A DNA stretch of 64,000 nucleotides from Anaerolineae bacterium (GTDB taxonomy: Bacteria; Chloroflexota; Anaerolineae; Aggregatilineales; Aggregatilineaceae). This document shows positions 1 to 64,000 of the stretch, one piece after another (position 1 is the first letter of the stretch; every line of letters begins with the position of its first letter). The stretch is taken from assembly GCA_027494015.1 (NCBI GenBank), contig JAOSJP010000001.1:62001-126000 (forward strand). The letters run 5' to 3'. The notes below the pieces were generated by a model, which ran no database searches, was not told the origin of the DNA, and was given only the letters and a program-made list of their open reading frames with translations. Both the position numbers and the translations under genes were made by a program.

Positions 1-1
1 C

Positions 2-937
2 CGCGACGACGGGGCCAACGCCCGCTACCTGGCGATGGCGCAGTCCCGTTTGCGCCATGCCCGCCCGCTGACCATCGTCGTGGACGCCGGGAACGGCATG
101 GGCGGTGTCTACGCCGTGCCGCTGCTGGAGTCGCTCGGCCACACCGTGATCCCGCTCTACTGCGAGCCGGACGGGACGTATCCGCATCACCAGCCCGACC
201 CGCAGGACGCGGCTAACCTGCGCGACCTGGTGGCCCTGGTGCGCGCGAGCGGCGCCGACCTGGGCCTGGCCTTCGACGGCGACGCCGACCGCGTGGGCGT
301 GGTGGACGAGACGGGCGCGCCCATCCCCGCCGACCGCATCCTCGTGCTGCTGGCCCGCGATACGTTGGCTCGCCACCCTGGGGCGGCGGTCGTCGCCGAC
401 GTGCTCAGCTCGCAGGTGCTCTTCGACGAGGTGGCGCGCGCCGGGGGCCGCCCCGTGATCTGGATCAGCGGGCACTCGCTGGTCAAGGCCAAGATGGAGG
501 AGGAGGGCGCGCTGCTCGGCGGCGAGATGAGCGGGCACATCTTCCTGGCCGACGGCTATTACGGCTTCGACGACGGGGTGTTCGTCGCCGGGCGGGTCGT
601 GCAGATTCTCACCGCGCAGCCGGAGCCGCTCTCCGCGCTGATGGCGACCGTGCCCACGCTGTGGGCCACGCCGGAGTACCGCCCGCACTGCCCGGACGAG
701 CGCAAGGCGGCGGTCATTGCCGCTGTGCACGCCGCGCTGAGGGATCGCTACCCGATCAACGACGTGGACGGGGTGCGCATCACCTTCGAGCGGGGGTGGG
801 GCCTGCTGCGCGCGTCGAACACCGAGCCGGTGCTCAGCCTGCGCTTCGAGGGCGAGACGGAAGCCGACGCGCTTGCCTACAAGCGCATTGTGGGGGAGGC
901 CCTGCGCGCGGCGTACCCGGAGGTGGGGGAGTTTTGA
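2..937 (+). CDS. phosphomannomutase/phosphoglucomutase, C-terminal part (5' cut by window edge)
   Basis: Alpha-D-phosphohexomutase family enzyme that interconverts hexose 1- and 6-phosphates, supplying precursors for sugar nucleotides. The reading frame is open from base 2, so the N-terminal domain with the catalytic phosphoserine loop lies outside the window. Visible hallmarks in order are the metal-binding loop DGDADRVGVVDE, the sugar-binding loop GGEMSGHI, and the C-terminal phosphate-binding segment RASNTEPVLSLRFE. Domains 2 to 4 therefore look intact. The gene stands just upstream of an envelope-glycan block, which fits a role in sugar supply. Whether it prefers mannose or glucose phosphate cannot be told from this part. 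Confidence 0.9.
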   Translation, partial: RDDGANARYLAMAQSRLRHARPLTIVVDAGNGMGGVYAVPLLESLGHTVIPLYCEPDGTYPHHQPDPQDAANLRDLVALVRASGADLGLAFDGDADRVGVVDETGAPIPADRILVLLARDTLARHPGAAVVADVLSSQVLFDEVARAGGRPVIWISGHSLVKAKMEEEGALLGGEMSGHIFLADGYYGFDDGVFVAGRVVQILTAQPEPLSALMATVPTLWATPEYRPHCPDERKAAVIAAVHAALRDRYPINDVDGVRITFERGWGLLRASNTEPVLSLRFEGETEADALAYKRIVGEALRAAYPEVGEF

Positions 938-1051
938 GCAGGGTGCGCGTTCGCCGTCAATTGAGCAAGGCAGCGTTGACCGATGTGTTCCATCGGCTCT
1001 TGGTCACCATGGTAGGGGTGTAGCGCCGGGCATTTGACTGGGGGCATAGGC

Positions 1052-1422
1052 ATGGATGAGCAAACGATTCAGAAAACGCTGCAGGATCCGGAGTTTCAGC
1101 AGAGGGTTCTTAGCCAGTTTCTAGACCTCTACGTGATTCCGGAGATCGTCAAACGCCAGGAAATGGGCGAACTCGAGAGGCCCGTTGCCCTCAGGGCAGC
1201 CCAAGTTGTCTTTTCCCCTGATGGTCGCAAAGCTGAGGTACGAATCAACTCCGAGGTGCGAGTACTCGCCCGCCCAGTCCTGAGGTCAGGAGTGGCTAGG
1301 ATGTGGGCGATGTTGTGTTCCCGCATGAGATTGAGGGTTTTGAGCAGTTCTGGCTCACCGTCAGGATGATCCTGACGTGGGCACGCGACTCTTTAAATTC
1401 AGATTTGTTATTTTTTGATTGA
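1052..1422 (+). pseudogene. small hypothetical protein, frameshifted remnant
   Basis: I do not recognise the family. The ATG at 1052 opens a plausible soluble protein (MDEQTIQKTLQDPEFQQ..., then IPEIVKRQEMGELERP and VVFSPDGRKAEVRINSEVR). Around 1297-1303 the sensible sequence jumps to another frame, reading VGDVVFPHEIEGFEQFWLT and stopping at TGA 1420. A one-base loss near 1297-1303 explains the jump. The tail runs directly into a compositionally foreign AT-rich stretch, so the original 3' end may have been lost there. It could be a real pseudogene or a gene with a sequencing error. Confidence 0.5.
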
Positions 1423-1713
1423 AAATAAAAATGTTGTAAGTTCTTGAAGGGTGAGTTTATGAATAGAGAATTGGGTTTGTTGATAATCTTTAGTGGGAGA
1501 ATTGGGAAGAGTTGTAGGTCTTTGGGTTGGAAGAAGGTAGGTAAATAAAATATAAGTTGGGAATGTGTGTGAGTTGGGAAGTCTTCAACAGATAACTCAT
1601 GGAATGTGAGGTATCTAAGTGAATGTGTTAGAGGAGGAAGTGAAGATGTTAGTGGTGTAAGGAATGATTGGAATATACATTGATTGTGTTGGGAAAATCA
1701 GTTAATTGAAGGT
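1391..1713. other. AT-rich, cytosine-depleted island
   Basis: In 1391-1710 I count 13 C and 95 G in 320 bases: about 34% GC, with plus-strand GC skew near 0.76. The surrounding genes are far above 60% GC with roughly balanced strands. No convincing ORF, tRNA or hairpin is visible; the text is G/T/A-rich low-complexity sequence. It separates a broken gene from an NTF2-like gene. Origin is unknown. Confidence 0.75.
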
Positions 1714-1765
1714 TAGCATCGCTCTTTGTGACTGCTGTGAAGACAGCAAACACTCATCGCTTCGC

Positions 1766-2155
1766 TCACTTGCCCCCGCCCGCGCCCTTCACATACGAGT
1801 GCTGCTCGCAGAGCAGCCCACCCCTCTCCTGGAACAGGTCAACGCCCCGCAGGTGGCGCTGATTGCCCGCCGCATCCACCCACTCGCAGCGCCAGCGGGC
1901 GATGCCCTGCATCCCGAAGCCGTGAATCTTCTCGATGTCGAGGTGCGCCTGCGGCGATTCGCGGAAGAAGCCCTGCCAGAACCCCGCAATCGCGTCCTTC
2001 CCTGAATACACCGCACCGTCGGGGGGCGGGTCGAAGTGCTCGAAGCGGCAGTCGTCGGTCAGCAGCGCCATCATCGCGGCGACATCGTGCCGGTTGAGCG
2101 CCTCATAGAACGCGAGGACGAGGCGCACCGCTGATTCTATGCGGGCCATCTTCAT
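1766..2155 (-). CDS. NTF2-like / SnoaL-like family protein
   Basis: Small cone-shaped alpha+beta-barrel protein of about 129 residues; the fold serves as enzyme or ligand-binding module in many families. Visible signature: a long first helix (ESAVRLVLAFYEALNRHD), then MMALLTDDCRFEHFDPPPDG, GKDAIAGFWQGFF, and strands ending GVDLFQERGGLLCEQHSYV. The ATG at 2155 is preferred because GAGGAGG lies about 10 bases upstream; a TTG at 2164 and an ATG at 2149 are alternatives. It is transcribed in the same direction as the PP2C gene, with about 40 bases between them. The substrate is unknown. Confidence 0.75.
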   Translation of the reverse strand: MKMARIESAVRLVLAFYEALNRHDVAAMMALLTDDCRFEHFDPPPDGAVYSGKDAIAGFWQGFFRESPQAHLDIEKIHGFGMQGIARWRCEWVDAAGNQRHLRGVDLFQERGGLLCEQHSYVKGAGGGK

Positions 2156-2195
2156 GGCGGGCAAACCTCCTCGGCGGGACGTCGCCGCGCCCGGC

Positions 2196-3248
2196 CTACG
2201 TGAAGCGCAGCAGCACGCCGGTCGCGTCGTCGTGCGTCTTCAGGCGCGGGTAGCGCTCGTGGTCGGGGTCGGCGGCTTCGGTGGCGCGCAGCCGCTTCAG
2301 GTAGCCACGCAGCCCGCTCTCGGCGATCTGCCCGGCCATCGAGCCTAGCCGCTCTTTGCGCAGCGCGGCGACGCGCTCGCCTTCCTCGCCGAAGACCTCT
2401 TCGGCGCTGGCCGGCCACAGCAGCCCGTCGGTCAGCACGCAGGCGAAGAGCGCGCCCGCCAGGTCCACCGTCCCCGTCTGCACGAAGTAGCGCAGCTCCG
2501 GCAGCCCGTCGAGCACGCCGATCCCCTGCCTGCGCTGGGGCAGGCCGTGCTCGTCCACGTAATTGTGGTAGAGCGCGCTGTGCAGGACGTGGCGGCGCAC
2601 CTCAGCGAGATGGGTTAGCTCGCGCAAGGGCAGGCCGGGGAAGTCGTCGCGCAGCAGGGCGGCGGTGCGCAGCAGGGCGCTGTCTGCTGCCGCGCCGCCC
2701 GCAGTGGGCACGCTGAAGCGCCCGTCGGCGTAGGCGACGAGCAGCAACGTGTCGCCGGCGTGGGCGTAGCGCAGCGCGTGGGCGCGCGGGTCGTACTCGA
2801 TCAGCGTCAGCACGGCGGCGGGCAGGCCCAGGCGCACCAGGCGCGGGTCGTGGGCCAGCCGCTCGTAGGTGTCGGGCGGCAGCCTGAGCGCCTCCAGCGT
2901 CAGCGCGCCGAAGAGGGCGATCAGCGCGCGGCCCAGGTCGGCGTTGGCCTCCAGCAGCAGCGTGCGCAGCGCGGGCGGGCGGCCCGTCCCGATCTGGCGG
3001 GCCAGCGAGTCGCGGACGAAGCGGGCAGCGAAGGCGGCGGGGGTTAGCGGCTCGCTCTGGCGGTCGAGGTGGGCCTGCAGCGCGGGCGGTGTCAGGCGCG
3101 TGGTTGCCCCGTCAATGGCGGCGGCGACGATCTGCTCGCCGAGCGGCCCGGCTCCCAGGGCGAGCCAGGCGTCCTCATTGAGGCGATCGGGCGGGGCGTG
3201 GCAGACGATCTCCAACGCGGGCGGGTGATGGTCGTGCGCGGCGGGCAT
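2196..3248 (-). CDS. PP2C-family serine/threonine phosphatase-like protein
   Basis: About 350 residues. Metal-coordinating acidic motifs of the PPM/PP2C fold are visible in order: NEDA near residue 24, AAAIDGATT near 43-50, VLTDGLLWP in the second half, and HDDATGVLLRF at the C-terminus (compare the family DDxTxxxV end). This suggests a cytoplasmic Mn/Mg-dependent phosphatase. No transmembrane segment is seen. The ATG at 3248 is chosen because AAGGAG stands six bases upstream; the longer frame to 3347 would run into the tRNA gene and is rejected. The NTF2-like gene follows. The sequence is divergent between motifs, so the substrate cannot be named. Confidence 0.75.
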   Translation of the reverse strand: MPAAHDHHPPALEIVCHAPPDRLNEDAWLALGAGPLGEQIVAAAIDGATTRLTPPALQAHLDRQSEPLTPAAFAARFVRDSLARQIGTGRPPALRTLLLEANADLGRALIALFGALTLEALRLPPDTYERLAHDPRLVRLGLPAAVLTLIEYDPRAHALRYAHAGDTLLLVAYADGRFSVPTAGGAAADSALLRTAALLRDDFPGLPLRELTHLAEVRRHVLHSALYHNYVDEHGLPQRRQGIGVLDGLPELRYFVQTGTVDLAGALFACVLTDGLLWPASAEEVFGEEGERVAALRKERLGSMAGQIAESGLRGYLKRLRATEAADPDHERYPRLKTHDDATGVLLRFT

Positions 3249-3282
3249 CGCGTGCTCCTTGCGGGCGCAGGCAGCGCGAATG

Positions 3283-3309
3283 AAAAAGGCACTCCGCTCT
3301 GGGAATGCC
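3283..3309 (-). terminator. intrinsic terminator of tRNA-Gly
   Basis: On the minus strand GGCATTCC pairs with GGAGTGCC (one G-U) around a six-base loop and is followed by TTTTTC. It lies directly after the tRNA 3' end, so it should end the tRNA transcript before the PP2C gene. Confidence 0.7.
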
Positions 3310-3314
3310 TCGGT

Positions 3315-3389
3315 TGGAGCGGGTAACGGGATTCGAACCCGTGACATTCAGCTTGGGAAGCTGACGTTCTACCACTGAACTATACCCGC
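3315..3389 (-). tRNA. tRNA-Gly (anticodon CCC)
   Basis: Full cloverleaf on the minus strand. The acceptor arm GCGGGTA pairs with TACCCGC, the D-arm contains AGTTCAGTGGTAGAAC, and the anticodon stem TCAGC/GCTGA encloses loop TTCCCAA, giving CCC. The T-arm shows GGGTTCGAATCCC, and the discriminator T is followed by an encoded CCA (3315-3317). It has its own promoter upstream and a terminator downstream. Confidence 0.97.
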
Positions 3390-3402
3390 ACCTCTGCCCG
3401 GT

Positions 3403-3432
3403 ATTATACGGGGCGGGAGGCGGCGCTGTCAA
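3403..3432 (-). promoter_or_regulatory. sigma70-type promoter of tRNA-Gly
   Basis: On the minus strand a perfect TTGACA (3427-3432) and perfect TATAAT (3403-3408) are 18 bases apart. The predicted start is about seven bases before the tRNA 5' end. Confidence 0.85.
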
Positions 3433-3453
3433 GTTTTGCGCGGGGGAAGGGTG

Positions 3454-3539
3454 GGATTGCGGATTGCGGATTGCGGATTGCGGTTGCGGTTGGAAAATGT
3501 GGGAGGGCGGGATTGGAATTGCGAATTGCGAATTGCGGA
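3454..3539 (+). repeat. heptanucleotide tandem repeats (GGATTGC and GAATTGC)
   Basis: Four perfect GGATTGC units fill 3454-3481. After a short gap, GAATTGC-type units lie at about 3519-3539. They sit between the tRNA promoter and the dispersed element at 3564. Confidence 0.8.
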
Positions 3540-3563
3540 TTGGAAAAACCTCTTTCCACGCGC

Positions 3564-3692
3564 GGTAGGGGCGCTGCTCTGCTGCGCCCTGGTTCACCTC
3601 ACCCCCGCTCGGCGCTGGCGCGCCTCGCCTCCCCCTCTCCGTTGACGGAGAGGGGGAAGAGCCGAGCGCCGCGAGGCCAGGGGGTGAGGTAA
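3564..3692 (+). repeat. dispersed TIR-element copy, right part without termini
   Basis: Carries the shared internal text of the family: GGGGCGCTGCTCTGCTGCG, CCCCGCTCGGCGCTGGCG, and the hairpin CCCCCTCTCCGT / ACGGAGAGGGGG, ending GGGGGTGAGGT. The terminal inverted repeats seen at 31554 and 56229 are missing. The rest of 3390-3843 holds heptamer repeats, this copy and the promoter of the next gene; I see no other gene. Confidence 0.7.
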
Positions 3693-3760
3693 AGCATGTG
3701 AGCACTCTCGCTAAGGAAAGCGCGGGGTGGGCGTGTATGGGATGTGTGGTCGCGGCGGGG

Positions 3761-3791
3761 TTGGTGTGCAGGGTAGGTCAGCCGCTATAAT
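3761..3791 (+). promoter_or_regulatory. possible promoter of the glycan block
   Basis: A perfect TATAAT at 3786-3791 lies 53 bases before the ATG at 3844. The best -35 (TTGGTG at 3761) is 19 bases away and weak. Confidence 0.4.
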
Positions 3792-3843
3792 GAGCGATTG
3801 TGTGGTTGGCCGGTAGCTGGCCCCTAAGAGCAAACAAACGCGG

Positions 3844-4902
3844 ATGAAGAAGCGGTGGCCGAGCCTGCTGCTCGGCGTGGCGGTGAGCGTGGTCGCGCTG
3901 GTGTACCTGTTCCAGCGCGACCTCAGCGGCGTGCAGAGCGAGCTACGCGGCGCCGATTACGCCTGGGTGGTGCCCTGCCTGCTGCTGTCCTATGTCGGGC
4001 TGTGGCTGCGCAGCCTGCGCTGGCGCGTCCTGCTCGGCAAGCGCATCGCCCCGGCGCACAGCTTCCACATCCTCAACGTCAGCTATTTCGTCAACGGCGT
4101 GCTGCCGCTGCGCGTGGGGGAATTGGTGCGCGCGGCGCTGGCCGCCCGGCTCGACCCGCCGCTGCCGGTCTTCACCTCGCTGAGCACGATCGTGGTGGAG
4201 CGGCTGCTGGACACGCTGGCCGTCTTCGCCCTGATCGGCGTGGTGCTGGCGATGCTGCCCGTCGGGTTGGAGATTGGCTTCGTGGGCATGGCCCTGGGCG
4301 TCGGCGCGGTGATCGGCGTGATCGTGCTGGCCGCCTTCGCAGCGCGGCCCGCCTGGGCCTACGCGCTGCTGGACGGGCTGGCGCGCGCCATTCCGCCGCT
4401 GCGCCGGCCCGCGCTGGCGGACTGGCTTAGCAGTGCGCTGGAGGGCATCCGCCCGCTGGCCTCGCCGCGCACGATGCTGCTGGTCGTCGGCTGGACGGCG
4501 GTTGCGTGGGCGGTCTCGGTGCTGACCGGTTATTCGCTGCTGTTCGCCATCTTCGACGAGCCGACGTGGAGCGCCGCCATCGCCATGATCGCGCTGGCCT
4601 CCTTCGCCATCGCCGTGCCCGCCGTGCCCGGCAACCTGGGGCCGTTCGAGGCGGCGATTGTCTTCGCCCTGGCCAGCACGAGCCTGGTGGACAGGCCGAC
4701 TGCTGCGCCGGCGGTGGCCTTTGCTCTGCTGCTGCACGCGGTCAACCTGCTGACCTACATCTCCGCCGGACTGATCGGCCTGTGGGTGGAGGGGGTGAGC
4801 CTGGGCGAGGTGACCGCGGCAGCGCAGGGGTTGCGCCTGCGCGGGCAGGGCGCGGCGTCCGCCAAGACGGAGACCAGCACAGGGACGAACGTGAGCGCAT
4901 GA
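3844..4902 (+). CDS. UPF0104 / LPG-synthase-TM-like (flippase-like) membrane protein
   Basis: About 352 residues, with some eight hydrophobic segments beginning right after MKKRWPSLL. The pattern SLRWRVLLG..., FHILNVSYFVNGVLPLRVGELVRA, and a later VPGNLGPFEAAIVFAL is typical of the lysylphosphatidylglycerol synthase transmembrane / YbhN family. Archaeal AglD-type and other members act near lipid-linked sugars, but most have no proven activity. Its stop overlaps the ATG of the next gene (ATGA), implying translational coupling with the GT4 glycosyltransferase. That context favours a part in lipid-linked glycan handling. Confidence 0.85.
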   Translation: MKKRWPSLLLGVAVSVVALVYLFQRDLSGVQSELRGADYAWVVPCLLLSYVGLWLRSLRWRVLLGKRIAPAHSFHILNVSYFVNGVLPLRVGELVRAALAARLDPPLPVFTSLSTIVVERLLDTLAVFALIGVVLAMLPVGLEIGFVGMALGVGAVIGVIVLAAFAARPAWAYALLDGLARAIPPLRRPALADWLSSALEGIRPLASPRTMLLVVGWTAVAWAVSVLTGYSLLFAIFDEPTWSAAIAMIALASFAIAVPAVPGNLGPFEAAIVFALASTSLVDRPTAAPAVAFALLLHAVNLLTYISAGLIGLWVEGVSLGEVTAAAQGLRLRGQGAASAKTETSTGTNVSA

Positions 4903-6092
4903 TCGAGCAGCCGGATTCCCCTGAGACGAACGACCGCCCGCTGCGCGTGCTGGCGGCGCTGCAATACTACCTGCCGCACCGTACCGGCGTGCCGATCCAC
5001 GTGCAGCGCGTGGCCGAGGCGCTGGTGCAGCGCGGGCACCAGGTGACGATCCTGGCGGCGCGCCACTCGATTGAGCTGCCGCGCGACGAGACGATCAACG
5101 GTGTGCGCCTCGTGCGGCTGTGGGCGCCGCTGCGCGTCAGCCGGGGGATGGTCATGCCCGCCTATCCCTGGGCGGCCTGGGGGCTGATCCGCGTGCACGA
5201 TGTGGTCTGGCTGCACACGCCCATGCTCGAAACGTCGCTGATGGCCTTGCTGACGCGGGCGGCGGGCAAGCAGCTTATCGCCACCCATCACGGCGACCTG
5301 GTCCTGCCGCCGGGGTTGTTCAACCGCTTCGTGCGCTGGTTCACCTTCGCCAATTACCGCTTCATGGCCAACCGCGCGGCGCGGCTGATCGCCTACAGCC
5401 ACGACTACGCCGATCACAGCTACTACCTCAAGCCGTTCCGCGACCGCGTGTCGGTGATCTACCCGCCGATTGAAGTGCCCGACCCCGACCCGGAGCGCGT
5501 GGCCGAGCTACGCGAGCGCTGGGGGGCCGACGGCGGGCCGATCATCGGCTTTGCCGGGCGCTTTGTCCAGGAGAAGCGGCCCGATCTGCTGATCCGCGCC
5601 CTGGAGGTGATCAACCGCAGCTTCCCGCGGGCGCGGGTGGTCTTCGCCGGAGAATACGACATCCGCTATGAGGACACGTGGGAGCGCAACCAGGCGCTCG
5701 TCCAGCGCTACCGCGACCAGCTTATCTTCCTGGGCCAGCTCAGCAGTATGCAGGCGATGGCCAATTTCTACGCCGCCTGCGACGTGCTGGTGCTGCCCAG
5801 TGACACGGAATGCTTCGCCCTGGTGCAGGTGGAGGCGATGCTGTGCGGCACGCCGGTGGTGATGACCGACACGCCGGGCGGGCGCGTGCCGGTCACGGTG
5901 ACGGGGATGGGCGCGACCGTCCCGCGCGGCGACTGGGAGGCCATCGGCAGGGCGGTAGTGGACATCTTGCAGCAGCCGGAGCGCTACGCCAGGCCGCGCG
6001 CCGGGATCGAGCGGGCGTTTAGCCTGGGCGAGACGGTGCGGCGCTACGAGAAGCACCTGCGCCGCGCGGCCCGCATTCCGGGGTGGAAATGA
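4899..6092 (+). CDS. GT4-type glycosyltransferase (group 1)
   Basis: Retaining GT-B glycosyltransferase of 397 residues. The N-terminal acceptor-side domain starts LRVLAALQYYLPHRTGVPIHVQRVAEAL. The linker to the donor domain reads IIGFAGRFVQEKRPDLLIRAL. The donor domain ends in the E-x7-E-like segment ECFALVQVEAMLCGTPVVMT followed by TPGG, which binds the nucleotide sugar. No transmembrane segment, so it should act on the cytoplasmic membrane face. It starts inside the stop of the flippase-like gene and ends seven bases before the methyltransferase, so the three appear to form an operon. Donor and acceptor sugars are unknown. Confidence 0.92.
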   Translation: MIEQPDSPETNDRPLRVLAALQYYLPHRTGVPIHVQRVAEALVQRGHQVTILAARHSIELPRDETINGVRLVRLWAPLRVSRGMVMPAYPWAAWGLIRVHDVVWLHTPMLETSLMALLTRAAGKQLIATHHGDLVLPPGLFNRFVRWFTFANYRFMANRAARLIAYSHDYADHSYYLKPFRDRVSVIYPPIEVPDPDPERVAELRERWGADGGPIIGFAGRFVQEKRPDLLIRALEVINRSFPRARVVFAGEYDIRYEDTWERNQALVQRYRDQLIFLGQLSSMQAMANFYAACDVLVLPSDTECFALVQVEAMLCGTPVVMTDTPGGRVPVTVTGMGATVPRGDWEAIGRAVVDILQQPERYARPRAGIERAFSLGETVRRYEKHLRRAARIPGWK

Positions 6093-6098
6093 CAGCCA

Positions 6099-6953
6099 AT
6101 GGCCGTTGATCCCGATCTCATCGCTCGCATGACGCGCAACGAGGCCGACATGGCCTTCAAGAAGCGGGTGCAGACGATCTTCGAGTGGGTGCCGCTGCCC
6201 GACGAAGCGCGCATCCTCGACTGCGCCTGCGGGCGCGGCTTCTACCTGAACATGATCCGCTACGTCAGCCGGTGCGCGCTGGTGGGGCTGGAGCTGGACG
6301 ACGAGATCATCCGCAAGGCGCAGCGCAATGTGGGACACCTGCCGCGAGTCACCCTGACGCGGGGGAACATCTACACCCTGCCGTTCCCGGACGGCTACTT
6401 CGACGGGGTGATCCTCTCTGAGATTCTAGAGCATATTGACGACGACGTGGCCGGGCTGCGCGAGGTCTGGCGCGTGCTGAGGCCGGGCGGCGTGGTGGCG
6501 ATCACCGTGCCGCACGCCAATTACCCGTTCCTGTGGGACCCGATCAACTGGACGCTGGAGCGCACGGTGAAGCGCCCCATCCGGCGCGGGCCGCTGGCGG
6601 GCATCTGGGCCAACCACGTGCGGCTGTACCGGCGCGAGGGGCTGCGCGCGGCGGTGGAGGCGGCGGGCTTCGTGGTGGAGGCGGAGCGATCTTTCACTCA
6701 CACCAGCTTCCCCTTCATCCACAACCTGGTCTACGGGCTGGGCAAGCCGCTGCTGGAGTCCGGCTTGCTGCCGGAGCGCATGGCGACCGCCGCCGACCGC
6801 ACCACGTTCGACCAAAACCGGGGCAGCCTGCTCAACCCGGTCAACCTGGGGGTGGCCGTGCTCAACCTGTTCGACCGGCCCAACAAGCTGGACGAGCCGC
6901 CGGGTCGCAGCACCGTCAACCTGGCGATCAAGGGGCGCAAGGCGGCGTCGTGA
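6099..6953 (+). CDS. class I SAM-dependent methyltransferase
   Basis: 284 residues. Motif I reads ILDCACGRGFYL (residues 39-50), a DxxxGxG variant with Cys-Ala in place of the usual Gly-Cys. An acidic residue follows at LVGLELDDE, then GNIYTLPFPDGYFDGVILSEILEHIDD and VLRPGGVVAITVPH, all standard for the methyltransferase-11 type. The C-terminal 120 residues are unlike simple methyltransferases and may carry the acceptor site. It lies between a GT4 glycosyltransferase and a large membrane protein, so a glycan or lipid acceptor is the natural guess. Confidence 0.88.
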   Translation: MAVDPDLIARMTRNEADMAFKKRVQTIFEWVPLPDEARILDCACGRGFYLNMIRYVSRCALVGLELDDEIIRKAQRNVGHLPRVTLTRGNIYTLPFPDGYFDGVILSEILEHIDDDVAGLREVWRVLRPGGVVAITVPHANYPFLWDPINWTLERTVKRPIRRGPLAGIWANHVRLYRREGLRAAVEAAGFVVEAERSFTHTSFPFIHNLVYGLGKPLLESGLLPERMATAADRTTFDQNRGSLLNPVNLGVAVLNLFDRPNKLDEPPGRSTVNLAIKGRKAAS

Positions 6954-8851
6954 TGACGAAGTGGCGGGCGTGGGCGCGACCGGGGCCTCTGCTGGTCGGG
7001 GCCAGCGCCGCCCTGGCGATTGTTCTGGCGTTGGACCTGATCCCCGCGCTGCGCGGGGGCGAGTTGCTGCACTGGCAGTGGCCGCACGAGCCGGTGACCC
7101 TGGGGCGCGCCGCCGTCCTGGTCATCGCCCTGGGCGCGTACTGTCTGGGCACAGCGCGCCTGGTCAGGGCAGGGCGCGGCGGATGGATCAGGGCCTGGGC
7201 AGTGCTGGGCGTCGTCGCTCTGTCCTTGCTGGTGACGTGGGTCCGCGCCGGGAATCCGCTGCGCGCACTGTACTACCGCACGGTCTCGCTGACGGCGACC
7301 GGGCCGTACACCGCCGCCGGGCTGATTGACTGGTCGGATGGAGCCTGGCATGACTGGTCGGCGGTGATGGTCGAGTTCCGCGAGATGAGCCAGCATGTGG
7401 CGCTCAGCCCGCCGGGGTTGCCCCTGATCTACGCTGGGGCGGCGCAGGGCTTTGACGCGGCGCCGGGCGCGGCACGCGCGCTGCAACGGGCGCTGGTGCC
7501 CCTCCAGTGCGATAATTACACGCTGCTGCACTTCACGGCACCAGAGTGGGGCACGGCGGTCGTCGGGCTGCTGATGCCCGTCTGGGCGGGGCTGACAGTC
7601 CTGCCGCTGTTCGCCGCGGCTCGCCGCCTGCAAGTGGGAGCGTGGTGGTTGGCCCCGTTGTGGGCGCTGGTGCCCGCCGCCCTCATGTTCGCCGGCTCGT
7701 GGAACACCGTGTATCCGGCGCTCAGTGTGGCGGCCTTCTGGCTGCTGCTGCGCGGCTACGAGGCGCGGCGCGGCGCAGTGTGGTGGGTGGGTGCCGGGCT
7801 GCTAACTGGAGTGCTGACCTTCGCCAACTTCTCGCTGGTGCCGCTGATCGGCCTGCTGGGGGCCTACGTGCTGCTGCGTCACGCCCTCAATGAGCGGCGC
7901 GGGCGGCCCTGGTGGTTCCCGCTGAGGGTGGGCGCGTGGTTCGCGCTGGGGCTGGCCCTGCCCTGGGCGCTGTGGTGGCTGGGCGCGGGCAGCACGCCCT
8001 GGGCGATGCTGGAGGTGGCCTTCGACCGGCACCTGGGACTGGACCGGCCCTACGTGCCCTGGCTGTGGATGCACACCTGGGAGTGGGCGCTGCTAGGCGG
8101 GCTGCCGCTGGTGATGGCCGCGTTGCTGGCGCTGGCGCGCTGGAGGCCGGGGCGTGATGTGTTGCCGCTGGCCCTCTTCGTCACGCTGGCAATGCTGGTG
8201 CTCAGCGGCATGGCGCGCGGCGAGACAGGCCGCGTCTGGCTGTTCTTCATGCCATTTGTCCTGCTGAGTGCCGGGCAATGGATTGCGCGGCTGGGCGATG
8301 CCGGGGAGCGTGCCCGTGCCTGGCGCGGTCTGTGGGCGGCGCAGGCCATGCTGCTGGTGGCTCTGGCGAGCACCTGGGCGGTGATGGGCGCGCCCGACGT
8401 GACCCCACGCCCGGAGCCGCCGCCAGCGATGGCCACCGTGCACGCGCATGACGCGCGGTTTGAGGCGGGCTTCCGGCTGGTGGGCTGGTCCGCCGAGGCG
8501 CAGGACGGTGCGATTCTGTTGCGCCTGAACTGGCAGAGCGAGCGCCAGATGACAACGCCTTACTACTTCGCGGCGCTGCCGGTGGCCCCTGATGGGACGC
8601 CGGGGGAGGCGGTCGTGTGGCAGCCGGACGGGGCGCGCTATCCGGTGACATGCTGGGTGCCGGGGCAGACGGTGACCGATACGGTGCGCCTGCCGCTGCC
8701 AGACTCGCCTGCGACGGGCAATTGGTTCATCAGCCTACAGGCGTTCGCGGATGCGGATCGCCCGCTAGACACGGTGCGTGTGCTGCTGCCAGACGGCACA
8801 AGCGACCGGCAGGTTGGGCTGGGGCCGGTGTGGGTTGGCGGGCCACAGTGA
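6953..8851 (+). CDS. polytopic membrane protein, GT-C-like, with C-terminal beta domain
   Basis: 632 residues. The ATG overlaps the methyltransferase stop by one base, so the longer open frame upstream is rejected. Roughly eleven hydrophobic helices occupy the first 450 residues. The first large loop contains LSPPGLPLIYAG, reminiscent of GT39-type proteins. From about residue 490 a soluble domain begins (FRLVGWSAEAQDGAILLRL, ending VGLGPVWVG), which looks like an extracytoplasmic beta-sandwich. I do not recognise a precise family. Context suggests an exported-glycan role. Confidence 0.7.
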   Translation: MTKWRAWARPGPLLVGASAALAIVLALDLIPALRGGELLHWQWPHEPVTLGRAAVLVIALGAYCLGTARLVRAGRGGWIRAWAVLGVVALSLLVTWVRAGNPLRALYYRTVSLTATGPYTAAGLIDWSDGAWHDWSAVMVEFREMSQHVALSPPGLPLIYAGAAQGFDAAPGAARALQRALVPLQCDNYTLLHFTAPEWGTAVVGLLMPVWAGLTVLPLFAAARRLQVGAWWLAPLWALVPAALMFAGSWNTVYPALSVAAFWLLLRGYEARRGAVWWVGAGLLTGVLTFANFSLVPLIGLLGAYVLLRHALNERRGRPWWFPLRVGAWFALGLALPWALWWLGAGSTPWAMLEVAFDRHLGLDRPYVPWLWMHTWEWALLGGLPLVMAALLALARWRPGRDVLPLALFVTLAMLVLSGMARGETGRVWLFFMPFVLLSAGQWIARLGDAGERARAWRGLWAAQAMLLVALASTWAVMGAPDVTPRPEPPPAMATVHAHDARFEAGFRLVGWSAEAQDGAILLRLNWQSERQMTTPYYFAALPVAPDGTPGEAVVWQPDGARYPVTCWVPGQTVTDTVRLPLPDSPATGNWFISLQAFADADRPLDTVRVLLPDGTSDRQVGLGPVWVGGPQ

Positions 8852-8928
8852 CGCCGCCCGCGCGTTGAATCGGGACCTGGCGCGCGACGAGCGCGCGCTG
8901 TAGCCCTGGGTATTCAAGCGGATGATGG

Positions 8929-11900
8929 ATGGACGAACACACTCCCGAATATGTCACTGAGACAGGTCTTGCCGGCTCCGCGCCATCTGACGTTGCCGGC
9001 GGGCAGGAACGGGCGGCCCAGCGGGACGAGGGGACAGCAGAGAGTCCGTTGAGCACCTCAGTGGTCTTTGAAGACCTGACACTGGCCCAGGCGCTCGCCT
9101 ACCTGGTCTGGCGGCCCCGCGACACGGCGCGGCTGCTGTGGACGGTGCTGATCCGCGACGCAGAGTCGGCAGAGTCACGCGCCGAACAGCCGCTGCCAGA
9201 GATCGCAGGCATTCCCACGCTGCCCTTGCCCGCCGCAGAGCCGGAATCGCTCGCCGCAGCGGCGCTCCCGCCTGCGATTGGCGAGCCGGAAGAGGGCGGT
9301 TGGCGGGCATTGGCGTGGACGCCGGGCGTCCGCGCGGCTGCGGTGTGGATCGGCGTGGTGGCTCTGGCGGTGCTGCTGGCGCTGCGCGGCGGAGCGGTGC
9401 TCTTCGATGCGGCGCGCACGCCGATGCTGCGTGTGACTCGCAACCCGAACGGCGCGGAGCTGTGGCTCCTGCTGGCGGGGGCGCTCTTCGCGGGGGTTGA
9501 GCTGTGGGATGCGCGGCGCTGGTGGGCGGCGCGCCTGCCGGATGCTAACCGGCGGCTGTGGGCGCGCTTCCACGCCAACGCTCTGGCGCACCTGTGGGTC
9601 GCCGGGCTGCTGGTCGCGGCGCTGGCGCTGCTCGTCCTGGCGATGCTCGGCCTGGGCGGGCTGATCGGTGCGGCGCTGTGGATCGCCCTGGCGCTGGCCG
9701 TGTGGATGAGCACGCTGCTCGGCACGATGCCGCCCCCGGCAGAGTTGCCGTCGGACGCCGCGAGCGATCTGCCGCCGGAATCTGCCGGGGCGGGCGGCGA
9801 AGTGTTCGTGGTGCATTCGGCGCTGCGGACGGCGCAGCCCCTCCCCGCAGCGCGCCCGACAGCGGTTGGCTGGCCTGTCCGCGCCCTGCTGATCGTCCCG
9901 GCGGCACTGCTGTCGGTCCTGACCATCCGCTGGAACGTGGCGCGCGACTCTGCGGGCACTATCCGCGACGTGGTGATCACCGGGCGCGGGGCGCTGGCCT
10001 GGGCGCTGAGCGTGGCCTTGTGGGTTGTTGTGCTGGCCGGCGTCCCTCGGCGGCTCCCGGCGATCCGGCGCGCGTGGTCATGGCGGGCGCTGATGAGCTG
10101 GCCCACGCTGGCGCTGATCGCCATCCTCGCGCTGGGCGCGACCTTCCGGCTGTACGCGCTGGACTCCACGCCGCCGGAGATGACCAGCGATCACATGGAG
10201 AAGGTGCTCGACGCGCTGAAGGTGCACGACGGTCACTACGCCGTGTTCTTCGCCAACAACGGCGGGCGCGAAGCGTTTCAGATGTACCTGGTGGCGCTGA
10301 TCGCCGGGCCGCTGGGCGTGGGCTTCAACTTCACGGCGCTGAAGCTGGCAACCGTGCTCGAAGGGCTGCTGACGCTGCCCGCGCTGTGGTGGATGGCCCG
10401 CCAGGTGATCGGCACGGCGACGGAGCGCGACCGCGAGCTTGGCCACTGGGTCGGGATCGCGCTGGCCGGGCTGGTGGCGATCAGCGGGTGGCATGTCATG
10501 CTCTCGCGGCTGGGGCTGCGCATTGTCCTGACGCCGCTGACGACCGCGCTGGCGATTGGCTTTCTGGCGCGGGCCATGCGCGGCGCGCGGACGCGCGACT
10601 TCGCCGCGCTGGGCGGTGTGTTGGGGGTGGGCATCTACCTGTACCAGGCCAACCGGATGCTGCCCATCGTGGTGGTGATCGGCCTGGCGCTGGCCGGGGC
10701 GGGGGCGCTGCGAGCATCGCGCGAGCGGTGGCGCTGCCTGGGCGAGGCGGCGGGGCTGGTGGTGCTGGCGGTCACTCCGCTGGCGGCGCTGGCCTACGCG
10801 GGGAGCGTGCTGGCGGAGGCGGCTGACCCTGGCGCGCGGGAGACGGGCGAGACTTTCAAGCTCTACCTGCCGGTGCTGGCTATGGCCTGGCTGGGCGGGC
10901 TGGCGCTGGCCCTGCGCGCCTGGCACGATAACCGGCTGCTGGTGCTGGCGCGCGGGCTGCTGATCGCGGGGGTGGTGGCGCTGGCGCTCTACCTGCCCAT
11001 GTACCATTACAGCCAGATCAACCCTGACGAGTTCTGGAACCGCACGCGCGGGCGCATGTTCGGCGACCTCGCTTTCGTGCGCACTGATGAAGCCGGACAG
11101 CAAGAGTTCTACGAGCCGTCGCTGAGTGAGCAGATCGAGCGCTTTTGGGATCAGCGCGATGTGTTCCTGACGAACTATGCCGACGCGCTGCGCATGTTTC
11201 ACTGGGAAGGCGACGTGGCCTGGATCAACAATGCCGGCGTCCGCCCGGCGCTGGGGCCGACCCTGGGCGGGCTGGCCCTGCTCGGTGTGGTCGTCTGGGC
11301 GGTGTGGGTCTTCCGCCGGCGCGACCCGGCGCTGTGGCTGCTGCCAGCCTGCCTCCTGGTCATGCTGCTGCCAACGGCGCTTACCCTGGCTTACACCATC
11401 GAGAATCCCAGCTTCTCGCGGGCCAGCGGCGCGCTGCCGCCCGTGTTCATGCTGGCGGCACTGCCTGTTGGGGCGCTGGGCTGGCGGCTGAGCCGCGCCG
11501 TGTGGGGTGGCAGGCGCATTCCGGTGGGGCGCGTGCTGGCGCTGGCGCTGCTGGCGCTGCTGCTGTGGCAGGGCATCGGGCCGGAGTGGGACGGGTACTT
11601 CGGCGACTACCGCCTCAGCTACAGCCATAGCTGGCGACCCTACCGCGAGATCAGCCGACCGCTGCGCGAGTTCGCGCAGGGCGAGGGAGCTTTCGGCAAT
11701 GCCTTCGTGGTCGCCTATCCGCACTGGCTGGATCATCGCATCCTGGGGACGATGGCCGGCGACATCCGCTGGCCGAACGGCCTGGAAGACCGCGAAGTGC
11801 TGCTGCCCCGGATCGCCGCCAACCAGGGCACGGCCTACGCCTACGACCCCGCGCGCCCGCTGTTCGTGATGTACAACCCGGCAGACGTGGACACGGCGGC

Positions 11901-12027
11901 GTACCTGGCGGAGCTGTTCCCCGGCGGCGAGACCAGGCTGTTCCAGTACCGCTATGAGACAGGCCCCGGTGTTTACAGCCAGGACGAGTTCTACATCTAC
12001 CAGGTATGGGCCGGAGAGCTTCCTTGA
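8929..12027 (+). CDS. glycosyltransferase family 39-like giant membrane protein
   Basis: 1032 residues. An acidic, low-complexity cytoplasmic N-terminus of about 120 residues precedes a first membrane block (residues 125-270). A PMT-like core begins near residue 385: LYALDSTPPEMTSDHMEKVLDALK, then NNGGREAFQMYLVALIAG, then many helices. The acidic loop after the first core helix is where GT-C enzymes bind the polyprenyl-phosphate sugar; here it reads TSDHMEK. The C-terminal 170 residues are soluble (YSHSWRPYREISRPLREFA...). The N-terminal extra membrane block is unusual for GT39. Substrate unknown. Confidence 0.8.
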   Translation: MDEHTPEYVTETGLAGSAPSDVAGGQERAAQRDEGTAESPLSTSVVFEDLTLAQALAYLVWRPRDTARLLWTVLIRDAESAESRAEQPLPEIAGIPTLPLPAAEPESLAAAALPPAIGEPEEGGWRALAWTPGVRAAAVWIGVVALAVLLALRGGAVLFDAARTPMLRVTRNPNGAELWLLLAGALFAGVELWDARRWWAARLPDANRRLWARFHANALAHLWVAGLLVAALALLVLAMLGLGGLIGAALWIALALAVWMSTLLGTMPPPAELPSDAASDLPPESAGAGGEVFVVHSALRTAQPLPAARPTAVGWPVRALLIVPAALLSVLTIRWNVARDSAGTIRDVVITGRGALAWALSVALWVVVLAGVPRRLPAIRRAWSWRALMSWPTLALIAILALGATFRLYALDSTPPEMTSDHMEKVLDALKVHDGHYAVFFANNGGREAFQMYLVALIAGPLGVGFNFTALKLATVLEGLLTLPALWWMARQVIGTATERDRELGHWVGIALAGLVAISGWHVMLSRLGLRIVLTPLTTALAIGFLARAMRGARTRDFAALGGVLGVGIYLYQANRMLPIVVVIGLALAGAGALRASRERWRCLGEAAGLVVLAVTPLAALAYAGSVLAEAADPGARETGETFKLYLPVLAMAWLGGLALALRAWHDNRLLVLARGLLIAGVVALALYLPMYHYSQINPDEFWNRTRGRMFGDLAFVRTDEAGQQEFYEPSLSEQIERFWDQRDVFLTNYADALRMFHWEGDVAWINNAGVRPALGPTLGGLALLGVVVWAVWVFRRRDPALWLLPACLLVMLLPTALTLAYTIENPSFSRASGALPPVFMLAALPVGALGWRLSRAVWGGRRIPVGRVLALALLALLLWQGIGPEWDGYFGDYRLSYSHSWRPYREISRPLREFAQGEGAFGNAFVVAYPHWLDHRILGTMAGDIRWPNGLEDREVLLPRIAANQGTAYAYDPARPLFVMYNPADVDTAAYLAELFPGGETRLFQYRYETGPGVYSQDEFYIYQVWAGELP

Positions 12028-12125
12028 GGCGCGCCCGCTGCTGAGGAAGCGGCGGGGCGGGCGTGTAGTGTAGAGGATCGCTTGCGGCGCGGCTGCCCCA
12101 AGCGCACACCTGCGAGTGACGACTG

Positions 12126-14831
12126 TTGACGAACGATAGCCTGTATTCCGAGTCAAATCAGCCCCTAGCAGACGACGAGCAGCCCACCGCGCTGGAGGCG
12201 GACGCCACCTCTGCCGCCGAGCCGCAGTCCGCGCCGATGCCTGCGCGCCCGCGCCGCGTCCGCCGCGCGGACGCGCTGTGCTACGGGCTGCTGGTGGTGG
12301 TGCTGGCGGTGGCGGCCTGGCTGCGCTTTGACGCGCAGAACTGGGACGACTACTCGCACCTGCACCCCGACGAGCGCTTCCTGACCGATGTGGTCAGTCT
12401 GCTGGGCAGCTCGCTCCAGTTCACCGACAGATCGCCAGAGGAACAAGCGGCGCACCGCGCCCGCTGTGAAGCGCGCTACCCGGCGGGGGGCGATGACCCC
12501 TTCGAGTCGCTGCTGGGCGCGGGGCGGGGCGGCTATTTCGACGCAGAATGCTCTCCGCTCAACCCCAACAACATCGGCAAGGGCCTCTACGTCTACGGCG
12601 AGTTCCCGCTGTTCACCGTGCACGCGGCGGGCGTGGCCCGCTCGCAGCTTTCGCGCGAGTATCACGCGCTGCTGCTGGCCTTCGACGAGGACGGCGTTGT
12701 TGATCACGCGGTGACGACGCACTGGGAAGGCTACAGCGGCGCGCAGCTTGTCGGGCGGAGCGTGTCCGCGCTGGCCGACTGGCTGACGGTCGGGCTGCTG
12801 TTCCTGCTGGGGCGGCGGCTGTACGGGCGCTGGACGGGCCTGCTGGCGGCGGCGCTGTACGGCGTGGCCGCTTTTCCAATCCAGCAGTCGCACTTCTGGA
12901 CGGTGGACGCCTTCACCGCGTTCTGGACGACGCTGGCCCTCTATTTCGCCGCGCGCGTCGTGGATGGCGCGGGGCTGCGCCAGGGGCCAATCGCTCTGTG
13001 GTACGCGTTGATCTGGCTCGGCGGGGCGGTGTGGGACGCCGGCGCGAACGGCTATCCGGTGATCGGGCTGCTGTCGCTGGGCATGGGCGGGCTGCTGGCG
13101 CTTGTTCTGCTGTCGGCGGCGAGCGCGTGGGGAGGGCGGCGGCGGGCATGGCTGCCCGGCCTGGCCGGGGTGATCGCTTCGCTGGCGCACCTGGCGCTGT
13201 GGGCCGCGCTCGATCTGCTCGCCCCGCACGAGCTGACGCTGACGCGCGACCTGCTGGCCCTGGGCGCGGCCAGCCTGGTCTACGCGCTGGTGGTGCTGGC
13301 GATTTACGTGGCGGCGGGCGCCGTCCGGCGGCGGGCGCGCGGCGAAGCTCCGGCGCGGGGAGGCACGACGGCCATCGGTGTGGCGGTCGGCCTGCTGTGG
13401 ATCGGGCTGGTGGCCGGCGTCCTGGCCGGAATGCTGGCGGCGTGGGCGACGCTGTTCGTCGCGCTGGCGGCGACGCTGCTGCTCGTCTGGGACACGACCG
13501 AGCTGACCGACTACGCCCTTTTTGGGGTGGCCCTGGGTGGAGCGGTAGCCAGCCGGATCAACGTCGCGCCGCTGGCCGGGATCATCGTCGTGGCGGCGGG
13601 GCTGCGCGCGCTGCCCGCCCTGGACGCGGCGCTGCACCGCTCGCAGCGGTGGCGGCTGATCGCCTCCGCCCTCACCGGCGTGCTGACGGCGGCGCTGCTG
13701 TCGCTGATCGTCTTCCGGCTGTTGCAGCCGCACGCCTTCCTGGGGCCGGGCATCTTCGGGCTGAAGTTCAACCCCGGCTGGCGCGAGGACATCGCCGAGG
13801 CCGCGCACCTGACTTCCGGCGAATGGGACGGCCCGCCCGATCACCAGTGGGCCAGCCGCATCCCGTATCTCTATTCCTGGCGCAATATCGTTCTGTGGGG
13901 GTTTGGTCTTCCCCTGGGGCTGCTGGCCTGGGGAGGGTGGGCCTGGGCTGGCCTGTCTGTGCTGCGCGCGCGCCGGGGATGGACGCGCCACGCAATTCCC
14001 GTCGCGTGGATACTGGTCATCTTCGGCTGGCTGGGCGGGCGCTGGGTGACGACCATGCGCTACTTCCTGCCGATCTACCCGGCGCTGGCGCTGCTGGGCG
14101 CGTGGGCGCTGCTGGCGCTGCTGGGCGCGGCGCGCAGACGTCACCACCTGGGCCTGCGGCGCGGGCGGCTGGCGCTGGCCGGCGCGGTGGCGCTGCTGGT
14201 GATCGTCACCGGCTACACGGCGCTCTACGGCTTCGCCTTCCACACCATTCACCGCCAGCAGCTCACCCGCGTGGCGGCGTCGCGCTGGTTCCAGGAATTC
14301 GTGCCGGGCGACTTCGGCGTCTGGGTGGAGGGCGACGACGGGACGCGGCAGATGGTCAACATCGGGCGGGCGTATGTCGCGCCGCCGCCCACCGTCACGC
14401 GCCTCGAGCAGGGCGAGACGGTCGAGCTGCCCTTCACGGTATATGCTGACGCCCGGCTGACCGGCATCACCTTCAACCGCCTGCTCGACCCGCTGGCCGA
14501 TGCGGAGCCGGAGGCGCTGCGCGTGCGCGTCTTCAGGGACGATCCGGCGTTGGGGCGGCAGCTTGTCTTCGAGGACACGATCCGCGCAGACCTGGCGCAG
14601 ACGGACTCGGTCTACGGGCAGGCATACACGGTTGAGCCGGTTGATGACGTGCTGCTGGCTGCGCCGCCCGACCCGAACGCGCAGCCCGCGCCCTACCTGC
14701 TGGAAGTCACCGCCGTGCAGGGCGGGCCGCTGACCTCGCTGCGCGACGTGCCCAGCGCGGCGGGAGCGGTGCTCAGCGACATCTCGCTGGCGCTGCGGGA
14801 CCGTGGCGGATGGCGCGCCGGCGACGGTTGA
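12126..14831 (+). CDS. GT39-like membrane protein (N-terminal half of a probable GT39-DUF2298 polypeptide)
   Basis: 901 residues, probably starting at TTG 12126. After a disordered N-terminus and one helix comes WDDYSHLHPDERFLTDVVS, the acidic loop of the family, then about a dozen helices up to residue 700. A beta-rich soluble segment follows (VELPFTVYADARLTGITFN...). The C-terminus overlaps the next ORF by 29 bases in another frame. The beta-rich segment seems to continue in that ORF, so the two may be one chain of about 2340 residues interrupted by a single extra base near 14801. Otherwise they are an overlapping translationally coupled pair. Confidence 0.75.
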   Translation: MTNDSLYSESNQPLADDEQPTALEADATSAAEPQSAPMPARPRRVRRADALCYGLLVVVLAVAAWLRFDAQNWDDYSHLHPDERFLTDVVSLLGSSLQFTDRSPEEQAAHRARCEARYPAGGDDPFESLLGAGRGGYFDAECSPLNPNNIGKGLYVYGEFPLFTVHAAGVARSQLSREYHALLLAFDEDGVVDHAVTTHWEGYSGAQLVGRSVSALADWLTVGLLFLLGRRLYGRWTGLLAAALYGVAAFPIQQSHFWTVDAFTAFWTTLALYFAARVVDGAGLRQGPIALWYALIWLGGAVWDAGANGYPVIGLLSLGMGGLLALVLLSAASAWGGRRRAWLPGLAGVIASLAHLALWAALDLLAPHELTLTRDLLALGAASLVYALVVLAIYVAAGAVRRRARGEAPARGGTTAIGVAVGLLWIGLVAGVLAGMLAAWATLFVALAATLLLVWDTTELTDYALFGVALGGAVASRINVAPLAGIIVVAAGLRALPALDAALHRSQRWRLIASALTGVLTAALLSLIVFRLLQPHAFLGPGIFGLKFNPGWREDIAEAAHLTSGEWDGPPDHQWASRIPYLYSWRNIVLWGFGLPLGLLAWGGWAWAGLSVLRARRGWTRHAIPVAWILVIFGWLGGRWVTTMRYFLPIYPALALLGAWALLALLGAARRRHHLGLRRGRLALAGAVALLVIVTGYTALYGFAFHTIHRQQLTRVAASRWFQEFVPGDFGVWVEGDDGTRQMVNIGRAYVAPPPTVTRLEQGETVELPFTVYADARLTGITFNRLLDPLADAEPEALRVRVFRDDPALGRQLVFEDTIRADLAQTDSVYGQAYTVEPVDDVLLAAPPDPNAQPAPYLLEVTAVQGGPLTSLRDVPSAAGAVLSDISLALRDRGGWRAGDG

Positions 14832-17800
14832 CCTCAATTTCGAGGCGCAGCCGCTCCTGCGCGGGCACGGCGACGACATCCCCATGACGCCGACGCACTG
14901 GACGGTTGGCGGGAGCGACGCCCTCGCGTTCGAGATTCCCATTGACGGGGTAATCCGCGAGATCGAGGTTCTTCACCTGGGCGACCCGCTGCGCGACTCC
15001 GGCGAAGAGGCCGTCCGCCTGACGCTGACCGCGCCCGACGGGACGCAGACCTCGACGGTGCTGCGCGGCGACTTCAACGAGGGGGCGAACCCGCTCGGCC
15101 CGCCGCAGGTGGCTGTCTTCGACCCGCCGCTGCGCGTGGAGCGCCTGGACGCCAGCGGCCAGCGCCAGCTTGCCACGCTGACGGTGGAGGCGCTCGACCC
15201 GGTGTACACCTCCGGCGCGGTGATCGCCTGGGAGGGCGACTGGGACGACCCGATCCCCTGGACGGTGTGCCCGCTGCCCGACGATGTGGTCTACCGCGAC
15301 GATCTGCCGTCGGGCCTGTCTTCGTATGACTGCCCGGCGGTGAATATGTTCGGCCCGCACGTGCAGGGCATCAAGCTGTGGATGGTGGCCGAAGACAACG
15401 AAGAGAAAATCACGGCGATGACCGGGGCGCTCGACCAGGCTGATTATCTGGTCATCTCCAGCAACCGCTTCTATGACTCGCTGTCGCGCATCCCCTGGCG
15501 CTGGCCGATGAGCCTGGCTTTCTACGAGGCGCTGTTCGACGGGCGGCTGGGCTATGAGCTGGTGCGCCAGTTTGAGTCCGCGCCGCAGCTTGGCCCTTTC
15601 CGCATCCGCGACCAGGTGACGCCGCTGGACGACCTGCCCGCCTGGGTCAACGAGCACTGGGAGGCCGAGGAAGCCTTCAGCGTCTACGATCACCCCATTG
15701 TGCTCGTCTTCAAGAAGACGGACGCCTATTCGCCGGAGACCGTGCGGGCGCTGCTGGAGAGCGTGACCATTCGCCCGGTGCGCTCGGCCTATCCCGGCTA
15801 TGTGGCCGACCCGGAGCCGGTCGGCGTGGTGACCTGGCGCGCCCAGGAATCAACGCAAAGCCCGACGCTGCTGCATTTCGACGCTGACAAGTGGGAGACT
15901 CAGCGGGCGGGCGGCACCTGGCGCGACCTCTTTGACCCGGACTCGCTCCTCAACCGCAGCCAGATCGCGGCGCTGATCGCCTGGTGGCTGCTGATCGTGC
16001 TGGCGGGGTGGATCGCCTGGCCGCTGCTGTTTGTGGCGCTGCCCGCGCTGCCGGATCGCGCTTATCCGGCGGCCAAGATCGCCGCCTGGCTGATCGTCGC
16101 CTGGGTCGCCTGGGCGGGCGGGACGCTCGGCCTGCGCACGTGGTCGCGCGGCGGGCTGGCGCTGCTTCTGCTGGCGCTGGCCGCGCTGAGCCTGGCCGCC
16201 GTCTGGCGGCGGCGGGGGCAGCTCGCCGCCTACGTGCGCGCCAACTGGCGCTTCCTGCTGGCGATGGAGGCGCTGACCCTGGCGCTGTTCCTGGCCTTCG
16301 TGGGCGTGCGCCTGACCAACCCCGACCTGTGGCACGGCAGCTTCGGCGGCGAGAAGCCGATGGACTTCGCCTACTTCAACGCCGTGCTGCGCAGCACGGT
16401 CTTCCCGCCGCTCGACCCCTGGTTCTCCGGCGGGTACATCAACTACTACTACTTCGGCTATGTGATCGTCGGCGCGCCGGTCAAGCTGCTGGGCATCGCC
16501 CCGTCGGTGGCTTATAACCTGATCATCCCGGCGCTGTTCGCCATGACGGGCATCGGCGTGTTCAGCGTTGCCTACAACTGGGTGCGGGCGCGCTCGGCCA
16601 GGCCGGGGCAGAGCGCCTCACCCCCTAAATCCCCCTCTCCAGCCGAGCCAGAGAGGGGGACTTCGCCGCTCGACGTAGGGGCGTATCGCCATACGCCCCT
16701 ACGAGGCGGGGCGGGGCAGGGTACTGCCTATGTGGAGCCGCGCCCCCCGCAGGGCAACGCCTGGCTGGCCGGGCTGCTGGCGCTGCTGCTGGCGATGGTG
16801 CTCGGCAACCTGGGCACGCTGCACGTCGTGGTGACCAACATCGCCGCGCTGGACGGCTGGTCGCAGCCATCGCTGTACGAGCAGGTGCGTCGCCAGGAGG
16901 CCCAGGCGCAGCGCGACCGGCTCTACCAGAAGTTTTACGCGGAGGAGGTCAAGGACTTCCGCGCGGAGCATGGCGGCCAGGAGCCGGTCGAGGCGGGCGA
17001 CATGTTCGCCGTGACTGACGCCGCTCAGCGCCGGGTAGAGGCGACTATCGAGGACTACGCCGAGCACCCGCCGCTGCTGCGCCTGTGGCAGTATGAGCTG
17101 GGCAACCTGCGCGAGCAGATCGGGGCGTTCTTCGGCGGACTGAGCAAGGTGCTGGACGGGCAGCCGCTGCCCATGGCCACACACCGCTGGTACTGGGGGC
17201 CGACGCGCATTATCAGCGAATTGCCGGACGGGGCCGGGCGCGGGGCCATCGCCGAGATGCCCTACTTCACTTTCCTCTACGGCGATCTGCACGCGCACAT
17301 GATCGCCTTCCCGGTGACGCTGCTGGTGCTGCTCTGGCTGCTGGCCGAGATCCTCGGGGCGGGGCACGCGCTGCGCACCTGGTGGGAGGCGGGGCTGGCC
17401 CTGGCCCTGGGCGCGCTGGCCGTCGGCGTGCTGCGCCCGACCAACTCCTGGGACTGGATCACGTACCTGCTGCTGGGCATCGCCGGGCTGACTTTCGTCG
17501 CCTGGCTGGGCGCTGTGCGGGCGCGGCGCGGCGATCCGCCGCCGGAGATCGCCGGGCGGCTGTGGGGTTGGCTGCGTCCGGGCCAGGCGCGCGAGCTGTG
17601 GCTGGTTCTGCTCGTGCTGCCCGTGGCGTTGGCCGCCCGCGTGGGCTTCTACTTCGTCCAGCGCGCCCTGGCCGACCAGGAGGCGGCGCGTGGGGCCAGA
17701 GTGGAGCCGGTGACGCTCAGCCCCTCCAGCGCCGTCGCCTGGATGATCGCCGGGCTGGCCCTGGTCGTCGCCCTGTACGCCGCCGCGCTGATCGCGGCGC

Positions 17801-19161
17801 GCGTCCGGCTCGACCGGCGGCTGCTGTGGGCGTGGATTGGGCGGGTGGCGCTGTTCGTCGGGCTGACCTTCGTCGTCGGGCTGCCGTTCACGGCCTATTT
17901 CGCCACCGCTTATGAGTCGGTCAAGCCCTGGGAGCAGGAGACCACGCCGCTGTGGGCGTATCTGTACGTGCATGGCACCTTCATCTTCCTGGTGATCTCG
18001 CTGCTGGTCTGGCAGACGGCGCGCTGGCTGCGCCGCGTGCGCGTGCGCGCGCTGGAAGGGCTGGCCGTGCCCGTGCTGGGGATCGGCGGGGGGCTGCTGC
18101 TGGTGCTCGTTGGCTCCATCGTCTACGGCGTGCGCGAGGCGGCGGTCGCGCAACTGGCCGGGCCGCTGATCGCCTGGGCCGCGCTGCTCTTCTTCCTGCC
18201 GGGGCAGAGCGCGCTGCTGCGCGCCCTGAACGCGCTGATCGTCCTGGCGCTGGCGATCTCGCTCGGCGTGGAGCTGGTGGTGCTGGATGGCGACATTGGC
18301 CGCCAGAACACGGTCTTCAAGTTCTACTTGCAGGTCTGGTTCCTATTGAGTATTGTCGGCGGGGTGGGGCTGGCCTGGATGCTGCACAGTGCCGGGCGCT
18401 GGCACCCGCTGCTGCGCGCGCTGTGGCAGGGCGGGCTGGCCGTGCTGCTGACCATCGCCGCGCTGTATCCTGTGCTGGCGACGCGGGCGCGCGCCCTGGA
18501 TCGCTTCAACCGGGAGGCGACGCCGCTGACGCTCGACGGCATGGAGTACATGAAGCACGCCCTTCACGGCGAGTCCGGCCTGACCTTCCGGCTGGAGGGC
18601 GATTACGACATGATCCACTGGCTGCAAGAGAACGTCGAAGGCACGCCGGTGGTCATGGAGGCGCACCTGTACCCGTCCGAATATCATTGGGGCGGGCGGA
18701 TCAGCATCTACACCGGGCTGCCGACCATGCTCGGCTGGCGCTTCCACCAGATTCAGCAGCACAGCCTGGAGGACATGAATCTGCTGGTGCAGACGCGCGA
18801 GAACAACGCGGCGGCCTTCTATTCGCTGGGTGGGGAGGAAGGCATCCGCGCGGCGCGACGCTTGATTGAGCACTACGACATCGAGTACATCGTCGTCGGC
18901 ACATTGGAGCGGGCCTTCTATGGCGACATCGCCCTCGACCCGGCCACAGGGTTGCAGACGGCGGGGCACGCCGAGGGCCTGGCCAAGTTCGACGCGATGG
19001 CGGCGACGGGCCTGCTGACGCTGGAGTACAGCGCCGACCGTTGCCTGAACACGGCCATCACCGACGCGGCGGCCTGCCCGCCGGCGCAGGTTTACACGGA
19101 CAAGATTTACCGCGTCGTGACGGACGCGGCGTTGGGCGAGCCGGTCGCCCAGGCACAGTAG
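14803..19161 (+). CDS. DUF2298 (Chlor_Arch_YYY) giant membrane protein
   Basis: Starts GTG at 14803 if separate; 1452 residues. Residues 1-370 are soluble and beta-rich (FEIPIDGVIREIEVLHLGD...). A membrane domain starts near 385. The defining segment reads GEKPMDFAYFNAVLRSTVFPP, then GGYINYYYFGYVIVGAPVKL, the YYY motif, followed by FTFLYGDLHAHMIAFPVTLL and PTNSWDWITYLLLG. The C-terminal domain (GDYDMIHWLQENVEGTPVVMEAH, RLIEHYDIEYIVVGTLER) is extracytoplasmic and shared with the next gene. Residues of about 605-645 are encoded by an intergenic-type repeat (16616-16702) inserted in frame between two membrane segments; the neighbouring paralogue lacks it. The family's biochemical activity is unknown. 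Confidence 0.85.
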   Translation: MADGAPATVDLNFEAQPLLRGHGDDIPMTPTHWTVGGSDALAFEIPIDGVIREIEVLHLGDPLRDSGEEAVRLTLTAPDGTQTSTVLRGDFNEGANPLGPPQVAVFDPPLRVERLDASGQRQLATLTVEALDPVYTSGAVIAWEGDWDDPIPWTVCPLPDDVVYRDDLPSGLSSYDCPAVNMFGPHVQGIKLWMVAEDNEEKITAMTGALDQADYLVISSNRFYDSLSRIPWRWPMSLAFYEALFDGRLGYELVRQFESAPQLGPFRIRDQVTPLDDLPAWVNEHWEAEEAFSVYDHPIVLVFKKTDAYSPETVRALLESVTIRPVRSAYPGYVADPEPVGVVTWRAQESTQSPTLLHFDADKWETQRAGGTWRDLFDPDSLLNRSQIAALIAWWLLIVLAGWIAWPLLFVALPALPDRAYPAAKIAAWLIVAWVAWAGGTLGLRTWSRGGLALLLLALAALSLAAVWRRRGQLAAYVRANWRFLLAMEALTLALFLAFVGVRLTNPDLWHGSFGGEKPMDFAYFNAVLRSTVFPPLDPWFSGGYINYYYFGYVIVGAPVKLLGIAPSVAYNLIIPALFAMTGIGVFSVAYNWVRARSARPGQSASPPKSPSPAEPERGTSPLDVGAYRHTPLRGGAGQGTAYVEPRPPQGNAWLAGLLALLLAMVLGNLGTLHVVVTNIAALDGWSQPSLYEQVRRQEAQAQRDRLYQKFYAEEVKDFRAEHGGQEPVEAGDMFAVTDAAQRRVEATIEDYAEHPPLLRLWQYELGNLREQIGAFFGGLSKVLDGQPLPMATHRWYWGPTRIISELPDGAGRGAIAEMPYFTFLYGDLHAHMIAFPVTLLVLLWLLAEILGAGHALRTWWEAGLALALGALAVGVLRPTNSWDWITYLLLGIAGLTFVAWLGAVRARRGDPPPEIAGRLWGWLRPGQARELWLVLLVLPVALAARVGFYFVQRALADQEAARGARVEPVTLSPSSAVAWMIAGLALVVALYAAALIAARVRLDRRLLWAWIGRVALFVGLTFVVGLPFTAYFATAYESVKPWEQETTPLWAYLYVHGTFIFLVISLLVWQTARWLRRVRVRALEGLAVPVLGIGGGLLLVLVGSIVYGVREAAVAQLAGPLIAWAALLFFLPGQSALLRALNALIVLALAISLGVELVVLDGDIGRQNTVFKFYLQVWFLLSIVGGVGLAWMLHSAGRWHPLLRALWQGGLAVLLTIAALYPVLATRARALDRFNREATPLTLDGMEYMKHALHGESGLTFRLEGDYDMIHWLQENVEGTPVVMEAHLYPSEYHWGGRISIYTGLPTMLGWRFHQIQQHSLEDMNLLVQTRENNAAAFYSLGGEEGIRAARRLIEHYDIEYIVVGTLERAFYGDIALDPATGLQTAGHAEGLAKFDAMAATGLLTLEYSADRCLNTAITDAAACPPAQVYTDKIYRVVTDAALGEPVAQAQ
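16616..16726 (+). repeat. dispersed repeat cluster inside a coding sequence
   Basis: Within the DUF2298 gene lie two modules otherwise seen only between genes. One is a CCCCCTCTC / GAGAGGGGG hairpin preceded by CCTCACCCCCTAAAT. The other is the 28-base palindrome at 16675-16702 with arms GTAGGGGCGTAT / ATACGCCCCTAC. The reading frame stays open through both, adding a Pro/Ser/Gly-rich loop. Confidence 0.85.
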
Positions 19162-19167
19162 GCGAGG

Positions 19168-19260
19168 TGTGTAGGGGCATATGGAGCTCAGCGGGCAGTT
19201 GACGAGGATACGGCCCCCAGCGAGCGGCGTAGGGGCGTATGGCCATACGCCCCTACGGAA
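19168..19260 (+). repeat. palindromic repeat between the DUF2298 genes
   Basis: Contains a perfect 28-base palindrome at 19229-19256 (arm GTAGGGGCGTATGG and its complement). A degenerate partner starts at 19172 (GTAGGGGCATATGG). No gene fits in 19162-19335. Confidence 0.8.
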
Positions 19261-19335
19261 ACACCGTCGCCGCCCGCATTGTCAAGCAGCGAGTATCCTG
19301 GGGAGCAACGGCAGATTCTGCCGGGCAGGGAGTGT

Positions 19336-22063
19336 ATGGACGTTTCGCTGATCACGGACTGGCTGGGGCGCGAAGGCGGCTTCGTGCTGCGCTGGTGGCT
19401 GCTGGTGACGCTGGCCGGCGCGGCGGCCTGGCCGCTGCTCTTCCGCCTGGCGAGGGCGCTGCCGGACCGCGGCTATACGCTGGCCCGCGCCGCCGGGCTG
19501 ATGCTGACCGGGTTCGTCTTCTGGTTCCTGGGCAGCGTTGGCCTGCTGCGCAACGATCCGGCGGGGATGGCCTTCGCCTGGCTGGTGGTGGTTGCTCTGG
19601 GGGTGATCGCCCTGTGGCGCTGGGGCGAGCGTCCTTCGCTGCGGCTCTGGCTGGGCGAGCACTGGCCGCTGGTGGCCGTGACGGAGGTGCTGTTCCTGGC
19701 GCTGCTCTTCGGCTGGGCGATTGTGCGGGCGCACAACCCGGAGATGGCCGAGCACCGAAAAGCCGATGGAGATCATGTTCGTCAACGCCATCCGCGCCAG
19801 CGAGACCTTCCCGCCGCAGGACGCCTGGCTGAGCGGCTACGCGATCAGCTACTACTACTTCGGCTACGTGCTCATCGCCATGCTCGCCGACCTGAGCGGC
19901 GTGTCGAGCGGCATCGCCTTCAATATCACCATCGCGCTCGTCTTCGCCCTGACGGGCACCGGCGCGCTCGGCATCGTCTATAACCTGGTGCGCGCGGACG
20001 CTCTGCGGCGCGGCGCGGCGGCGCGCCTCAACGCGCTGGGCGCGGGCGCGTTGGGGCTGTGCTTCCTGGTGCTGATGGGCAACCTGGGCACGGCGCTGGT
20101 CGAGCTGCCCTGGCTCGGCTATGCGCCGGGGCTGGTCAACGCCGCCTATTTCGATTTCTGGGACGTGGAAGAGCGCGCTGGCACCAGCGAAGTGATCGGC
20201 GAGGACGGGACGCTGCGGGTCGTCCCGGCGGACGCCGACGGCGATGGCGTCCCCAACTGGGAAGAGCCGCGCCTGCCGCTGGATGGCTTCAAGTTCACCT
20301 ATGGCCTGGGCTGGCGCTACAGCCGCACCATCCACGACCGCGACCTGAGCGGCACGCCACATCCCATCCAGCCAATCGCCGAGTTCCCCATCTTCAGCTT
20401 CACGCTGGCCGATCTGCACCCGCACGTGCTGGCGCTGCCTTTCGCGACGCTGGCCATCGGGCTGGCGCTGGCGCTGGTGCTGGGCGGGCGCGGGCTGGCG
20501 CGCTGGGAATACCCCTTCTACGCCATCTGGGTGGGCGGGATGGTCTTCGTCAACTCGTGGGACGCCATCTACCTGCCGCTGCTGGTCGGCGCGGAGGCGC
20601 TGCGCCGCCTGCTGCGCAACGGGAACGGCGTGCTGCACGGGCGCGATCTGGTGGGCCACCGTCCGCTTCGCGGCGATCCTCGGCGGGCTGACGCTCGCCT
20701 GCTACCTGCCCTGGCTGATCTCGTTCACGTCGCAGGCGGGCGGCGCGCTGCCCAACGTCATCTACCCGACGCGGTGGCCGCAGTTCTTCTTGCAATTCGG
20801 CGTCTTTCTCGTCCTGCTGACCGGCTTCCTGCTGGTCGAGATGCGGCGGGCGGGCCGGCGCTTCAACTGGGGGGCGGGCTTGCTGGCGGCGGGGCTGCTG
20901 GCGGCGGCGCTCGTCCTGGTGACGGGCGTGCTGGGGCTGCTGGCCTGGGAGAGCGACATGCGCGGGGCCGTCTTCGGCAGCACCGCCCCCGGCGCTAGCC
21001 TGGGCGACCTGCTGCCGGACATCCTGGCGCGGCGGCTGATCGGGCTGCCGACCGAGCTATGGATCTTCCTGCTGGTGGCGCTGGTCGTCGGGCGGCTGTT
21101 CGCGCGCCCGGCGGCTGGTGCGGCGCGCCGGCCGCTGGCGCGCTCAGCCCGGCGACCGCCTTCGCCCTGCTGCTGGCCGGGGCGGGGGCCGTGCTGACCG
21201 TCGCGCCGGACTTCGTTTATCTGCGCGACAACTTCGGGGTGCGCATCAACACCGTCTTCAAGCTCTACTACCAGGGCTGGATTCTGTTCAGCATCGCGGC
21301 GGCGTTTGGCGCGTGGTCGGTGCTGGGCAAGCTCGCCGGGACTGAGCGCCCCGTCAGCCGCCGCGCCGTCGCCCTGCAAGGCGTGTATGCGGCGGCGTTG
21401 GTGCTGCTCCTGGCGGCGGGGATGGCCTACCCCATCCTGGCGACGCGGGCGCGCGCCCTGGTGGACTCAGGGCGGCTGGCCGCCCAGGATCGCCGCGCGG
21501 AGTGCCAGCGGGCTGCTGCTGAGACAGGAGAGACGGTGCAGTGCGAGTCGCTGCCCGCGCTGACGCTGGACGGGGTGCCGACGATGGTCAGCGCCGACGA
21601 GCTTGCGGCCATCCAATGCCTGGCCGCGCTGGAGAGCGGGAGCGGGGCGGTGCTGGCCGAAGCGCCGGGCGGCGCTTACGAGCCGCACAAGAGCCGCTTC
21701 AGCGGGCTGACGGGCCTCCCCACGCTGATCGGCTGGCAGAATCACGAGCGGCAGTGGCGCGGCGCGACGTATGCAGAGGTGACCGACTACCGGCTGGAGA
21801 ACGGCGAGCGCCGCGACCGGGCCAGGGACGTGGAAGACCTCTACACCACGCAGGACTGGGCGCGCGCCTGGCAGATCATTGACCGCTATGGCATTGATTA
21901 CGTTGTCGTCGCCGGGGCGGAGCGGACGATGATCCGCCAGCTTGCCGGGGACGACGCGGGCCGCCAGCGCGAGTACGAGCAAGGGCTGGCTAAGTTCGAG
22001 CAGGTCTTGACGCCGGTGTGCGAGTCCGGGAGCGTGGCCGTTTACCGGGTCAGGGCGAGGTGA
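19336..22063 (+). pseudogene. second DUF2298 (Chlor_Arch_YYY) protein, broken by three frameshifts
   Basis: Tandem paralogue of the preceding gene, about 900 residues if repaired. The ATG at 19336 opens MDVSLITDWLGREGGFVLRW. The frame changes at 19751: removing one A there gives NPEMAGTEKPMEIMFVNAI, the conserved family text. It changes again at 20651: removing one G gives GRDLWATVRFAAILGGL. A third change at about 21110-21150 restores PATAFALLLAGAGAVLTVAPDF. Diagnostic segments are GYAISYYYFGYVLIAMLADL, FTLADLHPHVLALPFATLAI, and the C-terminal IIDRYGIDYVVVAGAERTMI. It is either a decaying gene copy or an intact gene with assembly errors. Confidence 0.8.
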
Positions 22064-22080
22064 TCGAAGGCGGACTGTTG

Positions 22081-24081
22081 ATGAGCACGAGTGTGAACGA
22101 CGCGGCGCTGCCGTTCGGCGAGCCGCACGCTGACGAGACCGATACGCAGCCCATCCCGCTGGGGGCGGCGCTGCGCGTCCGTGTGACGCCGGAAGCCCTG
22201 CTCTACGTGGCGCTCGCGGTGTTGGCGCTGATCTTGCGCGTCGGCGCGCTGGATCGCGCGCCGCTGGACGACGCCCAGGCGCACCAAGCCCTGGCCGCGC
22301 TGCGCGCAGTGGACGGGCGCGTGCCGGGCGGCGCGCTCGTCGCCGACAGCCCGCTGACCTTCGCCCTGAACGCGCTCACCTTCGGCGTGACCGGGGGCGC
22401 CAACGAGACGCTGGCGCGGCTGCCGGTGGCGCTGGCCGGCGCGCTGCTGGCGCTGGCTCCCGCGCTGTGGCGACGCTACCTCAACCCGTTGCCCGCGCTG
22501 ATCCTCAGCCTGCTGCTGGCCATCTCGCCGGTGGCGGTGCTGGCGGCGCGGACGATGAGCGGCGTCACCTGGACGATGCTGCTGGCGCTGGTCGCGCCCT
22601 GGCTGGCGCTGCGCTTCGTCGAGACGGGCGAGCGGCGCTGGGCGGTCCTGGCGACGGTGGCGCTGGCGGCGATGGTCTTCCTGGCCGAGCCAGCGGGCTT
22701 CCTGACGCTGCTGGGGCTGGCTTTTGGCCTGACCTTCGCCTGGCTGACGGACGATGATCCCGGCTCCGCCGCTGCCGCCGGGCTGCGCCGGACGGCGCGG
22801 GCCTGGCCCTGGGCGGGGGGCGTGCTGGCCGCCGCGCTGGTCGTCGTGGGTGTGGCGACGGTCTTGTACTGGGTTCCAGCGGGGCTGACATCGGTCGGCC
22901 AGGTGTTGTGGGCCGGGCTGCGCGGCTTCGCCGAGCGACCGGCGGGCGTGGCGACGGCCTTCCCGGCGTGGGTAGCCCTGCGCTACGAGCTGGGCATTGT
23001 CGCCTTCGGGCTGCTGGCCTTGTACCATGCGGTGCGCCAGGGCGGGTTCTTCGAGCGGGCGCTGGCGGGCTGGGCGCTGGCCGGCATCGTGTGGTCGGTG
23101 GGCTATGGCGGGGCGGGCGCGGCTCATGCTCTGTGGATCACAGTGCCCCTGACCGTATTGGTTGCGCTGCGCGTCACCGACTGGCTGACTGAGCGCGGCG
23201 GCGTGCTGTGGGACGTGCCGGGCTGGGGCGTGCCGCTGCACGCGCTGGTCACTTTCGGGCTGTGGCTGGCGGTGGGGCTGAGCGTGATCCTGCTCGGCAA
23301 GCAGCTTCTTTATGATCTGCCGCGCGAAGTGACCGACCTGGGCGCGCTGGTCGAGCGGCTCTTCGCCGACATCTACAGCCGCAACACGAATTTCGAGACG
23401 CAGCAGATCGCCTCGATTGAGGTGCAGCCCGGCGTGTTCGCCTGGGCGTATGTGCTGGGCTTCATCCAGCTTCGCCTGCTGGTCACGGTGCTGGTGTCGC
23501 TGCTCAACGGCGTGCTGTTCTTCCTGGTGGGCAGCCTGTGGGGCGCGCGCGCCGCATGGCGCGGCTTCGCCCTGGGCACGCTGGCCGCGCTGCTGCTGAT
23601 CAGCGCCGGGTTGGGCGGGCAGGCGGCGCTCAGCCGCGTGGGCGACCCGCGCGAGCTTTGGCTGAGCGACCCGGTGACGGCTGACGTGTACGAGCTGCGC
23701 GCGACGCTGCGCGAGATGAGCCTGCGCGCTACCGGCGAGCCGCGCCTGCTGACGGTCACGGCGCAGGTGCCGCCGGACGGGGCGCTGGCCTGGGCGCTGC
23801 GCGACTATCCCAACACCGTGTTCGCAGACGGAGTGGGCGCGGAGGTGACTTCAGCGGCGGTGATCGCGCCCGCCCGCGACGATCCGCCGCGCATGGGCGC
23901 GCCCTACGTGGGCAAAGAGCTGATCGTGCGCCAGGCGTGGGACATTGACACGCTCTCGTGGCGCGACGCGATCCTCTGGTTCTATCGCGGCGACTCGGCG
24001 GTCAAGCCGGTGAGCGGCGGGCGGCTGACGCTGTGGGTGCGCAACGACGTGTATGGCGTCGAGCGCGTCACTGAGGAATAG
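22081..24081 (+). CDS. GT39/Agl23-like membrane protein
   Basis: 666 residues starting at ATG 22081 (MSTSVNDAALPFGEP). After a short cytoplasmic tail the first helix ends in LRVGALDRAPLDDAQAHQALAALRAV, the acidic-loop position of GT-C enzymes, and about twelve helices follow. Near residue 420-460 a stretch LYDLPREVTDLGALVERLFADIY interrupts the helices. The C-terminal 140 residues are soluble (LRATGEPRLLTVTAQVPPDGAL...). It follows the broken DUF2298 gene by 17 bases and precedes the sigma factor by 19. The helix and loop pattern resembles a diverged oligosaccharide-transferring protein; substrate unknown. Confidence 0.72.
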   Translation: MSTSVNDAALPFGEPHADETDTQPIPLGAALRVRVTPEALLYVALAVLALILRVGALDRAPLDDAQAHQALAALRAVDGRVPGGALVADSPLTFALNALTFGVTGGANETLARLPVALAGALLALAPALWRRYLNPLPALILSLLLAISPVAVLAARTMSGVTWTMLLALVAPWLALRFVETGERRWAVLATVALAAMVFLAEPAGFLTLLGLAFGLTFAWLTDDDPGSAAAAGLRRTARAWPWAGGVLAAALVVVGVATVLYWVPAGLTSVGQVLWAGLRGFAERPAGVATAFPAWVALRYELGIVAFGLLALYHAVRQGGFFERALAGWALAGIVWSVGYGGAGAAHALWITVPLTVLVALRVTDWLTERGGVLWDVPGWGVPLHALVTFGLWLAVGLSVILLGKQLLYDLPREVTDLGALVERLFADIYSRNTNFETQQIASIEVQPGVFAWAYVLGFIQLRLLVTVLVSLLNGVLFFLVGSLWGARAAWRGFALGTLAALLLISAGLGGQAALSRVGDPRELWLSDPVTADVYELRATLREMSLRATGEPRLLTVTAQVPPDGALAWALRDYPNTVFADGVGAEVTSAAVIAPARDDPPRMGAPYVGKELIVRQAWDIDTLSWRDAILWFYRGDSAVKPVSGGRLTLWVRNDVYGVERVTEE

Positions 24082-24100
24082 AGCGGGGCCGGGGTGTAGA

Positions 24101-24733
24101 ATGAGCATCGTGCGCGAAACACCACAAAACCTGCCAGGCCCGGCCAATGACCCGGACCTGCTGGATTTGATCGCCCGCTGCCTGGCCGGGGATCAGGGCG
24201 CTTTTGGCACGCTTTACGAGCGGCACGCGTCGAGCCTGTACCGCCTGGCCTACAGCGTGCTGCTCGTCGAGCAGGACGCCGAGGACGTGCTGCAAGAGGC
24301 GATGGTCTACGCTTTCCGCAACCTGCACCGCTACGACCCGGCGCGCGGCGCGTTCCGCACGTGGCTGTACACGATCACCATCAGCCGCTGCCGCAACGCC
24401 CGCCGCCGCAAATGGCTGCCGACGGTGGCGCTGGCCCATCTGCTTTTGATCGGGGTGGAGCCGCCCGCTCCCGCCGACGAGGGGCCGGAGCATCGCGCGG
24501 CCTGGGCCGAGCTGCGCGACTCGCTGCGCCAGGCATTGGCGACGCTCTCGCCCCGGCTGCGCGAGGCGGTCGCCCTGCGCTACGGGCAAGGGCTGACCTA
24601 CCGCGAGATGGCGGCGATTATGGACTGCCCGCAGAAGACGGCGGAGAGCCGCGTCCGGCTGGCGCACGAGCAGCTTCGCGGGGCGATGAGCGCGGCGGAC
24701 GCGGCGGCGCTGGCCGAGTTGTGGCAGGTGTAG
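24101..24733 (+). CDS. sigma-70 family (ECF-type) RNA polymerase sigma factor
   Basis: 210 residues. Region 2 is seen in GTLYERHASSLYRLAYSVLL, then DAEDVLQEAMVYAFRNLHRY and AFRTWLYTITISRCRN. Region 4 has the helix-turn-helix LSPRLREAVALRYGQGLTYREMA and SRVRLAHEQLR. There is no region 1 or 3. The ATG at 24101 is preferred over upstream in-frame starts that lie inside the previous gene. A probable membrane anti-sigma factor follows after a repeat-filled gap of 133 bases. The pair most likely answers an envelope signal and may control the surrounding membrane-protein genes (inference). Confidence 0.9.
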   Translation: MSIVRETPQNLPGPANDPDLLDLIARCLAGDQGAFGTLYERHASSLYRLAYSVLLVEQDAEDVLQEAMVYAFRNLHRYDPARGAFRTWLYTITISRCRNARRRKWLPTVALAHLLLIGVEPPAPADEGPEHRAAWAELRDSLRQALATLSPRLREAVALRYGQGLTYREMAAIMDCPQKTAESRVRLAHEQLRGAMSAADAAALAELWQV

Positions 24734-24735
24734 GG

Positions 24736-24855
24736 GAGTGGTTGGTGATTGGTTGTTGGTTATTGGTAAGAGCAACTGCATGAGCTGCGCGCTGACAGCA
24801 GCCAGCAATCACCAATCACCAATAACCAATAACCAAGAACCAGAAACCAATCACC
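24736..24855. repeat. ATTGGT/ACCAAT inverted repeat between sigma and anti-sigma genes
   Basis: The left arm (about 24738-24768) is built from GGTTGGTGATTGG / TTGTTGGTTATTGG units. The right arm (about 24808-24855) is made of their complements, with about 40 bases between. A long imperfect hairpin in the sigma/anti-sigma mRNA is possible. Similar units occur at 36830-36875 and 38017. Confidence 0.7.
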
Positions 24856-24866
24856 GGATGTGACTT

Positions 24867-25430
24867 ATGCGCGACCGCCATGTAACTCATCTGCTCACGC
24901 GCTACGTGCACGGGCAGCTCAGCCCGGCGCAGGAGGCGCGCGTGGTCAACCACGTGCGGACGTGCGCGCGCTGCCGGGCGGCGCTGGCCCGCGAGGAACG
25001 GGTCGCCGACGATCTGCGCGGCGAGCTGGCCGTGATCGGGCGAGGATCGGCGGCGCCGGTCGCGGCAGCGTGGGCGGGCGTGTGGCGCGAAGTCCGCTCG
25101 CCGCGCTCGCGGGCGCGCGCCGTGGTCGCGCTGTGGCTGCCGGGGCTGAGCCTGGCTCTGGCGGTGGCGCTGGCCCTGGCAGTGGCGCTGCCGCTGCTGG
25201 CGAGCGGCGGTGTGCGCGCCGAGGCCGCGCCGCAGCAGCCGCGCCCGGTTCTCATGGCGTCGCCGACGCCGGGCGTCACCCAGACGGACGAGGCGATTGA
25301 CGCCGCTGGAACCATGCTGCGCGCGCTGCCGCAGGCAACGGTTGCTTTTGTCGGCGAAGTGGGGGCCAGCCCCGTGCCGATGCCACAGGCGACCGTTTCG
25401 CCGGAAGCGGTGCTGGGCGCGCCGCACTGA
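24867..25430 (+). CDS. putative zinc-finger anti-sigma factor, single-pass membrane protein
   Basis: 187 residues. The N-terminal cytoplasmic domain carries His29-x3-Cys33-x2-Cys36 (NHVRTCARC), the ZAS motif of ECF anti-sigma factors. One very hydrophobic segment at residues 87-111 (VVALWLPGLSLALAVALALA) should cross the membrane. An external Pro/Ala/Thr-rich tail of about 75 residues could be the sensing or cleavage region. Its place just after the ECF sigma gene supports the call. The repeat array begins at its stop codon. Confidence 0.8.
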   Translation: MRDRHVTHLLTRYVHGQLSPAQEARVVNHVRTCARCRAALAREERVADDLRGELAVIGRGSAAPVAAAWAGVWREVRSPRSRARAVVALWLPGLSLALAVALALAVALPLLASGGVRAEAAPQQPRPVLMASPTPGVTQTDEAIDAAGTMLRALPQATVAFVGEVGASPVPMPQATVSPEAVLGAPH

Positions 25431-26140
25431 GAGGGTAGCAGGTTTACCGCCGCCGCGCAGCGAAACGGGGGGGTGAGGTAGGCGGGCCTTAGCAATACGC
25501 CCTACGGTACCGGCGGTTGATCAGACGCGGCGCGGGTTTACCTCACCCCCTGGCCCCCTCTCCGTCAACGGAGAGGGGGAAGTTGAGCGCAGCGAAACGG
25601 GGGTGAGGTAGGCGGGGCGTATCGCAATACGCCCCTACGGTACCGGCGGTTGATCAGACGCGGCGCGGGTTTACCTCACCCCCTGGCCCCCTCTCCGTCA
25701 ACGGAGAGGGGGAAGTTGAGCGCAGCGAAACGGGGGTGAGGTAGGCGGGGGTATCGCAATACGCCCCTACGGTACCGGCGGTTGATCAGACGCGGCGCGG
25801 GTTTACCTCACCCCCTGGCCCCCTCTCCGTCAACGGAGAGGGGGAAGTTGAGCGCAGCGAAACGGGGGTGAGGTAGGCGGGGCGTATCGCAATACGCCCC
25901 TACGGTACCGGCGGTTGATCAGACGCGGCGCGGGTTTACCTCACCCCTGGCCCCCTCTCCGTCAACGGAGAGGGGGAAGTTGAGCGCAGCGAAACGGGGG
26001 TGAGGTAGGCGGGGCGTATCGCAATACGCCCCTACGGTACCGGCGGTTGATCAGACGCGGCGCGGGTTTACCTCACTTGCCCCTCTTCGTCAACGGAGAG
26101 GGGGAAGTTGAGCGCAGCGAAACGGGGGTGAGGTAAACAA
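25431..26140 (+). repeat. tandem array of about 133-bp repeat units
   Basis: The marker GGTACCGGCGGTTGATCAGA occurs at 25506, 25639, 25771, 25904 and 26036, so the period alternates 133 and 132. Each full unit holds two inverted repeats: GGGGCGTAT/ATACGCCCC around CGCA, and CCCCCTCTCCGT/ACGGAGAGGGGG, plus flanking GTTTACCTCACCCC and CGGGGGTGAGGT. Differences among units are small: missing single bases, and a shortened last unit. No gene is seen in 25431-26229. Confidence 0.95.
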
Positions 26141-26229
26141 CCGGCTTCCTGACAATTCGCCGGCAGGATGGCAAATTGGCGCAGGCGCGGCACGCCGCCC
26201 GGCGCGACAACTCCAGGAAAGTTGACCGA

Positions 26230-29200
26230 ATGGCCACACGCGAACACTCCACCTCTTCGCCGGACACGCACGAGCGCGCTGTCACGCAGGCGCTGACGCG
26301 CGCCTACGCCGTCAACTGGGCGGGCCTGGCGCTGGCGGTGCTCCTGCTGCTGGCGGTGATCACGCGCTTTTACGACCTGGGCACCCGCGTGATGAGCCAC
26401 GACGAAAGCCTGCACACCTATTACTCGTGGCGGCTGTCCGAATACGGCGAGTTCAACCACACGCCGCTGATGCACGGCCCGCTGCTGTTCCACATGACGG
26501 CCCTTGCCTACTTCCTGTTTGGCGATAGTGACTTCACCGCGCGGTTGTATCCGGCGTTGCTGGGCGTGCTGATTGTGGGCTTTCCCTGGCTGTTCCGGCG
26601 CTGGCTGGGGCAGACGGGCGCGCTGATCGCCGCCCTGCTGCTGCTGATCTCGCCGCAGCTCTTGTACTACAACCGCTACATCCGCCACGACACGCCGACG
26701 ATCTTCTTCGCGCTGGTCATCCTTTACGCCATTGTGCAGTACGTGGATGGCACTCCCGTGCGCCGCCCAGCCTGGCTATGGGTGCTGGCGGCGGGCCTGA
26801 TCGGGATGCTGGCCTCGAAGGAAGTGGCTTTCATCTACATCGCCATCTTCGGCGCTTTCCTGGCGCTGTACTGGCTGCTGCGCATGGTGCAGGATGTGGG
26901 CGTCCGCCGCCGCCCTGTGCAAGGGGCTGGCTGGGAAGCGCCCTGGCTCCAGCGGGCCATCGGGCACGCTCTGCTGCTGGTCGTGACCGGCCTGTTCGCC
27001 GTGACGATGGGCAGCTTTTTGCGCCTGCTGCTGTCGCCGCTGTGGGCTGTGCCGTCGGCGGCCTGGCTGATCGTCCCGTTGTTCGCGGCCATCTACCTGC
27101 CGCTGGCGCTCAGCGGCGCCGTGCGCCGGATACAGCGCGGCGAGCCGTCGGGCGGCGCAGCCTCGGCCATTGCCGGCTGGTTGGGGGACGGGCGCTCGGC
27201 GTTCTATACGCTGGTGGCCGGGCTGATCGTCGGCGCGGCGGTCGCGCTGTGGATCGTGACCGTGCTGGACGTGATCAAGCCGGGCGACATCTGGACGGAG
27301 ACGACCGCGCGCAGCGAGGCTGACCTGCTCTACGGGCAGAATGGCACGAAGGAGTTCGCCGTTGAGACCGGCTTCAACGGGACGATGTTCGTCCGCCTGC
27401 TGACCTGGGTGGGCCTGCCTGTGCTGGGCCTGCTCTTCGCGCTGTTTCTCAGCGCCGTGTTCGTCTTTCCGGGCCGGCTGGCGCTGCCCTGGCGGACGAT
27501 GCTGATCATCCTGCTGGTGGCGCTGCTGGTGGTCGGCCTGCTGGTCATGTTCGAGCGGCACAGCCATGTCAGCGAGACGACGACCAAGCCGTTCGCGGCG
27601 GATCCGACCGCCGTGCACACGACCGACGGCGACCGCTATGACAACATGCCGATCATCGTCGCCTGGGTGCTGGGCACGCTGCTCACGCTGGCCGTGCTCG
27701 GCACGCGGCTGCTGACGAACCTGTGGGACTTCCTCAACCGCCAGCCGATCTTCGACGTGCTGATCGTCATCGGCACGCTGATTCTGCCCTGGCTGGCTGG
27801 TTTCCCGCTTTACTGGGCGGGCTACAACCTGGAAGACTACAACCCAAACTCCATCGAGGGCCGGGCCACGCTCGAAGCGTCGCTGCCCGCCGTCCTGCCC
27901 TTCCTGATGGTGGCGGTGGCGGTGGGCCTGTCCTGGAACTGGCGGCGCTGGCTTGCAGCGGCGGCGATTTTCCTGGGAATCTTCGCTTTCTTCTTCACAA
28001 CCGTCTTCAGCAACCAGTACGGGCTGGTGACGGGCATGATCGGCTCGCTCGGCTACTGGCTCGAGCAGCAGGGGGTGCGGCGCGGCAGCCAGCCACAGTA
28101 CTACTACCTGCTCACCCAACTGCTCGTCTACGAGTTCCTGCCGCTGGTCGGGGCGTTGGGCGCGGGCGGACTGGGGTTGGCCAGGCTGTGGCGCTGGCGG
28201 CGCGACCGCGCCCTGGATGCGCTGGCCCAGGCGCAGGCCGCGCCGGTCGAGGCTGAGGAAGAGGCTCCGCTGGCCGCGCAGCCGACGCTCGCTGCCGCGC
28301 AGCATAGCGCCGCGACGGTTGCCGCTGCCGCCGCCCCGCAAGACCTCGATCCTGGCCCGGACAGGGCGCGACCAGCGCCCCTGGCGAGGCCATTCGACCT
28401 GGCCGAGGAGCTGGCCCGCCGCGCCGCCGACCGCGAGTGGATCGGCGCGCTGCCCTTCCTGGCGCTGGCTGGCTGGTGGTCGGTGGCCATGCTGCTGGGG
28501 CTGACCATTGCCGGGGAGAAAATGCCCTGGCTGACGACGCATCTGACCGTCCCGCTGATCCTGGTCAGCGGCTGGTGGCTGGGCCAGGTGGCCGACGGCG
28601 TGCGCTGGCGTGCGCTCGGCGTAGGCGGCTGGCTGGTGCTGCTCGGCGCGATGCCGCTGGCGCTGCTGGCCCTGGGGCGCGGCGTGCTCGGCGTGTGGGG
28701 CGGGCGGGCATCGTTCGGCGGGCGCTCGCTGGAAGACCTGATCGCCAGCGGGAGCTGGCTGGGCGCGCTGCTGGTGCTGGGCGGCGCGGTGTACGTCATC
28801 TGGCGGCTGGGCCGTCCGCTGGGCCGGGGGCAGCTTGGCCGGGCGGCGGTGCTCTCTGGCGCGCTGGTGCTGGCCGTGCTGACCGCGCGCGCGGCGATCC
28901 TGGCCTGCTTCATCAACCACGACTATGCGACCGAGTTCCTGGTCTATGCTCACTCCGGCCCGGCGGTCAAGACGGTGATGGACGAGATCGATCGCATCGC
29001 GGCGATCACCAACGAAGGCACGGGCATGCGCATCGTCTTCGACGACGAGTCCTCCTGGCCGTACACGTGGTACTTCCGCCATTACGCCAACTACGGCTTC
29101 ATACGCGGGGAGGCGGGCAGCGTGGACTCTGGCTCGCTGGAAGGGGCGCGCATTGTGGTCGTCGGCAGCAAGAAAGTGGGCGACGTGCGCACCATCCTGG

Positions 29201-31449
29201 GCGACCGCTATTACGAATTCGGCTATATCCGCCTGTGGTGGCCGATGCAGGAGTATTTCAACCTGACGTATGACCGCGTGGCGAAGGTCTTCAGCACGGA
29301 CAAGGCCAACATCGCCGCGCCGTACTACCGCCAGGGGCTGTGGGACATCTGGTGGAGCCGAGACTACAGCACCTATGGGCGGGCCATGTGCATCGAGACC
29401 AAGCAGTTCCGCTGCGAGAGCGAGGCCAGCCTGGGGACGACCGACGAGGAGCGCGCCGCGTTCCGCCGCTCGTGCGAGCTAGCGGTTGTCAACGAGTGCG
29501 CCAGCGATGACCGCTTCGCCGTGAGCAAGTGGCCTGTCTCCGACCGCATGTATTTCTTTGTGGACAAGCAGATCGCCGCCCAGGTGTGGGACGCCGGGAT
29601 CGGGAGCAGCACGGTCAACATCCGCGAGCCGGAATACCAGGAAGATCGGGTCTACCGCGAGATCGCCGCCGAGCGCACGCTGGGCGAAGTGGCCGGGATG
29701 ATCGGGCCGCGCGGCATCGCCCTCGATGAGGACGGCACGATCTACGTGGCCGACACCGACCGCAGCCGCATCGCGCTGTTCAGCGCGCAGGGCGAGTTCC
29801 TGCGCAGCATCGGCGACCCGGCGACTGCGCCGACCGGGGCAGGGCTGCGCCAGCCCTGGAGCCTGGATGTCGGCCCGGATGGGCTGATCTATGTGGCCGA
29901 CACGTGGAATAACCGTGTGGCAGTCCTCACCCGCGAGGGCGAGTTGGTGCGCGCCTGGGGGCACGAAGGCGTGCCGGCCTCCGACCCGTCGCCGGAAGCG
30001 ATGTGGGGGCCGCGCGACCTGAAGATCGGCCCCGATGGGCTGGTCTACGTGGCCGACACGGGCGGCAAGCGCATCCGCGTCTACACGCCGGAAGGCAGTT
30101 GGGTGCGCGACATCGGCAGCGGCGGGGCGGGCCTGGGGCAGGTGGATGAGCCGGTTGGCCTGGCCTTCAACCCCGTCTCGCGCGAGCTATACGTGGCCGA
30201 GGCGTGGAACAAGCGCATCCAGGTCTTTGACCTGACGGGCGCGCCGCTGCGCACGTTCGATGTGAATATGTGGTTCCGCAACCGCCAGTCGTACAACCGA
30301 CCGTACCTCGCCGTCAGCCCGGACGGCACGCTGATCTACGCGGTAGACATGGACGACCGGCACCGCATCGTTGCCTACAACCTGGCCGGGGAGCCTGCGC
30401 TCTCCTTCAACCAGCCGGACAGCCTGGAGACGGGCGCGCTCGGCGTGCGCTCGCCGGCGGGCCTGGCCTTCGACGCGACGGGCCGCCTGTACGTGGTAGA
30501 CGCGGCGCAGGCGAAGGTCTATGTCTTCCCGCCGCCGGATGTGTCCGGCAGCGTGGCGCCGGTGCTGCCCGCCGACGTGCTGGCTCCCTCCGCGCCGGAC
30601 CTGGACACTGAGAGCGGCGGCGAGCTGTTGTCGCCAGAGAGCGAGGCGCAGGGCGAAGCTGAGACGGGCGGGCAGAGTCCCGCTGAGGCGAGTCTGCTGC
30701 CTGCCGGGTCGCCCAACGAGGACTGGACTCCGCTGGTGGAGACGATCAACGGGCTGGCGGTGGTCTACGTGCCGGGGGGTTGTTACCAGACGGGAGCCGG
30801 GCCGCAGGTGTGCGTCAGCGCGTTCTGGCTGGGGCAGCACGAGGTGACGAACCTGGACTACGCCGCCTGCGTGGAGAACGAAGCCTGCACGCCGCCCGCC
30901 GACCGCACGGCCTTCGACGCCAGCGAGTTCGCCGGCGTGCCGGTGGTCGGGCTGACCTGGGCGCAGGCGAGCGACTACGCCGCCTGGATCGGGGGCGCGC
31001 TGCCGGGCGAAGCGCAGTGGGAGTACGCGGCGCGCGGGCCGGCGGGCTGGGCGTATCCCTGGGGCGAAGACGAGCCAGCCTGCGATCTGGCCAACACGCA
31101 GGGCTGCGGCGGGCTGCTGCCTGTGGACGGGGAGAGCCGCGCCGCCGGGCAGTCCTGGGTCGGCGCGCTCGACCTGGCGGGCAGCGTGTGGGAGTGGACG
31201 GCGGACTGGTTTGACGACGATCCGTTGGCCGGGCTGCCGGACGGCGTGCTCGACCCGCCCGGCCCGCTTGCGGGCACCGAGCGGGCGATTCGCGGCGGGT
31301 CGTGGCGCGCGCCCGCTGACTACGCTGCCGCCACGTATCGCGAGGCGCGCGACCCGGCGCTCGGCTTCGACGACGTGGGCCTGCGCGTGGTCTTCCCGGC
31401 GGAGATGCTGCCCCTGGCGGCGGAGGGGCAGGGCGCATCCCACCCTTAG
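26230..31449 (+). CDS. Agl23-like membrane protein fused to NHL propeller and FGE-fold domain
   Basis: 1739 residues; the ATG at 26230 has AGGAAAG upstream. Domain order: a GT-C-like membrane domain with the Agl23 signature RVMSHDESLHTYYSWRL (near residue 53) and HTPLMHGPLLFH, helices to about residue 895, with a charged insert near 665-735. A soluble segment follows to about 1150. Six NHL-type blades come next (1159-1440; repeated IALDEDGTIYVADTDRSRI pattern). A disordered linker leads to a formylglycine-generating-enzyme/SUMF1 fold from about 1503 (VVYVPGGCYQTG, HEVTNLDYAACV, LPGEAQWEYAARGP, GSVWEWTADWF, RGGSW at 1688). The catalytic cysteines expected after RGGSW are absent (RAPADYAAATYREARD), so the last domain is probably a binding module. 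The extracytoplasmic half may recognise glycan or cell-wall ligands. Confidence 0.88.
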   Translation: MATREHSTSSPDTHERAVTQALTRAYAVNWAGLALAVLLLLAVITRFYDLGTRVMSHDESLHTYYSWRLSEYGEFNHTPLMHGPLLFHMTALAYFLFGDSDFTARLYPALLGVLIVGFPWLFRRWLGQTGALIAALLLLISPQLLYYNRYIRHDTPTIFFALVILYAIVQYVDGTPVRRPAWLWVLAAGLIGMLASKEVAFIYIAIFGAFLALYWLLRMVQDVGVRRRPVQGAGWEAPWLQRAIGHALLLVVTGLFAVTMGSFLRLLLSPLWAVPSAAWLIVPLFAAIYLPLALSGAVRRIQRGEPSGGAASAIAGWLGDGRSAFYTLVAGLIVGAAVALWIVTVLDVIKPGDIWTETTARSEADLLYGQNGTKEFAVETGFNGTMFVRLLTWVGLPVLGLLFALFLSAVFVFPGRLALPWRTMLIILLVALLVVGLLVMFERHSHVSETTTKPFAADPTAVHTTDGDRYDNMPIIVAWVLGTLLTLAVLGTRLLTNLWDFLNRQPIFDVLIVIGTLILPWLAGFPLYWAGYNLEDYNPNSIEGRATLEASLPAVLPFLMVAVAVGLSWNWRRWLAAAAIFLGIFAFFFTTVFSNQYGLVTGMIGSLGYWLEQQGVRRGSQPQYYYLLTQLLVYEFLPLVGALGAGGLGLARLWRWRRDRALDALAQAQAAPVEAEEEAPLAAQPTLAAAQHSAATVAAAAAPQDLDPGPDRARPAPLARPFDLAEELARRAADREWIGALPFLALAGWWSVAMLLGLTIAGEKMPWLTTHLTVPLILVSGWWLGQVADGVRWRALGVGGWLVLLGAMPLALLALGRGVLGVWGGRASFGGRSLEDLIASGSWLGALLVLGGAVYVIWRLGRPLGRGQLGRAAVLSGALVLAVLTARAAILACFINHDYATEFLVYAHSGPAVKTVMDEIDRIAAITNEGTGMRIVFDDESSWPYTWYFRHYANYGFIRGEAGSVDSGSLEGARIVVVGSKKVGDVRTILGDRYYEFGYIRLWWPMQEYFNLTYDRVAKVFSTDKANIAAPYYRQGLWDIWWSRDYSTYGRAMCIETKQFRCESEASLGTTDEERAAFRRSCELAVVNECASDDRFAVSKWPVSDRMYFFVDKQIAAQVWDAGIGSSTVNIREPEYQEDRVYREIAAERTLGEVAGMIGPRGIALDEDGTIYVADTDRSRIALFSAQGEFLRSIGDPATAPTGAGLRQPWSLDVGPDGLIYVADTWNNRVAVLTREGELVRAWGHEGVPASDPSPEAMWGPRDLKIGPDGLVYVADTGGKRIRVYTPEGSWVRDIGSGGAGLGQVDEPVGLAFNPVSRELYVAEAWNKRIQVFDLTGAPLRTFDVNMWFRNRQSYNRPYLAVSPDGTLIYAVDMDDRHRIVAYNLAGEPALSFNQPDSLETGALGVRSPAGLAFDATGRLYVVDAAQAKVYVFPPPDVSGSVAPVLPADVLAPSAPDLDTESGGELLSPESEAQGEAETGGQSPAEASLLPAGSPNEDWTPLVETINGLAVVYVPGGCYQTGAGPQVCVSAFWLGQHEVTNLDYAACVENEACTPPADRTAFDASEFAGVPVVGLTWAQASDYAAWIGGALPGEAQWEYAARGPAGWAYPWGEDEPACDLANTQGCGGLLPVDGESRAAGQSWVGALDLAGSVWEWTADWFDDDPLAGLPDGVLDPPGPLAGTERAIRGGSWRAPADYAAATYREARDPALGFDDVGLRVVFPAEMLPLAAEGQGASHP

Positions 31450-31474
31450 GGCAGTTCGGTAAATGTGGTGTGAT

Positions 31475-31508
31475 TTGTAGGGGCGGGTTTCGAAACCCGC
31501 CCCTACAA
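31475..31508. repeat. perfect 34-bp palindrome
   Basis: Arms TTGTAGGGGCGGGTTTC and exact complement, 26 bases after the stop of the Agl23 fusion gene. It belongs to the GTAGGGGCG/CGCCCCTAC palindrome family but has a GGTTT centre. There is no U-tract, so it is not a standard terminator. Confidence 0.9.
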
Positions 31509-31553
31509 GACCAGTCTGCGAGGACTGCGCCAGCGGCGCGATCAGGCCAACCA

Positions 31554-31746
31554 GGGTGCGTGCAAAACCTGTCAGGTAGGGGCGCTGCTCTGTTGCGCGC
31601 TGGTTGACCTCACCCCCGCTCGGCGCTGGCGCGCCTCGCCGCCCCCTCTCCGTCAACGGAGAGGGGGCAAGCCGAGCGCAGCGAGGCTGGGGGTGAGGTC
31701 AATATCCCCGCGTCCAGCGAGTCGCTGTCAACTTTTGCACGCACCC
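31554..31746 (+). mobile_element. complete TIR-bounded dispersed element (193 bp)
   Basis: Begins GGGTGCGTGCAAAA (31554-31567) and ends with its exact complement TTTTGCACGCACCC (31733-31746). Internally it has CCTGTCAGGTAGGGGCGCTG, the CCCCCTCTCCGTC/ACGGAGAGGGGG hairpin and AATATCCCCGCGTCCAGCGA. It has no coding capacity. The structure resembles a non-autonomous MITE or REP-like element. I do not see an obvious target-site duplication. Confidence 0.8.
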
Positions 31747-31762
31747 GGCAAACCATCTTTGA

Positions 31763-31791
31763 TTGACACATCCCGCGAACTGGCGTAGTAT
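31763..31791 (+). promoter_or_regulatory. sigma70-type promoter of proS
   Basis: Perfect TTGACA at 31763-31768, a 17-base spacer, and TAGTAT at 31786-31791. This leaves a leader of roughly 225 bases before the proS ATG. It begins 16 bases after the right end of the dispersed element. Confidence 0.8.
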
Positions 31792-31910
31792 GAGGGGCAT
31801 GATCAGCTACCTGGGCAATCCCACACCTAGCAGCGTCCATAGCGCCACCCAACGGGGATGGCTCGCCGGATGATGCTTGCGTGACGGTTGCGCTCGCTGT
31901 GATCTGTATT

Positions 31911-31951
31911 TCCACCGGCGTCAGGACCAGTCCCGACGCCGGTTTCGTTAT
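31911..31951 (+). promoter_or_regulatory. hairpin in the proS leader
   Basis: ACCGGCGTC pairs with GACGCCGGT over nine bases around a 12-base loop, followed by TTCGTT. It could be an attenuator. No T-box consensus (AGGGTGGNACC) was found, so the control signal is unknown. Confidence 0.4.
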
Positions 31952-32022
31952 AGCCGGACGTGGTCGTTGGCCGGCTGGATGGAGATGTCTGCGGTGCGTA
32001 GAGCGCCCGCGAGGAGGCCCTG

Positions 32023-33726
32023 ATGCGTTTATCCGACCTGTTCACCCGCACGCTGCGCGACGCTCCCGCCGATGCTGAGCTGATCAGCCACAAGCTGGCC
32101 GTGCGCGCCGGACTGGTGCGCCCGGTTGCGGCGGGCGTCTACGCGCTGATGCCGCTCGGCTGGCGCGTCGTGCGCAAAATTGAGGCGATTCTGCGCGAGG
32201 AGATGGAGGCCATCGGCGGGCAAGAGGTGCGCCTGCCGGTGGTGCATCCGGCGGAGCTATGGCAGGCGACCGGGCGCTGGGGGACGTTTGGGCCGGCCCT
32301 GCAGAAATTCGTGGCAGAGTCCGGGAGGGAGTACGTCCTGGGGCCGACGCACGAGGAAGTGATCGCCGCGCTGGCCGCGCGCGAGATTGACAGCTACAAG
32401 CAGCTTCCGCAGCACCTCTTCCAGATTCAGACGAAATATCGCAACGAGCCGCGCGCGCGGGGCGGCCTGATCCGCCTGCGCGAGTTCACCATGAAGGACG
32501 CCTATTCGCTGGACGCCGACGACGCCGGGCTGGATCGCTTCTATCCGCGCATGGTCGCCGCCTACGCGCGCATTTTCGAGCGGGCCGGCGTGCCCGCCCT
32601 GGCGGTCGAGGCGGATTCGGGGACGATGGGCGGGGGCGTCAGCCACGAGTTCATGCTCGTCCACGAAGCGGGCGAAGACTCGCTCGCGCGCTGCGACGCC
32701 TGCGGCTACGCGGCCAACCTCGAAGCCGCCCAGTTCGCGCTGCCAGCGCCGGCGCAGACCCCGCTCCAGCCGTTGCAGAAGGTCGCCACGCCGGACTGCA
32801 CCACGATCCAGGCGGTGGCCGACTTCCTGGGTGTGCCGACCAGCCAGACGCTCAAGGCGGTCTTCTTTGTGCAGGAGCGCCCGCCCGCGCCGGAGCGTTT
32901 CGTCTTCGCGGTGATTCGCGGCGATCTGGAGGTCAACGAGGTCAAGCTGTTGCGCGCATTGGGCGGCGGGGCGCTGCGCGCGGCGACCGACGACGAGATC
33001 ACGGTGACGGGCGCGGTGCCGGGCTACGCCAGCCCGATGGGACTGCCGCCAGAGGTGACGGTCGTCGCCGACCGGTCGGTGCGGGCAGGCGCGAACTTCG
33101 TGGCCGGGGCCAACGACGCGGGCTATCACCTGGCCGGCGTGAACGTCCCGCGCGACTTCGACCCGGCGCTGCTGGCCGACATCGCCGCCGCCTCCGACGG
33201 GGCGACGTGCGCGCGCTGCGGGCAGGGGACGCTGCGCGTCGAGCGGGCTATCGAGCTGGGACATTGCTTCAAGCTGGGGACGCGCTACAGCGAGGCCGTC
33301 GGGGTGACGTACACCGATGAGACGGGCGCGGAGCACCCGGTGGTCATGGGTAGCTACGGGATCGGGCTGGAGCGGCTGATGGCGGCGATCATCGAGACGC
33401 ACCACGACGAATGGGGCATCATCTGGCCCAAGAGCGTCGCCCCGTTCGACGTGCACCTGCTCACCCTGGGCAAAGACCCGCAGCCTGGCGAGATCGCCGC
33501 GCAGGTCTACGCGGACTTGCGCGCCGCCGGGCTGGACGTGCTGCTCGACGACCGGGCGGAGTCGGCGGGCGTCAAGTTCGCTGACGCCGATCTGATCGGG
33601 ATTCCTGTGCGGCTGGCGGTCAGCGGTAAGGCGCTGGCGGCGGGCGGGGTGGAGGCCAAGCGGCGCGATTCCGCCGAGCGGGTGATCGTGCCGCTGGACG
33701 CGGTCGCGGCCTGGGTGCGGGGGTAG
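32023..33726 (+). CDS. proS: prolyl-tRNA synthetase, bacterial type with editing domain
   Basis: 567 residues, the usual length. Charges tRNA-Pro in the cytoplasm. Class II motif 1 and 2 regions are visible (VYALMPLGWRVVRKIEAILR; IQTKYRNEPRARGGLIRLREF) and motif 3 near the end (VVMGSYGIGLERLMAAIIE). Between motifs 2 and 3 lies the YbaK-like INS editing domain (QAVADFLGVPTSQTLKAVFF ... RALGGGALRAATDDEI), which deacylates Ala-tRNA-Pro. The C-terminal anticodon domain is DVLLDDRAESAGVKFADADL. GAGGAGG lies six bases before the ATG. It has its own promoter and long leader. Confidence 0.97.
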   Translation: MRLSDLFTRTLRDAPADAELISHKLAVRAGLVRPVAAGVYALMPLGWRVVRKIEAILREEMEAIGGQEVRLPVVHPAELWQATGRWGTFGPALQKFVAESGREYVLGPTHEEVIAALAAREIDSYKQLPQHLFQIQTKYRNEPRARGGLIRLREFTMKDAYSLDADDAGLDRFYPRMVAAYARIFERAGVPALAVEADSGTMGGGVSHEFMLVHEAGEDSLARCDACGYAANLEAAQFALPAPAQTPLQPLQKVATPDCTTIQAVADFLGVPTSQTLKAVFFVQERPPAPERFVFAVIRGDLEVNEVKLLRALGGGALRAATDDEITVTGAVPGYASPMGLPPEVTVVADRSVRAGANFVAGANDAGYHLAGVNVPRDFDPALLADIAAASDGATCARCGQGTLRVERAIELGHCFKLGTRYSEAVGVTYTDETGAEHPVVMGSYGIGLERLMAAIIETHHDEWGIIWPKSVAPFDVHLLTLGKDPQPGEIAAQVYADLRAAGLDVLLDDRAESAGVKFADADLIGIPVRLAVSGKALAAGGVEAKRRDSAERVIVPLDAVAAWVRG

Positions 33727-33930
33727 GCGGCGCGGGGTGGCGAAGCCCGTGCCAGCGGGCCGAGCGGGGTGAGGCAGGGCCAACGCCGCTGCTGGCGCGG
33801 CAGAGCAGCGCCCCTACCGCTTGAGAGGCGTGGCACAAACCCTCCGGCTGGGGTGTGAGCAAAACCTGTCAGGCAATTTGCCGCGCCCTGGTTTACCTTA
33901 CTCCCGCTCGGCGCTGGCGCGCAGAAAGAG
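33727..33930. repeat. two partial dispersed-element copies after proS
   Basis: The first piece (about 33727-33826) is in reverse orientation: CAGAGCAGCGCCCCTACC is the complement of the element's left internal text. The second begins GGGTGTGAGCAAAACCTGTC at 33851, a variant of the terminal repeat, and breaks off at GGCGCTGGCGCGCAG near 33925. No gene is seen in 33727-34076. Confidence 0.7.
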
Positions 33931-33962
33931 ACTTCCGAAGTTTTCGGAAACTTCGGAAGTCT
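33931..33962. repeat. GACTTCCGAAG inverted repeat
   Basis: Arms GACTTCCGAAG and CTTCGGAAGTC around TTTTCGGAAA. A second member with the arms in the other order lies at 51957-51989. It interrupts or abuts the truncated element copy at 33851. Confidence 0.75.
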
Positions 33963-34013
33963 TTGTACTCTATGGCGTCTTCCTCCTGATTCCCTGCATA
34001 AACCAGACAAACC

Positions 34014-34043
34014 TTGTGCGCGCGCGCCGGGTGATGCTATCAT
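34014..34043 (+). promoter_or_regulatory. possible promoter of the propeller/SH3 gene
   Basis: TTGTGC and TATCAT are separated by 18 bases and lie 34 bases before the ATG at 34077. Moderate match. Confidence 0.45.
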
Positions 34044-34076
34044 CGTGCAGTGCCACACCCGCTAAGGAGCGTGCTC

Positions 34077-35357
34077 ATGCTGCGACAGACCTCTTTCTCC
34101 CTGCTGATCCTCACCGCCCTGCTCGGCGCTGTGCTTGGCGGCTCCGCATTGGCCCAGCAGAGCGACTTCCCGGTTCCGCCGGGCCGCATCGTCGCTGGTG
34201 ACGACGCCGGCCTGTTCACCATGCTCACCGATGGCACGGGCAAGACCTACCTGGCCCAGGAAGAGGAAGCGGACTGCTGGCTGCGCGATGGCGTGTGGAG
34301 TCCCGACGGATCGCAGATCATGTACACGGCCATCTGCGGCGGCGAGGGGCCGGGCGACTGGCTGCCCGACCCGGAGCGCACCGACCTGCGCGAGCGCACC
34401 GCCCAGGTGATGATCGTGGACCCGCTCAGCGGCGCGACCCGCGCCCTGGTGCCGGGCGATGGCCTTCACCAGGACTACGCCGGAGACTGGCACCCCGACG
34501 GCGAGCAGGTGGTCATCTACTCCAACCGCGCTGCCAACGGCGTTTTCAACCTGTTCCTCTACGACCTGGCTGAGGGCGCGCTGACGCAGCTTACCACCTT
34601 CGACAGCAACGTCAGCCGTGTCTCCTTCGACCCGTCGGGGAGCTACCTGCTTTACAACCGGCGCATTATCGAGGCGGACAGCATTCGTTACGAAGTGCGC
34701 GCCCTCGACCTGGCGACGCGCAACGAGATTGCGGTGGCCGAGGGCCTCACGCCGGCCTGGAGCCGCGACGGGCAGTGGATCGCCTTCGCCAGGGAGGGTG
34801 AAGTCGCCGACATCTTCGTGATGCCCGCCGGCTGCATTCTGGCCGGCGGCGGCTGCGACCCGGCGAGCGCGCGCAACGTCACCAATTCGCCGAATGTCGC
34901 CGAGCGCGAGCCGGTCTTCAGCCCCGATCAAACGCAGATCGCCTACGTGCGCGACACCGACGGCGAGCTAGGCACCCTCACCTGGGACATCTTCCGCCAC
35001 GATCTGCGCACTGGCCTGCACGCCAACCTGACCAACACACCAGGCAGCGAAGAGCGTCACCGTGCGTGGGAAGCGGTGCCCAACGTCACGCCGGTTGACG
35101 TGGCGACGGTGTTGCCGGTCGTCGTGCGCGTGCGCACCGCTGAAGGCGCGGCCAACCTGCGCGCCGAGCCGACGACGAACGGCTCCATCGTCGGCGTGCT
35201 GCCGCGCGGCACGCTGCTCATCGTGGAGGGCGCGCTGGCCGACCGCACCTGGTACCGCGTCACCCTGCCGGAGGATGGCTCTCAGGCCTGGATTTACAAC
35301 ACGCTCATTGACCCGATTGCCGGCGACCTGGCCGGAGTGCCGGTTGTGTCGCGATGA
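34077..35357 (+). CDS. secreted TolB/PD40-like beta-propeller protein with C-terminal SH3b domain
   Basis: About 426 residues; the ATG at 34077 has AGGAG eight bases upstream. The signal peptide is LLILTALLGAVLGGSALAQQ. Several PD40-type propeller blades follow: DGVWSPDGSQIMYTAICGG, GDWHPDGEQVVIYSNR, VSFDPSGSYLLYNRR, PAWSRDGQWIAFAREGE, PVFSPDQTQIAYVRD. The last 90 residues are an SH3b-like domain (RTAEGAANLRAEPTTNGSIV and GVLPRGTLLIVEGA), often a peptidoglycan-binding module. It acts outside the membrane, probably in cell-wall or ligand sensing. Its stop overlaps an ATG of the next small ORF, suggesting coupling. Confidence 0.85.
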   Translation: MLRQTSFSLLILTALLGAVLGGSALAQQSDFPVPPGRIVAGDDAGLFTMLTDGTGKTYLAQEEEADCWLRDGVWSPDGSQIMYTAICGGEGPGDWLPDPERTDLRERTAQVMIVDPLSGATRALVPGDGLHQDYAGDWHPDGEQVVIYSNRAANGVFNLFLYDLAEGALTQLTTFDSNVSRVSFDPSGSYLLYNRRIIEADSIRYEVRALDLATRNEIAVAEGLTPAWSRDGQWIAFAREGEVADIFVMPAGCILAGGGCDPASARNVTNSPNVAEREPVFSPDQTQIAYVRDTDGELGTLTWDIFRHDLRTGLHANLTNTPGSEERHRAWEAVPNVTPVDVATVLPVVVRVRTAEGAANLRAEPTTNGSIVGVLPRGTLLIVEGALADRTWYRVTLPEDGSQAWIYNTLIDPIAGDLAGVPVVSR

Positions 35358-35410
35358 CGCCCCGGACGCGCGCGTCACTGCCCAGCGGCGATCCAGGGGC
35401 AGGAGGTGCC

Positions 35411-35647
35411 ATGCCTGAGCCTGGCCCGGCGGACGGGACGGCATCTATCCAGGGCACGGCCACGTTGCTGCTGCGGCGACAGGAACTCCCTGTGCAGGCG
35501 GGCCTCACCGTGCGCGCCGCTATTGTCGCGTGCGGCCTGGAGCCGGAGGTGTTCGTCGTCACCCGCGCCGGCGAGCTGATCGCCGAGGATGAGGTGCTCC
35601 GGCCCGGCGACCGCGTCAGGCTGCTGCGCGTCCCTTCTGGCGGGTGA
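35411..35647 (+). CDS. ThiS/MoaD-like beta-grasp small protein
   Basis: 78 residues from ATG 35411, which has GGAGG five bases upstream; an ATG at 35354 overlapping the previous stop is an alternative. The pattern is ubiquitin-like: LLLRRQELPVQAGLTVRAAI, then LEPEVFVVTRAGELIAEDE, then LRPGDRVRLLRVPSGG. The C-terminal Gly-Gly is what sulfur-carrier proteins of the ThiS, MoaD and Urm1 type need for adenylation and thiocarboxylation. No E1-like or thiamine/molybdopterin gene is nearby, so its partner is unknown. Confidence 0.8.
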   Translation: MPEPGPADGTASIQGTATLLLRRQELPVQAGLTVRAAIVACGLEPEVFVVTRAGELIAEDEVLRPGDRVRLLRVPSGG

Positions 35648-35691
35648 GCGCGGGCGAGCGCTCCTTCGCCCAGGTGTGTTTGTTTGTAGCC

Positions 35692-35837
35692 ACACAGAGG
35701 CGGCGCTGTGCTGCGCGCTGGTTTACCTCACCCCCGCTCGGCGCTGACGCGCCTCGCCAAGCCGGGCGCAGCGAGGCTGGGAGTGAGGCCAATACTCTGC
35801 GTCCCGCGAAGTCGCTGGCAACGTTTGCTCGCACCCA
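35692..35837 (+). repeat. dispersed-element copy, left end missing
   Basis: Carries the internal text (GCGCTGGTTTACCTCACCCC, GAGGCTGGGAGTGAGG) and the right end variant CGTTTGCTCGCACCC. The CCCCCTCTCC hairpin is deleted. It ends 17 bases before the era start codon. Confidence 0.75.
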
Positions 35838-35853
35838 ACTGAGGAATATCGCC

Positions 35854-36819
35854 ATGACTCACGACTACGACGATCTGCTCGCCCAGCTTCCCGCGCCCGA
35901 AGAACTGCCCGAAGGGCACAAAAGCGGCTTCGTCGCCGTCGTCGGGCGGCCCAACGTGGGCAAGTCCACGCTGATGAACGCCATCCTCGGCGAGAAGCTC
36001 GCCATCGTCAGCCCCAAGCCGCAGACCACCCGCCTGCGCCAGTTGGGCATCCTCACCGAGCCGGACAAGCAGATCGTCTTTGTGGACACGCCAGGTATTC
36101 ATGACCCGCGCACGGCGCTGGGCAGATTCATGGTCGAGGTAGCTGTAGACGCGCTGCGCGATGCCGACGTGATCCTGTTCGTGGTGGACGCGAGCGCCCC
36201 GCCCACCGCCGAAGACCGGCGCATCGCTGAGCTGATTGAGCAGGCCGGGGCGGGCGCGGCGACGCTGCTCGCTCTCAACAAGGCCGATCTCGCCGCCGGG
36301 CCGGAGGCGCTGCAAGCCTGCGTGGATGCGCATCGCGCGCTGGTGCCCCTGGCGGACTGGGCGACGACCATCGCCACGACCGGGGCAGGGCTGCTCGACC
36401 TGATGGCCCGCCTCGTCGCGAAGCTGCCGCCCGGCCCGCGCTACTACCCGCAGGATCAGCTTTCGGATGTGGCTGTGCGCGACATCGTGGCCGAGATCGT
36501 GCGCGAGAAGGCGCTGCTCAACCTGGACGAGGAAGTGCCGCACGGCATCGCCACGCAGGTCGAGGAGTTCAAGCAGCGCAGCGACGATCTCACCTACATC
36601 CACGCCGTGATTTTCGTTGAGCGCGACTCGCACAAGGGCATCCTGATCGGCAAGGGCGGGCGGATGCTCAAGACGATCAGCCAGCAGGCGCGCGAGGAGA
36701 TCGAGGGCTTTCTCGGCACGCGCGTCTATCTGGAGCTGTGGGTCAAGGTGCTGAAGAACTGGCGGCGCGACGAGAACGCCCTGCGCCGCCTGGGGTACCG
36801 CCTGCCCAGGCCGAAGTAG
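35854..36819 (+). CDS. era: GTPase Era
   Basis: 321 residues. Ribosome-assembly GTPase that binds the 3' end of 16S rRNA. G1 is GRPNVGKST at residues 31-39, G2 region [10 protein letters not shown] (Arg-rich switch), G3 DTPG near 79-82, G4 NKAD. The C-terminal KH domain shows [20 protein letters not shown] and ends [20 protein letters not shown], typical of Era. An N-terminal extension of about 24 residues precedes the GTPase domain. GAGG lies eight bases before ATG 35854. It is convergent with ribF, with a small repeat region between. Confidence 0.96.
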
Positions 36820-36826
36820 GGGGTGG

Positions 36827-36945
36827 TTGTTGGTGATTGGTGATTGGTTGTTGGTGATTGGTGGTCGGTGATCAGTTGTCAGTGAGGGCGCTGCTCTGCT
36901 GCGGTCTGGTAGGGGCGGATTTCAGAATTCGCCTCTGTGTTCGTC
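36827..36945. repeat. GGTTGTTGGTGATT repeats plus degenerate palindrome
   Basis: 36827-36880 is made of GATTGGT/TTGTTGGT units. From 36886 it carries GGGCGCTGCTCTGCTGCGG of the dispersed element and a decayed member of the GTAGGGGCG palindrome family. It lies between the convergent era and ribF genes. Confidence 0.65.
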
Positions 36946-37885
36946 ACGAGCGCGGCAACGCCGAGAGCAGGGCGCGGCCCTGGATCACGTCCTCACGAAT
37001 CTGAGCGACCAGCGTCTCCACGCCGTCGAACTTCAGCTCTGGGCGCAGGAAGGCCACCACATCGAAGGCCAGGTGCTCGCCGTAGATGTCGCGGTCGAAG
37101 TCGAGCAGATACGCCTCGACCGTCACCAGCCCGCCGTTGAAGGTCGGGCGGTTGCCAATGTTGGCCACAGCCATGAACGTCTCGCCGTTCAGGTGCGCCC
37201 AGCCAGCGTACACGCCCTTGCGCGGCAGAAATTGCTCGTCCCACACGTCGAGGTTGGCCGTCGGGAAGCCGATGGTGCGCCCGCGCCCGTCGCCGTGCAC
37301 GACCTCACCCTCCAGCCGGTAGGGGCGGCCCAGCCGCCGGGTGGCCGCGGTCATATCGCCCTCGGCCAGGGCGGTGCGGATGGTGCTGCTGCTGATCACA
37401 TCGCCGTTGCCATCATTCGTCACCAGGTCCACGACCTCCAGCGCAAAGCCTTTGCGCGCGCCCTCCGCCCGCAAGAAAGCGACATTGCCCTCGCGCTTGT
37501 AGCCGAGCGCGAACTCCGGCCCCACCCATAGCTCGCGCGGCTTGAGATGCACCAGCAGCCGGTCTACGAACTCCGCCGCGCGCATGTGGCGCACAGTCTC
37601 GTCATTGAACGGGTGCGTCACCACCAACTCCACGCCCAGCCGCCCCAGCAGGTCGGCGCGCTGCTGCGGCGAGGTCAGGTAGTAGCGGCCCGACGCGCGG
37701 CCCAGCACTATGTCCGGGTGCGGGAAGAAGGTCAGCACCGCCGGGACGAAGCCGCGCGCATGGGCGGTCTGCACCAGGCGGCGCAGCAAATGCTGGTGCC
37801 CGCGATGCACGCCGTCGAACATGCCCACCGCCACAATCGTCGGGCCGGAAGGGTGCGCATCAGCCAGACTGGTCACGTGCTGCAT
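36944..37885 (-). CDS. ribF: bifunctional riboflavin kinase / FAD synthetase
   Basis: 313 residues, normal length. Makes FMN from riboflavin and then FAD. The N-terminal nucleotidyltransferase domain shows VAVGMFDGVHRGHQHLL (the H-x-G-H-type motif), LTFFPHPD and VGPEFALGYKREGN, with ISSSTIRTALAEGD at its end. The C-terminal flavokinase domain has GRGRTIGFPTANLDV (the PTAN motif) and GNRPTFNGGLVTVEAYLLDF. It closes the nusA-to-ribF cluster; order truB-ribF is common in bacteria. Confidence 0.96.
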   Translation of the reverse strand: MQHVTSLADAHPSGPTIVAVGMFDGVHRGHQHLLRRLVQTAHARGFVPAVLTFFPHPDIVLGRASGRYYLTSPQQRADLLGRLGVELVVTHPFNDETVRHMRAAEFVDRLLVHLKPRELWVGPEFALGYKREGNVAFLRAEGARKGFALEVVDLVTNDGNGDVISSSTIRTALAEGDMTAATRRLGRPYRLEGEVVHGDGRGRTIGFPTANLDVWDEQFLPRKGVYAGWAHLNGETFMAVANIGNRPTFNGGLVTVEAYLLDFDRDIYGEHLAFDVVAFLRPELKFDGVETLVAQIREDVIQGRALLSALPRS

Positions 37886-38016
37886 ACGGTCTCCTGTTGA
37901 AGCGAACAGCTATCAGCTTTCAGCGGTCAGCCAGGACCGTTTGAACCGCAAAGACGCCGAGGGCACAGAGGAGAGATCGTCAGGAGACTTCTCTGCCTCG
38001 AATTCCCTCCATCCCG

Positions 38017-38100
38017 ACAACCAACAACCAACAACCAACAACCAACAACCAACAACCAACAACCAACAACCAACAACCAACAACCAACAACCAACAACCA
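38017..38100 (+). repeat. heptanucleotide tandem repeat, 12 perfect ACAACCA units
   Basis: 84 bases made of twelve identical 7-mers (GTTGGTT-type on the other strand). It lies between ribF and the end of truB. There are no spacers, so it is not CRISPR. Upstream, 37925-38000 holds another common intergenic motif (AACCGCAAAGACGCCGAGG). Confidence 0.97.
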
Positions 38101-38104
38101 GCCA

Positions 38105-38299
38105 TCACTCCCCGCCCGCCCCCGCGAACACCTTGTGCGGCTTCCAGGCCGGGCCGCGCCGCTCCAGCACGGCGATGAAGCGCCCATCCGGGTCGTAGGC
38201 GCGGGCCAGGCGGTGCCCGGTTGTGTCCGGCGGAGCCACGACTGCCCGCCCGCTGAGCACGGCGGCGGCCCCCTCGGCGTCCAGGTGCAGCGCCGGACA
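38105..38299 (-). pseudogene. truB: truB C-terminal portion behind an in-frame stop
   Basis: Directly after the TAA at 38300-38302, the same frame stays open for 64 codons and then stops at TGA 38105. It encodes ALHLDAEGAAAVLSGRAVV, GHRLARAYDPDGRFIAVLER and RGPAWKPHKVFA, the normal C-terminal PUA-like end of TruB. With this piece the protein would reach about 299 residues, the usual length. Confidence 0.8.
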
Positions 38300-39004
38300 T
38301 TAGGCGGCCAGAGCGCGGTCGGGCGGCAGCAGATGCTCAGCCCACGTTCCGGACTCCATCGCCGCGCGGAACGTCTCCCAGGGCACGGCGTCGGCGGCGG
38401 TGAACGATCCGCTGGCGGTGCGCTCCAGCGCCGCCAGGTGCGCGCCCACGCCGACGGCCTGCCCCAGGTCGTGGGCCAGGCTGCGGATGTACGTCCCCGG
38501 CGAGCAGTCAATCTCCAGCGCCGCGACCGGCGGCTCCCACGCCGCCAGCACCAGGCGGCTGATCGTCACCGGGCGCGCGACGCGCTCGACGGTCTGCCCG
38601 GCGCGGGCCAGCTCATACAGCTTGCGCCCGCCCTGCTTGATCGCGCTGACCATCGGCGGCACCTGCGCGATCGCCCCGCGAAAGCGCGCCAGCGCCGCCT
38701 CGACCTCGGCGCGCGTCAGCGGGCGGGAGTCCTGCGCGGTGACCGCGCCCTGGGCGTCGTAAGTATCCGTCTCGACGCCGAAATGCACGCGGGCTGCGTA
38801 GGTCTTGGGCGACCCCATGAGGTACTCGCTCAGGCGCGTGGCCGGCCCCAGGCACAGCACCAGCACGCCCGCCGCCGCCGGGTCGAGCGTCCCGGCGTGG
38901 CCGACCTTCTTCACGCCCGTGCCGCGCCGCACCCAGGCCACCAGGTCGTGACTGGTCGGGCCGGGGGGCTTGTACAGGTTCAGCAGGCCGAAGACGCCTG
39001 GCAC
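38300..39004 (-). CDS. truB: tRNA pseudouridine(55) synthase, prematurely stopped
   Basis: Makes pseudouridine 55 in the T-loop of tRNAs. The GTG at 39004 is chosen because GGAG stands eight bases upstream and it follows the nrnA stop. The catalytic domain is complete: LLNLYKPPGPTSHDLVAWVR, then GHAGTLDPAAAGVLVL with the catalytic Asp41, then KTYAARVHFGVETDTYDAQG, and YIRSLAHDLGQAVGVGAHLA. The frame ends at TAA (38300) after 234 residues, although the coding signal continues in the same frame. A substitution such as TAC to TAA is the simplest explanation. The truncated enzyme might still work, since the lost part is a C-terminal accessory domain. Confidence 0.88.
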   Translation of the reverse strand: MPGVFGLLNLYKPPGPTSHDLVAWVRRGTGVKKVGHAGTLDPAAAGVLVLCLGPATRLSEYLMGSPKTYAARVHFGVETDTYDAQGAVTAQDSRPLTRAEVEAALARFRGAIAQVPPMVSAIKQGGRKLYELARAGQTVERVARPVTISRLVLAAWEPPVAALEIDCSPGTYIRSLAHDLGQAVGVGAHLAALERTASGSFTAADAVPWETFRAAMESGTWAEHLLPPDRALAA

Positions 39005-39017
39005 GTCGCTTGCTCCG

Positions 39018-40007
39018 CTACACAACCAGGGGCGCGCCTGCGCGCACCGCATCCTGCAGCAGGGCGACTACGCGCGGGACGAGCGTCGCCAGCGGCTCGC
39101 GCACCGTCGCGCCGGAGGCCAGGGTATGCCCGCCGCCGCCCAGCGCCACCGCCACTTCGGACGTATCGAAGCCCGGCACAGCGCGCATCCCGATCTCAAC
39201 CGCGCCATCCCCCTTCTCGCGGAAGACGACCGCGATGGACGCTTCCTCAGCCTTGATCAGCGTGCTGACCAGCTCGGCGTCATCGTGCCCGACATAGCCG
39301 GCCTGGGCGAACATCTCGCGGCTGATCGCCGCCCAGATGACACCGCCTTGCAGATGTACGGTGGGCAGGGCCAGCCCCCACAGGCGCAGCCCGGCGTAGG
39401 TTGTGCGATTGACCGTGCGCTGGACGATCTCGGTCAGCGACGCGCCGCAGGCCATCAGGCGCTGCGCCTTGCCGAGCGTCTCGCTGCTGACATTGTCCGT
39501 GCGGAAGCACAGCGTATCGGTGACCAGCCCGGTCAGCAGGCAGAACGCCGTCACACGGTCTATAGGCGCGCCGAGCCGGTCGAGCCAGTCCAGCACGCCT
39601 TCGGCGGCAGCGACCGTCGCGGGGGCAACCAGATTGGCGTCGCCAAAGAGCGTATTCGTGCGGTGGTGATCCAGGTTGATCAGCGGCGCGCCACTGCGCC
39701 GGGCGGCCCGGCCCACGTCGCCCATGCGCGACTCGTCGCCGCAGTCTACGGCGATCACCAGGTCGGCCTGCACGCCGTCGAGCGCCGCGTGCACCGCGTC
39801 GCTGCCCGGCAGGAAGGCCAGGTCGGGCGGCACGCCTTCATCCACCGCCGTCTGCACGTCCTTGCCCAGGCCGCGCAGGGCGCTGGCCAGGCCGAGCATC
39901 GAGCCGATGGCGTCGCCGTCTGGGTTGACGTGCGTCAGCACGAGCACGCGCCGGGCAGGGGCCAGCAACGCCGCCGCCTTATCCCAGTCTATCGTCATCA
40001 GCATCAT
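39018..40007 (-). CDS. nrnA: DHH/DHHA1 phosphoesterase, NrnA-like
   Basis: About 329 residues. Family members hydrolyse short oligoribonucleotides, pAp or cyclic dinucleotides using two metal ions. Motifs in order: VLTHVNPDGDAIGSMLGL (motif I), LVIAVDCGDESRMG (II), LINLDHHRTN (the DHH motif), GLVTDTLCFRTDN (IV), and the DHHA1 end GGGGHTLASGATV. The start is one of several clustered ATGs (40007 or 39998); it overlaps the end of rbfA by about 20-29 bases, so the two are coupled. Position between rbfA and truB matches the usual cluster order. Confidence 0.93.
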   Translation of the reverse strand: MMLMTIDWDKAAALLAPARRVLVLTHVNPDGDAIGSMLGLASALRGLGKDVQTAVDEGVPPDLAFLPGSDAVHAALDGVQADLVIAVDCGDESRMGDVGRAARRSGAPLINLDHHRTNTLFGDANLVAPATVAAAEGVLDWLDRLGAPIDRVTAFCLLTGLVTDTLCFRTDNVSSETLGKAQRLMACGASLTEIVQRTVNRTTYAGLRLWGLALPTVHLQGGVIWAAISREMFAQAGYVGHDDAELVSTLIKAEEASIAVVFREKGDGAVEIGMRAVPGFDTSEVAVALGGGGHTLASGATVREPLATLVPRVVALLQDAVRAGAPLVV

Positions 40008-40377
40008 CAGCGCTGTCCTCCTCGGCGACAGCAGGGGCCGGCGACGCCGGGATGTCCAGCGAGCTGAGCAGCTCGTCAATGCGCTCGCCGTGATCAATGG
40101 CTACGTCCCAGTGGAAAAGCAGCGCCGGCGTCTTGCGGAAGCCCGTGCGCGCCGCCAGCTCGCGGCGCAGAAAGCCGCTGGCCCGCTCCAACCCGGCCAT
40201 GACCGCCTCGCGGTCTTCCAGGGCGTGCACGTAGATTTGAGCGTATTCGATTTCGCGATCCACTTTCACGTCGGTGATCGTCACGTCCTGCAAGGCGGGA
40301 TCGGTCACTTCCATCATGAACAGCTCGCCCAGGATCTCCTGGATGAGCTGTGCCGCCCGTTCCTGTTTGATCGTCAT
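39979..40377 (-). CDS. rbfA: ribosome-binding factor A
   Basis: 132 residues. Matures the 5' end of 16S rRNA in the small subunit. Typical text: TIKQERAAQLIQEILGELF, then DPALQDVTITDVKVDREIEY, then YAQIYVHALEDREAVMAGLE, then FLRRELAARTGFRKTPALLF, with the KH-like fold. The acidic C-terminal tail (EEDSADDADDD) overlaps the next gene. The ATG at 40377 is used because upstream frame extension contains no family sequence. Confidence 0.95.
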   Translation of the reverse strand: MTIKQERAAQLIQEILGELFMMEVTDPALQDVTITDVKVDREIEYAQIYVHALEDREAVMAGLERASGFLRRELAARTGFRKTPALLFHWDVAIDHGERIDELLSSLDIPASPAPAVAEEDSADDADDDRLG

Positions 40378-40447
40378 GGTCTTACCCTCGTTGCAGCGAT
40401 CCCAAGCCAGTTCTGTGCAGAGGGCATCTCGCCATGGGGCAGGGTTC

Positions 40448-40535
40448 TTGAACCGCAGAGAACACAGAGAAGGACAATGAAGACTCTCCGCTTTTCTCCG
40501 CGCTCTCTGCGCCTCTGCGGTGAGACTTTGCCCAA
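40448..40535. repeat. inverted repeat in the SDR-rbfA gap
   Basis: AACCGCAGAG... pairs with ...CTCTGCGGT across about 75 bases, forming a long hairpin. A related half motif is at 37935-37965. It fills the 188-base gap between the SDR gene and rbfA. Confidence 0.7.
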
Positions 40536-40565
40536 AACGGAATGCGACCCTCCGTGTGCGGCACT

Positions 40566-41495
40566 CTATCCCGTCGCCCGTGCCGCGTCCAGCGCCGCCA
40601 GCAGCGCGTCGCGGGCCGAATGGCGCGGCGACCAGCCGGCAGCCGCCAGCCGGTCTGTCCGCAGCATCCCGTCCTGGAGCAGGGCGCGCGCCCACAGCGG
40701 TGGCGTCGGCCAGCCGCGCCAGCGCCAGCCCCACCACGCCCGCAGCATCAGCCACGCCGCCGGAATACACGTCTGCCCGCGCCCGGTCAGCGCTGCCAGC
40801 TCGTGCAGGGCCAACCCGTCGCCAGCGGCCACGTTGTAAAGCCCTGGTAGATCATGCCAGATCGCGTGCTCAATGGCCAGCAGCGCGTCGTCTTCATGGA
40901 CCAGCGCCAGGGCGCGGTCCTCTTCCCCGCAGACGAGCAGCGGCAGCCGCCGCACGTGGCGCACGATCTCCCCATGATGCGCGCCCACCAGGGGCGCGAC
41001 GCGCAGCCGCGTGAGCACGCCGGGATAGCGCGGCGCGGCGTCAAGCTCCAGCCAGTCGGCCAGGCGCGCCCGCGCTCGTGCGTAGGCGCTGGCGGTGTGC
41101 CCGCGCGGTGGAGCGTCTTCGCCCAGGGCTGCGCTGGCCGCCTGCACGCCGTACAGCGCCGCGCTGTTCGCCACGATCAGCCGGGGCACGCCCAGCGCCA
41201 TCGCCGCCCCCACAAACGCCCGCGCTTCGCTGACCAGCGCGGCTTCGCGCCGCCGGTCGCGGCGGGCCAGCGGCCAGCGCAGCGGCGTCAGCAGCACGGC
41301 GGCGTCGGCGTCCGCCAGGTGCGGCCACCACTCGCGCTGCTCATAAGCTGCGCGCACGAAGTGCAGGCCGGGCAGCGGCGGGTAGCAGGGACGATCATCC
41401 AGGCCGGTGACGCGCTGAACGCGCCCGCCGCCCAGCAGGCGCTCGGCCAGCAGCCGCCCGGTGTTCCCCGCCACGCCGCCAATGAAGACGCGCAT
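40566..41495 (-). CDS. NAD(P)-dependent epimerase/dehydratase (extended SDR)
   Basis: 309 residues from ATG 41495. The Rossmann start RVFIGGVAGNTGRLLAERLL has the Gly-rich nucleotide loop GGVAGNTG. The catalytic region reads LIVANSAALYG, with a later SAYARARARLADW in which the classic YxxxK appears as Tyr-Ala-Arg-Ala-Arg, so the Lys is missing. It may be a diverged, perhaps non-catalytic or differently acting, nucleotide-sugar-type SDR. It stands between infB and rbfA, which are normally adjacent, and after a strong infB terminator. It therefore looks like an insertion into the cluster. Confidence 0.8.
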   Translation of the reverse strand: MRVFIGGVAGNTGRLLAERLLGGGRVQRVTGLDDRPCYPPLPGLHFVRAAYEQREWWPHLADADAAVLLTPLRWPLARRDRRREAALVSEARAFVGAAMALGVPRLIVANSAALYGVQAASAALGEDAPPRGHTASAYARARARLADWLELDAAPRYPGVLTRLRVAPLVGAHHGEIVRHVRRLPLLVCGEEDRALALVHEDDALLAIEHAIWHDLPGLYNVAAGDGLALHELAALTGRGQTCIPAAWLMLRAWWGWRWRGWPTPPLWARALLQDGMLRTDRLAAAGWSPRHSARDALLAALDAARATG

Positions 41496-41530
41496 GGTTT
41501 CCCCCCTGACACACGGCGCTCGCTGCCCGC

Positions 41531-41573
41531 GTAAAACAAGCGGGCCAGAAGTTCGCACGCTCCTGGCCCGCTT
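41531..41573 (-). terminator. intrinsic terminator after infB
   Basis: On the minus strand AAGCGGGCCAG pairs perfectly with CTGGCCCGCTT over 11 bases and is followed by GTTTTAC. It should separate nusA-rnpM-infB from the downstream genes. Confidence 0.8.
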
Positions 41574-41598
41574 GGTCGCAAGACAGCGGCGCGTGCGG

Positions 41599-43395
41599 TC
41601 AGTTCACGCGCTCGCGGATGAAGAACTCAATGCGGTCGCCCTCGACGAAGTCGTGGAAGCCGTCCAGGCCGATGCCGCACTCAAAGCCGGTGCGCACCTC
41701 GCGCACGTCGTCTTCAAAGCGCTTGAGGCTGGCGACGGCCACGCCGCTCGCCAGCACGTTGCCCTGGCGCACGACGCGGGCCTTGGCATTGCGCCGCGCC
41801 ACGCCCTCCAGGATGTACGAGCCGGCGATGTTGCCGATCTTGGGCAGGCGGATCACCCGGCGTACCTCGGCCACACCGACCTGCTTGTCGGCGTACTCCG
41901 GCTCCAGCAGGCCCTTCAGCGCCAGCTCGACGCTCTCGATCAGCTTGTAGATCACATTGTAGGAACGGATGTCAACGCCCAGCGATTCGGCCACGCGCTC
42001 GGCGGCGGAGTCGGGCTGGACATTGAAGCCGATGATGATCGCATGAGAGACATGGGCCAGGTTGACATCGCTCTCGGTGATCTCCCCCACGCCGGCGTGA
42101 AGCACGCGCACTTTGAACTCGTTCACGGAGATGTTCTGGACGGAGTTGACGACCGGCTCCAGCGACCCATCCACGTCCACCTTGATGATGAGCAGCAGCT
42201 CTTTCGTCTCGCTGGCCTGGAGGCGGCTGAAGACCTCTTCGAGGGTGAGCGCCGGCGGCGTCTTGACGGCGGCTTCCTGCCGGGCCAGCCTGCGCTCCTC
42301 GACGAGGGTGCGCGCTTCCTTGATGTCTTTGATCACCTCGAACATCTCGCCGGCGTGCGCTGGCGCGTCCAGGCCCATCACCGACACCGGGCACGACGGA
42401 CCCGCTTCTTTGATCACGTGGCCGTTGTAGTCGAACATGCGCTTGATGCGCCCGTGCGAAGTGCCCGCCACCACGATGTCGCCGGTGCGCAGCGTGCCGT
42501 TCTGCACCAGCAGCGTGGCCAGCGCGCCGCGCGCGCTCTCCATGCGCCCCTCCAGCACGGTGCCCGCCGCCGGAGCGCTGGGGTTGGCGGTGATGTCCTG
42601 TTCTTCGGCGACGAGCAGGATCGCTTCGAGCAGGTCTTCGATGCCGGTCTGCGTGCGGGCGCTGACCGGCACGATCAGCGTGTCGCCACCCCATTCGTCC
42701 GAGCGCAGGTTCAGCTCTTCGGCGAGCTGCTGTTTAACGCGGTCGGGGTTGGCGTTGGCTTTGTCAATCTTGTTGAGGGCCACGACCACCGGCACGTGCG
42801 CCGCGTGTACGTGCGCATAGGCCTCGCGCGTGGTGGGCATCACGCCGTCGTCCGCCGCCACGACCAGCACGGCAATATCCGCGCCCTGCGCCCCGCGCGA
42901 GCGCATGGCCGTGAACGCCTCGTGACCGGGCGTGTCCAGGAAGGTGATCACGCGGTCGTTGTGCGTCACCTGGTACGCGCCGATGTGCTGAGTGATGCCG
43001 CCCGCTTCGCCCGCCTGCACGTTGGCCTTGCGGATGACGTCCAGCAGCGAGGTTTTGCCGTGATCCACATGCCCCAGCACGGTGACCACTGGCGGGCGCG
43101 GCTTGAGCGCCTCGCGCGACTGGTCGGCGTACAGGCGGCGCCAGGTCTGCGTGGCCGTGCGCTCCTGGGCCGGCTCTGGCTCCGGGCCTTTGATCGGCTG
43201 TACCTCGAAGCCCATGCTGTCGCCCACGATGGCGGCAGTGTCGAAGTCTATCTGCTGGTTGATGGACGCCATGATGCCGTTGCTGATGAGTTCTTTCATC
43301 ACCTCAATCGGGCTGGCACCCATCAGGTCGGCAAGTTCCCGTACAGAGAGAAAATCCGGGACTTCGAGTATCTGTTTTTGTTGTGGCATAGACAT
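41599..43395 (-). CDS. infB: translation initiation factor IF-2
   Basis: 598 residues, a short IF-2 lacking the long disordered N-terminus. One IF2_N domain is seen ([20 protein letters not shown]). G1 GHVDHGKT is at residues 108-115, G3 DTPGHE, G4 NKID. Domains II to IV follow, including [20 protein letters not shown] and the C2 end [18 protein letters not shown]. The ATG at 43395 ([16 protein letters not shown]) is preferred to a TTG further upstream. Recruits fMet-tRNA to the 30S subunit. Clear nusA-operon member. Confidence 0.97.
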
Positions 43396-43520
43396 AGCGG
43401 GCCTGGCCGCTGCCAAAGGGCAGCAGCGCCGCCGCTAACCTCCTTTCAGGGGTTCTCAGTGTGTCCAGCGGACAGCGCCGGGCCGGTGCAGCCCTTCGGG
43501 GCCGCAACGGAGAGGCGTCA

Positions 43521-43811
43521 CTACTCCGGTGTGGGGCGCACCGCCGCCAAGCGCGCGCGATCGGCATCGCTCAACGTTGTGCGCAGTGCTTTGGCCAGCA
43601 CATCGCTCGTCAGGGCGCGGTCCCAACAGGCTGGATCGTCACATAAGTAAGCGCCGCGCCCGCTGCGCTTGCCGGTCGGGTCCACCTGCACGCCTTCGTC
43701 AGGAGTCCGCACCAGGCGCGTCAACGACCGTTTGTCAGCCGTTGTGCGGCAAACCACGCAGGTGCGCTGAGGGACTCGGCGGCGCTTGGTCGGTGTACCG
43801 GGTGTGCCCAT
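43521..43811 (-). CDS. rnpM: YlxR/RnpM family RNA-binding protein
   Basis: 96 residues. Signature VPQRTCVVCRTTADKRSLTR, then SGRGAYLCDDPACWDRAL, the DUF448/YlxR fold. In Bacillus the homologue binds RNase P RNA and modulates its activity. It sits between nusA and infB as usual, 32 bases after nusA. The first start (MGTPGTPTKRRR) gives a basic N-terminal tail. Confidence 0.93.
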   Translation of the reverse strand: MGTPGTPTKRRRVPQRTCVVCRTTADKRSLTRLVRTPDEGVQVDPTGKRSGRGAYLCDDPACWDRALTSDVLAKALRTTLSDADRARLAAVRPTPE

Positions 43812-43843
43812 CGTGCTCCCAGAGCCTGAACGGACAGGGCAGG

Positions 43844-45763
43844 TTATTCGAGGTACTCGTCCCAGTCGCTCCGGCGACGCCCGCCCTTGCGACGGCGACG
43901 GGCGACAACCTCGCCACGCTCCTCATCGAAGACCAGCTCGCGGCGCTTGCCCTTCGATTTCTTCTTATCGCGCTCGGCTTCGCCGCCCTCTTCCTCGTCG
44001 AAGGCCTCTTCATCATCAACGGTGCCAGCCGTCTTAAGCCGCCCGGCGCTCTTGGCCCGCCGTTCCAGCTCGGCAGCTTCTTCGGCGTTCAACAGCGGCG
44101 CCGGCTCCGGCTCGACGAAGGCCGGCATGGCCTCCTCGTCCTCGGCCAGTGCTGCCACGACCGGCACGGCCTCTTCCTGGGCCGGCTCGGACACCATCTC
44201 CGCTGCCGCTTCTGGCAGGGCCTCAGCCTCGGCCAGCGGCTCCTGTTCTGGCTCCGGCTCGCCGGCGCGCAGGATCACCAGGTCGTCAAGGGCGTAGCGG
44301 ATGGCTTCCATCGCGTCTTCGCCCGCGCCGCCCTGATCCAGCATACGCTGCAGGTTTTCGACATCGGCGAGCACGCGCACCATCAAGTCGCCCACGTTCT
44401 CAATACGCGCCAGGGCGCGGTTGATGTCTTCGTCGAGTTCCAGTTCCTCGATGGTCATGCGATACGCGCGGTCGGGCACCAGATCGCGCACCTTGCTCAT
44501 CGCCGCGCGGCGCGTCGAGCGCCCCGCCTCGCGCACGGCTTGCAGACGGCGCTCGGTGACCTTGACGAACTCGGTCAGCGTCTTGTATTCCTCCGGCTGC
44601 ACCGGGCGGTTGGCGAGCTTCTTCTCCATGATGCGCTCGATCTCGGTCACCAGGTCGGGCATATCTGCCGGCAGCGCGTCCAGCGGCGGCTCTTGCAGCC
44701 CGGCATAGGCTTTCTCGGCGGCTTCGGAGACGCTCTTGATGTCAATGCGCCAGCCGGTCAGCTTGGCGGCCAGGCGAGCATTCTGCCCTTCGCGGCCAAT
44801 CGCCAGCGAAAGCTGGTCGTCGGGCACGATCACGGTTGCCGTGCGCCCCGTGTCCAGGTCTTCTTCGAGCAGCATGTCGCTGACACGGGCCGGGCTGAGC
44901 GCCTTGGCGATGAAGATCGCCGGATCAGCGTTCCACTCGATGACATCAATCTTCTCGTCGTTCAGCTCTTTGACGATGTTCTGAATGCGCATCCCGCGCA
45001 TCCCCACGCACGCGCCGACGGGGTCCACGCCTTCCTGCAGCGCGGCAACGGCCACTTTGGAGCGGTGCCCGGCCTCGCGGGCGATATTCTTGATCTCCAC
45101 CTGGCCGTTGTAAATCTCCGGCACCTCGTACTCGAAGAGGCGGCGCAGCATGTTCTTGTGGGCGCGGCTGACAACGATCTGCGGGCCGCGCGTGTTGCGC
45201 TTGACTTCGGCGACATAGGCGCGCACTTTATCGTGCGGGCGGTAACGCTCGCCGGGAATCTGGTGTTGGCGAGGCATAACCGCCTCGGCGCGGCCCAGGC
45301 TGATGGTCAGCGTGCCGTGGCTGACGCTCTGCACCGTCCCGGTGACCAGGTCGCCCTCGCGCTCAACAAACTCGTCGTACAGGGCGTCGCGCTCGGCCTC
45401 GCGGATGCGCTGCAAGATGACCTGCTTGGCCGTCTGCGCGGCGATGCGCCCGAAGGTGATGCTGGTCTGCACCGGCACCATCACGGTGTCGCCAAGCTCG
45501 GCTTCGGGCATGTGCTCACGCGCCACTTCCAGCGCCACTTCTGTCGAATCCGACTCGACCGACTCGACGACTTCCTTCTCAAGGAAGATATGCGCCGCGC
45601 CGGTCAGGTCAATCTGCGCCTCGACGCGCTGATTGGTGCCGATATTGGCATCGCGCTTGTAGGCGGAGACGAGCGCCTGCGAGAGGGCGTCCATCACCAC
45701 CTCACGCGGCAACGCGCGCAACTCGACAATCTCGTTGAAAGCCAGGGTGAAATCGTTCTTCAT
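43844..45763 (-). CDS. nusA: transcription termination/antitermination factor NusA with long C-terminal extension
   Basis: 639 residues from [13 protein letters not shown]; the extra 24 codons upstream lack family sequence. Order: NusA N-domain (1-125), S1 domain ([20 protein letters not shown]), KH1 ([20 protein letters not shown]), KH2 ([20 protein letters not shown]). From about residue 350 an extension not found in short NusA proteins holds helix-hairpin-like segments ([18 protein letters not shown]), a long Glu/Ala/Pro-rich acidic stretch, and a Lys/Arg-rich end ([17 protein letters not shown]). It is the first gene of its transcript; rimP is not upstream. Confidence 0.96.
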
Positions 45764-45837
45764 GGTTCTGCTTGGTTCTGCCCTACCGGGACTCACGCCA
45801 TCAAATGAGGTGCTGAGCAGGCCAGCCATATACAACG

Positions 45838-45857
45838 AAAAGTGGGGGGTCCCACTT
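45838..45857 (-). promoter_or_regulatory. hairpin in the nusA leader
   Basis: On the minus strand AAAGTGGG and CCCACTTT can pair around ACCC, followed by TCGTTGT. It lies between the promoter and nusA, and so could act as an attenuator or as a NusA-sensitive pause (inference). Confidence 0.45.
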
Positions 45858-45887
45858 TCCTAAGTACATCTCGGTCTCAGCACTCAC

Positions 45888-45916
45888 AGTATATCATGGC
45901 CCGCCTCGCTTGACAA
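45888..45916 (-). promoter_or_regulatory. sigma70-type promoter of the nusA cluster
   Basis: On the minus strand TTGTCA and TATACT are 17 bases apart. The start would be about 118 bases before the nusA ATG. Confidence 0.75.
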
Positions 45917-45932
45917 GGGTAGGGGGAAGGCG

Positions 45933-46478
45933 GAGTGCGTGCAAAACCTGTCAGGTAGGAGCGCTGCTCTGCTGCGCCCTGGTTGACCTTACCCCCGCTT
46001 GGCGCTGGCGCGCCGAGCGCCGGAGGCGGGGGGAGGGCGCGAGTTGAGCGTTGCCGGAAGGCGGGGCGGCAAACTGTCGGTAGGGGCGCCTGCGCGCCCT
46101 GGGTCTCCCCCGCCGGCGCGCGCCCCCCCCCGTGCGGGGGGGCGGCGGCCGGGGCCCGCGCTCGCGTCCTGCCGCCCCGGCTCAAAAGCAGTGACCCTCA
46201 AAGCCCAGCCGCCGAGCGCCGCGCGCCGGGTTTACCCCCCCGCCGCGCGGCCGCCGCCCCCCCCGTTGCGGGGGGGGGCCAGCGCCGGGGTCCCGCCGCG
46301 GTCGCGTCCCGCCCCCCCACCCAAGCGGACCCACCAAAGTCCCCGCCGCCGCCACGCCGCGCGCCCGGGTTCCTCCCCCGCCGCGCGGCCCTCGCCGCCC
46401 CCGGAGAGGGGGAAAGCCAGGAGCGCCGGGGTGAGTACCCCGCGTCCAGCGAGTCGCTGTCAACTCTTGCACGCTCCC
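45933..46478 (+). repeat. large degenerate composite of the dispersed element, extreme GC
   Basis: The left end GAGTGCGTGCAAAACCTGTC resembles the terminal repeat, and the right end reads CAACTCTTGCACGCTCCC. Between them the known internal text is repeated and decayed, with runs of seven to nine C or G. No ORF here resembles a protein. From 46478 to 46535 a short unique-looking stretch (TTCAAAAGCAGTTGACGGG ... CAATCGCATCAAAGTCC) follows, the latter also found at 54838. Confidence 0.7.
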
Positions 46479-46710
46479 ACGCTTCAAAAGCAGTTGACGG
46501 GCAGGGCAATCGCATCAAAGTCCACCGCGCGCCAGCCTGCTCGTAAAGGCGCTGCTCTGCTGCGCCCTTCTCCCCGCTCGGCGCTGAGTGTGTTGAGGAG
46601 AGGGGGAAAGGCCGAGCGTAGCGAGGCCAGGGGGTGAGGTTAATATCCCCGCGTCCAGCGAGTCGCTGTCAACTTTTGCACGCTCCCACGCTTCAAAAGC
46701 AGTTGACGGG
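46439..46710 (+). repeat. 63-bp direct repeat, two copies
   Basis: Bases 46439-46501 and 46648-46710 match with one difference, 209 bases apart. Each contains the element's right end followed by CGCTTCAAAAGCAGTTGACG. The second copy supplies the -35 of the ppdK promoter. Confidence 0.85.
46536..46687 (+). repeat. dispersed-element copy upstream of ppdK
   Basis: Internal text GGCGCTGCTCTGCTGCGCCC, then GAGAGGGGGAAAGGCCGAGC, then the right terminal repeat TTTTGCACGCTCCC ending at 46687. The left terminal repeat is absent. Confidence 0.75.
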
Positions 46711-46731
46711 GCCGCCGTGACGGGGTATCTT
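46703..46731 (+). promoter_or_regulatory. probable promoter of ppdK
   Basis: TTGACG at 46703-46708, a 17-base spacer, and TATCTT at 46726-46731. The leader to the ATG would be about 210 bases; I see no clear riboswitch in 46740-46948. Confidence 0.55.
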
Positions 46732-46948
46732 TAGGCGCTTGTATCACTCGTCATACGATCCGGTGCGTTTCTTCACTGTGCCCGCGCGAAGCATGGCGGC
46801 AAAATCCCCCAGGTTTGCGTGCGCCCGGCCCATCGTTCTGCGCTATCAGGATAGAAGCACGACTGTGCTGCGGGGCCGGTGACGATGACACCCGCACACA
46901 CTACACGGGAAACGCAGCGATTCTGCTGAGAGTCTAGGAGAGGCTTGC

Positions 46949-49639
<2,691 letters not shown>

Positions 49640-49663
49640 GCGGCGTCTATCCCTGAGCGTCAC

Positions 49664-49697
49664 CGAGGGCCGTCCCACTGGGGCGGCCCTTGTCGTT
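49664..49697 (+). terminator. intrinsic terminator of ppdK
   Basis: GGGCCGTCCC and GGGGCGGCCC form a 10-pair stem (one G-U) with a short ACT loop, then TTGTCGTT. Confidence 0.7.
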
Positions 49698-49715
49698 GGG
49701 GCGGCGCTTCGGCTT

Positions 49716-50214
49716 CCCTCACCCCTGCTCGGTGCTGACGCGCCTCGCTGCCCCCCTCTCCGTCAACGGAGAGACGGACAAATAAGATTGCATTGACGGC
49801 TAACGATAGATTACGGAAGAACAATTCAAGGGGAGAAACGACCGAAGAAGGCGACTTCGGGGAACCGGTTGTAGGGGCGGGTTTGCAAACCCGCCCCTAC
49901 AGGCCCCACCAGGCATCCGAGCTTCTCCTTCAAGCCATCCGTTTCTCCCGTTGATTGTGATCGCTCGTCGTTACGCTAAATCAACACTGTCTAATGGAGG
50001 AACCAATTCAAATCCGCATGATCAGGGGTTTTCAGTCCTGAGTCGTGAGTCGTGAGTCGTAAAGATTGTCCTGTGCTCTAGGCTCAAGACTCCTGACTCA
50101 GGACTCATCACCCACAGCGATTGTGCGATGTCGTTTTGGTATCTCCATAATATGTCCGTCCCTCCACGTTGGAGAGGGGGCAAGCCGAGCGTAGCGAGGC
50201 TGGGGGCGAGGTCA
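49716..50214. repeat. repeat-filled gap between ppdK and the next gene
   Basis: Holds a fragment of the dispersed element (49716-49775) and a perfect 32-base palindrome at 49870-49901 (arms TGTAGGGGCGGGTTTG). Imperfect inverted arms flank the palindrome (GGGGAGAAACG near 49830; CGTTTCTCCCG near 49950). There are three GAGTCGT heptamers at 50040-50060 and another partial element at 50155-50214. I see no gene in 49640-50362; a TATACT at 50311 may be a -10 for the next gene. Confidence 0.7.
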
Positions 50215-50362
50215 GCAGGGCGCGGCACGGCAACGCTTCTATTGCCTGACACGTTCTGTACGCTTCAGGCGCTTCCCCTGCGCTCCGGCTACGGGCAATG
50301 CCGAATCGAGTATACTGAGGACAGGAAGAACGCAGGCTATGGCGCTATGAGGAGTGTGAGCA

Positions 50363-51874
50363 ATGAGGCGACGTGCGATAGGTGCGCTGGTGGTGATGGC
50401 GCTGCTGGCGCTGACGAGCAGTCCAGCCTGGGCGGCGCAGGGCGCGCCTGTGCTCCTGCCGACCATTATCAGCTTCTCGGCAGACGTAGAGGAGATCACA
50501 CTGGCGGACGCCGAAGCGGGCGAGACGCCCGCCCGGCTCTCCTGGCAGGCAGTCGGCGTCCAGGACGATCAGCGCTTGGCCCTCTATGCCTTCCGCGTCA
50601 ATCACTGGGAAATGCTGCTGCCGCCGGACGCTGAGCCGCTGCCCGCTACGGGTGGCTATGACTTCACCATCCAGCACGCGCTGACCTTCAGCCCGCCGAT
50701 GTACAGCCTGGTGATCGCCGATGCTTTCGGGCAGGCGCTCGATCAGCGCATCGTGATCATCCCCTACGCGCCGTCCGACGAGGCCGTGCCGCTGACCGTT
50801 GATCTCTTTGATACCGACGTAACCGAGCTGGACGCGGCGGCGCTGGCCGCCGGGACTGCGCGCGTGCCCGTGCGCTGGGAGGTGAGCGGTCGCCAGCCGC
50901 ACATGCACCTCGTCTTCGAGCAGGTCTTAGAGAGCGGCAGCGTGGTCTCGGTTGAGCTGCCGCGCCTCAACCTGTGGATCGCTTCACGCGGCGAGGGCGT
51001 GGTTGCCCCGCTGCCCACCGCCAGCGGGCAGTCAGTGCGGCTGCGGCTGCGCGTGGTGGACATCCGCGATGGCAATACGCTGGCTGTTCACGCCCTGACG
51101 CCGATACCGGTGGTGCAGGGGGCGCTCCCGCCCGCTGCGCCTGTGCCTCCGCCAGGACGCAGCCCCGCGCCGATTGATGTGGCGCTGTTCACTGCCACGC
51201 CAGAGACCATCTCGCGCGGAGGGGTGGTGACGGTCAGTTGGGATGTGCGCAATGCGGTGGAACTGGGCGTGTGGCTGGTCGAGCCGGGCGGGCGATTGGC
51301 GCAGTTCGCGCCGAACCCGGCTCCCCAGGGATCGTGGACGGTCGCTGTGCCCTCCTCTTACGTGGACGCGGCGAGCTTCATGCTTTTCGCCCGCGATGCT
51401 GCCGGAGGCCAGGCGCAGGAGTCGGTGACGGTGGGCGTGATCTGCCCCTACGTCTACTTCTTCGACATGCGCGGTCAATCGCTGGCCTGCCCGCTGGAGG
51501 CGGGGACGACGGTGCAGGCCGCCTACCAGGAGTTCGAGCGTGGGGCCATGATCTGGCGGGCGGACACGAGCGACATCTATGTGCTCTACCGCGAAACAGG
51601 GCTGGTCAACCGTTACCGCGATACGTGGCACGGCGAGGACGTCCCCTATGATGAGACGCCTCCGCCGGGCCTGTACAAGCCCGATCGCGGCTTTGGCCGT
51701 GTGTGGGTGGACAATCCCCAGGTGCGCGCCGGGTTGGGCTGGGCGACCAGCCTGGAGCAGGGCTATACGATGCTCCACCAACGCTCCGGCGATCTCAAGT
51801 ACGCGCGCCTGTACCTGACTCTGCCCAACGGAACGGTCATCTACCTGGTGGAGAACACCTGGAAAGTCTGGTAG
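50363..51874 (+). CDS. secreted protein of unknown function
   Basis: 503 residues. The signal peptide is IGALVVMALLALTSSPAWAA. Two beta-sandwich-like segments follow: residues 35-130, and about 265-350 where ISRGGVVTVSWDVRNAVELG looks Ig/FN3-like. The C-terminal 150 residues form a distinct module rich in aromatic residues: EFERGAMIWRADTSDIYVLY, GLYKPDRGFGRVWVDNPQVR and LGWATSLEQGYTMLHQRSG. That pattern resembles repeats in secreted Chloroflexi proteins that I know only by appearance. The ATG has GGAG eight bases upstream. A strong terminator follows, so it is a single-gene unit. Confidence 0.8.
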   Translation: MRRRAIGALVVMALLALTSSPAWAAQGAPVLLPTIISFSADVEEITLADAEAGETPARLSWQAVGVQDDQRLALYAFRVNHWEMLLPPDAEPLPATGGYDFTIQHALTFSPPMYSLVIADAFGQALDQRIVIIPYAPSDEAVPLTVDLFDTDVTELDAAALAAGTARVPVRWEVSGRQPHMHLVFEQVLESGSVVSVELPRLNLWIASRGEGVVAPLPTASGQSVRLRLRVVDIRDGNTLAVHALTPIPVVQGALPPAAPVPPPGRSPAPIDVALFTATPETISRGGVVTVSWDVRNAVELGVWLVEPGGRLAQFAPNPAPQGSWTVAVPSSYVDAASFMLFARDAAGGQAQESVTVGVICPYVYFFDMRGQSLACPLEAGTTVQAAYQEFERGAMIWRADTSDIYVLYRETGLVNRYRDTWHGEDVPYDETPPPGLYKPDRGFGRVWVDNPQVRAGLGWATSLEQGYTMLHQRSGDLKYARLYLTLPNGTVIYLVENTWKVW

Positions 51875-51895
51875 AAGCGCGGGCAACACCAGCAG

Positions 51896-51930
51896 CGGGC
51901 CGTCTATTCACTGGCGGCCCTTTTTTTGTG
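51896..51930 (+). terminator. intrinsic terminator of the secreted-protein gene
   Basis: GGGCCG and CGGCCC pair around TCTATTCACTGG and are followed by seven T residues. Confidence 0.85.
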
Positions 51931-51956
51931 CGGGGCGCTGCCCGCGCCCGAAAACA

Positions 51957-51989
51957 GACTTCGGAAGTCTACCCGACTTCCGAAGTCTC
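51957..51989. repeat. GACTTCGGAAGTC inverted repeat
   Basis: Arms AGACTTCGGAAGTC and GACTTCCGAAGTCT around TACCC. Same family as 33931-33962. Confidence 0.8.
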
Positions 51990-52052
51990 GTGGAAATATC
52001 GCTGTCTGGGGGTTGGCGCGAGATGCTGAGATGGCACCCCAGAGCGGGCGAG

Positions 52053-52922
52053 CTACCTGCTGGACAGGTAGGCGATGACCGCTTCGCGCTCGGCGCTGTT
52101 AAGCTGCGCGCCGTTGCCGATCATCCGGTCAACGGTAGCCGTCCAACCGGCCTCGTCCTTAGTGGCGGCGTCAATGCGCTCGGTCGTATGGCAGACGGTG
52201 CAGCGCTCGGCGACCAGCGCCGCGCCGTCCAGATCGGCGGCAGTCACGCCTTCGGGCGCTTCTTCGACCGCCATCATGGCGGCCAGGAGGTCGTCCGCCG
52301 TGCCCTCGTAGACCAGGCTGGCGGCAACGGCTTGCCCGACTTCGGCCTGTTCCTCGGTGAACTCGCCGGCATAAGCGACGGAGTAGACGAGCGCCAGCAG
52401 TCCTTCGGCGGGCGCGAAGACCAGGAAGAGGCCATCTTCCAATTCCGATGTGGCGGAGACCGCCCCGGCGATCAGATCCTCAGAAAGCTCGATCTCCTCA
52501 GGCTCGCCGAGTTCCACGATTTCGCCTTCGCTCACGGTCTCATCAGCTCCCGGCTCTGGCCCAAAGAACAGCTCGGCGACCACGCCCGCGATCTCAGCGG
52601 GACTCGCGTCTTCGGGCAGGGTCAGGCCGAAGAAGCTCAGGAACTCGACGGGGAGGACGATGACCAGGAATCCGGCGTCTCCTGATATCACGTCCTCGTC
52701 AACCTCGATCCGTTCCAGCAATTCTTCGCTGTTGGCGATGAGGACGCTGGGGAAGGGCGACTCTTCCTCCACCTGAACAAACCACCCAGCGGGATAGCTT
52801 AGCGAAAACAGATCATCCTCGGATGTATAGGTCTCGAACTCGTCATCCTCCTGAGCCAGCAGGGCAACAGGCGTCGCGGCGAGCGCCAAGACCAGGGCGA
52901 TGCTGACAACGATGCGTTTCAC
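52053..52922 (-). CDS. secreted protein with C-terminal cytochrome c domain
   Basis: 289 residues. GTG 52922 is chosen because it opens a perfect signal peptide (KRIVVSIALVLALAATPVAL) and AGGAG lies ten bases upstream. Residues 30-225 are an acidic domain (YTSEDDLFSLSYPAGWFVQV, then SATSELEDGLFLVFAPAEGL) that recalls the PsbP-like lipoprotein fold. The last 60 residues are a small cytochrome c: haem site Cys241-Thr-Val-Cys244-His245 and distal region VDRMIGNGAQLNSAEREAVI with Met as probable sixth ligand. It should act outside the membrane in electron transfer. The domain pairing is unusual. Its own promoter is visible. Confidence 0.85.
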   Translation of the reverse strand: MKRIVVSIALVLALAATPVALLAQEDDEFETYTSEDDLFSLSYPAGWFVQVEEESPFPSVLIANSEELLERIEVDEDVISGDAGFLVIVLPVEFLSFFGLTLPEDASPAEIAGVVAELFFGPEPGADETVSEGEIVELGEPEEIELSEDLIAGAVSATSELEDGLFLVFAPAEGLLALVYSVAYAGEFTEEQAEVGQAVAASLVYEGTADDLLAAMMAVEEAPEGVTAADLDGAALVAERCTVCHTTERIDAATKDEAGWTATVDRMIGNGAQLNSAEREAVIAYLSSR

Positions 52923-52989
52923 CGGCTTGTGTCTCCTAGAGAATACCCACCCCAGGCGCACGGGCCTGGGGTGAACGGCACTGCTGGGG

Positions 52990-53018
52990 ATCATAAGCCA
53001 ATCGCGGCATTATGCCAA
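52990..53018 (-). promoter_or_regulatory. sigma70-type promoter of the cytochrome gene
   Basis: On the minus strand TTGGCA and TATGAT are 17 bases apart. A CACCCCAGG/CCTGGGGTG hairpin lies in the leader near 52942-52970. Confidence 0.6.
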
Positions 53019-53060
53019 TTTATCTAATAATATTCACCTAAAATCGGTGGGCTGGCTTGG

Positions 53061-53714
53061 CTACCAGGTTTCGCCGAGGGGAGATTCGTCCAGGTGGGGC
53101 GACCAGGAGACGCGGGCCAGCGTCCAGTCGCCGCCGGAGTGAGGGCGCTCCACGACGGTGAGCGACGTATTGGCCAGCGAGGGGCGCTCCAGCTCGCCGA
53201 AGAGGCTCTCCAGCAGCATCCCCAGCGTCCCGCCGTGCGAGACCAGGGCGACGGTTTGCCCGGCGTGGCGGGCGGCGATGTCGTCGAAGGCAGCGCGGGC
53301 GCGCGCCTTGAGCACGATGCGGGACTCTCCGTTGGGCGCGGGGATGTTGCGCCGGTCGGCACGGTAGGCCGCGTACCGCGCACCATCCCAGGCCAGCACT
53401 TCGTCGCGCGTGAGGCCCTGCCAGTCGCCCAGGTCAATCTCGCGCAGGCGTGGCTCTGGCTGCACGGGCAGGCCGAGCGTCTCGGCGATGGCCTGGGCGG
53501 TCTGCCAGGCGCGCGGCAAGTCGCTGCTGTAGAGCGCGGCGATGCGCGCTCCGTTGCTGGCCAGGTGGCGGCCCAGCGCGGCAGATTGCGCGCGTCCAGT
53601 GGCATTGAGTGGGACGGGCGCGCTGCCCTGCCAGCGTCCGGCGGCGTTCCAGTCGGTTTCGCCGTGACGGATGCACAGAACGCGAGTGGGGGCGAGGAGG
53701 GCTGGTTCGGTCAT
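53061..53714 (-). CDS. histidine phosphatase family protein (phosphoglycerate-mutase-like)
   Basis: 217 residues. The catalytic RHGE is at residues 16-19 (LCIRHGETDWNAAGRWQG). Further family text: AALYSSDLPRAWQTAQAIAE, LREIDLGDWQG (the acid/base Glu region), and VALVSHGGTLGMLLESLF with the second catalytic His. Substrate could be a phosphosugar, a nucleotide or an alpha-ribazole-like phosphate; not decidable. It follows the metallophosphatase gene by 18 bases on the same strand, probably one operon. Confidence 0.92.
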   Translation of the reverse strand: MTEPALLAPTRVLCIRHGETDWNAAGRWQGSAPVPLNATGRAQSAALGRHLASNGARIAALYSSDLPRAWQTAQAIAETLGLPVQPEPRLREIDLGDWQGLTRDEVLAWDGARYAAYRADRRNIPAPNGESRIVLKARARAAFDDIAARHAGQTVALVSHGGTLGMLLESLFGELERPSLANTSLTVVERPHSGGDWTLARVSWSPHLDESPLGETW

Positions 53715-53732
53715 GGGACGAGTCCGGCGCGG

Positions 53733-54743
53733 TCAGACGGAGGCTTCACGGAGGTCGGCGAAGACGGTGCCCAGCGCGGGCAGCAGCTCGTTGGCGGCGC
53801 GGATGGGCCTGGCGCAGTCCAGGAGCAGGTAGTACCCGGCTTCGCGCGGGCGGGCATGAGCCGCGCTGGACAGGCGCAGGTGATAGCGGTTGACCAGCAT
53901 GTAGCCGCCGAGGGGCGTGACAATGTGCCCGCTGATGATCACCCGCTGAGGGGCGGGCGCGCCCACCGAGAATGCTTCGAGGAACTGCTGGGCGATCTGC
54001 ACGTAGCCGTACTCGGTCAGCCCCAGCTCGTTCTGGGTGAAAAGCGCCTCCCACAGCACCGCGAACGGCCTGCTTTGCTCGGCGATCAGCCAGGCGCGCA
54101 GCAGGTGCGGGTAGCGCGGGTCTGACGGGCCGCTCACAGCCAGGTAGTGGCGCGCATCGTCCAGGTAAGGCGCGCCGTGCGCCTTCTCATAGTGCTCATA
54201 ATAGGGTGCCAGGTCAGCGGCCTGGGCCAGCACCACGTCAGCCTGGGCCAGCAGCGCGGCGTGATCGAAGAAGCGCAGCAACTCCACATGGGGAATCGCT
54301 TCGCTGGCCGGCCCCGCGTGGCTCAGCATGACTCCGGCGGCAGTGCGCACGTAGAGAGGCAGGCTGTCCAGGAAGGCGAGAACTGCATCGCGGTCAGCGC
54401 CCAGGGCGCGCTCGAAGCGCGGTGTGAACTCCATCTCACCCTTGGCCAGCGAGACGCCGTAGATGTGCGGCAACTCGTGGTTGCCCAGCAGCATGATCAC
54501 CGTGTCCGGCCCCAACTCGGCGCGCAGCCCCATGACTTCACGCAGGATGTCCAGGCTGTGGTCGTGGCGCGCCGCGCCGTAGGAGTGAATCAGGTCGCCG
54601 AGGACGATCAGGCGCTGGGCCTGGCCAGAAGCGTGAAGCTGGCGAAACTGCGATATATAGCGGTCGAAGGCGTCGCCGTCGCCGTGCAGATCGGTGACGA
54701 TCATGGCGACGCCTTGCGTGAGGTCAACGAAACGATCGGGCAT
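53733..54743 (-). CDS. calcineurin-like metallophosphoesterase
   Basis: 336 residues. Two-metal motifs in order: VTDLHGDGDAF (D18, H20), LIVLGDLIHSYG (GD), VIMLLGNHELPH (GNHE), and later LSHAGPASE and ISGHIVTPLGGYMLVN (His ligands). Resembles the PPP-type Ser/Thr phosphatase or diadenosine-tetraphosphatase branch. A cytoplasmic enzyme with no membrane segment. An extended -10 (TGGTATACT) lies about 40 bases upstream. First gene of a two-phosphatase operon. Confidence 0.88.
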   Translation of the reverse strand: MPDRFVDLTQGVAMIVTDLHGDGDAFDRYISQFRQLHASGQAQRLIVLGDLIHSYGAARHDHSLDILREVMGLRAELGPDTVIMLLGNHELPHIYGVSLAKGEMEFTPRFERALGADRDAVLAFLDSLPLYVRTAAGVMLSHAGPASEAIPHVELLRFFDHAALLAQADVVLAQAADLAPYYEHYEKAHGAPYLDDARHYLAVSGPSDPRYPHLLRAWLIAEQSRPFAVLWEALFTQNELGLTEYGYVQIAQQFLEAFSVGAPAPQRVIISGHIVTPLGGYMLVNRYHLRLSSAAHARPREAGYYLLLDCARPIRAANELLPALGTVFADLREASV

Positions 54744-54781
54744 GGTGGGCTTTCAGGTGCTTCCTCTCGGTTGGCGGGCGA

Positions 54782-54790
54782 AGTATACCA
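54782..54790 (-). promoter_or_regulatory. extended -10 of the phosphatase operon
   Basis: Minus-strand TGGTATACT; no good -35 is visible, as is usual for extended -10 promoters. Confidence 0.45.
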
Positions 54791-54832
54791 CAAAGCGCCC
54801 TGAAGCGGGATGGTCGCTCGCCCGAGTGGCGC

Positions 54833-55047
54833 AGGGCAATCGCATCAAAGTCCGCCGCGCGCCAGCCTGCCCGTGTAGGGGCGTATTGCAATACGCCCCT
54901 ACGGACCTCACCCCCGCTCGGCGCTGGCGCGCCTCGCCGCCCCCTCTCCGTTGACGGAGAGGGGGCAAGCCGAACGCAGCGAGGCTGGGGGTGAGGTCAA
55001 TATTCAGCGGTCAGCAGTCAGCGAGACACTGTCAACCTTTGCTCGCA
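54833..55047 (+). repeat. chimeric dispersed element with inserted palindrome
   Basis: Starts with CAATCGCATCAAAGTCCGCC, also seen at 46507. It then has a perfect 28-base palindrome at 54875-54902 (arms GTAGGGGCGTATTG), then the element's CCCCCTCTCCGT hairpin, and ends TTTGCTCGCACCC. The left terminal repeat is replaced. It fills the gap before mdh. Confidence 0.8.
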
Positions 55048-55065
55048 CCCTGTGAAAGTGCTCTG

Positions 55066-55095
55066 TTGCCAGCGCAGATGCTTTATCGCTAAAAT
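55066..55095 (+). promoter_or_regulatory. possible promoter of mdh
   Basis: TTGCCA and TAAAAT are 18 bases apart, about 70 bases before the GTG start. Confidence 0.45.
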
Positions 55096-55163
55096 AACTC
55101 TACAAGGAACTCCCCGACACAGCCTAACAAATCATCTTGCGAAACCTATCAAGGAGTGCGGAA

Positions 55164-56153
55164 GTGAAGAATCCGATTCGTGTGGCGGTGACCGGCGCAG
55201 GCGGCCAGATTGGCTACAGTCTGCTCTTTCGCCTGGCCAACGGCGAGACGTTCGGCCCCGATCAGCCCGTGATCCTGCAATTGCTCGAAATCCCGCAGGC
55301 GCAGGACGCGCTGCGCGGCGTGGTGATGGAGCTGGACGACTGCGCTTTCCCGCTGCTGCGCGGCGTGGTGGCGACGGATGACCCGAAGGTGGCCTTTGAC
55401 GGCGCGAACTGGGCCATTCTGGTCGGCGGCAAGCCGCGCGGCAAGGGCATGGAGCGCGCGGATGTGATCCGCGACAACGCGCCGATCTTCGTCAGCCAGG
55501 GGCGGGCGATCAACGAGCGGGCGGCCAGCGACATCCGCGTGCTGGTTGTGGCCAATCCGTGCAACACCAACGCTCTGATCGCGCTGCGCAGCGCTCCTGC
55601 TGTGCCCGCCGACCGCTGGATGGCCATGACGCGCCTGGATCAGAATCGCGCCCAGATGCAGATCGCCAGGAAAGCGGGCGTGCCGGTGAGCGCGGTGAGC
55701 AACCTGGCTGTGTGGGGCAATCACAGCCCGACGATGTACCCCGACTTTGAGCACGCGCGGATCAACGGGCAGCCGGCGCTCGACGTGATCCGCGACCGGG
55801 CGTGGTTCGAGGGCGCATTTCTGGTGGCGGTGCAGCAACGTGGCAAGGAAGTCATTGACGCGCGCGGCAAGAGCAGCGCGGCCAGCGCCGCCAATGCCGC
55901 TATCAACCACATCCAGAGCCTGCTGCGACCTACGCCCGCAGGCGACTGGTTCAGCGGAGCGATCTTCTCGGACGCCAATGCCTATGGCGTCGCCGAGGGA
56001 TTGGTCTATTCCTTCCCGCTGCGGGTCAGCGAGGGCGGGGCGGTGACGGTGGTCGAAGGACTGGCGCTGAGCGACTATGCGCGCGGCAAGCTGCGGCTGT
56101 CGGCGGAGGAACTGCTGGAGGAGCGCGAGGCGGTCGCCGACCTGTTGAAATAG
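55164..56153 (+). CDS. mdh: malate dehydrogenase
   Basis: 329 residues. NAD-dependent oxidation of malate to oxaloacetate in the TCA cycle. GTG 55164 is used because AAGGAG lies seven bases upstream, and [20 protein letters not shown] is the canonical start with the nucleotide loop. Substrate-binding text: [16 protein letters not shown] with catalytic-loop Arg, [23 protein letters not shown], and the catalytic His in [13 protein letters not shown]. It belongs to the cytosolic-type MDH branch rather than the LDH-like one. A terminator follows. Confidence 0.96.
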
Positions 56154-56187
56154 CCCGCCCGGTCTGGTACAATACGGCGCGCTTAGG

Positions 56188-56220
56188 ACGGCGTGAGCAT
56201 CCCTCACGCCGTTCGTTGTG
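56188..56220 (+). terminator. intrinsic terminator of mdh
   Basis: Perfect ten-pair stem ACGGCGTGAG / CTCACGCCGT with a five-base loop, then TCGTTGTG. Confidence 0.7.
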
Positions 56221-56228
56221 TGGGTTTG

Positions 56229-56393
56229 GGGTGCGTGCAAAACCTGTCAGGCAGGGGCGCTGCTCTGCTGCGCCCTGGTTGACCTCACCCCCGCTCGGCG
56301 CTGACGCGCCTCGCCAAGCCGAGCGCCGCGAGGCTGGGGGTGAGGTCAATATCCCCGCGTCTAGCGAGTCGCTGTCAACTTTTGCACGCACCC
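56229..56393 (+). mobile_element. TIR-bounded dispersed element, internally deleted (165 bp)
   Basis: Begins GGGTGCGTGCAAAA at 56229 and ends with the exact complement at 56380-56393. It matches the 193-bp copy at 31554 except that the central CCCCCTCTCC hairpin is missing. Its right end lies seven bases before the -35 of the next gene. No gene is seen in 56154-56467. Confidence 0.85.
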
Positions 56394-56399
56394 TGTGAG

Positions 56400-56428
56400 T
56401 TGCCTGGGCTGCATAGCGGGCGTATAAT
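56400..56428 (+). promoter_or_regulatory. sigma70-type promoter of the GT39-like gene
   Basis: TTGCCT, 17-base spacer, perfect TATAAT at 56423-56428, 40 bases before the start codon. Confidence 0.75.
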
Positions 56429-56467
56429 GGCAATTAGGCGGCAGGTGAAGGAGATGCGTTCTCGCGC

Positions 56468-58249
56468 ATGAGCTACTCGATGGGCCAACCTCGTGCGGGG
56501 GGCAGCCGTCTCGCCTTCGTCAGGATGTCGTGGGTGCTGCCGGCGAGTATTCTGCTGCTCCTGATCATTGTGGTGTCGCTGCAGTTCGCCCCCTTCCTCA
56601 CCGAACAGCGGCGCGACAGCGGTATCTTCGCCTACACGGGCAAGGTCATCCGTGATGGCGGGCTGCCTTATCTGGATGCCTGGGATAACAAGCCGCCCGG
56701 CATCTACTTTATCAACGCGCTGGCCTTCTTCGTCTTTGGCACCAACCGCTGGGCGCTGTGGCTGGCGGAAAACATCACTCTTTTCCTGACGGGCATGACC
56801 ATGTTCTGGCTGCTGCGCCAGTTGTACGGCGAGCGCGGCGAGACGTGGGCCGGCCCGCTGATCCTGGTGCTGCTCACGCGCCATCCGGCGCTCGTCTCAG
56901 ACATCAACTTCACCGAACCTTATGCGCTGCTGCCACAGATGCTCATCCTGGTGGCGGGCTACCAGTTCCTGCGCGCGCCTGGCTCGCGCTGGGGGTTTGC
57001 CCTGGGCTTCGCGGCGGGCAGCGCCTTCCTGATCAAGCAAACGACGGTGGGCGTGGCCCTGGCTTTTGTCCCAGCGGTGCTGATCAGCCGGCACCCGGTG
57101 CTGGGCACGCAGCGGCGCTGGCACTGGCTGGGCGTGACCATTCTAGGCGGGCTGAGCAGCCTGGGGCTGGTCGGGCTGTACCTGCTGCTCAACGGGATTC
57201 TGGATGATGCTGTCAACGCCTCGTTTGTGGCGGCGAGCACCTTTCACGACTGGGTGAGCGATGGCTCGGTGTGGATCGGGCGGACGGTGCTCACCACGTG
57301 GACGGCCAGCCCGGCCCCTCTGGTGATCGTGCCGCTGTTGCCTTTTCTGATAATCGGGATGCGCGCGGCGTGGCGCAGCCTGCACACGCGGCCCTATTAC
57401 GGGCGGCAGGCGGCGACCAACACGACGCTGCGCGTGTGGATCGTGCTGACGTTCTTCGTGGACATGATCCTGTCCAACATCACCAATCGCGGCTATGCGC
57501 ACTACTACGTGACGATGATCCCGGCCATGACCCTGCTGACGACGATGAGCCTGCCGGTGGTGGCGCAGCGCATCGCCCAGTCGGTGGGCCGCCGGCGCAG
57601 GGCCTGGTCGTGGCTGCGCGTCTACCTGGCGGCGCTGTTGCTCGGCGTGCCAACGGTAGCGACGCTGGTACGCATTTTCCTGGCCGAAACGGAGATCGCC
57701 GGGCCAGCCCGCCAGCAAGAGGTGGTCACTTATGTGGCGGAGCGCACCGATCCGCACGACACAGTGCTGGTGTGGGGCGCGAATACGGTCGTCAATTTCC
57801 TGGCCGACCGGCGCAGCCCCACGCAGTTCCACTACGGGTACCCGCTGATCGTGCCCGACAAGATGTCGGACGAGTACATCCTGGAAGCCGTGCGTGACCT
57901 GCAGCGCGGCAAACCGGCGATCATTGTGGACAGCACGATGGTGGACGGCGACCGCATCCCGCCGCTGGACTCGGCGCGGCGCATCGAATGGTGGGGGGAG
58001 GGAGGCCGCCGCGATGTGGCTAACCTGGACCCGATCTTCGAGTTTGTGGATGCGCACTGCTGGCAGGTGGACGAGATCGAGCAGAACGTCATCTACCGCT
58101 GTGCCTACCCGAACACGACGCGCCTGCCGCTCTCGGTGGTGACCGGGCCGCCGCTGAGCGCGTTCTGGCAGGCACTGGAGCCAACGCTGGCGGCGAGCCA
58201 CGATTGGGTTGTGGCGCAATACCAGCAGGAGTTCGCCCCGCAGGAATGA
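56468..58249 (+). CDS. GT39-like (PMT_2/ArnT-type) membrane glycosyltransferase
   Basis: 593 residues. After the first helix comes TEQRRDSGIFAYTGKVIRDG with the acidic residue expected to activate the acceptor, then LDAWDNKPPGIYFINALAFF, where KPPG matches the conserved loop of ArnT-type proteins. About eleven helices follow. A final soluble domain (VVTYVAERTDPHDTVLVWGA ... PTQFHYGYPLIVP) is typical for this branch. It should move a sugar from a polyprenyl-phosphate carrier to an extracytoplasmic acceptor. Single-gene unit with its own promoter and terminator, unlike the earlier clustered paralogues. Confidence 0.88.
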   Translation: MSYSMGQPRAGGSRLAFVRMSWVLPASILLLLIIVVSLQFAPFLTEQRRDSGIFAYTGKVIRDGGLPYLDAWDNKPPGIYFINALAFFVFGTNRWALWLAENITLFLTGMTMFWLLRQLYGERGETWAGPLILVLLTRHPALVSDINFTEPYALLPQMLILVAGYQFLRAPGSRWGFALGFAAGSAFLIKQTTVGVALAFVPAVLISRHPVLGTQRRWHWLGVTILGGLSSLGLVGLYLLLNGILDDAVNASFVAASTFHDWVSDGSVWIGRTVLTTWTASPAPLVIVPLLPFLIIGMRAAWRSLHTRPYYGRQAATNTTLRVWIVLTFFVDMILSNITNRGYAHYYVTMIPAMTLLTTMSLPVVAQRIAQSVGRRRRAWSWLRVYLAALLLGVPTVATLVRIFLAETEIAGPARQQEVVTYVAERTDPHDTVLVWGANTVVNFLADRRSPTQFHYGYPLIVPDKMSDEYILEAVRDLQRGKPAIIVDSTMVDGDRIPPLDSARRIEWWGEGGRRDVANLDPIFEFVDAHCWQVDEIEQNVIYRCAYPNTTRLPLSVVTGPPLSAFWQALEPTLAASHDWVVAQYQQEFAPQE

Positions 58250-58284
58250 CGGCGTGAGTCGCGGAGACCGGAGGGCAACCTGTC

Positions 58285-58314
58285 GGCGCGAGCGAACACT
58301 CGCGCCGTTTCTGT
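58285..58314 (+). terminator. intrinsic terminator of the GT39-like gene
   Basis: Perfect nine-pair stem CGGCGCGAG / CTCGCGCCG with a six-base loop, then TTTCTG. Confidence 0.85.
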
Positions 58315-58379
58315 GTGCCGGAACGTGACGCGAAACCGGTTCTGCGACTGGCTAGTACAGCACGGCGGAAATGAGTGCG

Positions 58380-58495
58380 CGGTTTGGCCTGGTTTACCCT
58401 ATCCCCGGCCCCTTTTCCCCGTTTACGGAGAAAGGGGGACAGACTCAAGTCCCTCCCTGCTGGCGGGGAGGGATTTAGGGTTGGGGTAAACCAGC
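58380..58495. repeat. GGTTTACCC ... GGGGTAAACC inverted repeat
   Basis: A more distant relative of the dispersed element: outer arms GGTTTACCCTATCCC and GGGTTGGGGTAAACC, with inner hairpins including TCCCTCCCTGC/GCGGGGAGGGA. It lies in the convergent gap before the HhH gene. Confidence 0.7.
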
Positions 58496-58528
58496 AAACA
58501 ACCGATGATGGACTTCCGCCAACGCGCG

Positions 58529-59182
58529 CTAGACGCCGCCCTTGAGCTTTGCCTGTAGTTCGGCCAGCGCCTCAAAGTCGCCGGCGGCGGCCAGCGCAGC
58601 CTGCTGCGGCCAGGTCGCGGTGCTGCCCACCAGACGAACGCCGCGCCCTTTGACGGCCTGCTCAAGCTGCTCGGCGGTCATGGCTGCGACCTGGGCGAAG
58701 GTCATGATCCCGTTCTCGATGAGCGCGGCGGCGGATTTGGGGCCGATGCCTTCAATCAGCGTGAGGTCGTCTGGCGCGGCCACTGCTTCGGCGGCGGGCG
58801 CGACCTCCTCAGCCGGGGCAGGCTCTGGCTCGGCTACCGCTTCGGCGACGGGCGCGATCTCCTCAACTGGGGCCACCTCCGGCGCTGCCATCGCCCTGGC
58901 GACGGGCGCAGCTTCTTCGGCGGGAGCGTGGCTTTCGCGCCCGGTGTAGTGGGGGGTCTTCAGGTCATCGAAGCGTTCCCAGGGACGCACCATGATCAGC
59001 CAGCCGCCCACACCGAGGGCGATCAGGGCGAGGCCGACAATCAACAGGCTGGTGGTGATGTCGGCGTTATCTATGGTGCCCAGGCCGATGAGCAGCAGCG
59101 CGACAATGGTGATGGCGATACCCAGTCCGGTCAAATAAGCGAGGTGCTGTTCGTTTGGGGTAAGTTTCTCTTGTGCAGGCAC
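58529..59182 (-). CDS. membrane protein with Glu-Ala-Pro repeats and C-terminal helix-hairpin-helix
   Basis: 217 residues. Two membrane helices near the N-terminus (YLTGLGIAITIVALLLIGLG; LLIVGLALIALGVGGWLIM) are followed by a short Arg-rich linker. Residues 85-145 are a repetitive EEIAPVAEAVAEPEPAPAEE-like low-complexity arm. The end is a helix-hairpin-helix domain (LTLIEGIGPKSAAALIENGI, then FAQVAAMTAEQLEQAVKG) of the kind found in nucleic-acid-binding or DUF4332-type proteins. The fusion would hold an HhH module near the membrane on a flexible arm. Function unknown. Confidence 0.8.
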   Translation of the reverse strand: MPAQEKLTPNEQHLAYLTGLGIAITIVALLLIGLGTIDNADITTSLLIVGLALIALGVGGWLIMVRPWERFDDLKTPHYTGRESHAPAEEAAPVARAMAAPEVAPVEEIAPVAEAVAEPEPAPAEEVAPAAEAVAAPDDLTLIEGIGPKSAAALIENGIMTFAQVAAMTAEQLEQAVKGRGVRLVGSTATWPQQAALAAAGDFEALAELQAKLKGGV

Positions 59183-59299
59183 GGCAACCCTTCCGTTCTT
59201 TACACGTGCGGACGGGACTCACAGACTGCGCGGCTTGACGTCTGTCTTATTGTGCCACAGAAATGGGCGAAAGGACAAAAGGGGCGGCGCGGCTCGATT

Positions 59300-59327
59300 T
59301 TGACAGGGTAACGGCACCTGTTACAAT
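59300..59327 (+). promoter_or_regulatory. sigma70-type promoter of the TauE-like gene
   Basis: Perfect TTGACA at 59300-59305, a 16-base spacer, and TACAAT at 59322-59327; the GTG start is 73 bases further. Confidence 0.65.
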
Positions 59328-59399
59328 CCTGCGAGTTGTGTCCATGTCAGGCGAGGACTCTCCTGATTCCCGCTGCCAGAGTCGGCGAGAAAGGTCTGT

Positions 59400-60137
59400 G
59401 TGCCTGAAGACTTTCTCCTCTACATGCTGGTAGGTTTCGCCGCCCAGATTATTGACGGGGCGCTGGGCATGGCCTACGGCGTAAGCTCTACCACGTTTCT
59501 GCTCAGCACGGGGGTAGGGCCGGCGGCGGCCAGTGCCAGCGTGCACATGGCCGAAGTCTTCACCACGCTGGTGTCGGGCCTCTCCCATCTCAAGCTTGGC
59601 AATGTGGATCGCGTGTTGTTCCGCCGCCTGGTTGTCCCTGGCGTGATAGGCGGCGTGCTGGGGGCCTATGTGCTGAGCGAGCTTCCCGGCGACAAGATCA
59701 AGCCGTTCGTCTCCGCGTATCTGATGCTCATGGGCCTGCGCATTCTCTGGAAAGCGTTGCGCAAGCCGGGGCCAGGCAGCCCGCTGAAGCGTGTTGTTCC
59801 GCTGGGCATCGTCGGCGGCTTCTTCGACGCGATTGGCGGCGGCGGGTGGGGGCCAATCGTGACCACGACCCTGGTGGCGAACGGCCACAATCCGCGCATC
59901 TCCATTGGCTCGGTGAACCTGGCCGAGTTCTTCGTCACCCTCTCGGAGTCAGTGGTCTTTCTGCTGACCATCCGCCTGACCAACCTGGACATCATCGCAG
60001 GGCTGATCGCAGGCGGCGTGGTTGCGGCCCCTCTGGCCGCTGTGGTTTGCCGCCGTCTGTCTCCGCGCAAGCTCATGGCGGCGGTGGGGCTGCTCATCAT
60101 CTTCTTGAGCGTCCGCACCCTCGTGCAAACGTTCTGA
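59400..60137 (+). CDS. TauE/SafE family sulfite exporter-like permease
   Basis: 245 residues with about seven to eight helices. The inverted-repeat signature of the family is visible twice: VGFAAQIIDGALGMAYGVSS in the first half and LGIVGGFFDAIGGGGWGPIV in the second. Members move sulfite, sulfoacetate or other small anions. GTG 59400 is taken as start because the sequence begins with the first helix at once. No sulfur-metabolism gene is adjacent, so the substrate is open. Confidence 0.9.
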   Translation: MPEDFLLYMLVGFAAQIIDGALGMAYGVSSTTFLLSTGVGPAAASASVHMAEVFTTLVSGLSHLKLGNVDRVLFRRLVVPGVIGGVLGAYVLSELPGDKIKPFVSAYLMLMGLRILWKALRKPGPGSPLKRVVPLGIVGGFFDAIGGGGWGPIVTTTLVANGHNPRISIGSVNLAEFFVTLSESVVFLLTIRLTNLDIIAGLIAGGVVAAPLAAVVCRRLSPRKLMAAVGLLIIFLSVRTLVQTF

Positions 60138-60267
60138 TCGGCCCGCCCTTCTGCTGCGGCCCCAACGCCCCTGGGGTGTGGCGCTGCCCCAGACGTGAAA
60201 TTCCCCTGAAACGTTGGCGCTGCCCGTCAAACTCCATTATCCTTTAGGTAAGGAAAGGAGCCGGTAT

Positions 60268-61413
60268 ATGGACTCGTTCACCCGAAGTAATCTGATTGAC
60301 CTGATCGATGTGGAAGGAGAATGGTGCGTCTCTCTCTACATGCCCACTGTACGGACGGGGACGGAGGTGCAGCAGAACACGATCCGGTTCAGGAACTTAC
60401 TTCGCCAGGCTGAGGAGCGGCTGGCCAGGCTGCAAGTGCGCGTGCCGGATGCTGAGCGCCTGCTGGCGCCGGCGGTGGCGATGCTGGACGATGCGGACCT
60501 GTGGCGACAACAGAGCGATGGGCTGGCCGTCTTTGCCGCCCCCGATCACTTCAGCTACTATCGCCTGCCTGTCTCATTTGAGGAGAGAGTGACGGCCAAG
60601 CGCCGGTTTCACGTCAAGCCGCTGCTGCCGCTGTTCAGCGGTGATGGGCGTTTCCTGGTGCTCGCGCTCAGCCAGGACCAGGTGCGCCTGCTGGAGGGGA
60701 AGCGCGATAGCGTGACGGAGATCGATCTGCCTGGCGTCCCGACCAGTATGGCTGAAGCGTTGCAGTACGATCAGCCGCAGCGCCAGGTGCGGGCGCGCGC
60801 AGCAGGCAGCACGGGCGGGACGGTCTTTCACGGGCACGGAGGCCCAGAGGTGACAGCCAAGCCCGACCTGCTGCGCTATTTCCATGCGGTGGATCGCGGG
60901 CTGCGCGATCTGATTGCCGACAGGCAAGTTCCCCTGGTGTTGGCCGGCGTAGACTACTTGCTGCCGATTTACCGGGAGGCGAACACCTATCCGCATCTGG
61001 TGGCGCAGGGCGTGACGGGTAATCCGGACACGCTGAACGCCAGGGAGCTGCACCAGCGCGCCTGGGCGGTGGTCATGCCGTTCTTCGCCAAAGCGCAGAG
61101 CGAGCAGGTGGCGCTCTACTACGAGCTGGATGGGCGCGACGACCCGCGCGCCTCGCACACGCTGAAGGACGTTGTCCGGGCGGCGCACGAGGGGCGTGTT
61201 GCGACGCTGTTTGCGCCGCGTGGCGTGCAGAAGTGGGGCGTGTATCGCGCGCACAGCCAGAAAGTACACGTCCATCCCTCGGAGCAGCCCGGCGATCACG
61301 ACCTGATTGACCTGGCGGCGGCCCGGACGGTTGCCAACGGCGGCACCGTCTACGTGGTTGACCCGGCGCAGATGCCCGGCGGTGATCTGGTGGCGGCCAT
61401 CTTCCGCTACTGA
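60268..61413 (+). CDS. baeRF-type (release-factor-like) putative ribosome hibernation factor
   Basis: 381 residues from ATG 60268, which has GGAG eight bases upstream. Text such as GEWCVSLYMPTVRTGTEVQQ, then NTIRFRNLLRQAEERLARLQ, and later LVLAGVDYLLPIYREANTYP and RVATLFAPRGVQKWGVYRA matches the bacterial release-factor-1-like group (AOC03_06830 type as I remember it). These proteins have the eRF1/Pelota-like fold and are thought to act on idle ribosomes. A strong terminator follows. Family call from memory; activity not proven. Confidence 0.75.
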   Translation: MDSFTRSNLIDLIDVEGEWCVSLYMPTVRTGTEVQQNTIRFRNLLRQAEERLARLQVRVPDAERLLAPAVAMLDDADLWRQQSDGLAVFAAPDHFSYYRLPVSFEERVTAKRRFHVKPLLPLFSGDGRFLVLALSQDQVRLLEGKRDSVTEIDLPGVPTSMAEALQYDQPQRQVRARAAGSTGGTVFHGHGGPEVTAKPDLLRYFHAVDRGLRDLIADRQVPLVLAGVDYLLPIYREANTYPHLVAQGVTGNPDTLNARELHQRAWAVVMPFFAKAQSEQVALYYELDGRDDPRASHTLKDVVRAAHEGRVATLFAPRGVQKWGVYRAHSQKVHVHPSEQPGDHDLIDLAAARTVANGGTVYVVDPAQMPGGDLVAAIFRY

Positions 61414-61435
61414 TCCGCATGGCGAAGGAGCATAA

Positions 61436-61471
61436 TGGGTGGGCCAGGGGTGTATCCTGGCCCATTTTGTT
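61436..61471 (+). terminator. intrinsic terminator after the baeRF gene
   Basis: TGGGCCAGG and CCTGGCCCA form a perfect nine-pair stem around GGTGTAT, then TTTTGTTG. It lies 19 bases before the next start codon. Confidence 0.85.
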
Positions 61472-61489
61472 GAGGGAGAAGGGCGAACA

Positions 61490-62410
61490 ATGAGCGCAGT
61501 GCTCGTCGCCGGACTGACCAACATCGAGACCACACTGCGTGTGGATGGCTTCCCCATCGCCTACGCGCCAGTGCGCTACCCCTTCTTCGGCGTGGATGCG
61601 AGCGTGTCCGGCGTGGGCTACAACGTGGCCAAGGCGCTGGCAACGCTGGGCAATCCGGTGCGCTTCCTGTCCATCATCGGGCGCGACATGGGGGCGGCGC
61701 TGGTGCTGGAGCAGCTTCGCGCCGATGGGCTGTCCAGCGCCTTCGTCGTGCAGGAGGTTGAGCGCACGGCCCGCTCGGTGATCCTCTACGATGCGGACGG
61801 ACAGCGCATGATCTACGTGGACCTGAAAGACTTGCAGGAGTGCGCTTACTCGGAGTCGTTGTTCGAAGCGGCGGCGCGCGACACGACGCTGGCCGTGCTG
61901 TGCAACGTCAATTTCGCCAGGCCCATGCTCGGCGCGATGCGGGCGCGCGGCGTGCCCATCGCCACCGACGTGCACACCATCAGCGACCCGGACGACAGCT
62001 ACAATGCCGACTGGATGCGCGCCGCGACGGTGCTCTTCATGAGTGACCAGAAGCTGCCCTGTGCGCCGGAAGACTGGGTGCGCGCGCTGTGGGATCGCTA
62101 CGATGCACCGATTGTCGTGATCGGTCGTGGAATGCAGGGGGCGCTGCTGGCCGTGCGCGCGGATGGGTTCGTGGAGCGCGTGCCCGCCGTGTACACGCGC
62201 CCGGTCGTCAGCACGATTGGCGCGGGGGACGCGCTGTTCTCCAGCTTCGTGCACGCCTACAGCGCGAGCGGCGATCCGTACCAGGCCATTCGCCGGGCGA
62301 TGGTCTTCGCCTCGTACAAGATCGGCACGACCGGCGCGGCGGACGGCTTTCTGGGCGCGGAGGAGCTTGATCGCCTGGCCGCCGAGGTGTACGGCTCCCC
62401 GCGCGGCTGA
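61490..62410 (+). CDS. PfkB family carbohydrate kinase
   Basis: 306 residues from ATG 61490; the longer frame reads through the terminator and is rejected. The N-terminus VLVAGLTNIETTLRVDGFPI and GVGYNVAKALATLGNPVRFL match the sugar-binding half of ribokinase-like enzymes. The C-terminal signature STIGAGDALFSSFVHAYSA holds the anion hole and the catalytic Asp (GAGD). The sugar or nucleoside substrate cannot be told. Convergent with the B3/4 gene, eight bases apart. Confidence 0.92.
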   Translation: MSAVLVAGLTNIETTLRVDGFPIAYAPVRYPFFGVDASVSGVGYNVAKALATLGNPVRFLSIIGRDMGAALVLEQLRADGLSSAFVVQEVERTARSVILYDADGQRMIYVDLKDLQECAYSESLFEAAARDTTLAVLCNVNFARPMLGAMRARGVPIATDVHTISDPDDSYNADWMRAATVLFMSDQKLPCAPEDWVRALWDRYDAPIVVIGRGMQGALLAVRADGFVERVPAVYTRPVVSTIGAGDALFSSFVHAYSASGDPYQAIRRAMVFASYKIGTTGAADGFLGAEELDRLAAEVYGSPRG

Positions 62411-62417
62411 GGCGCGA

Positions 62418-63156
62418 TCAGTCTGCCGGGATGTTCAGGGCCGGGGTCGCCGGAGAGAGCAGGGCGGCGTGCAGGGTCGCGCCGGGCACATACTCGCCCA
62501 GCAAAGCGCGCAGGTCTCCCAGCGCGGCGCGCACGTCGTCTTCGGCGCTGCGCGTGGTGCCCCTCGACGGTGATCAGCGCCTCGGTCGTACCGTCGCGGG
62601 CGGCGCTCTGGTCGCTCTGCCGCCAGCACCAGCGCCGCGCGCTGACCAGCCCTGCCTCGTCCACGAAGATCACCTCGCCGGGATCGGGGTGCGCGATCTC
62701 GTCTGTCCCCAGGTCGGTGAAACGCTCGTCACCGCTGGCGAAGCGCACGGTCACCGCGCCGGTCGTGGTGTGCCGGTCGAACACGGCCACCGGCAGCGCG
62801 TAGCGGATGCTGACCAGGTTGCCCAAGTCCACCAGCAGATTGAGCGAGGGGATATCGCCGTGCTTGGTCAGGCGGCGCAGCAGGGCTTCGGCGGCGCTGC
62901 GATACTGGGTCGGCTTGACGCCGAAGGCGCTGAACGCCCGCCGCCAGGCCGCCAGGCTGGGCACGTCGCTCAGCGGGGTGTCGCCCAGGCGGGCCAGGAC
63001 TGCGCGCTGCTCAGCGGCAAAGGCGGCGGCGAGCGCGGGCGGGGTGGGGCCGTTGCGCAGGTGCCGGGCGACGATCACCCCGCCGCGAATGGCCGGGAAG
63101 CGGGCCAGCAGCGCCGGGTCGTAGCGGAAGAGGGTGGGCATGGGCGAATGAGCCAT
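62418..63156 (-). pseudogene. B3/4-domain protein with a late frameshift
   Basis: The B3/4 domain occurs in phenylalanyl-tRNA synthetase beta and in free-standing proteins that may edit or bind tRNA or amino acids. Family text: FAIRGGVIVARHLRNGPTPP-like start, WRRAFSAFGVKPTQYRSAAE, then LLRRLTKHGDIPSLNLLVDL and NLVSIRYALPVAVFD. After ALITVEG the frame is lost. Removing one base from the CCCC run at 62560-62563 restores TTRSAEDDVRAALGDLRALL and a stop at 62418, giving about 245 residues. As written, the frame runs on and overlaps pfkB to 62257. Real lesion or homopolymer error. Confidence 0.8.
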
Positions 63157-63254
63157 CGGCGCTCGCTCCTTTGCGGGTGATGGGGCGGGTCAGATGCCCA
63201 GGGCGCGCATAGTCCAAAGATGGCTGATTGCCGGCAGATGGCCAGGCCGGTGTA

Positions 63255-64000
63255 TCAGTCCGTGCCCTGTACGATCAGCAATGCTGCTACGCCGTTTACT
63301 TCGTGCTGCGCCTCGACGTGGTCGCGCTGCGCGATCAACCAACGCGAAAGAATCGAGTCGCTTGGTGCGAATGGGTCGAGCGATTCCCCAGCTTGTTCAC
63401 GATGTACGTTGACGTTTGGGTTGGTCACAATGGCCCAGAGCCGGTTGTGGAGAGCGGCCTCTGCGTCTTCCGGCGGAATCAGGTTGGCGCGCAACAGTGC
63501 CTCGTCCTCCCAATAGCGCAGAAAAGGCAGCAGCGACAGGGCCGGTTCCATGACAAAGCCGTCTCCGGGCAGGTATTCGTCTGCCACGAACGCGCTGACA
63601 CCGTGCCAGGATTGACGCTCGTTCTCCTCGTGCATGACGCTCCACAGCACCTGCGCCGCCCCGCTGATGATCAGGATCGCAGCCAGGGCGTTGAACAAGC
63701 GCGAGCCAGGCAGCTTGGTGGCCGGAGAGGAGGACTGCGCCAGGCTCCACCTTGTTCTGCTCATCACGCTCCAGCCACGCAATACCAGTAACAGCAGTCC
63801 GGGCAACAGGACCATAAAGTAGCGGTCAACATAGATTGGGCGAATCTGTGACAGCAGGAAGACTGGTACAAGCGTCAAGATCATCAACCAGAACCAGTAC
63901 AAATCGGCGCGATCATAGCGCCAGACCTTCCAGGCATTGCGGATTCCCCCGATCAACCCCACCACCAGGGCGATCAGTGCGGGGAGTAGCAGCATAGTTC
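63255..64000 (-). CDS. GT-C/GT39-like membrane protein, C-terminal part (5' end beyond window)
   Basis: The frame is open to the window edge, so the N-terminal catalytic loop is not visible. Seen are two to four helices (LLLPALIALVVGLIGGIRNA, LYWFWLMILTLVPVFLLSQI, YFMVLLPGLLLLVLRGW, LAAILIISGAAQVLWSVM) and the motif QIRPIYVDRYFMVLLPG, typical of the last membrane segments of GT39-type proteins. A soluble end follows, including WHGVSAFVADEYLPGDGFVM. It would be another member of the glycosyltransferase-like set in this window. Confidence 0.8.
   Translation of the reverse strand, partial: TMLLLPALIALVVGLIGGIRNAWKVWRYDRADLYWFWLMILTLVPVFLLSQIRPIYVDRYFMVLLPGLLLLVLRGWSVMSRTRWSLAQSSSPATKLPGSRLFNALAAILIISGAAQVLWSVMHEENERQSWHGVSAFVADEYLPGDGFVMEPALSLLPFLRYWEDEALLRANLIPPEDAEAALHNRLWAIVTNPNVNVHREQAGESLDPFAPSDSILSRWLIAQRDHVEAQHEVNGVAALLIVQGTD

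Follow-up and report, generated by a model that had tools for sequence, protein, structure and literature searches.

Architecture of the gene and its locus

Positions 26230..31449 of the window (the whole 64,000-nucleotide stretch of Anaerolineae DNA that was analysed) read on the forward strand as one open reading frame, encoding a single uninterrupted protein of 1,739 amino acids. Pfam scans covered 29 of the window's open reading frames, out of 116 mechanical frames of at least 150 amino acids. The protein is laid out as follows:

26230..31449, +, whole gene: Agl23-like GT-C domain, NHL propeller and FGE-fold domain (1,739 aa)
26230..28914, +, polytopic membrane domain (TIGR03663/PMT_2, GT-C fold), residues 1-895
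26395..26436, +, SHDESLHTYYSWRL, the acidic loop after the first membrane helix, residues 56-69
28915..29649, +, stem, residues 896-1140, with a WWPMQEY motif and Cys 1054, 1062, 1082 and 1090
29650..30564, +, six-bladed NHL beta-propeller, residues 1141-1445
30565..30738, +, acidic low-complexity linker, residues 1446-1503
30739..31395, +, FGE-type (PF03781) domain, residues 1504-1722, keeping six conserved Cys but lacking the FGE Cys pair
31291..31305, +, RGGSW motif, residues 1688-1692, by alignment to the FGE active-site segment

All three family models searched for found a match. The membrane part scored 262.1 bits against TIGR03663 (curated NCBIfam cut-off 126.25), with its best stretch at residues 35-245; the NHL repeats scored 105 bits, and PF03781 (FGE-sulfatase) reached 99.4 bits over residues 1524-1721 against a Pfam gathering score of 23.3. 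A structural match places a GT-C fold in the membrane domain and extends over the stem to about residue 1114; a hydropathy scan of the protein was noisy. D58/E59 of the acidic loop are present in all 114 rows with sequence there, and the stem cysteine quartet is kept in 79 of 115 rows. The acidic residues of this first external loop may fill the role of catalytic acid, as in GT-C glycosyltransferases. The first-pass annotation had described an acidic loop with helices to about residue 895, six NHL blades at about 1159-1440 and an FGE/SUMF1 fold from about residue 1503; apart from small differences in boundaries, this description is borne out, and the three-part protein is confirmed as real. 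It is a bacterial membrane protein that probably moves or attaches sugars.

In an 859-residue predicted model the propeller was resolved, and in the FGE part nine of the twelve ten-residue blocks over residues 1601-1720 fell below pLDDT 60. The structure-search rows shown were propellers, mostly covering model residues 261-558, and included the NHL propeller of PknD, a receptor-type Ser/Thr kinase with an NHL sensor. Since propellers fill the listed structural matches, the absence of FGE structures among them is uninformative.

The neighbouring genes relevant to synteny are:

14803..19161, +, Chlor_Arch_YYY / DUF2298 protein, syntenic neighbour (TIGR03662, 463 bits, cut-off 300)
19721..22063, +, second Chlor_Arch_YYY-related gene, read as ORFs 19721-20998 and 21059-22063, the second of them sub-threshold at 152 bits (cut-off 300)
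22018..24081, +, second Agl23-like membrane protein, sub-threshold (TIGR03663, 65 bits, cut-off 126)
24053..24733, +, ECF-type sigma-70 factor, syntenic neighbour (domain scan)
24867..25430, +, zf-HC2 (anti-sigma-like) protein, syntenic neighbour (domain scan)
32023..33726, +, prolyl-tRNA-synthetase-like gene, syntenic downstream neighbour (name read from domains)

This order, from the YYY gene through the second YYY, Agl23-like, sigma, zf-HC2 and fusion-family genes to the prolyl-tRNA synthetase, is shared by four related loci, one with the FGE domain (L001) and three without it (L002, L004 and L007); in L002 the synthetase lies 2.6 kb further on. L005 has the upstream part of the order only, and L003, L006 and L008, which lie on short contigs, show some of it. 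Less is kept at more distant loci: among the 80 loci, 47 have the sigma gene, 7 have zf-HC2 and 6 have the synthetase. The sigma and zf-HC2 pair (24053-25430) stands directly upstream in relatives with and without the FGE domain, hinting at regulated expression of an envelope locus. Other nearby genes of the window are phosphomannomutase-like, GT4, LPG_synthase_TM and PMT_2-like, the PMT_2-like genes at 12126 and 22018 being below the Pfam cut-off; these genes fit a surface-glycan locus.

Several further observations concern the surroundings of the gene. The second YYY gene, split into two ORFs in the window, is a single 907-aa frame in locus L116 of genome G239 (8956-11676, minus strand); the frame of the matches shifts near the end of the first ORF, and the split may reflect either a sequencing error or a gene that is broken. 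The second Agl23-like gene recurs in 38 of the 80 related loci. Farther along, the window carries another PMT_2-like membrane protein (56468-58249) and a homologue of the bacterial archaeo-eukaryotic release factor, baeRF (60214-61413).

The FGE-type domain lacks the catalytic cysteine pair

By sequence, the C-terminal domain resembles FGE/SUMF1 in its fold and in the scaffold motifs WEW and RGGSW, but both catalytic cysteines of FGE are absent from it. The sequence of this part matches 29 distinct solved sequences, among them EgtB, OvsA, PvdO and TvpA. The segment after RGGSW aligns with the FGE active-site segment and holds no cysteine, as the first reading had stated; the alignments include FGE sequences of solved structures, and no FGE Cys pair was found elsewhere in the fold. 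In the alignment, the pair after RGG is missing from all 21 FGE domains of this protein family. Conversely, Cys 1518, 1528, 1547, 1553, 1618 and 1626 are retained in 20-21 of the 21, from which three disulfides may plausibly be formed.

The same reading had presented the domain as a specially converted enzyme, a claim that is not supported. None of 92 other FGE domains with a readable RGG motif has the pair; these were drawn from 118 domains with scores of 60 bits or more, all from proteins between about 956 and 3,043 aa long, a length range that leaves out true stand-alone FGEs. In a weaker count, the pair was likewise absent from the 13 motifs that could be read among 30 genome-search loci, this low number probably being due to matches on the opposite strand. 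According to the legend of S9 Fig in PMC5915273, all of the surveyed FGE-domain proteins with N-terminal extensions are without the catalytic cysteines. Because the 92 other domains and the extended proteins of that legend lack the pair as well, loss of the cysteines marks no special conversion, and the cysteine-less state was probably inherited. Labels assigned automatically, for example ‘SUMF1/EgtB/PvdO family nonheme iron enzyme’ for one homologue (P0036), are misleading for fused FGE domains without the pair.

Arginine positions set the family apart, in comparisons that depend on the alignment. Position 1700 is Arg in 49 of 60 other FGE domains vs 3 of 21 here, R1637 occurs in 21 of 21 family domains vs 8% of the others, and R1707 in 20 of 21 vs 3%. 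C1626 had also appeared family-specific (0 of 60 others); we dropped it as an alignment artefact, since near relatives have a cysteine at the same spacing.

Comparison with the fusion protein of a close relative, L116, gave a dN/dS of 0.23 overall, 0.195 for the NHL propeller, 0.14 for the stem and 0.49 for the linker. The FGE domain, at 0.37, is higher than the NHL propeller or the stem and reaches 0.45 over residues 1504-1691; the segment 1692-1715 gave 0.106, over 24 codons only. A degenerating pseudodomain is disfavoured by the value of 0.37 and the conserved cysteines. The arginine pattern and the selection values together suggest a site that has been retuned and is still constrained rather than decaying.

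The fusion recurs in related genomes

A homologue search scored 7,988 candidates and yielded 940 homologues, 120 of which were listed. PF03781 is present in 18 of the listed proteins (P0001, 2, 4, 9-19, 24, 36, 40 and 49), P0036 and P0049 being without the N-terminal part, and absent from the other 102; only the FGE part is unusual. Two tandem FGE domains occur in P0009 and in P0024/L006. In L006 (8654-10249), the second of the two C-terminal copies has no Cys where 1518 and 1528 would lie. On GTDB contigs the domain was found at 3 of 80 loci (L001, L006 and L008).

Of 396 genomes sampled evenly across the class to which G001 belongs, with seven candidates scored per genome, 113 gave FGE-type matches (E <= 1e-50), those listed being mostly shorter frames. 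The Agl23-FGE fusion was confirmed in two of them, G001 and G239, and two other long-frame FGE matches checked in G239 were Ser/Thr kinases. The fusion in G239 (L116) is 90% identical to the window protein, with a sigma neighbour at 94% and a zf-HC2 neighbour at 87%; sigma, zf-HC2, Agl23-like and YYY genes lie upstream as in the window, and the downstream side is at the contig end. An assembly error is rejected by this protein and by the 18 listed homologues with PF03781: the fusion is real and recurs in other genomes. The triple order is already in public databases, and we found no description of it in the published papers searched. Five related genomes have one TIGR03663 place over the cut-off each, plus several weaker; in one of them, G003, it seems to be divided between contigs C396 and C370.

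Probable single gain and repeated loss of the FGE domain

In a 32-row tree of residues 30-1440, the FGE label needs six changes, at least five of them forced by starred branches. The tree comprises 18 FGE-plus rows and 14 FGE-minus loci for which the sequence read covers the stop codon and no fewer than 4,069 bases beyond it; 15 of 80 loci were tried, and L015 was dropped for want of a readable stop or length. Of the FGE-minus loci, seven fall among the FGE-plus rows and seven outside. A 115-row tree, built with those 114 of the 120 listed proteins that reach 1,290 aa, gave ten changes, eight of them forced; as it counts P0038, which ends inside the propeller, and P0032, partial at its source, as FGE-minus, we rely on the smaller tree.

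The family's FGE domains form one clade against 60 other FGE domains (99/98; 100% of 200 bootstrap trees), these being the 60 of 83 within limits, and the clade holds with nearer relatives added (96/84, 96%). FGE identity follows NHL and stem identity (Spearman 0.70 and 0.64; reached by none of 2,000 permutations) and GT-C identity weakly (Spearman 0.35; reached by 37 of 2,000). The simplest reading is that the domain was gained once and lost about five times at a locus that is otherwise conserved; repeated gain from one donor pool may instead account for the pattern. That there was one gain leans on the placement of P0040, which with P0009/P0024 lies at the base of the clade (support 88, unstarred). 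The possibility that FGE-minus relatives carry the domain as a separate nearby gene is rejected for the stretches read, a tblastn search (E <= 1) of 80 loci returning only L001, L006 and L008; FGE-minus genomes do carry other FGE genes elsewhere.

Near relatives of the FGE domain reside in short proteins of G320 and G134 (49% identical) with a lipobox-like motif, read from the sequence, and in Ser/Thr kinases of G007 (47%), G005 (51%) and G239 (43-47%). Support for grouping the lipoprotein-like proteins with the Agl23 clade is weak (85/51). Four kinases were checked, two of them from G239, and three of the four also have PD40 or SH3 domains. The two from G239 (L114 and L115) are large Ser/Thr kinases with FGE and PD40 and/or SH3 domains.

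Discussion

The assembly of surface glycans involves GT-C enzymes and Agl23-type proteins. On balance we favour the view that the gene encodes a single-copy Chloroflexota membrane protein of the Agl23 GT-C type, belonging to a surface-glycan assembly locus and provided with an optional FGE recognition module. The GT-C part would bind a polyprenyl-(pyro)phosphate-linked sugar and then transfer or translocate it, with stem, propeller and FGE domain outside the membrane. The NHL propeller may act as a constitutive docking module, and the FGE domain as an optional, disulfide-braced module recognizing an acceptor, the product glycan or a surface protein; it would not be a formylglycine-generating enzyme. 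Among the points against this proposal are the weak correlation of FGE with GT-C identity, the absence of the domain in many relatives, an FGE dN/dS above that of propeller and stem and the low confidence of the model over the second half of the FGE part. Of the original picture, a membrane glycan-handling unit with two external modules, the unit itself stands through the TIGR03663 match and the GT-C fold, and the modules are most likely outside; the special conversion of an enzyme is not supported.

The membrane part itself allows a narrower reading. We know of no transferase assay for any TIGR03663 member, and identity of the window protein to the GT-C glycosyltransferases STT3/AglB, ArnT and PMT is about 9-17% in alignments. 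The domain could nevertheless be a glycosyltransferase only, the ‘Agl23 flippase’ label being misleading and the propeller and FGE domain holding acceptors instead of gating translocation; we give this a serious hearing at somewhat under even odds, and it is compatible with our favoured proposal. Flippase activity on lipid-linked sugars has, however, been reported for Agl23 of Haloarcula hispanica, which translocates lipid-linked oligosaccharide in vitro (PMC11182771). That protein, whose membership in TIGR03663 is taken from the NCBI family name, shares with ours the family model and a membrane protein tied to lipid-linked sugars; ours adds a long stem, the propeller and the FGE domain. The Agl23-NHL proteins of Anaerolineae, for example Aggregatilinea lenta P0042, have the same membrane domain, stem and propeller but no FGE domain, several of their FGE-minus loci having the same neighbours as the window.

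The FGE domain most likely serves as an added recognition module, lectin-like and without catalytic activity. FGE-type C-type-lectin folds are described as ligand-binding in Mtd and in TvpA (PMC5006420), the latter matched by our domain in sequence, and such CLec domains have been proposed as lectin-like sensors (FGS) in conflict systems (PMC8195603). Alternatively, the fold may serve chiefly as structure: a spacer or assembly unit rich in disulfides, which holds the propeller in position or oligomerizes the protein and binds no ligand. The six conserved cysteines, the tandem copies and the repeated absence of the domain would suit this, as would the precedent of OCTIN, which forms crystals and has an FGE domain lacking the Cys pair (PMC5915273); yet the exchanged arginines at 1700 and 1707, alignment-dependent as they are, look like a retuned site and the segment 1692-1715 is conserved against L116, and we consider a mainly structural role unlikely. 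It is harder still to credit the domain with another enzymatic activity, an oxidative chemistry of EgtB, SenA or PvdO type on an extracellular substrate. The solved-structure matches and sub-threshold NCBIfam matches to these enzymes point that way, but the scores lie far below the equivalog cut-offs (SenA 55.4 of 420, EgtB 49.7 of 360, PvdO 28.8 of 500 and, similarly, GldK 51.2 of 350 bits), Pfam gave no other domain of those enzymes in the protein, and the FGE pair is missing from all 21 family domains. It is very unlikely that the 3' end is the variable region of a diversity-generating retroelement and the domain a hypermutated receptor. FGE-type CLec domains are typical targets of such elements (PMC5006420, PMC8195603), and family-wide entropy over residues 1692-1715 is high (mean 1.92 bits). 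Other FGE domains vary more in this segment, however (2.63 bits), and it is not hypervariable between close relatives. Unlike for TvpA/Mtd, the window contains nothing like a template repeat for the final 200 bases of the gene (non-self matches of 18 bases at most), and RVT_1 is absent from three of the four genomes of FGE-bearing relatives (G239, G001 and G003; one in G002).

Within the recognition proposal, it is tempting to look towards receptor kinases. The propeller matches that of PknD and the FGE domains of four Chloroflexota Ser/Thr kinases are relatives of ours, but there the effector is a kinase and here a GT-C membrane domain. The FGE domain could conceivably be an exchangeable sensor module, common to it and to receptor Ser/Thr kinases and lipoproteins of the same lineage, through which a GT-C machine reads its acceptor or product outside the cell; we offer this as a speculative and rather doubtful extension. 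If true, acquisition and repeated loss of a sensor module at this single orthologous locus would distinguish lineages whose surface-glycan targets differ.

Taken together, the window protein is a known kind of protein in a new domain form, with an informative history of gain and loss. Related bacteria carry this orthologous gene with the lectin-like FGE domain absent, single or duplicated, a natural comparison for asking how an exported accessory domain affects a glycan machine.
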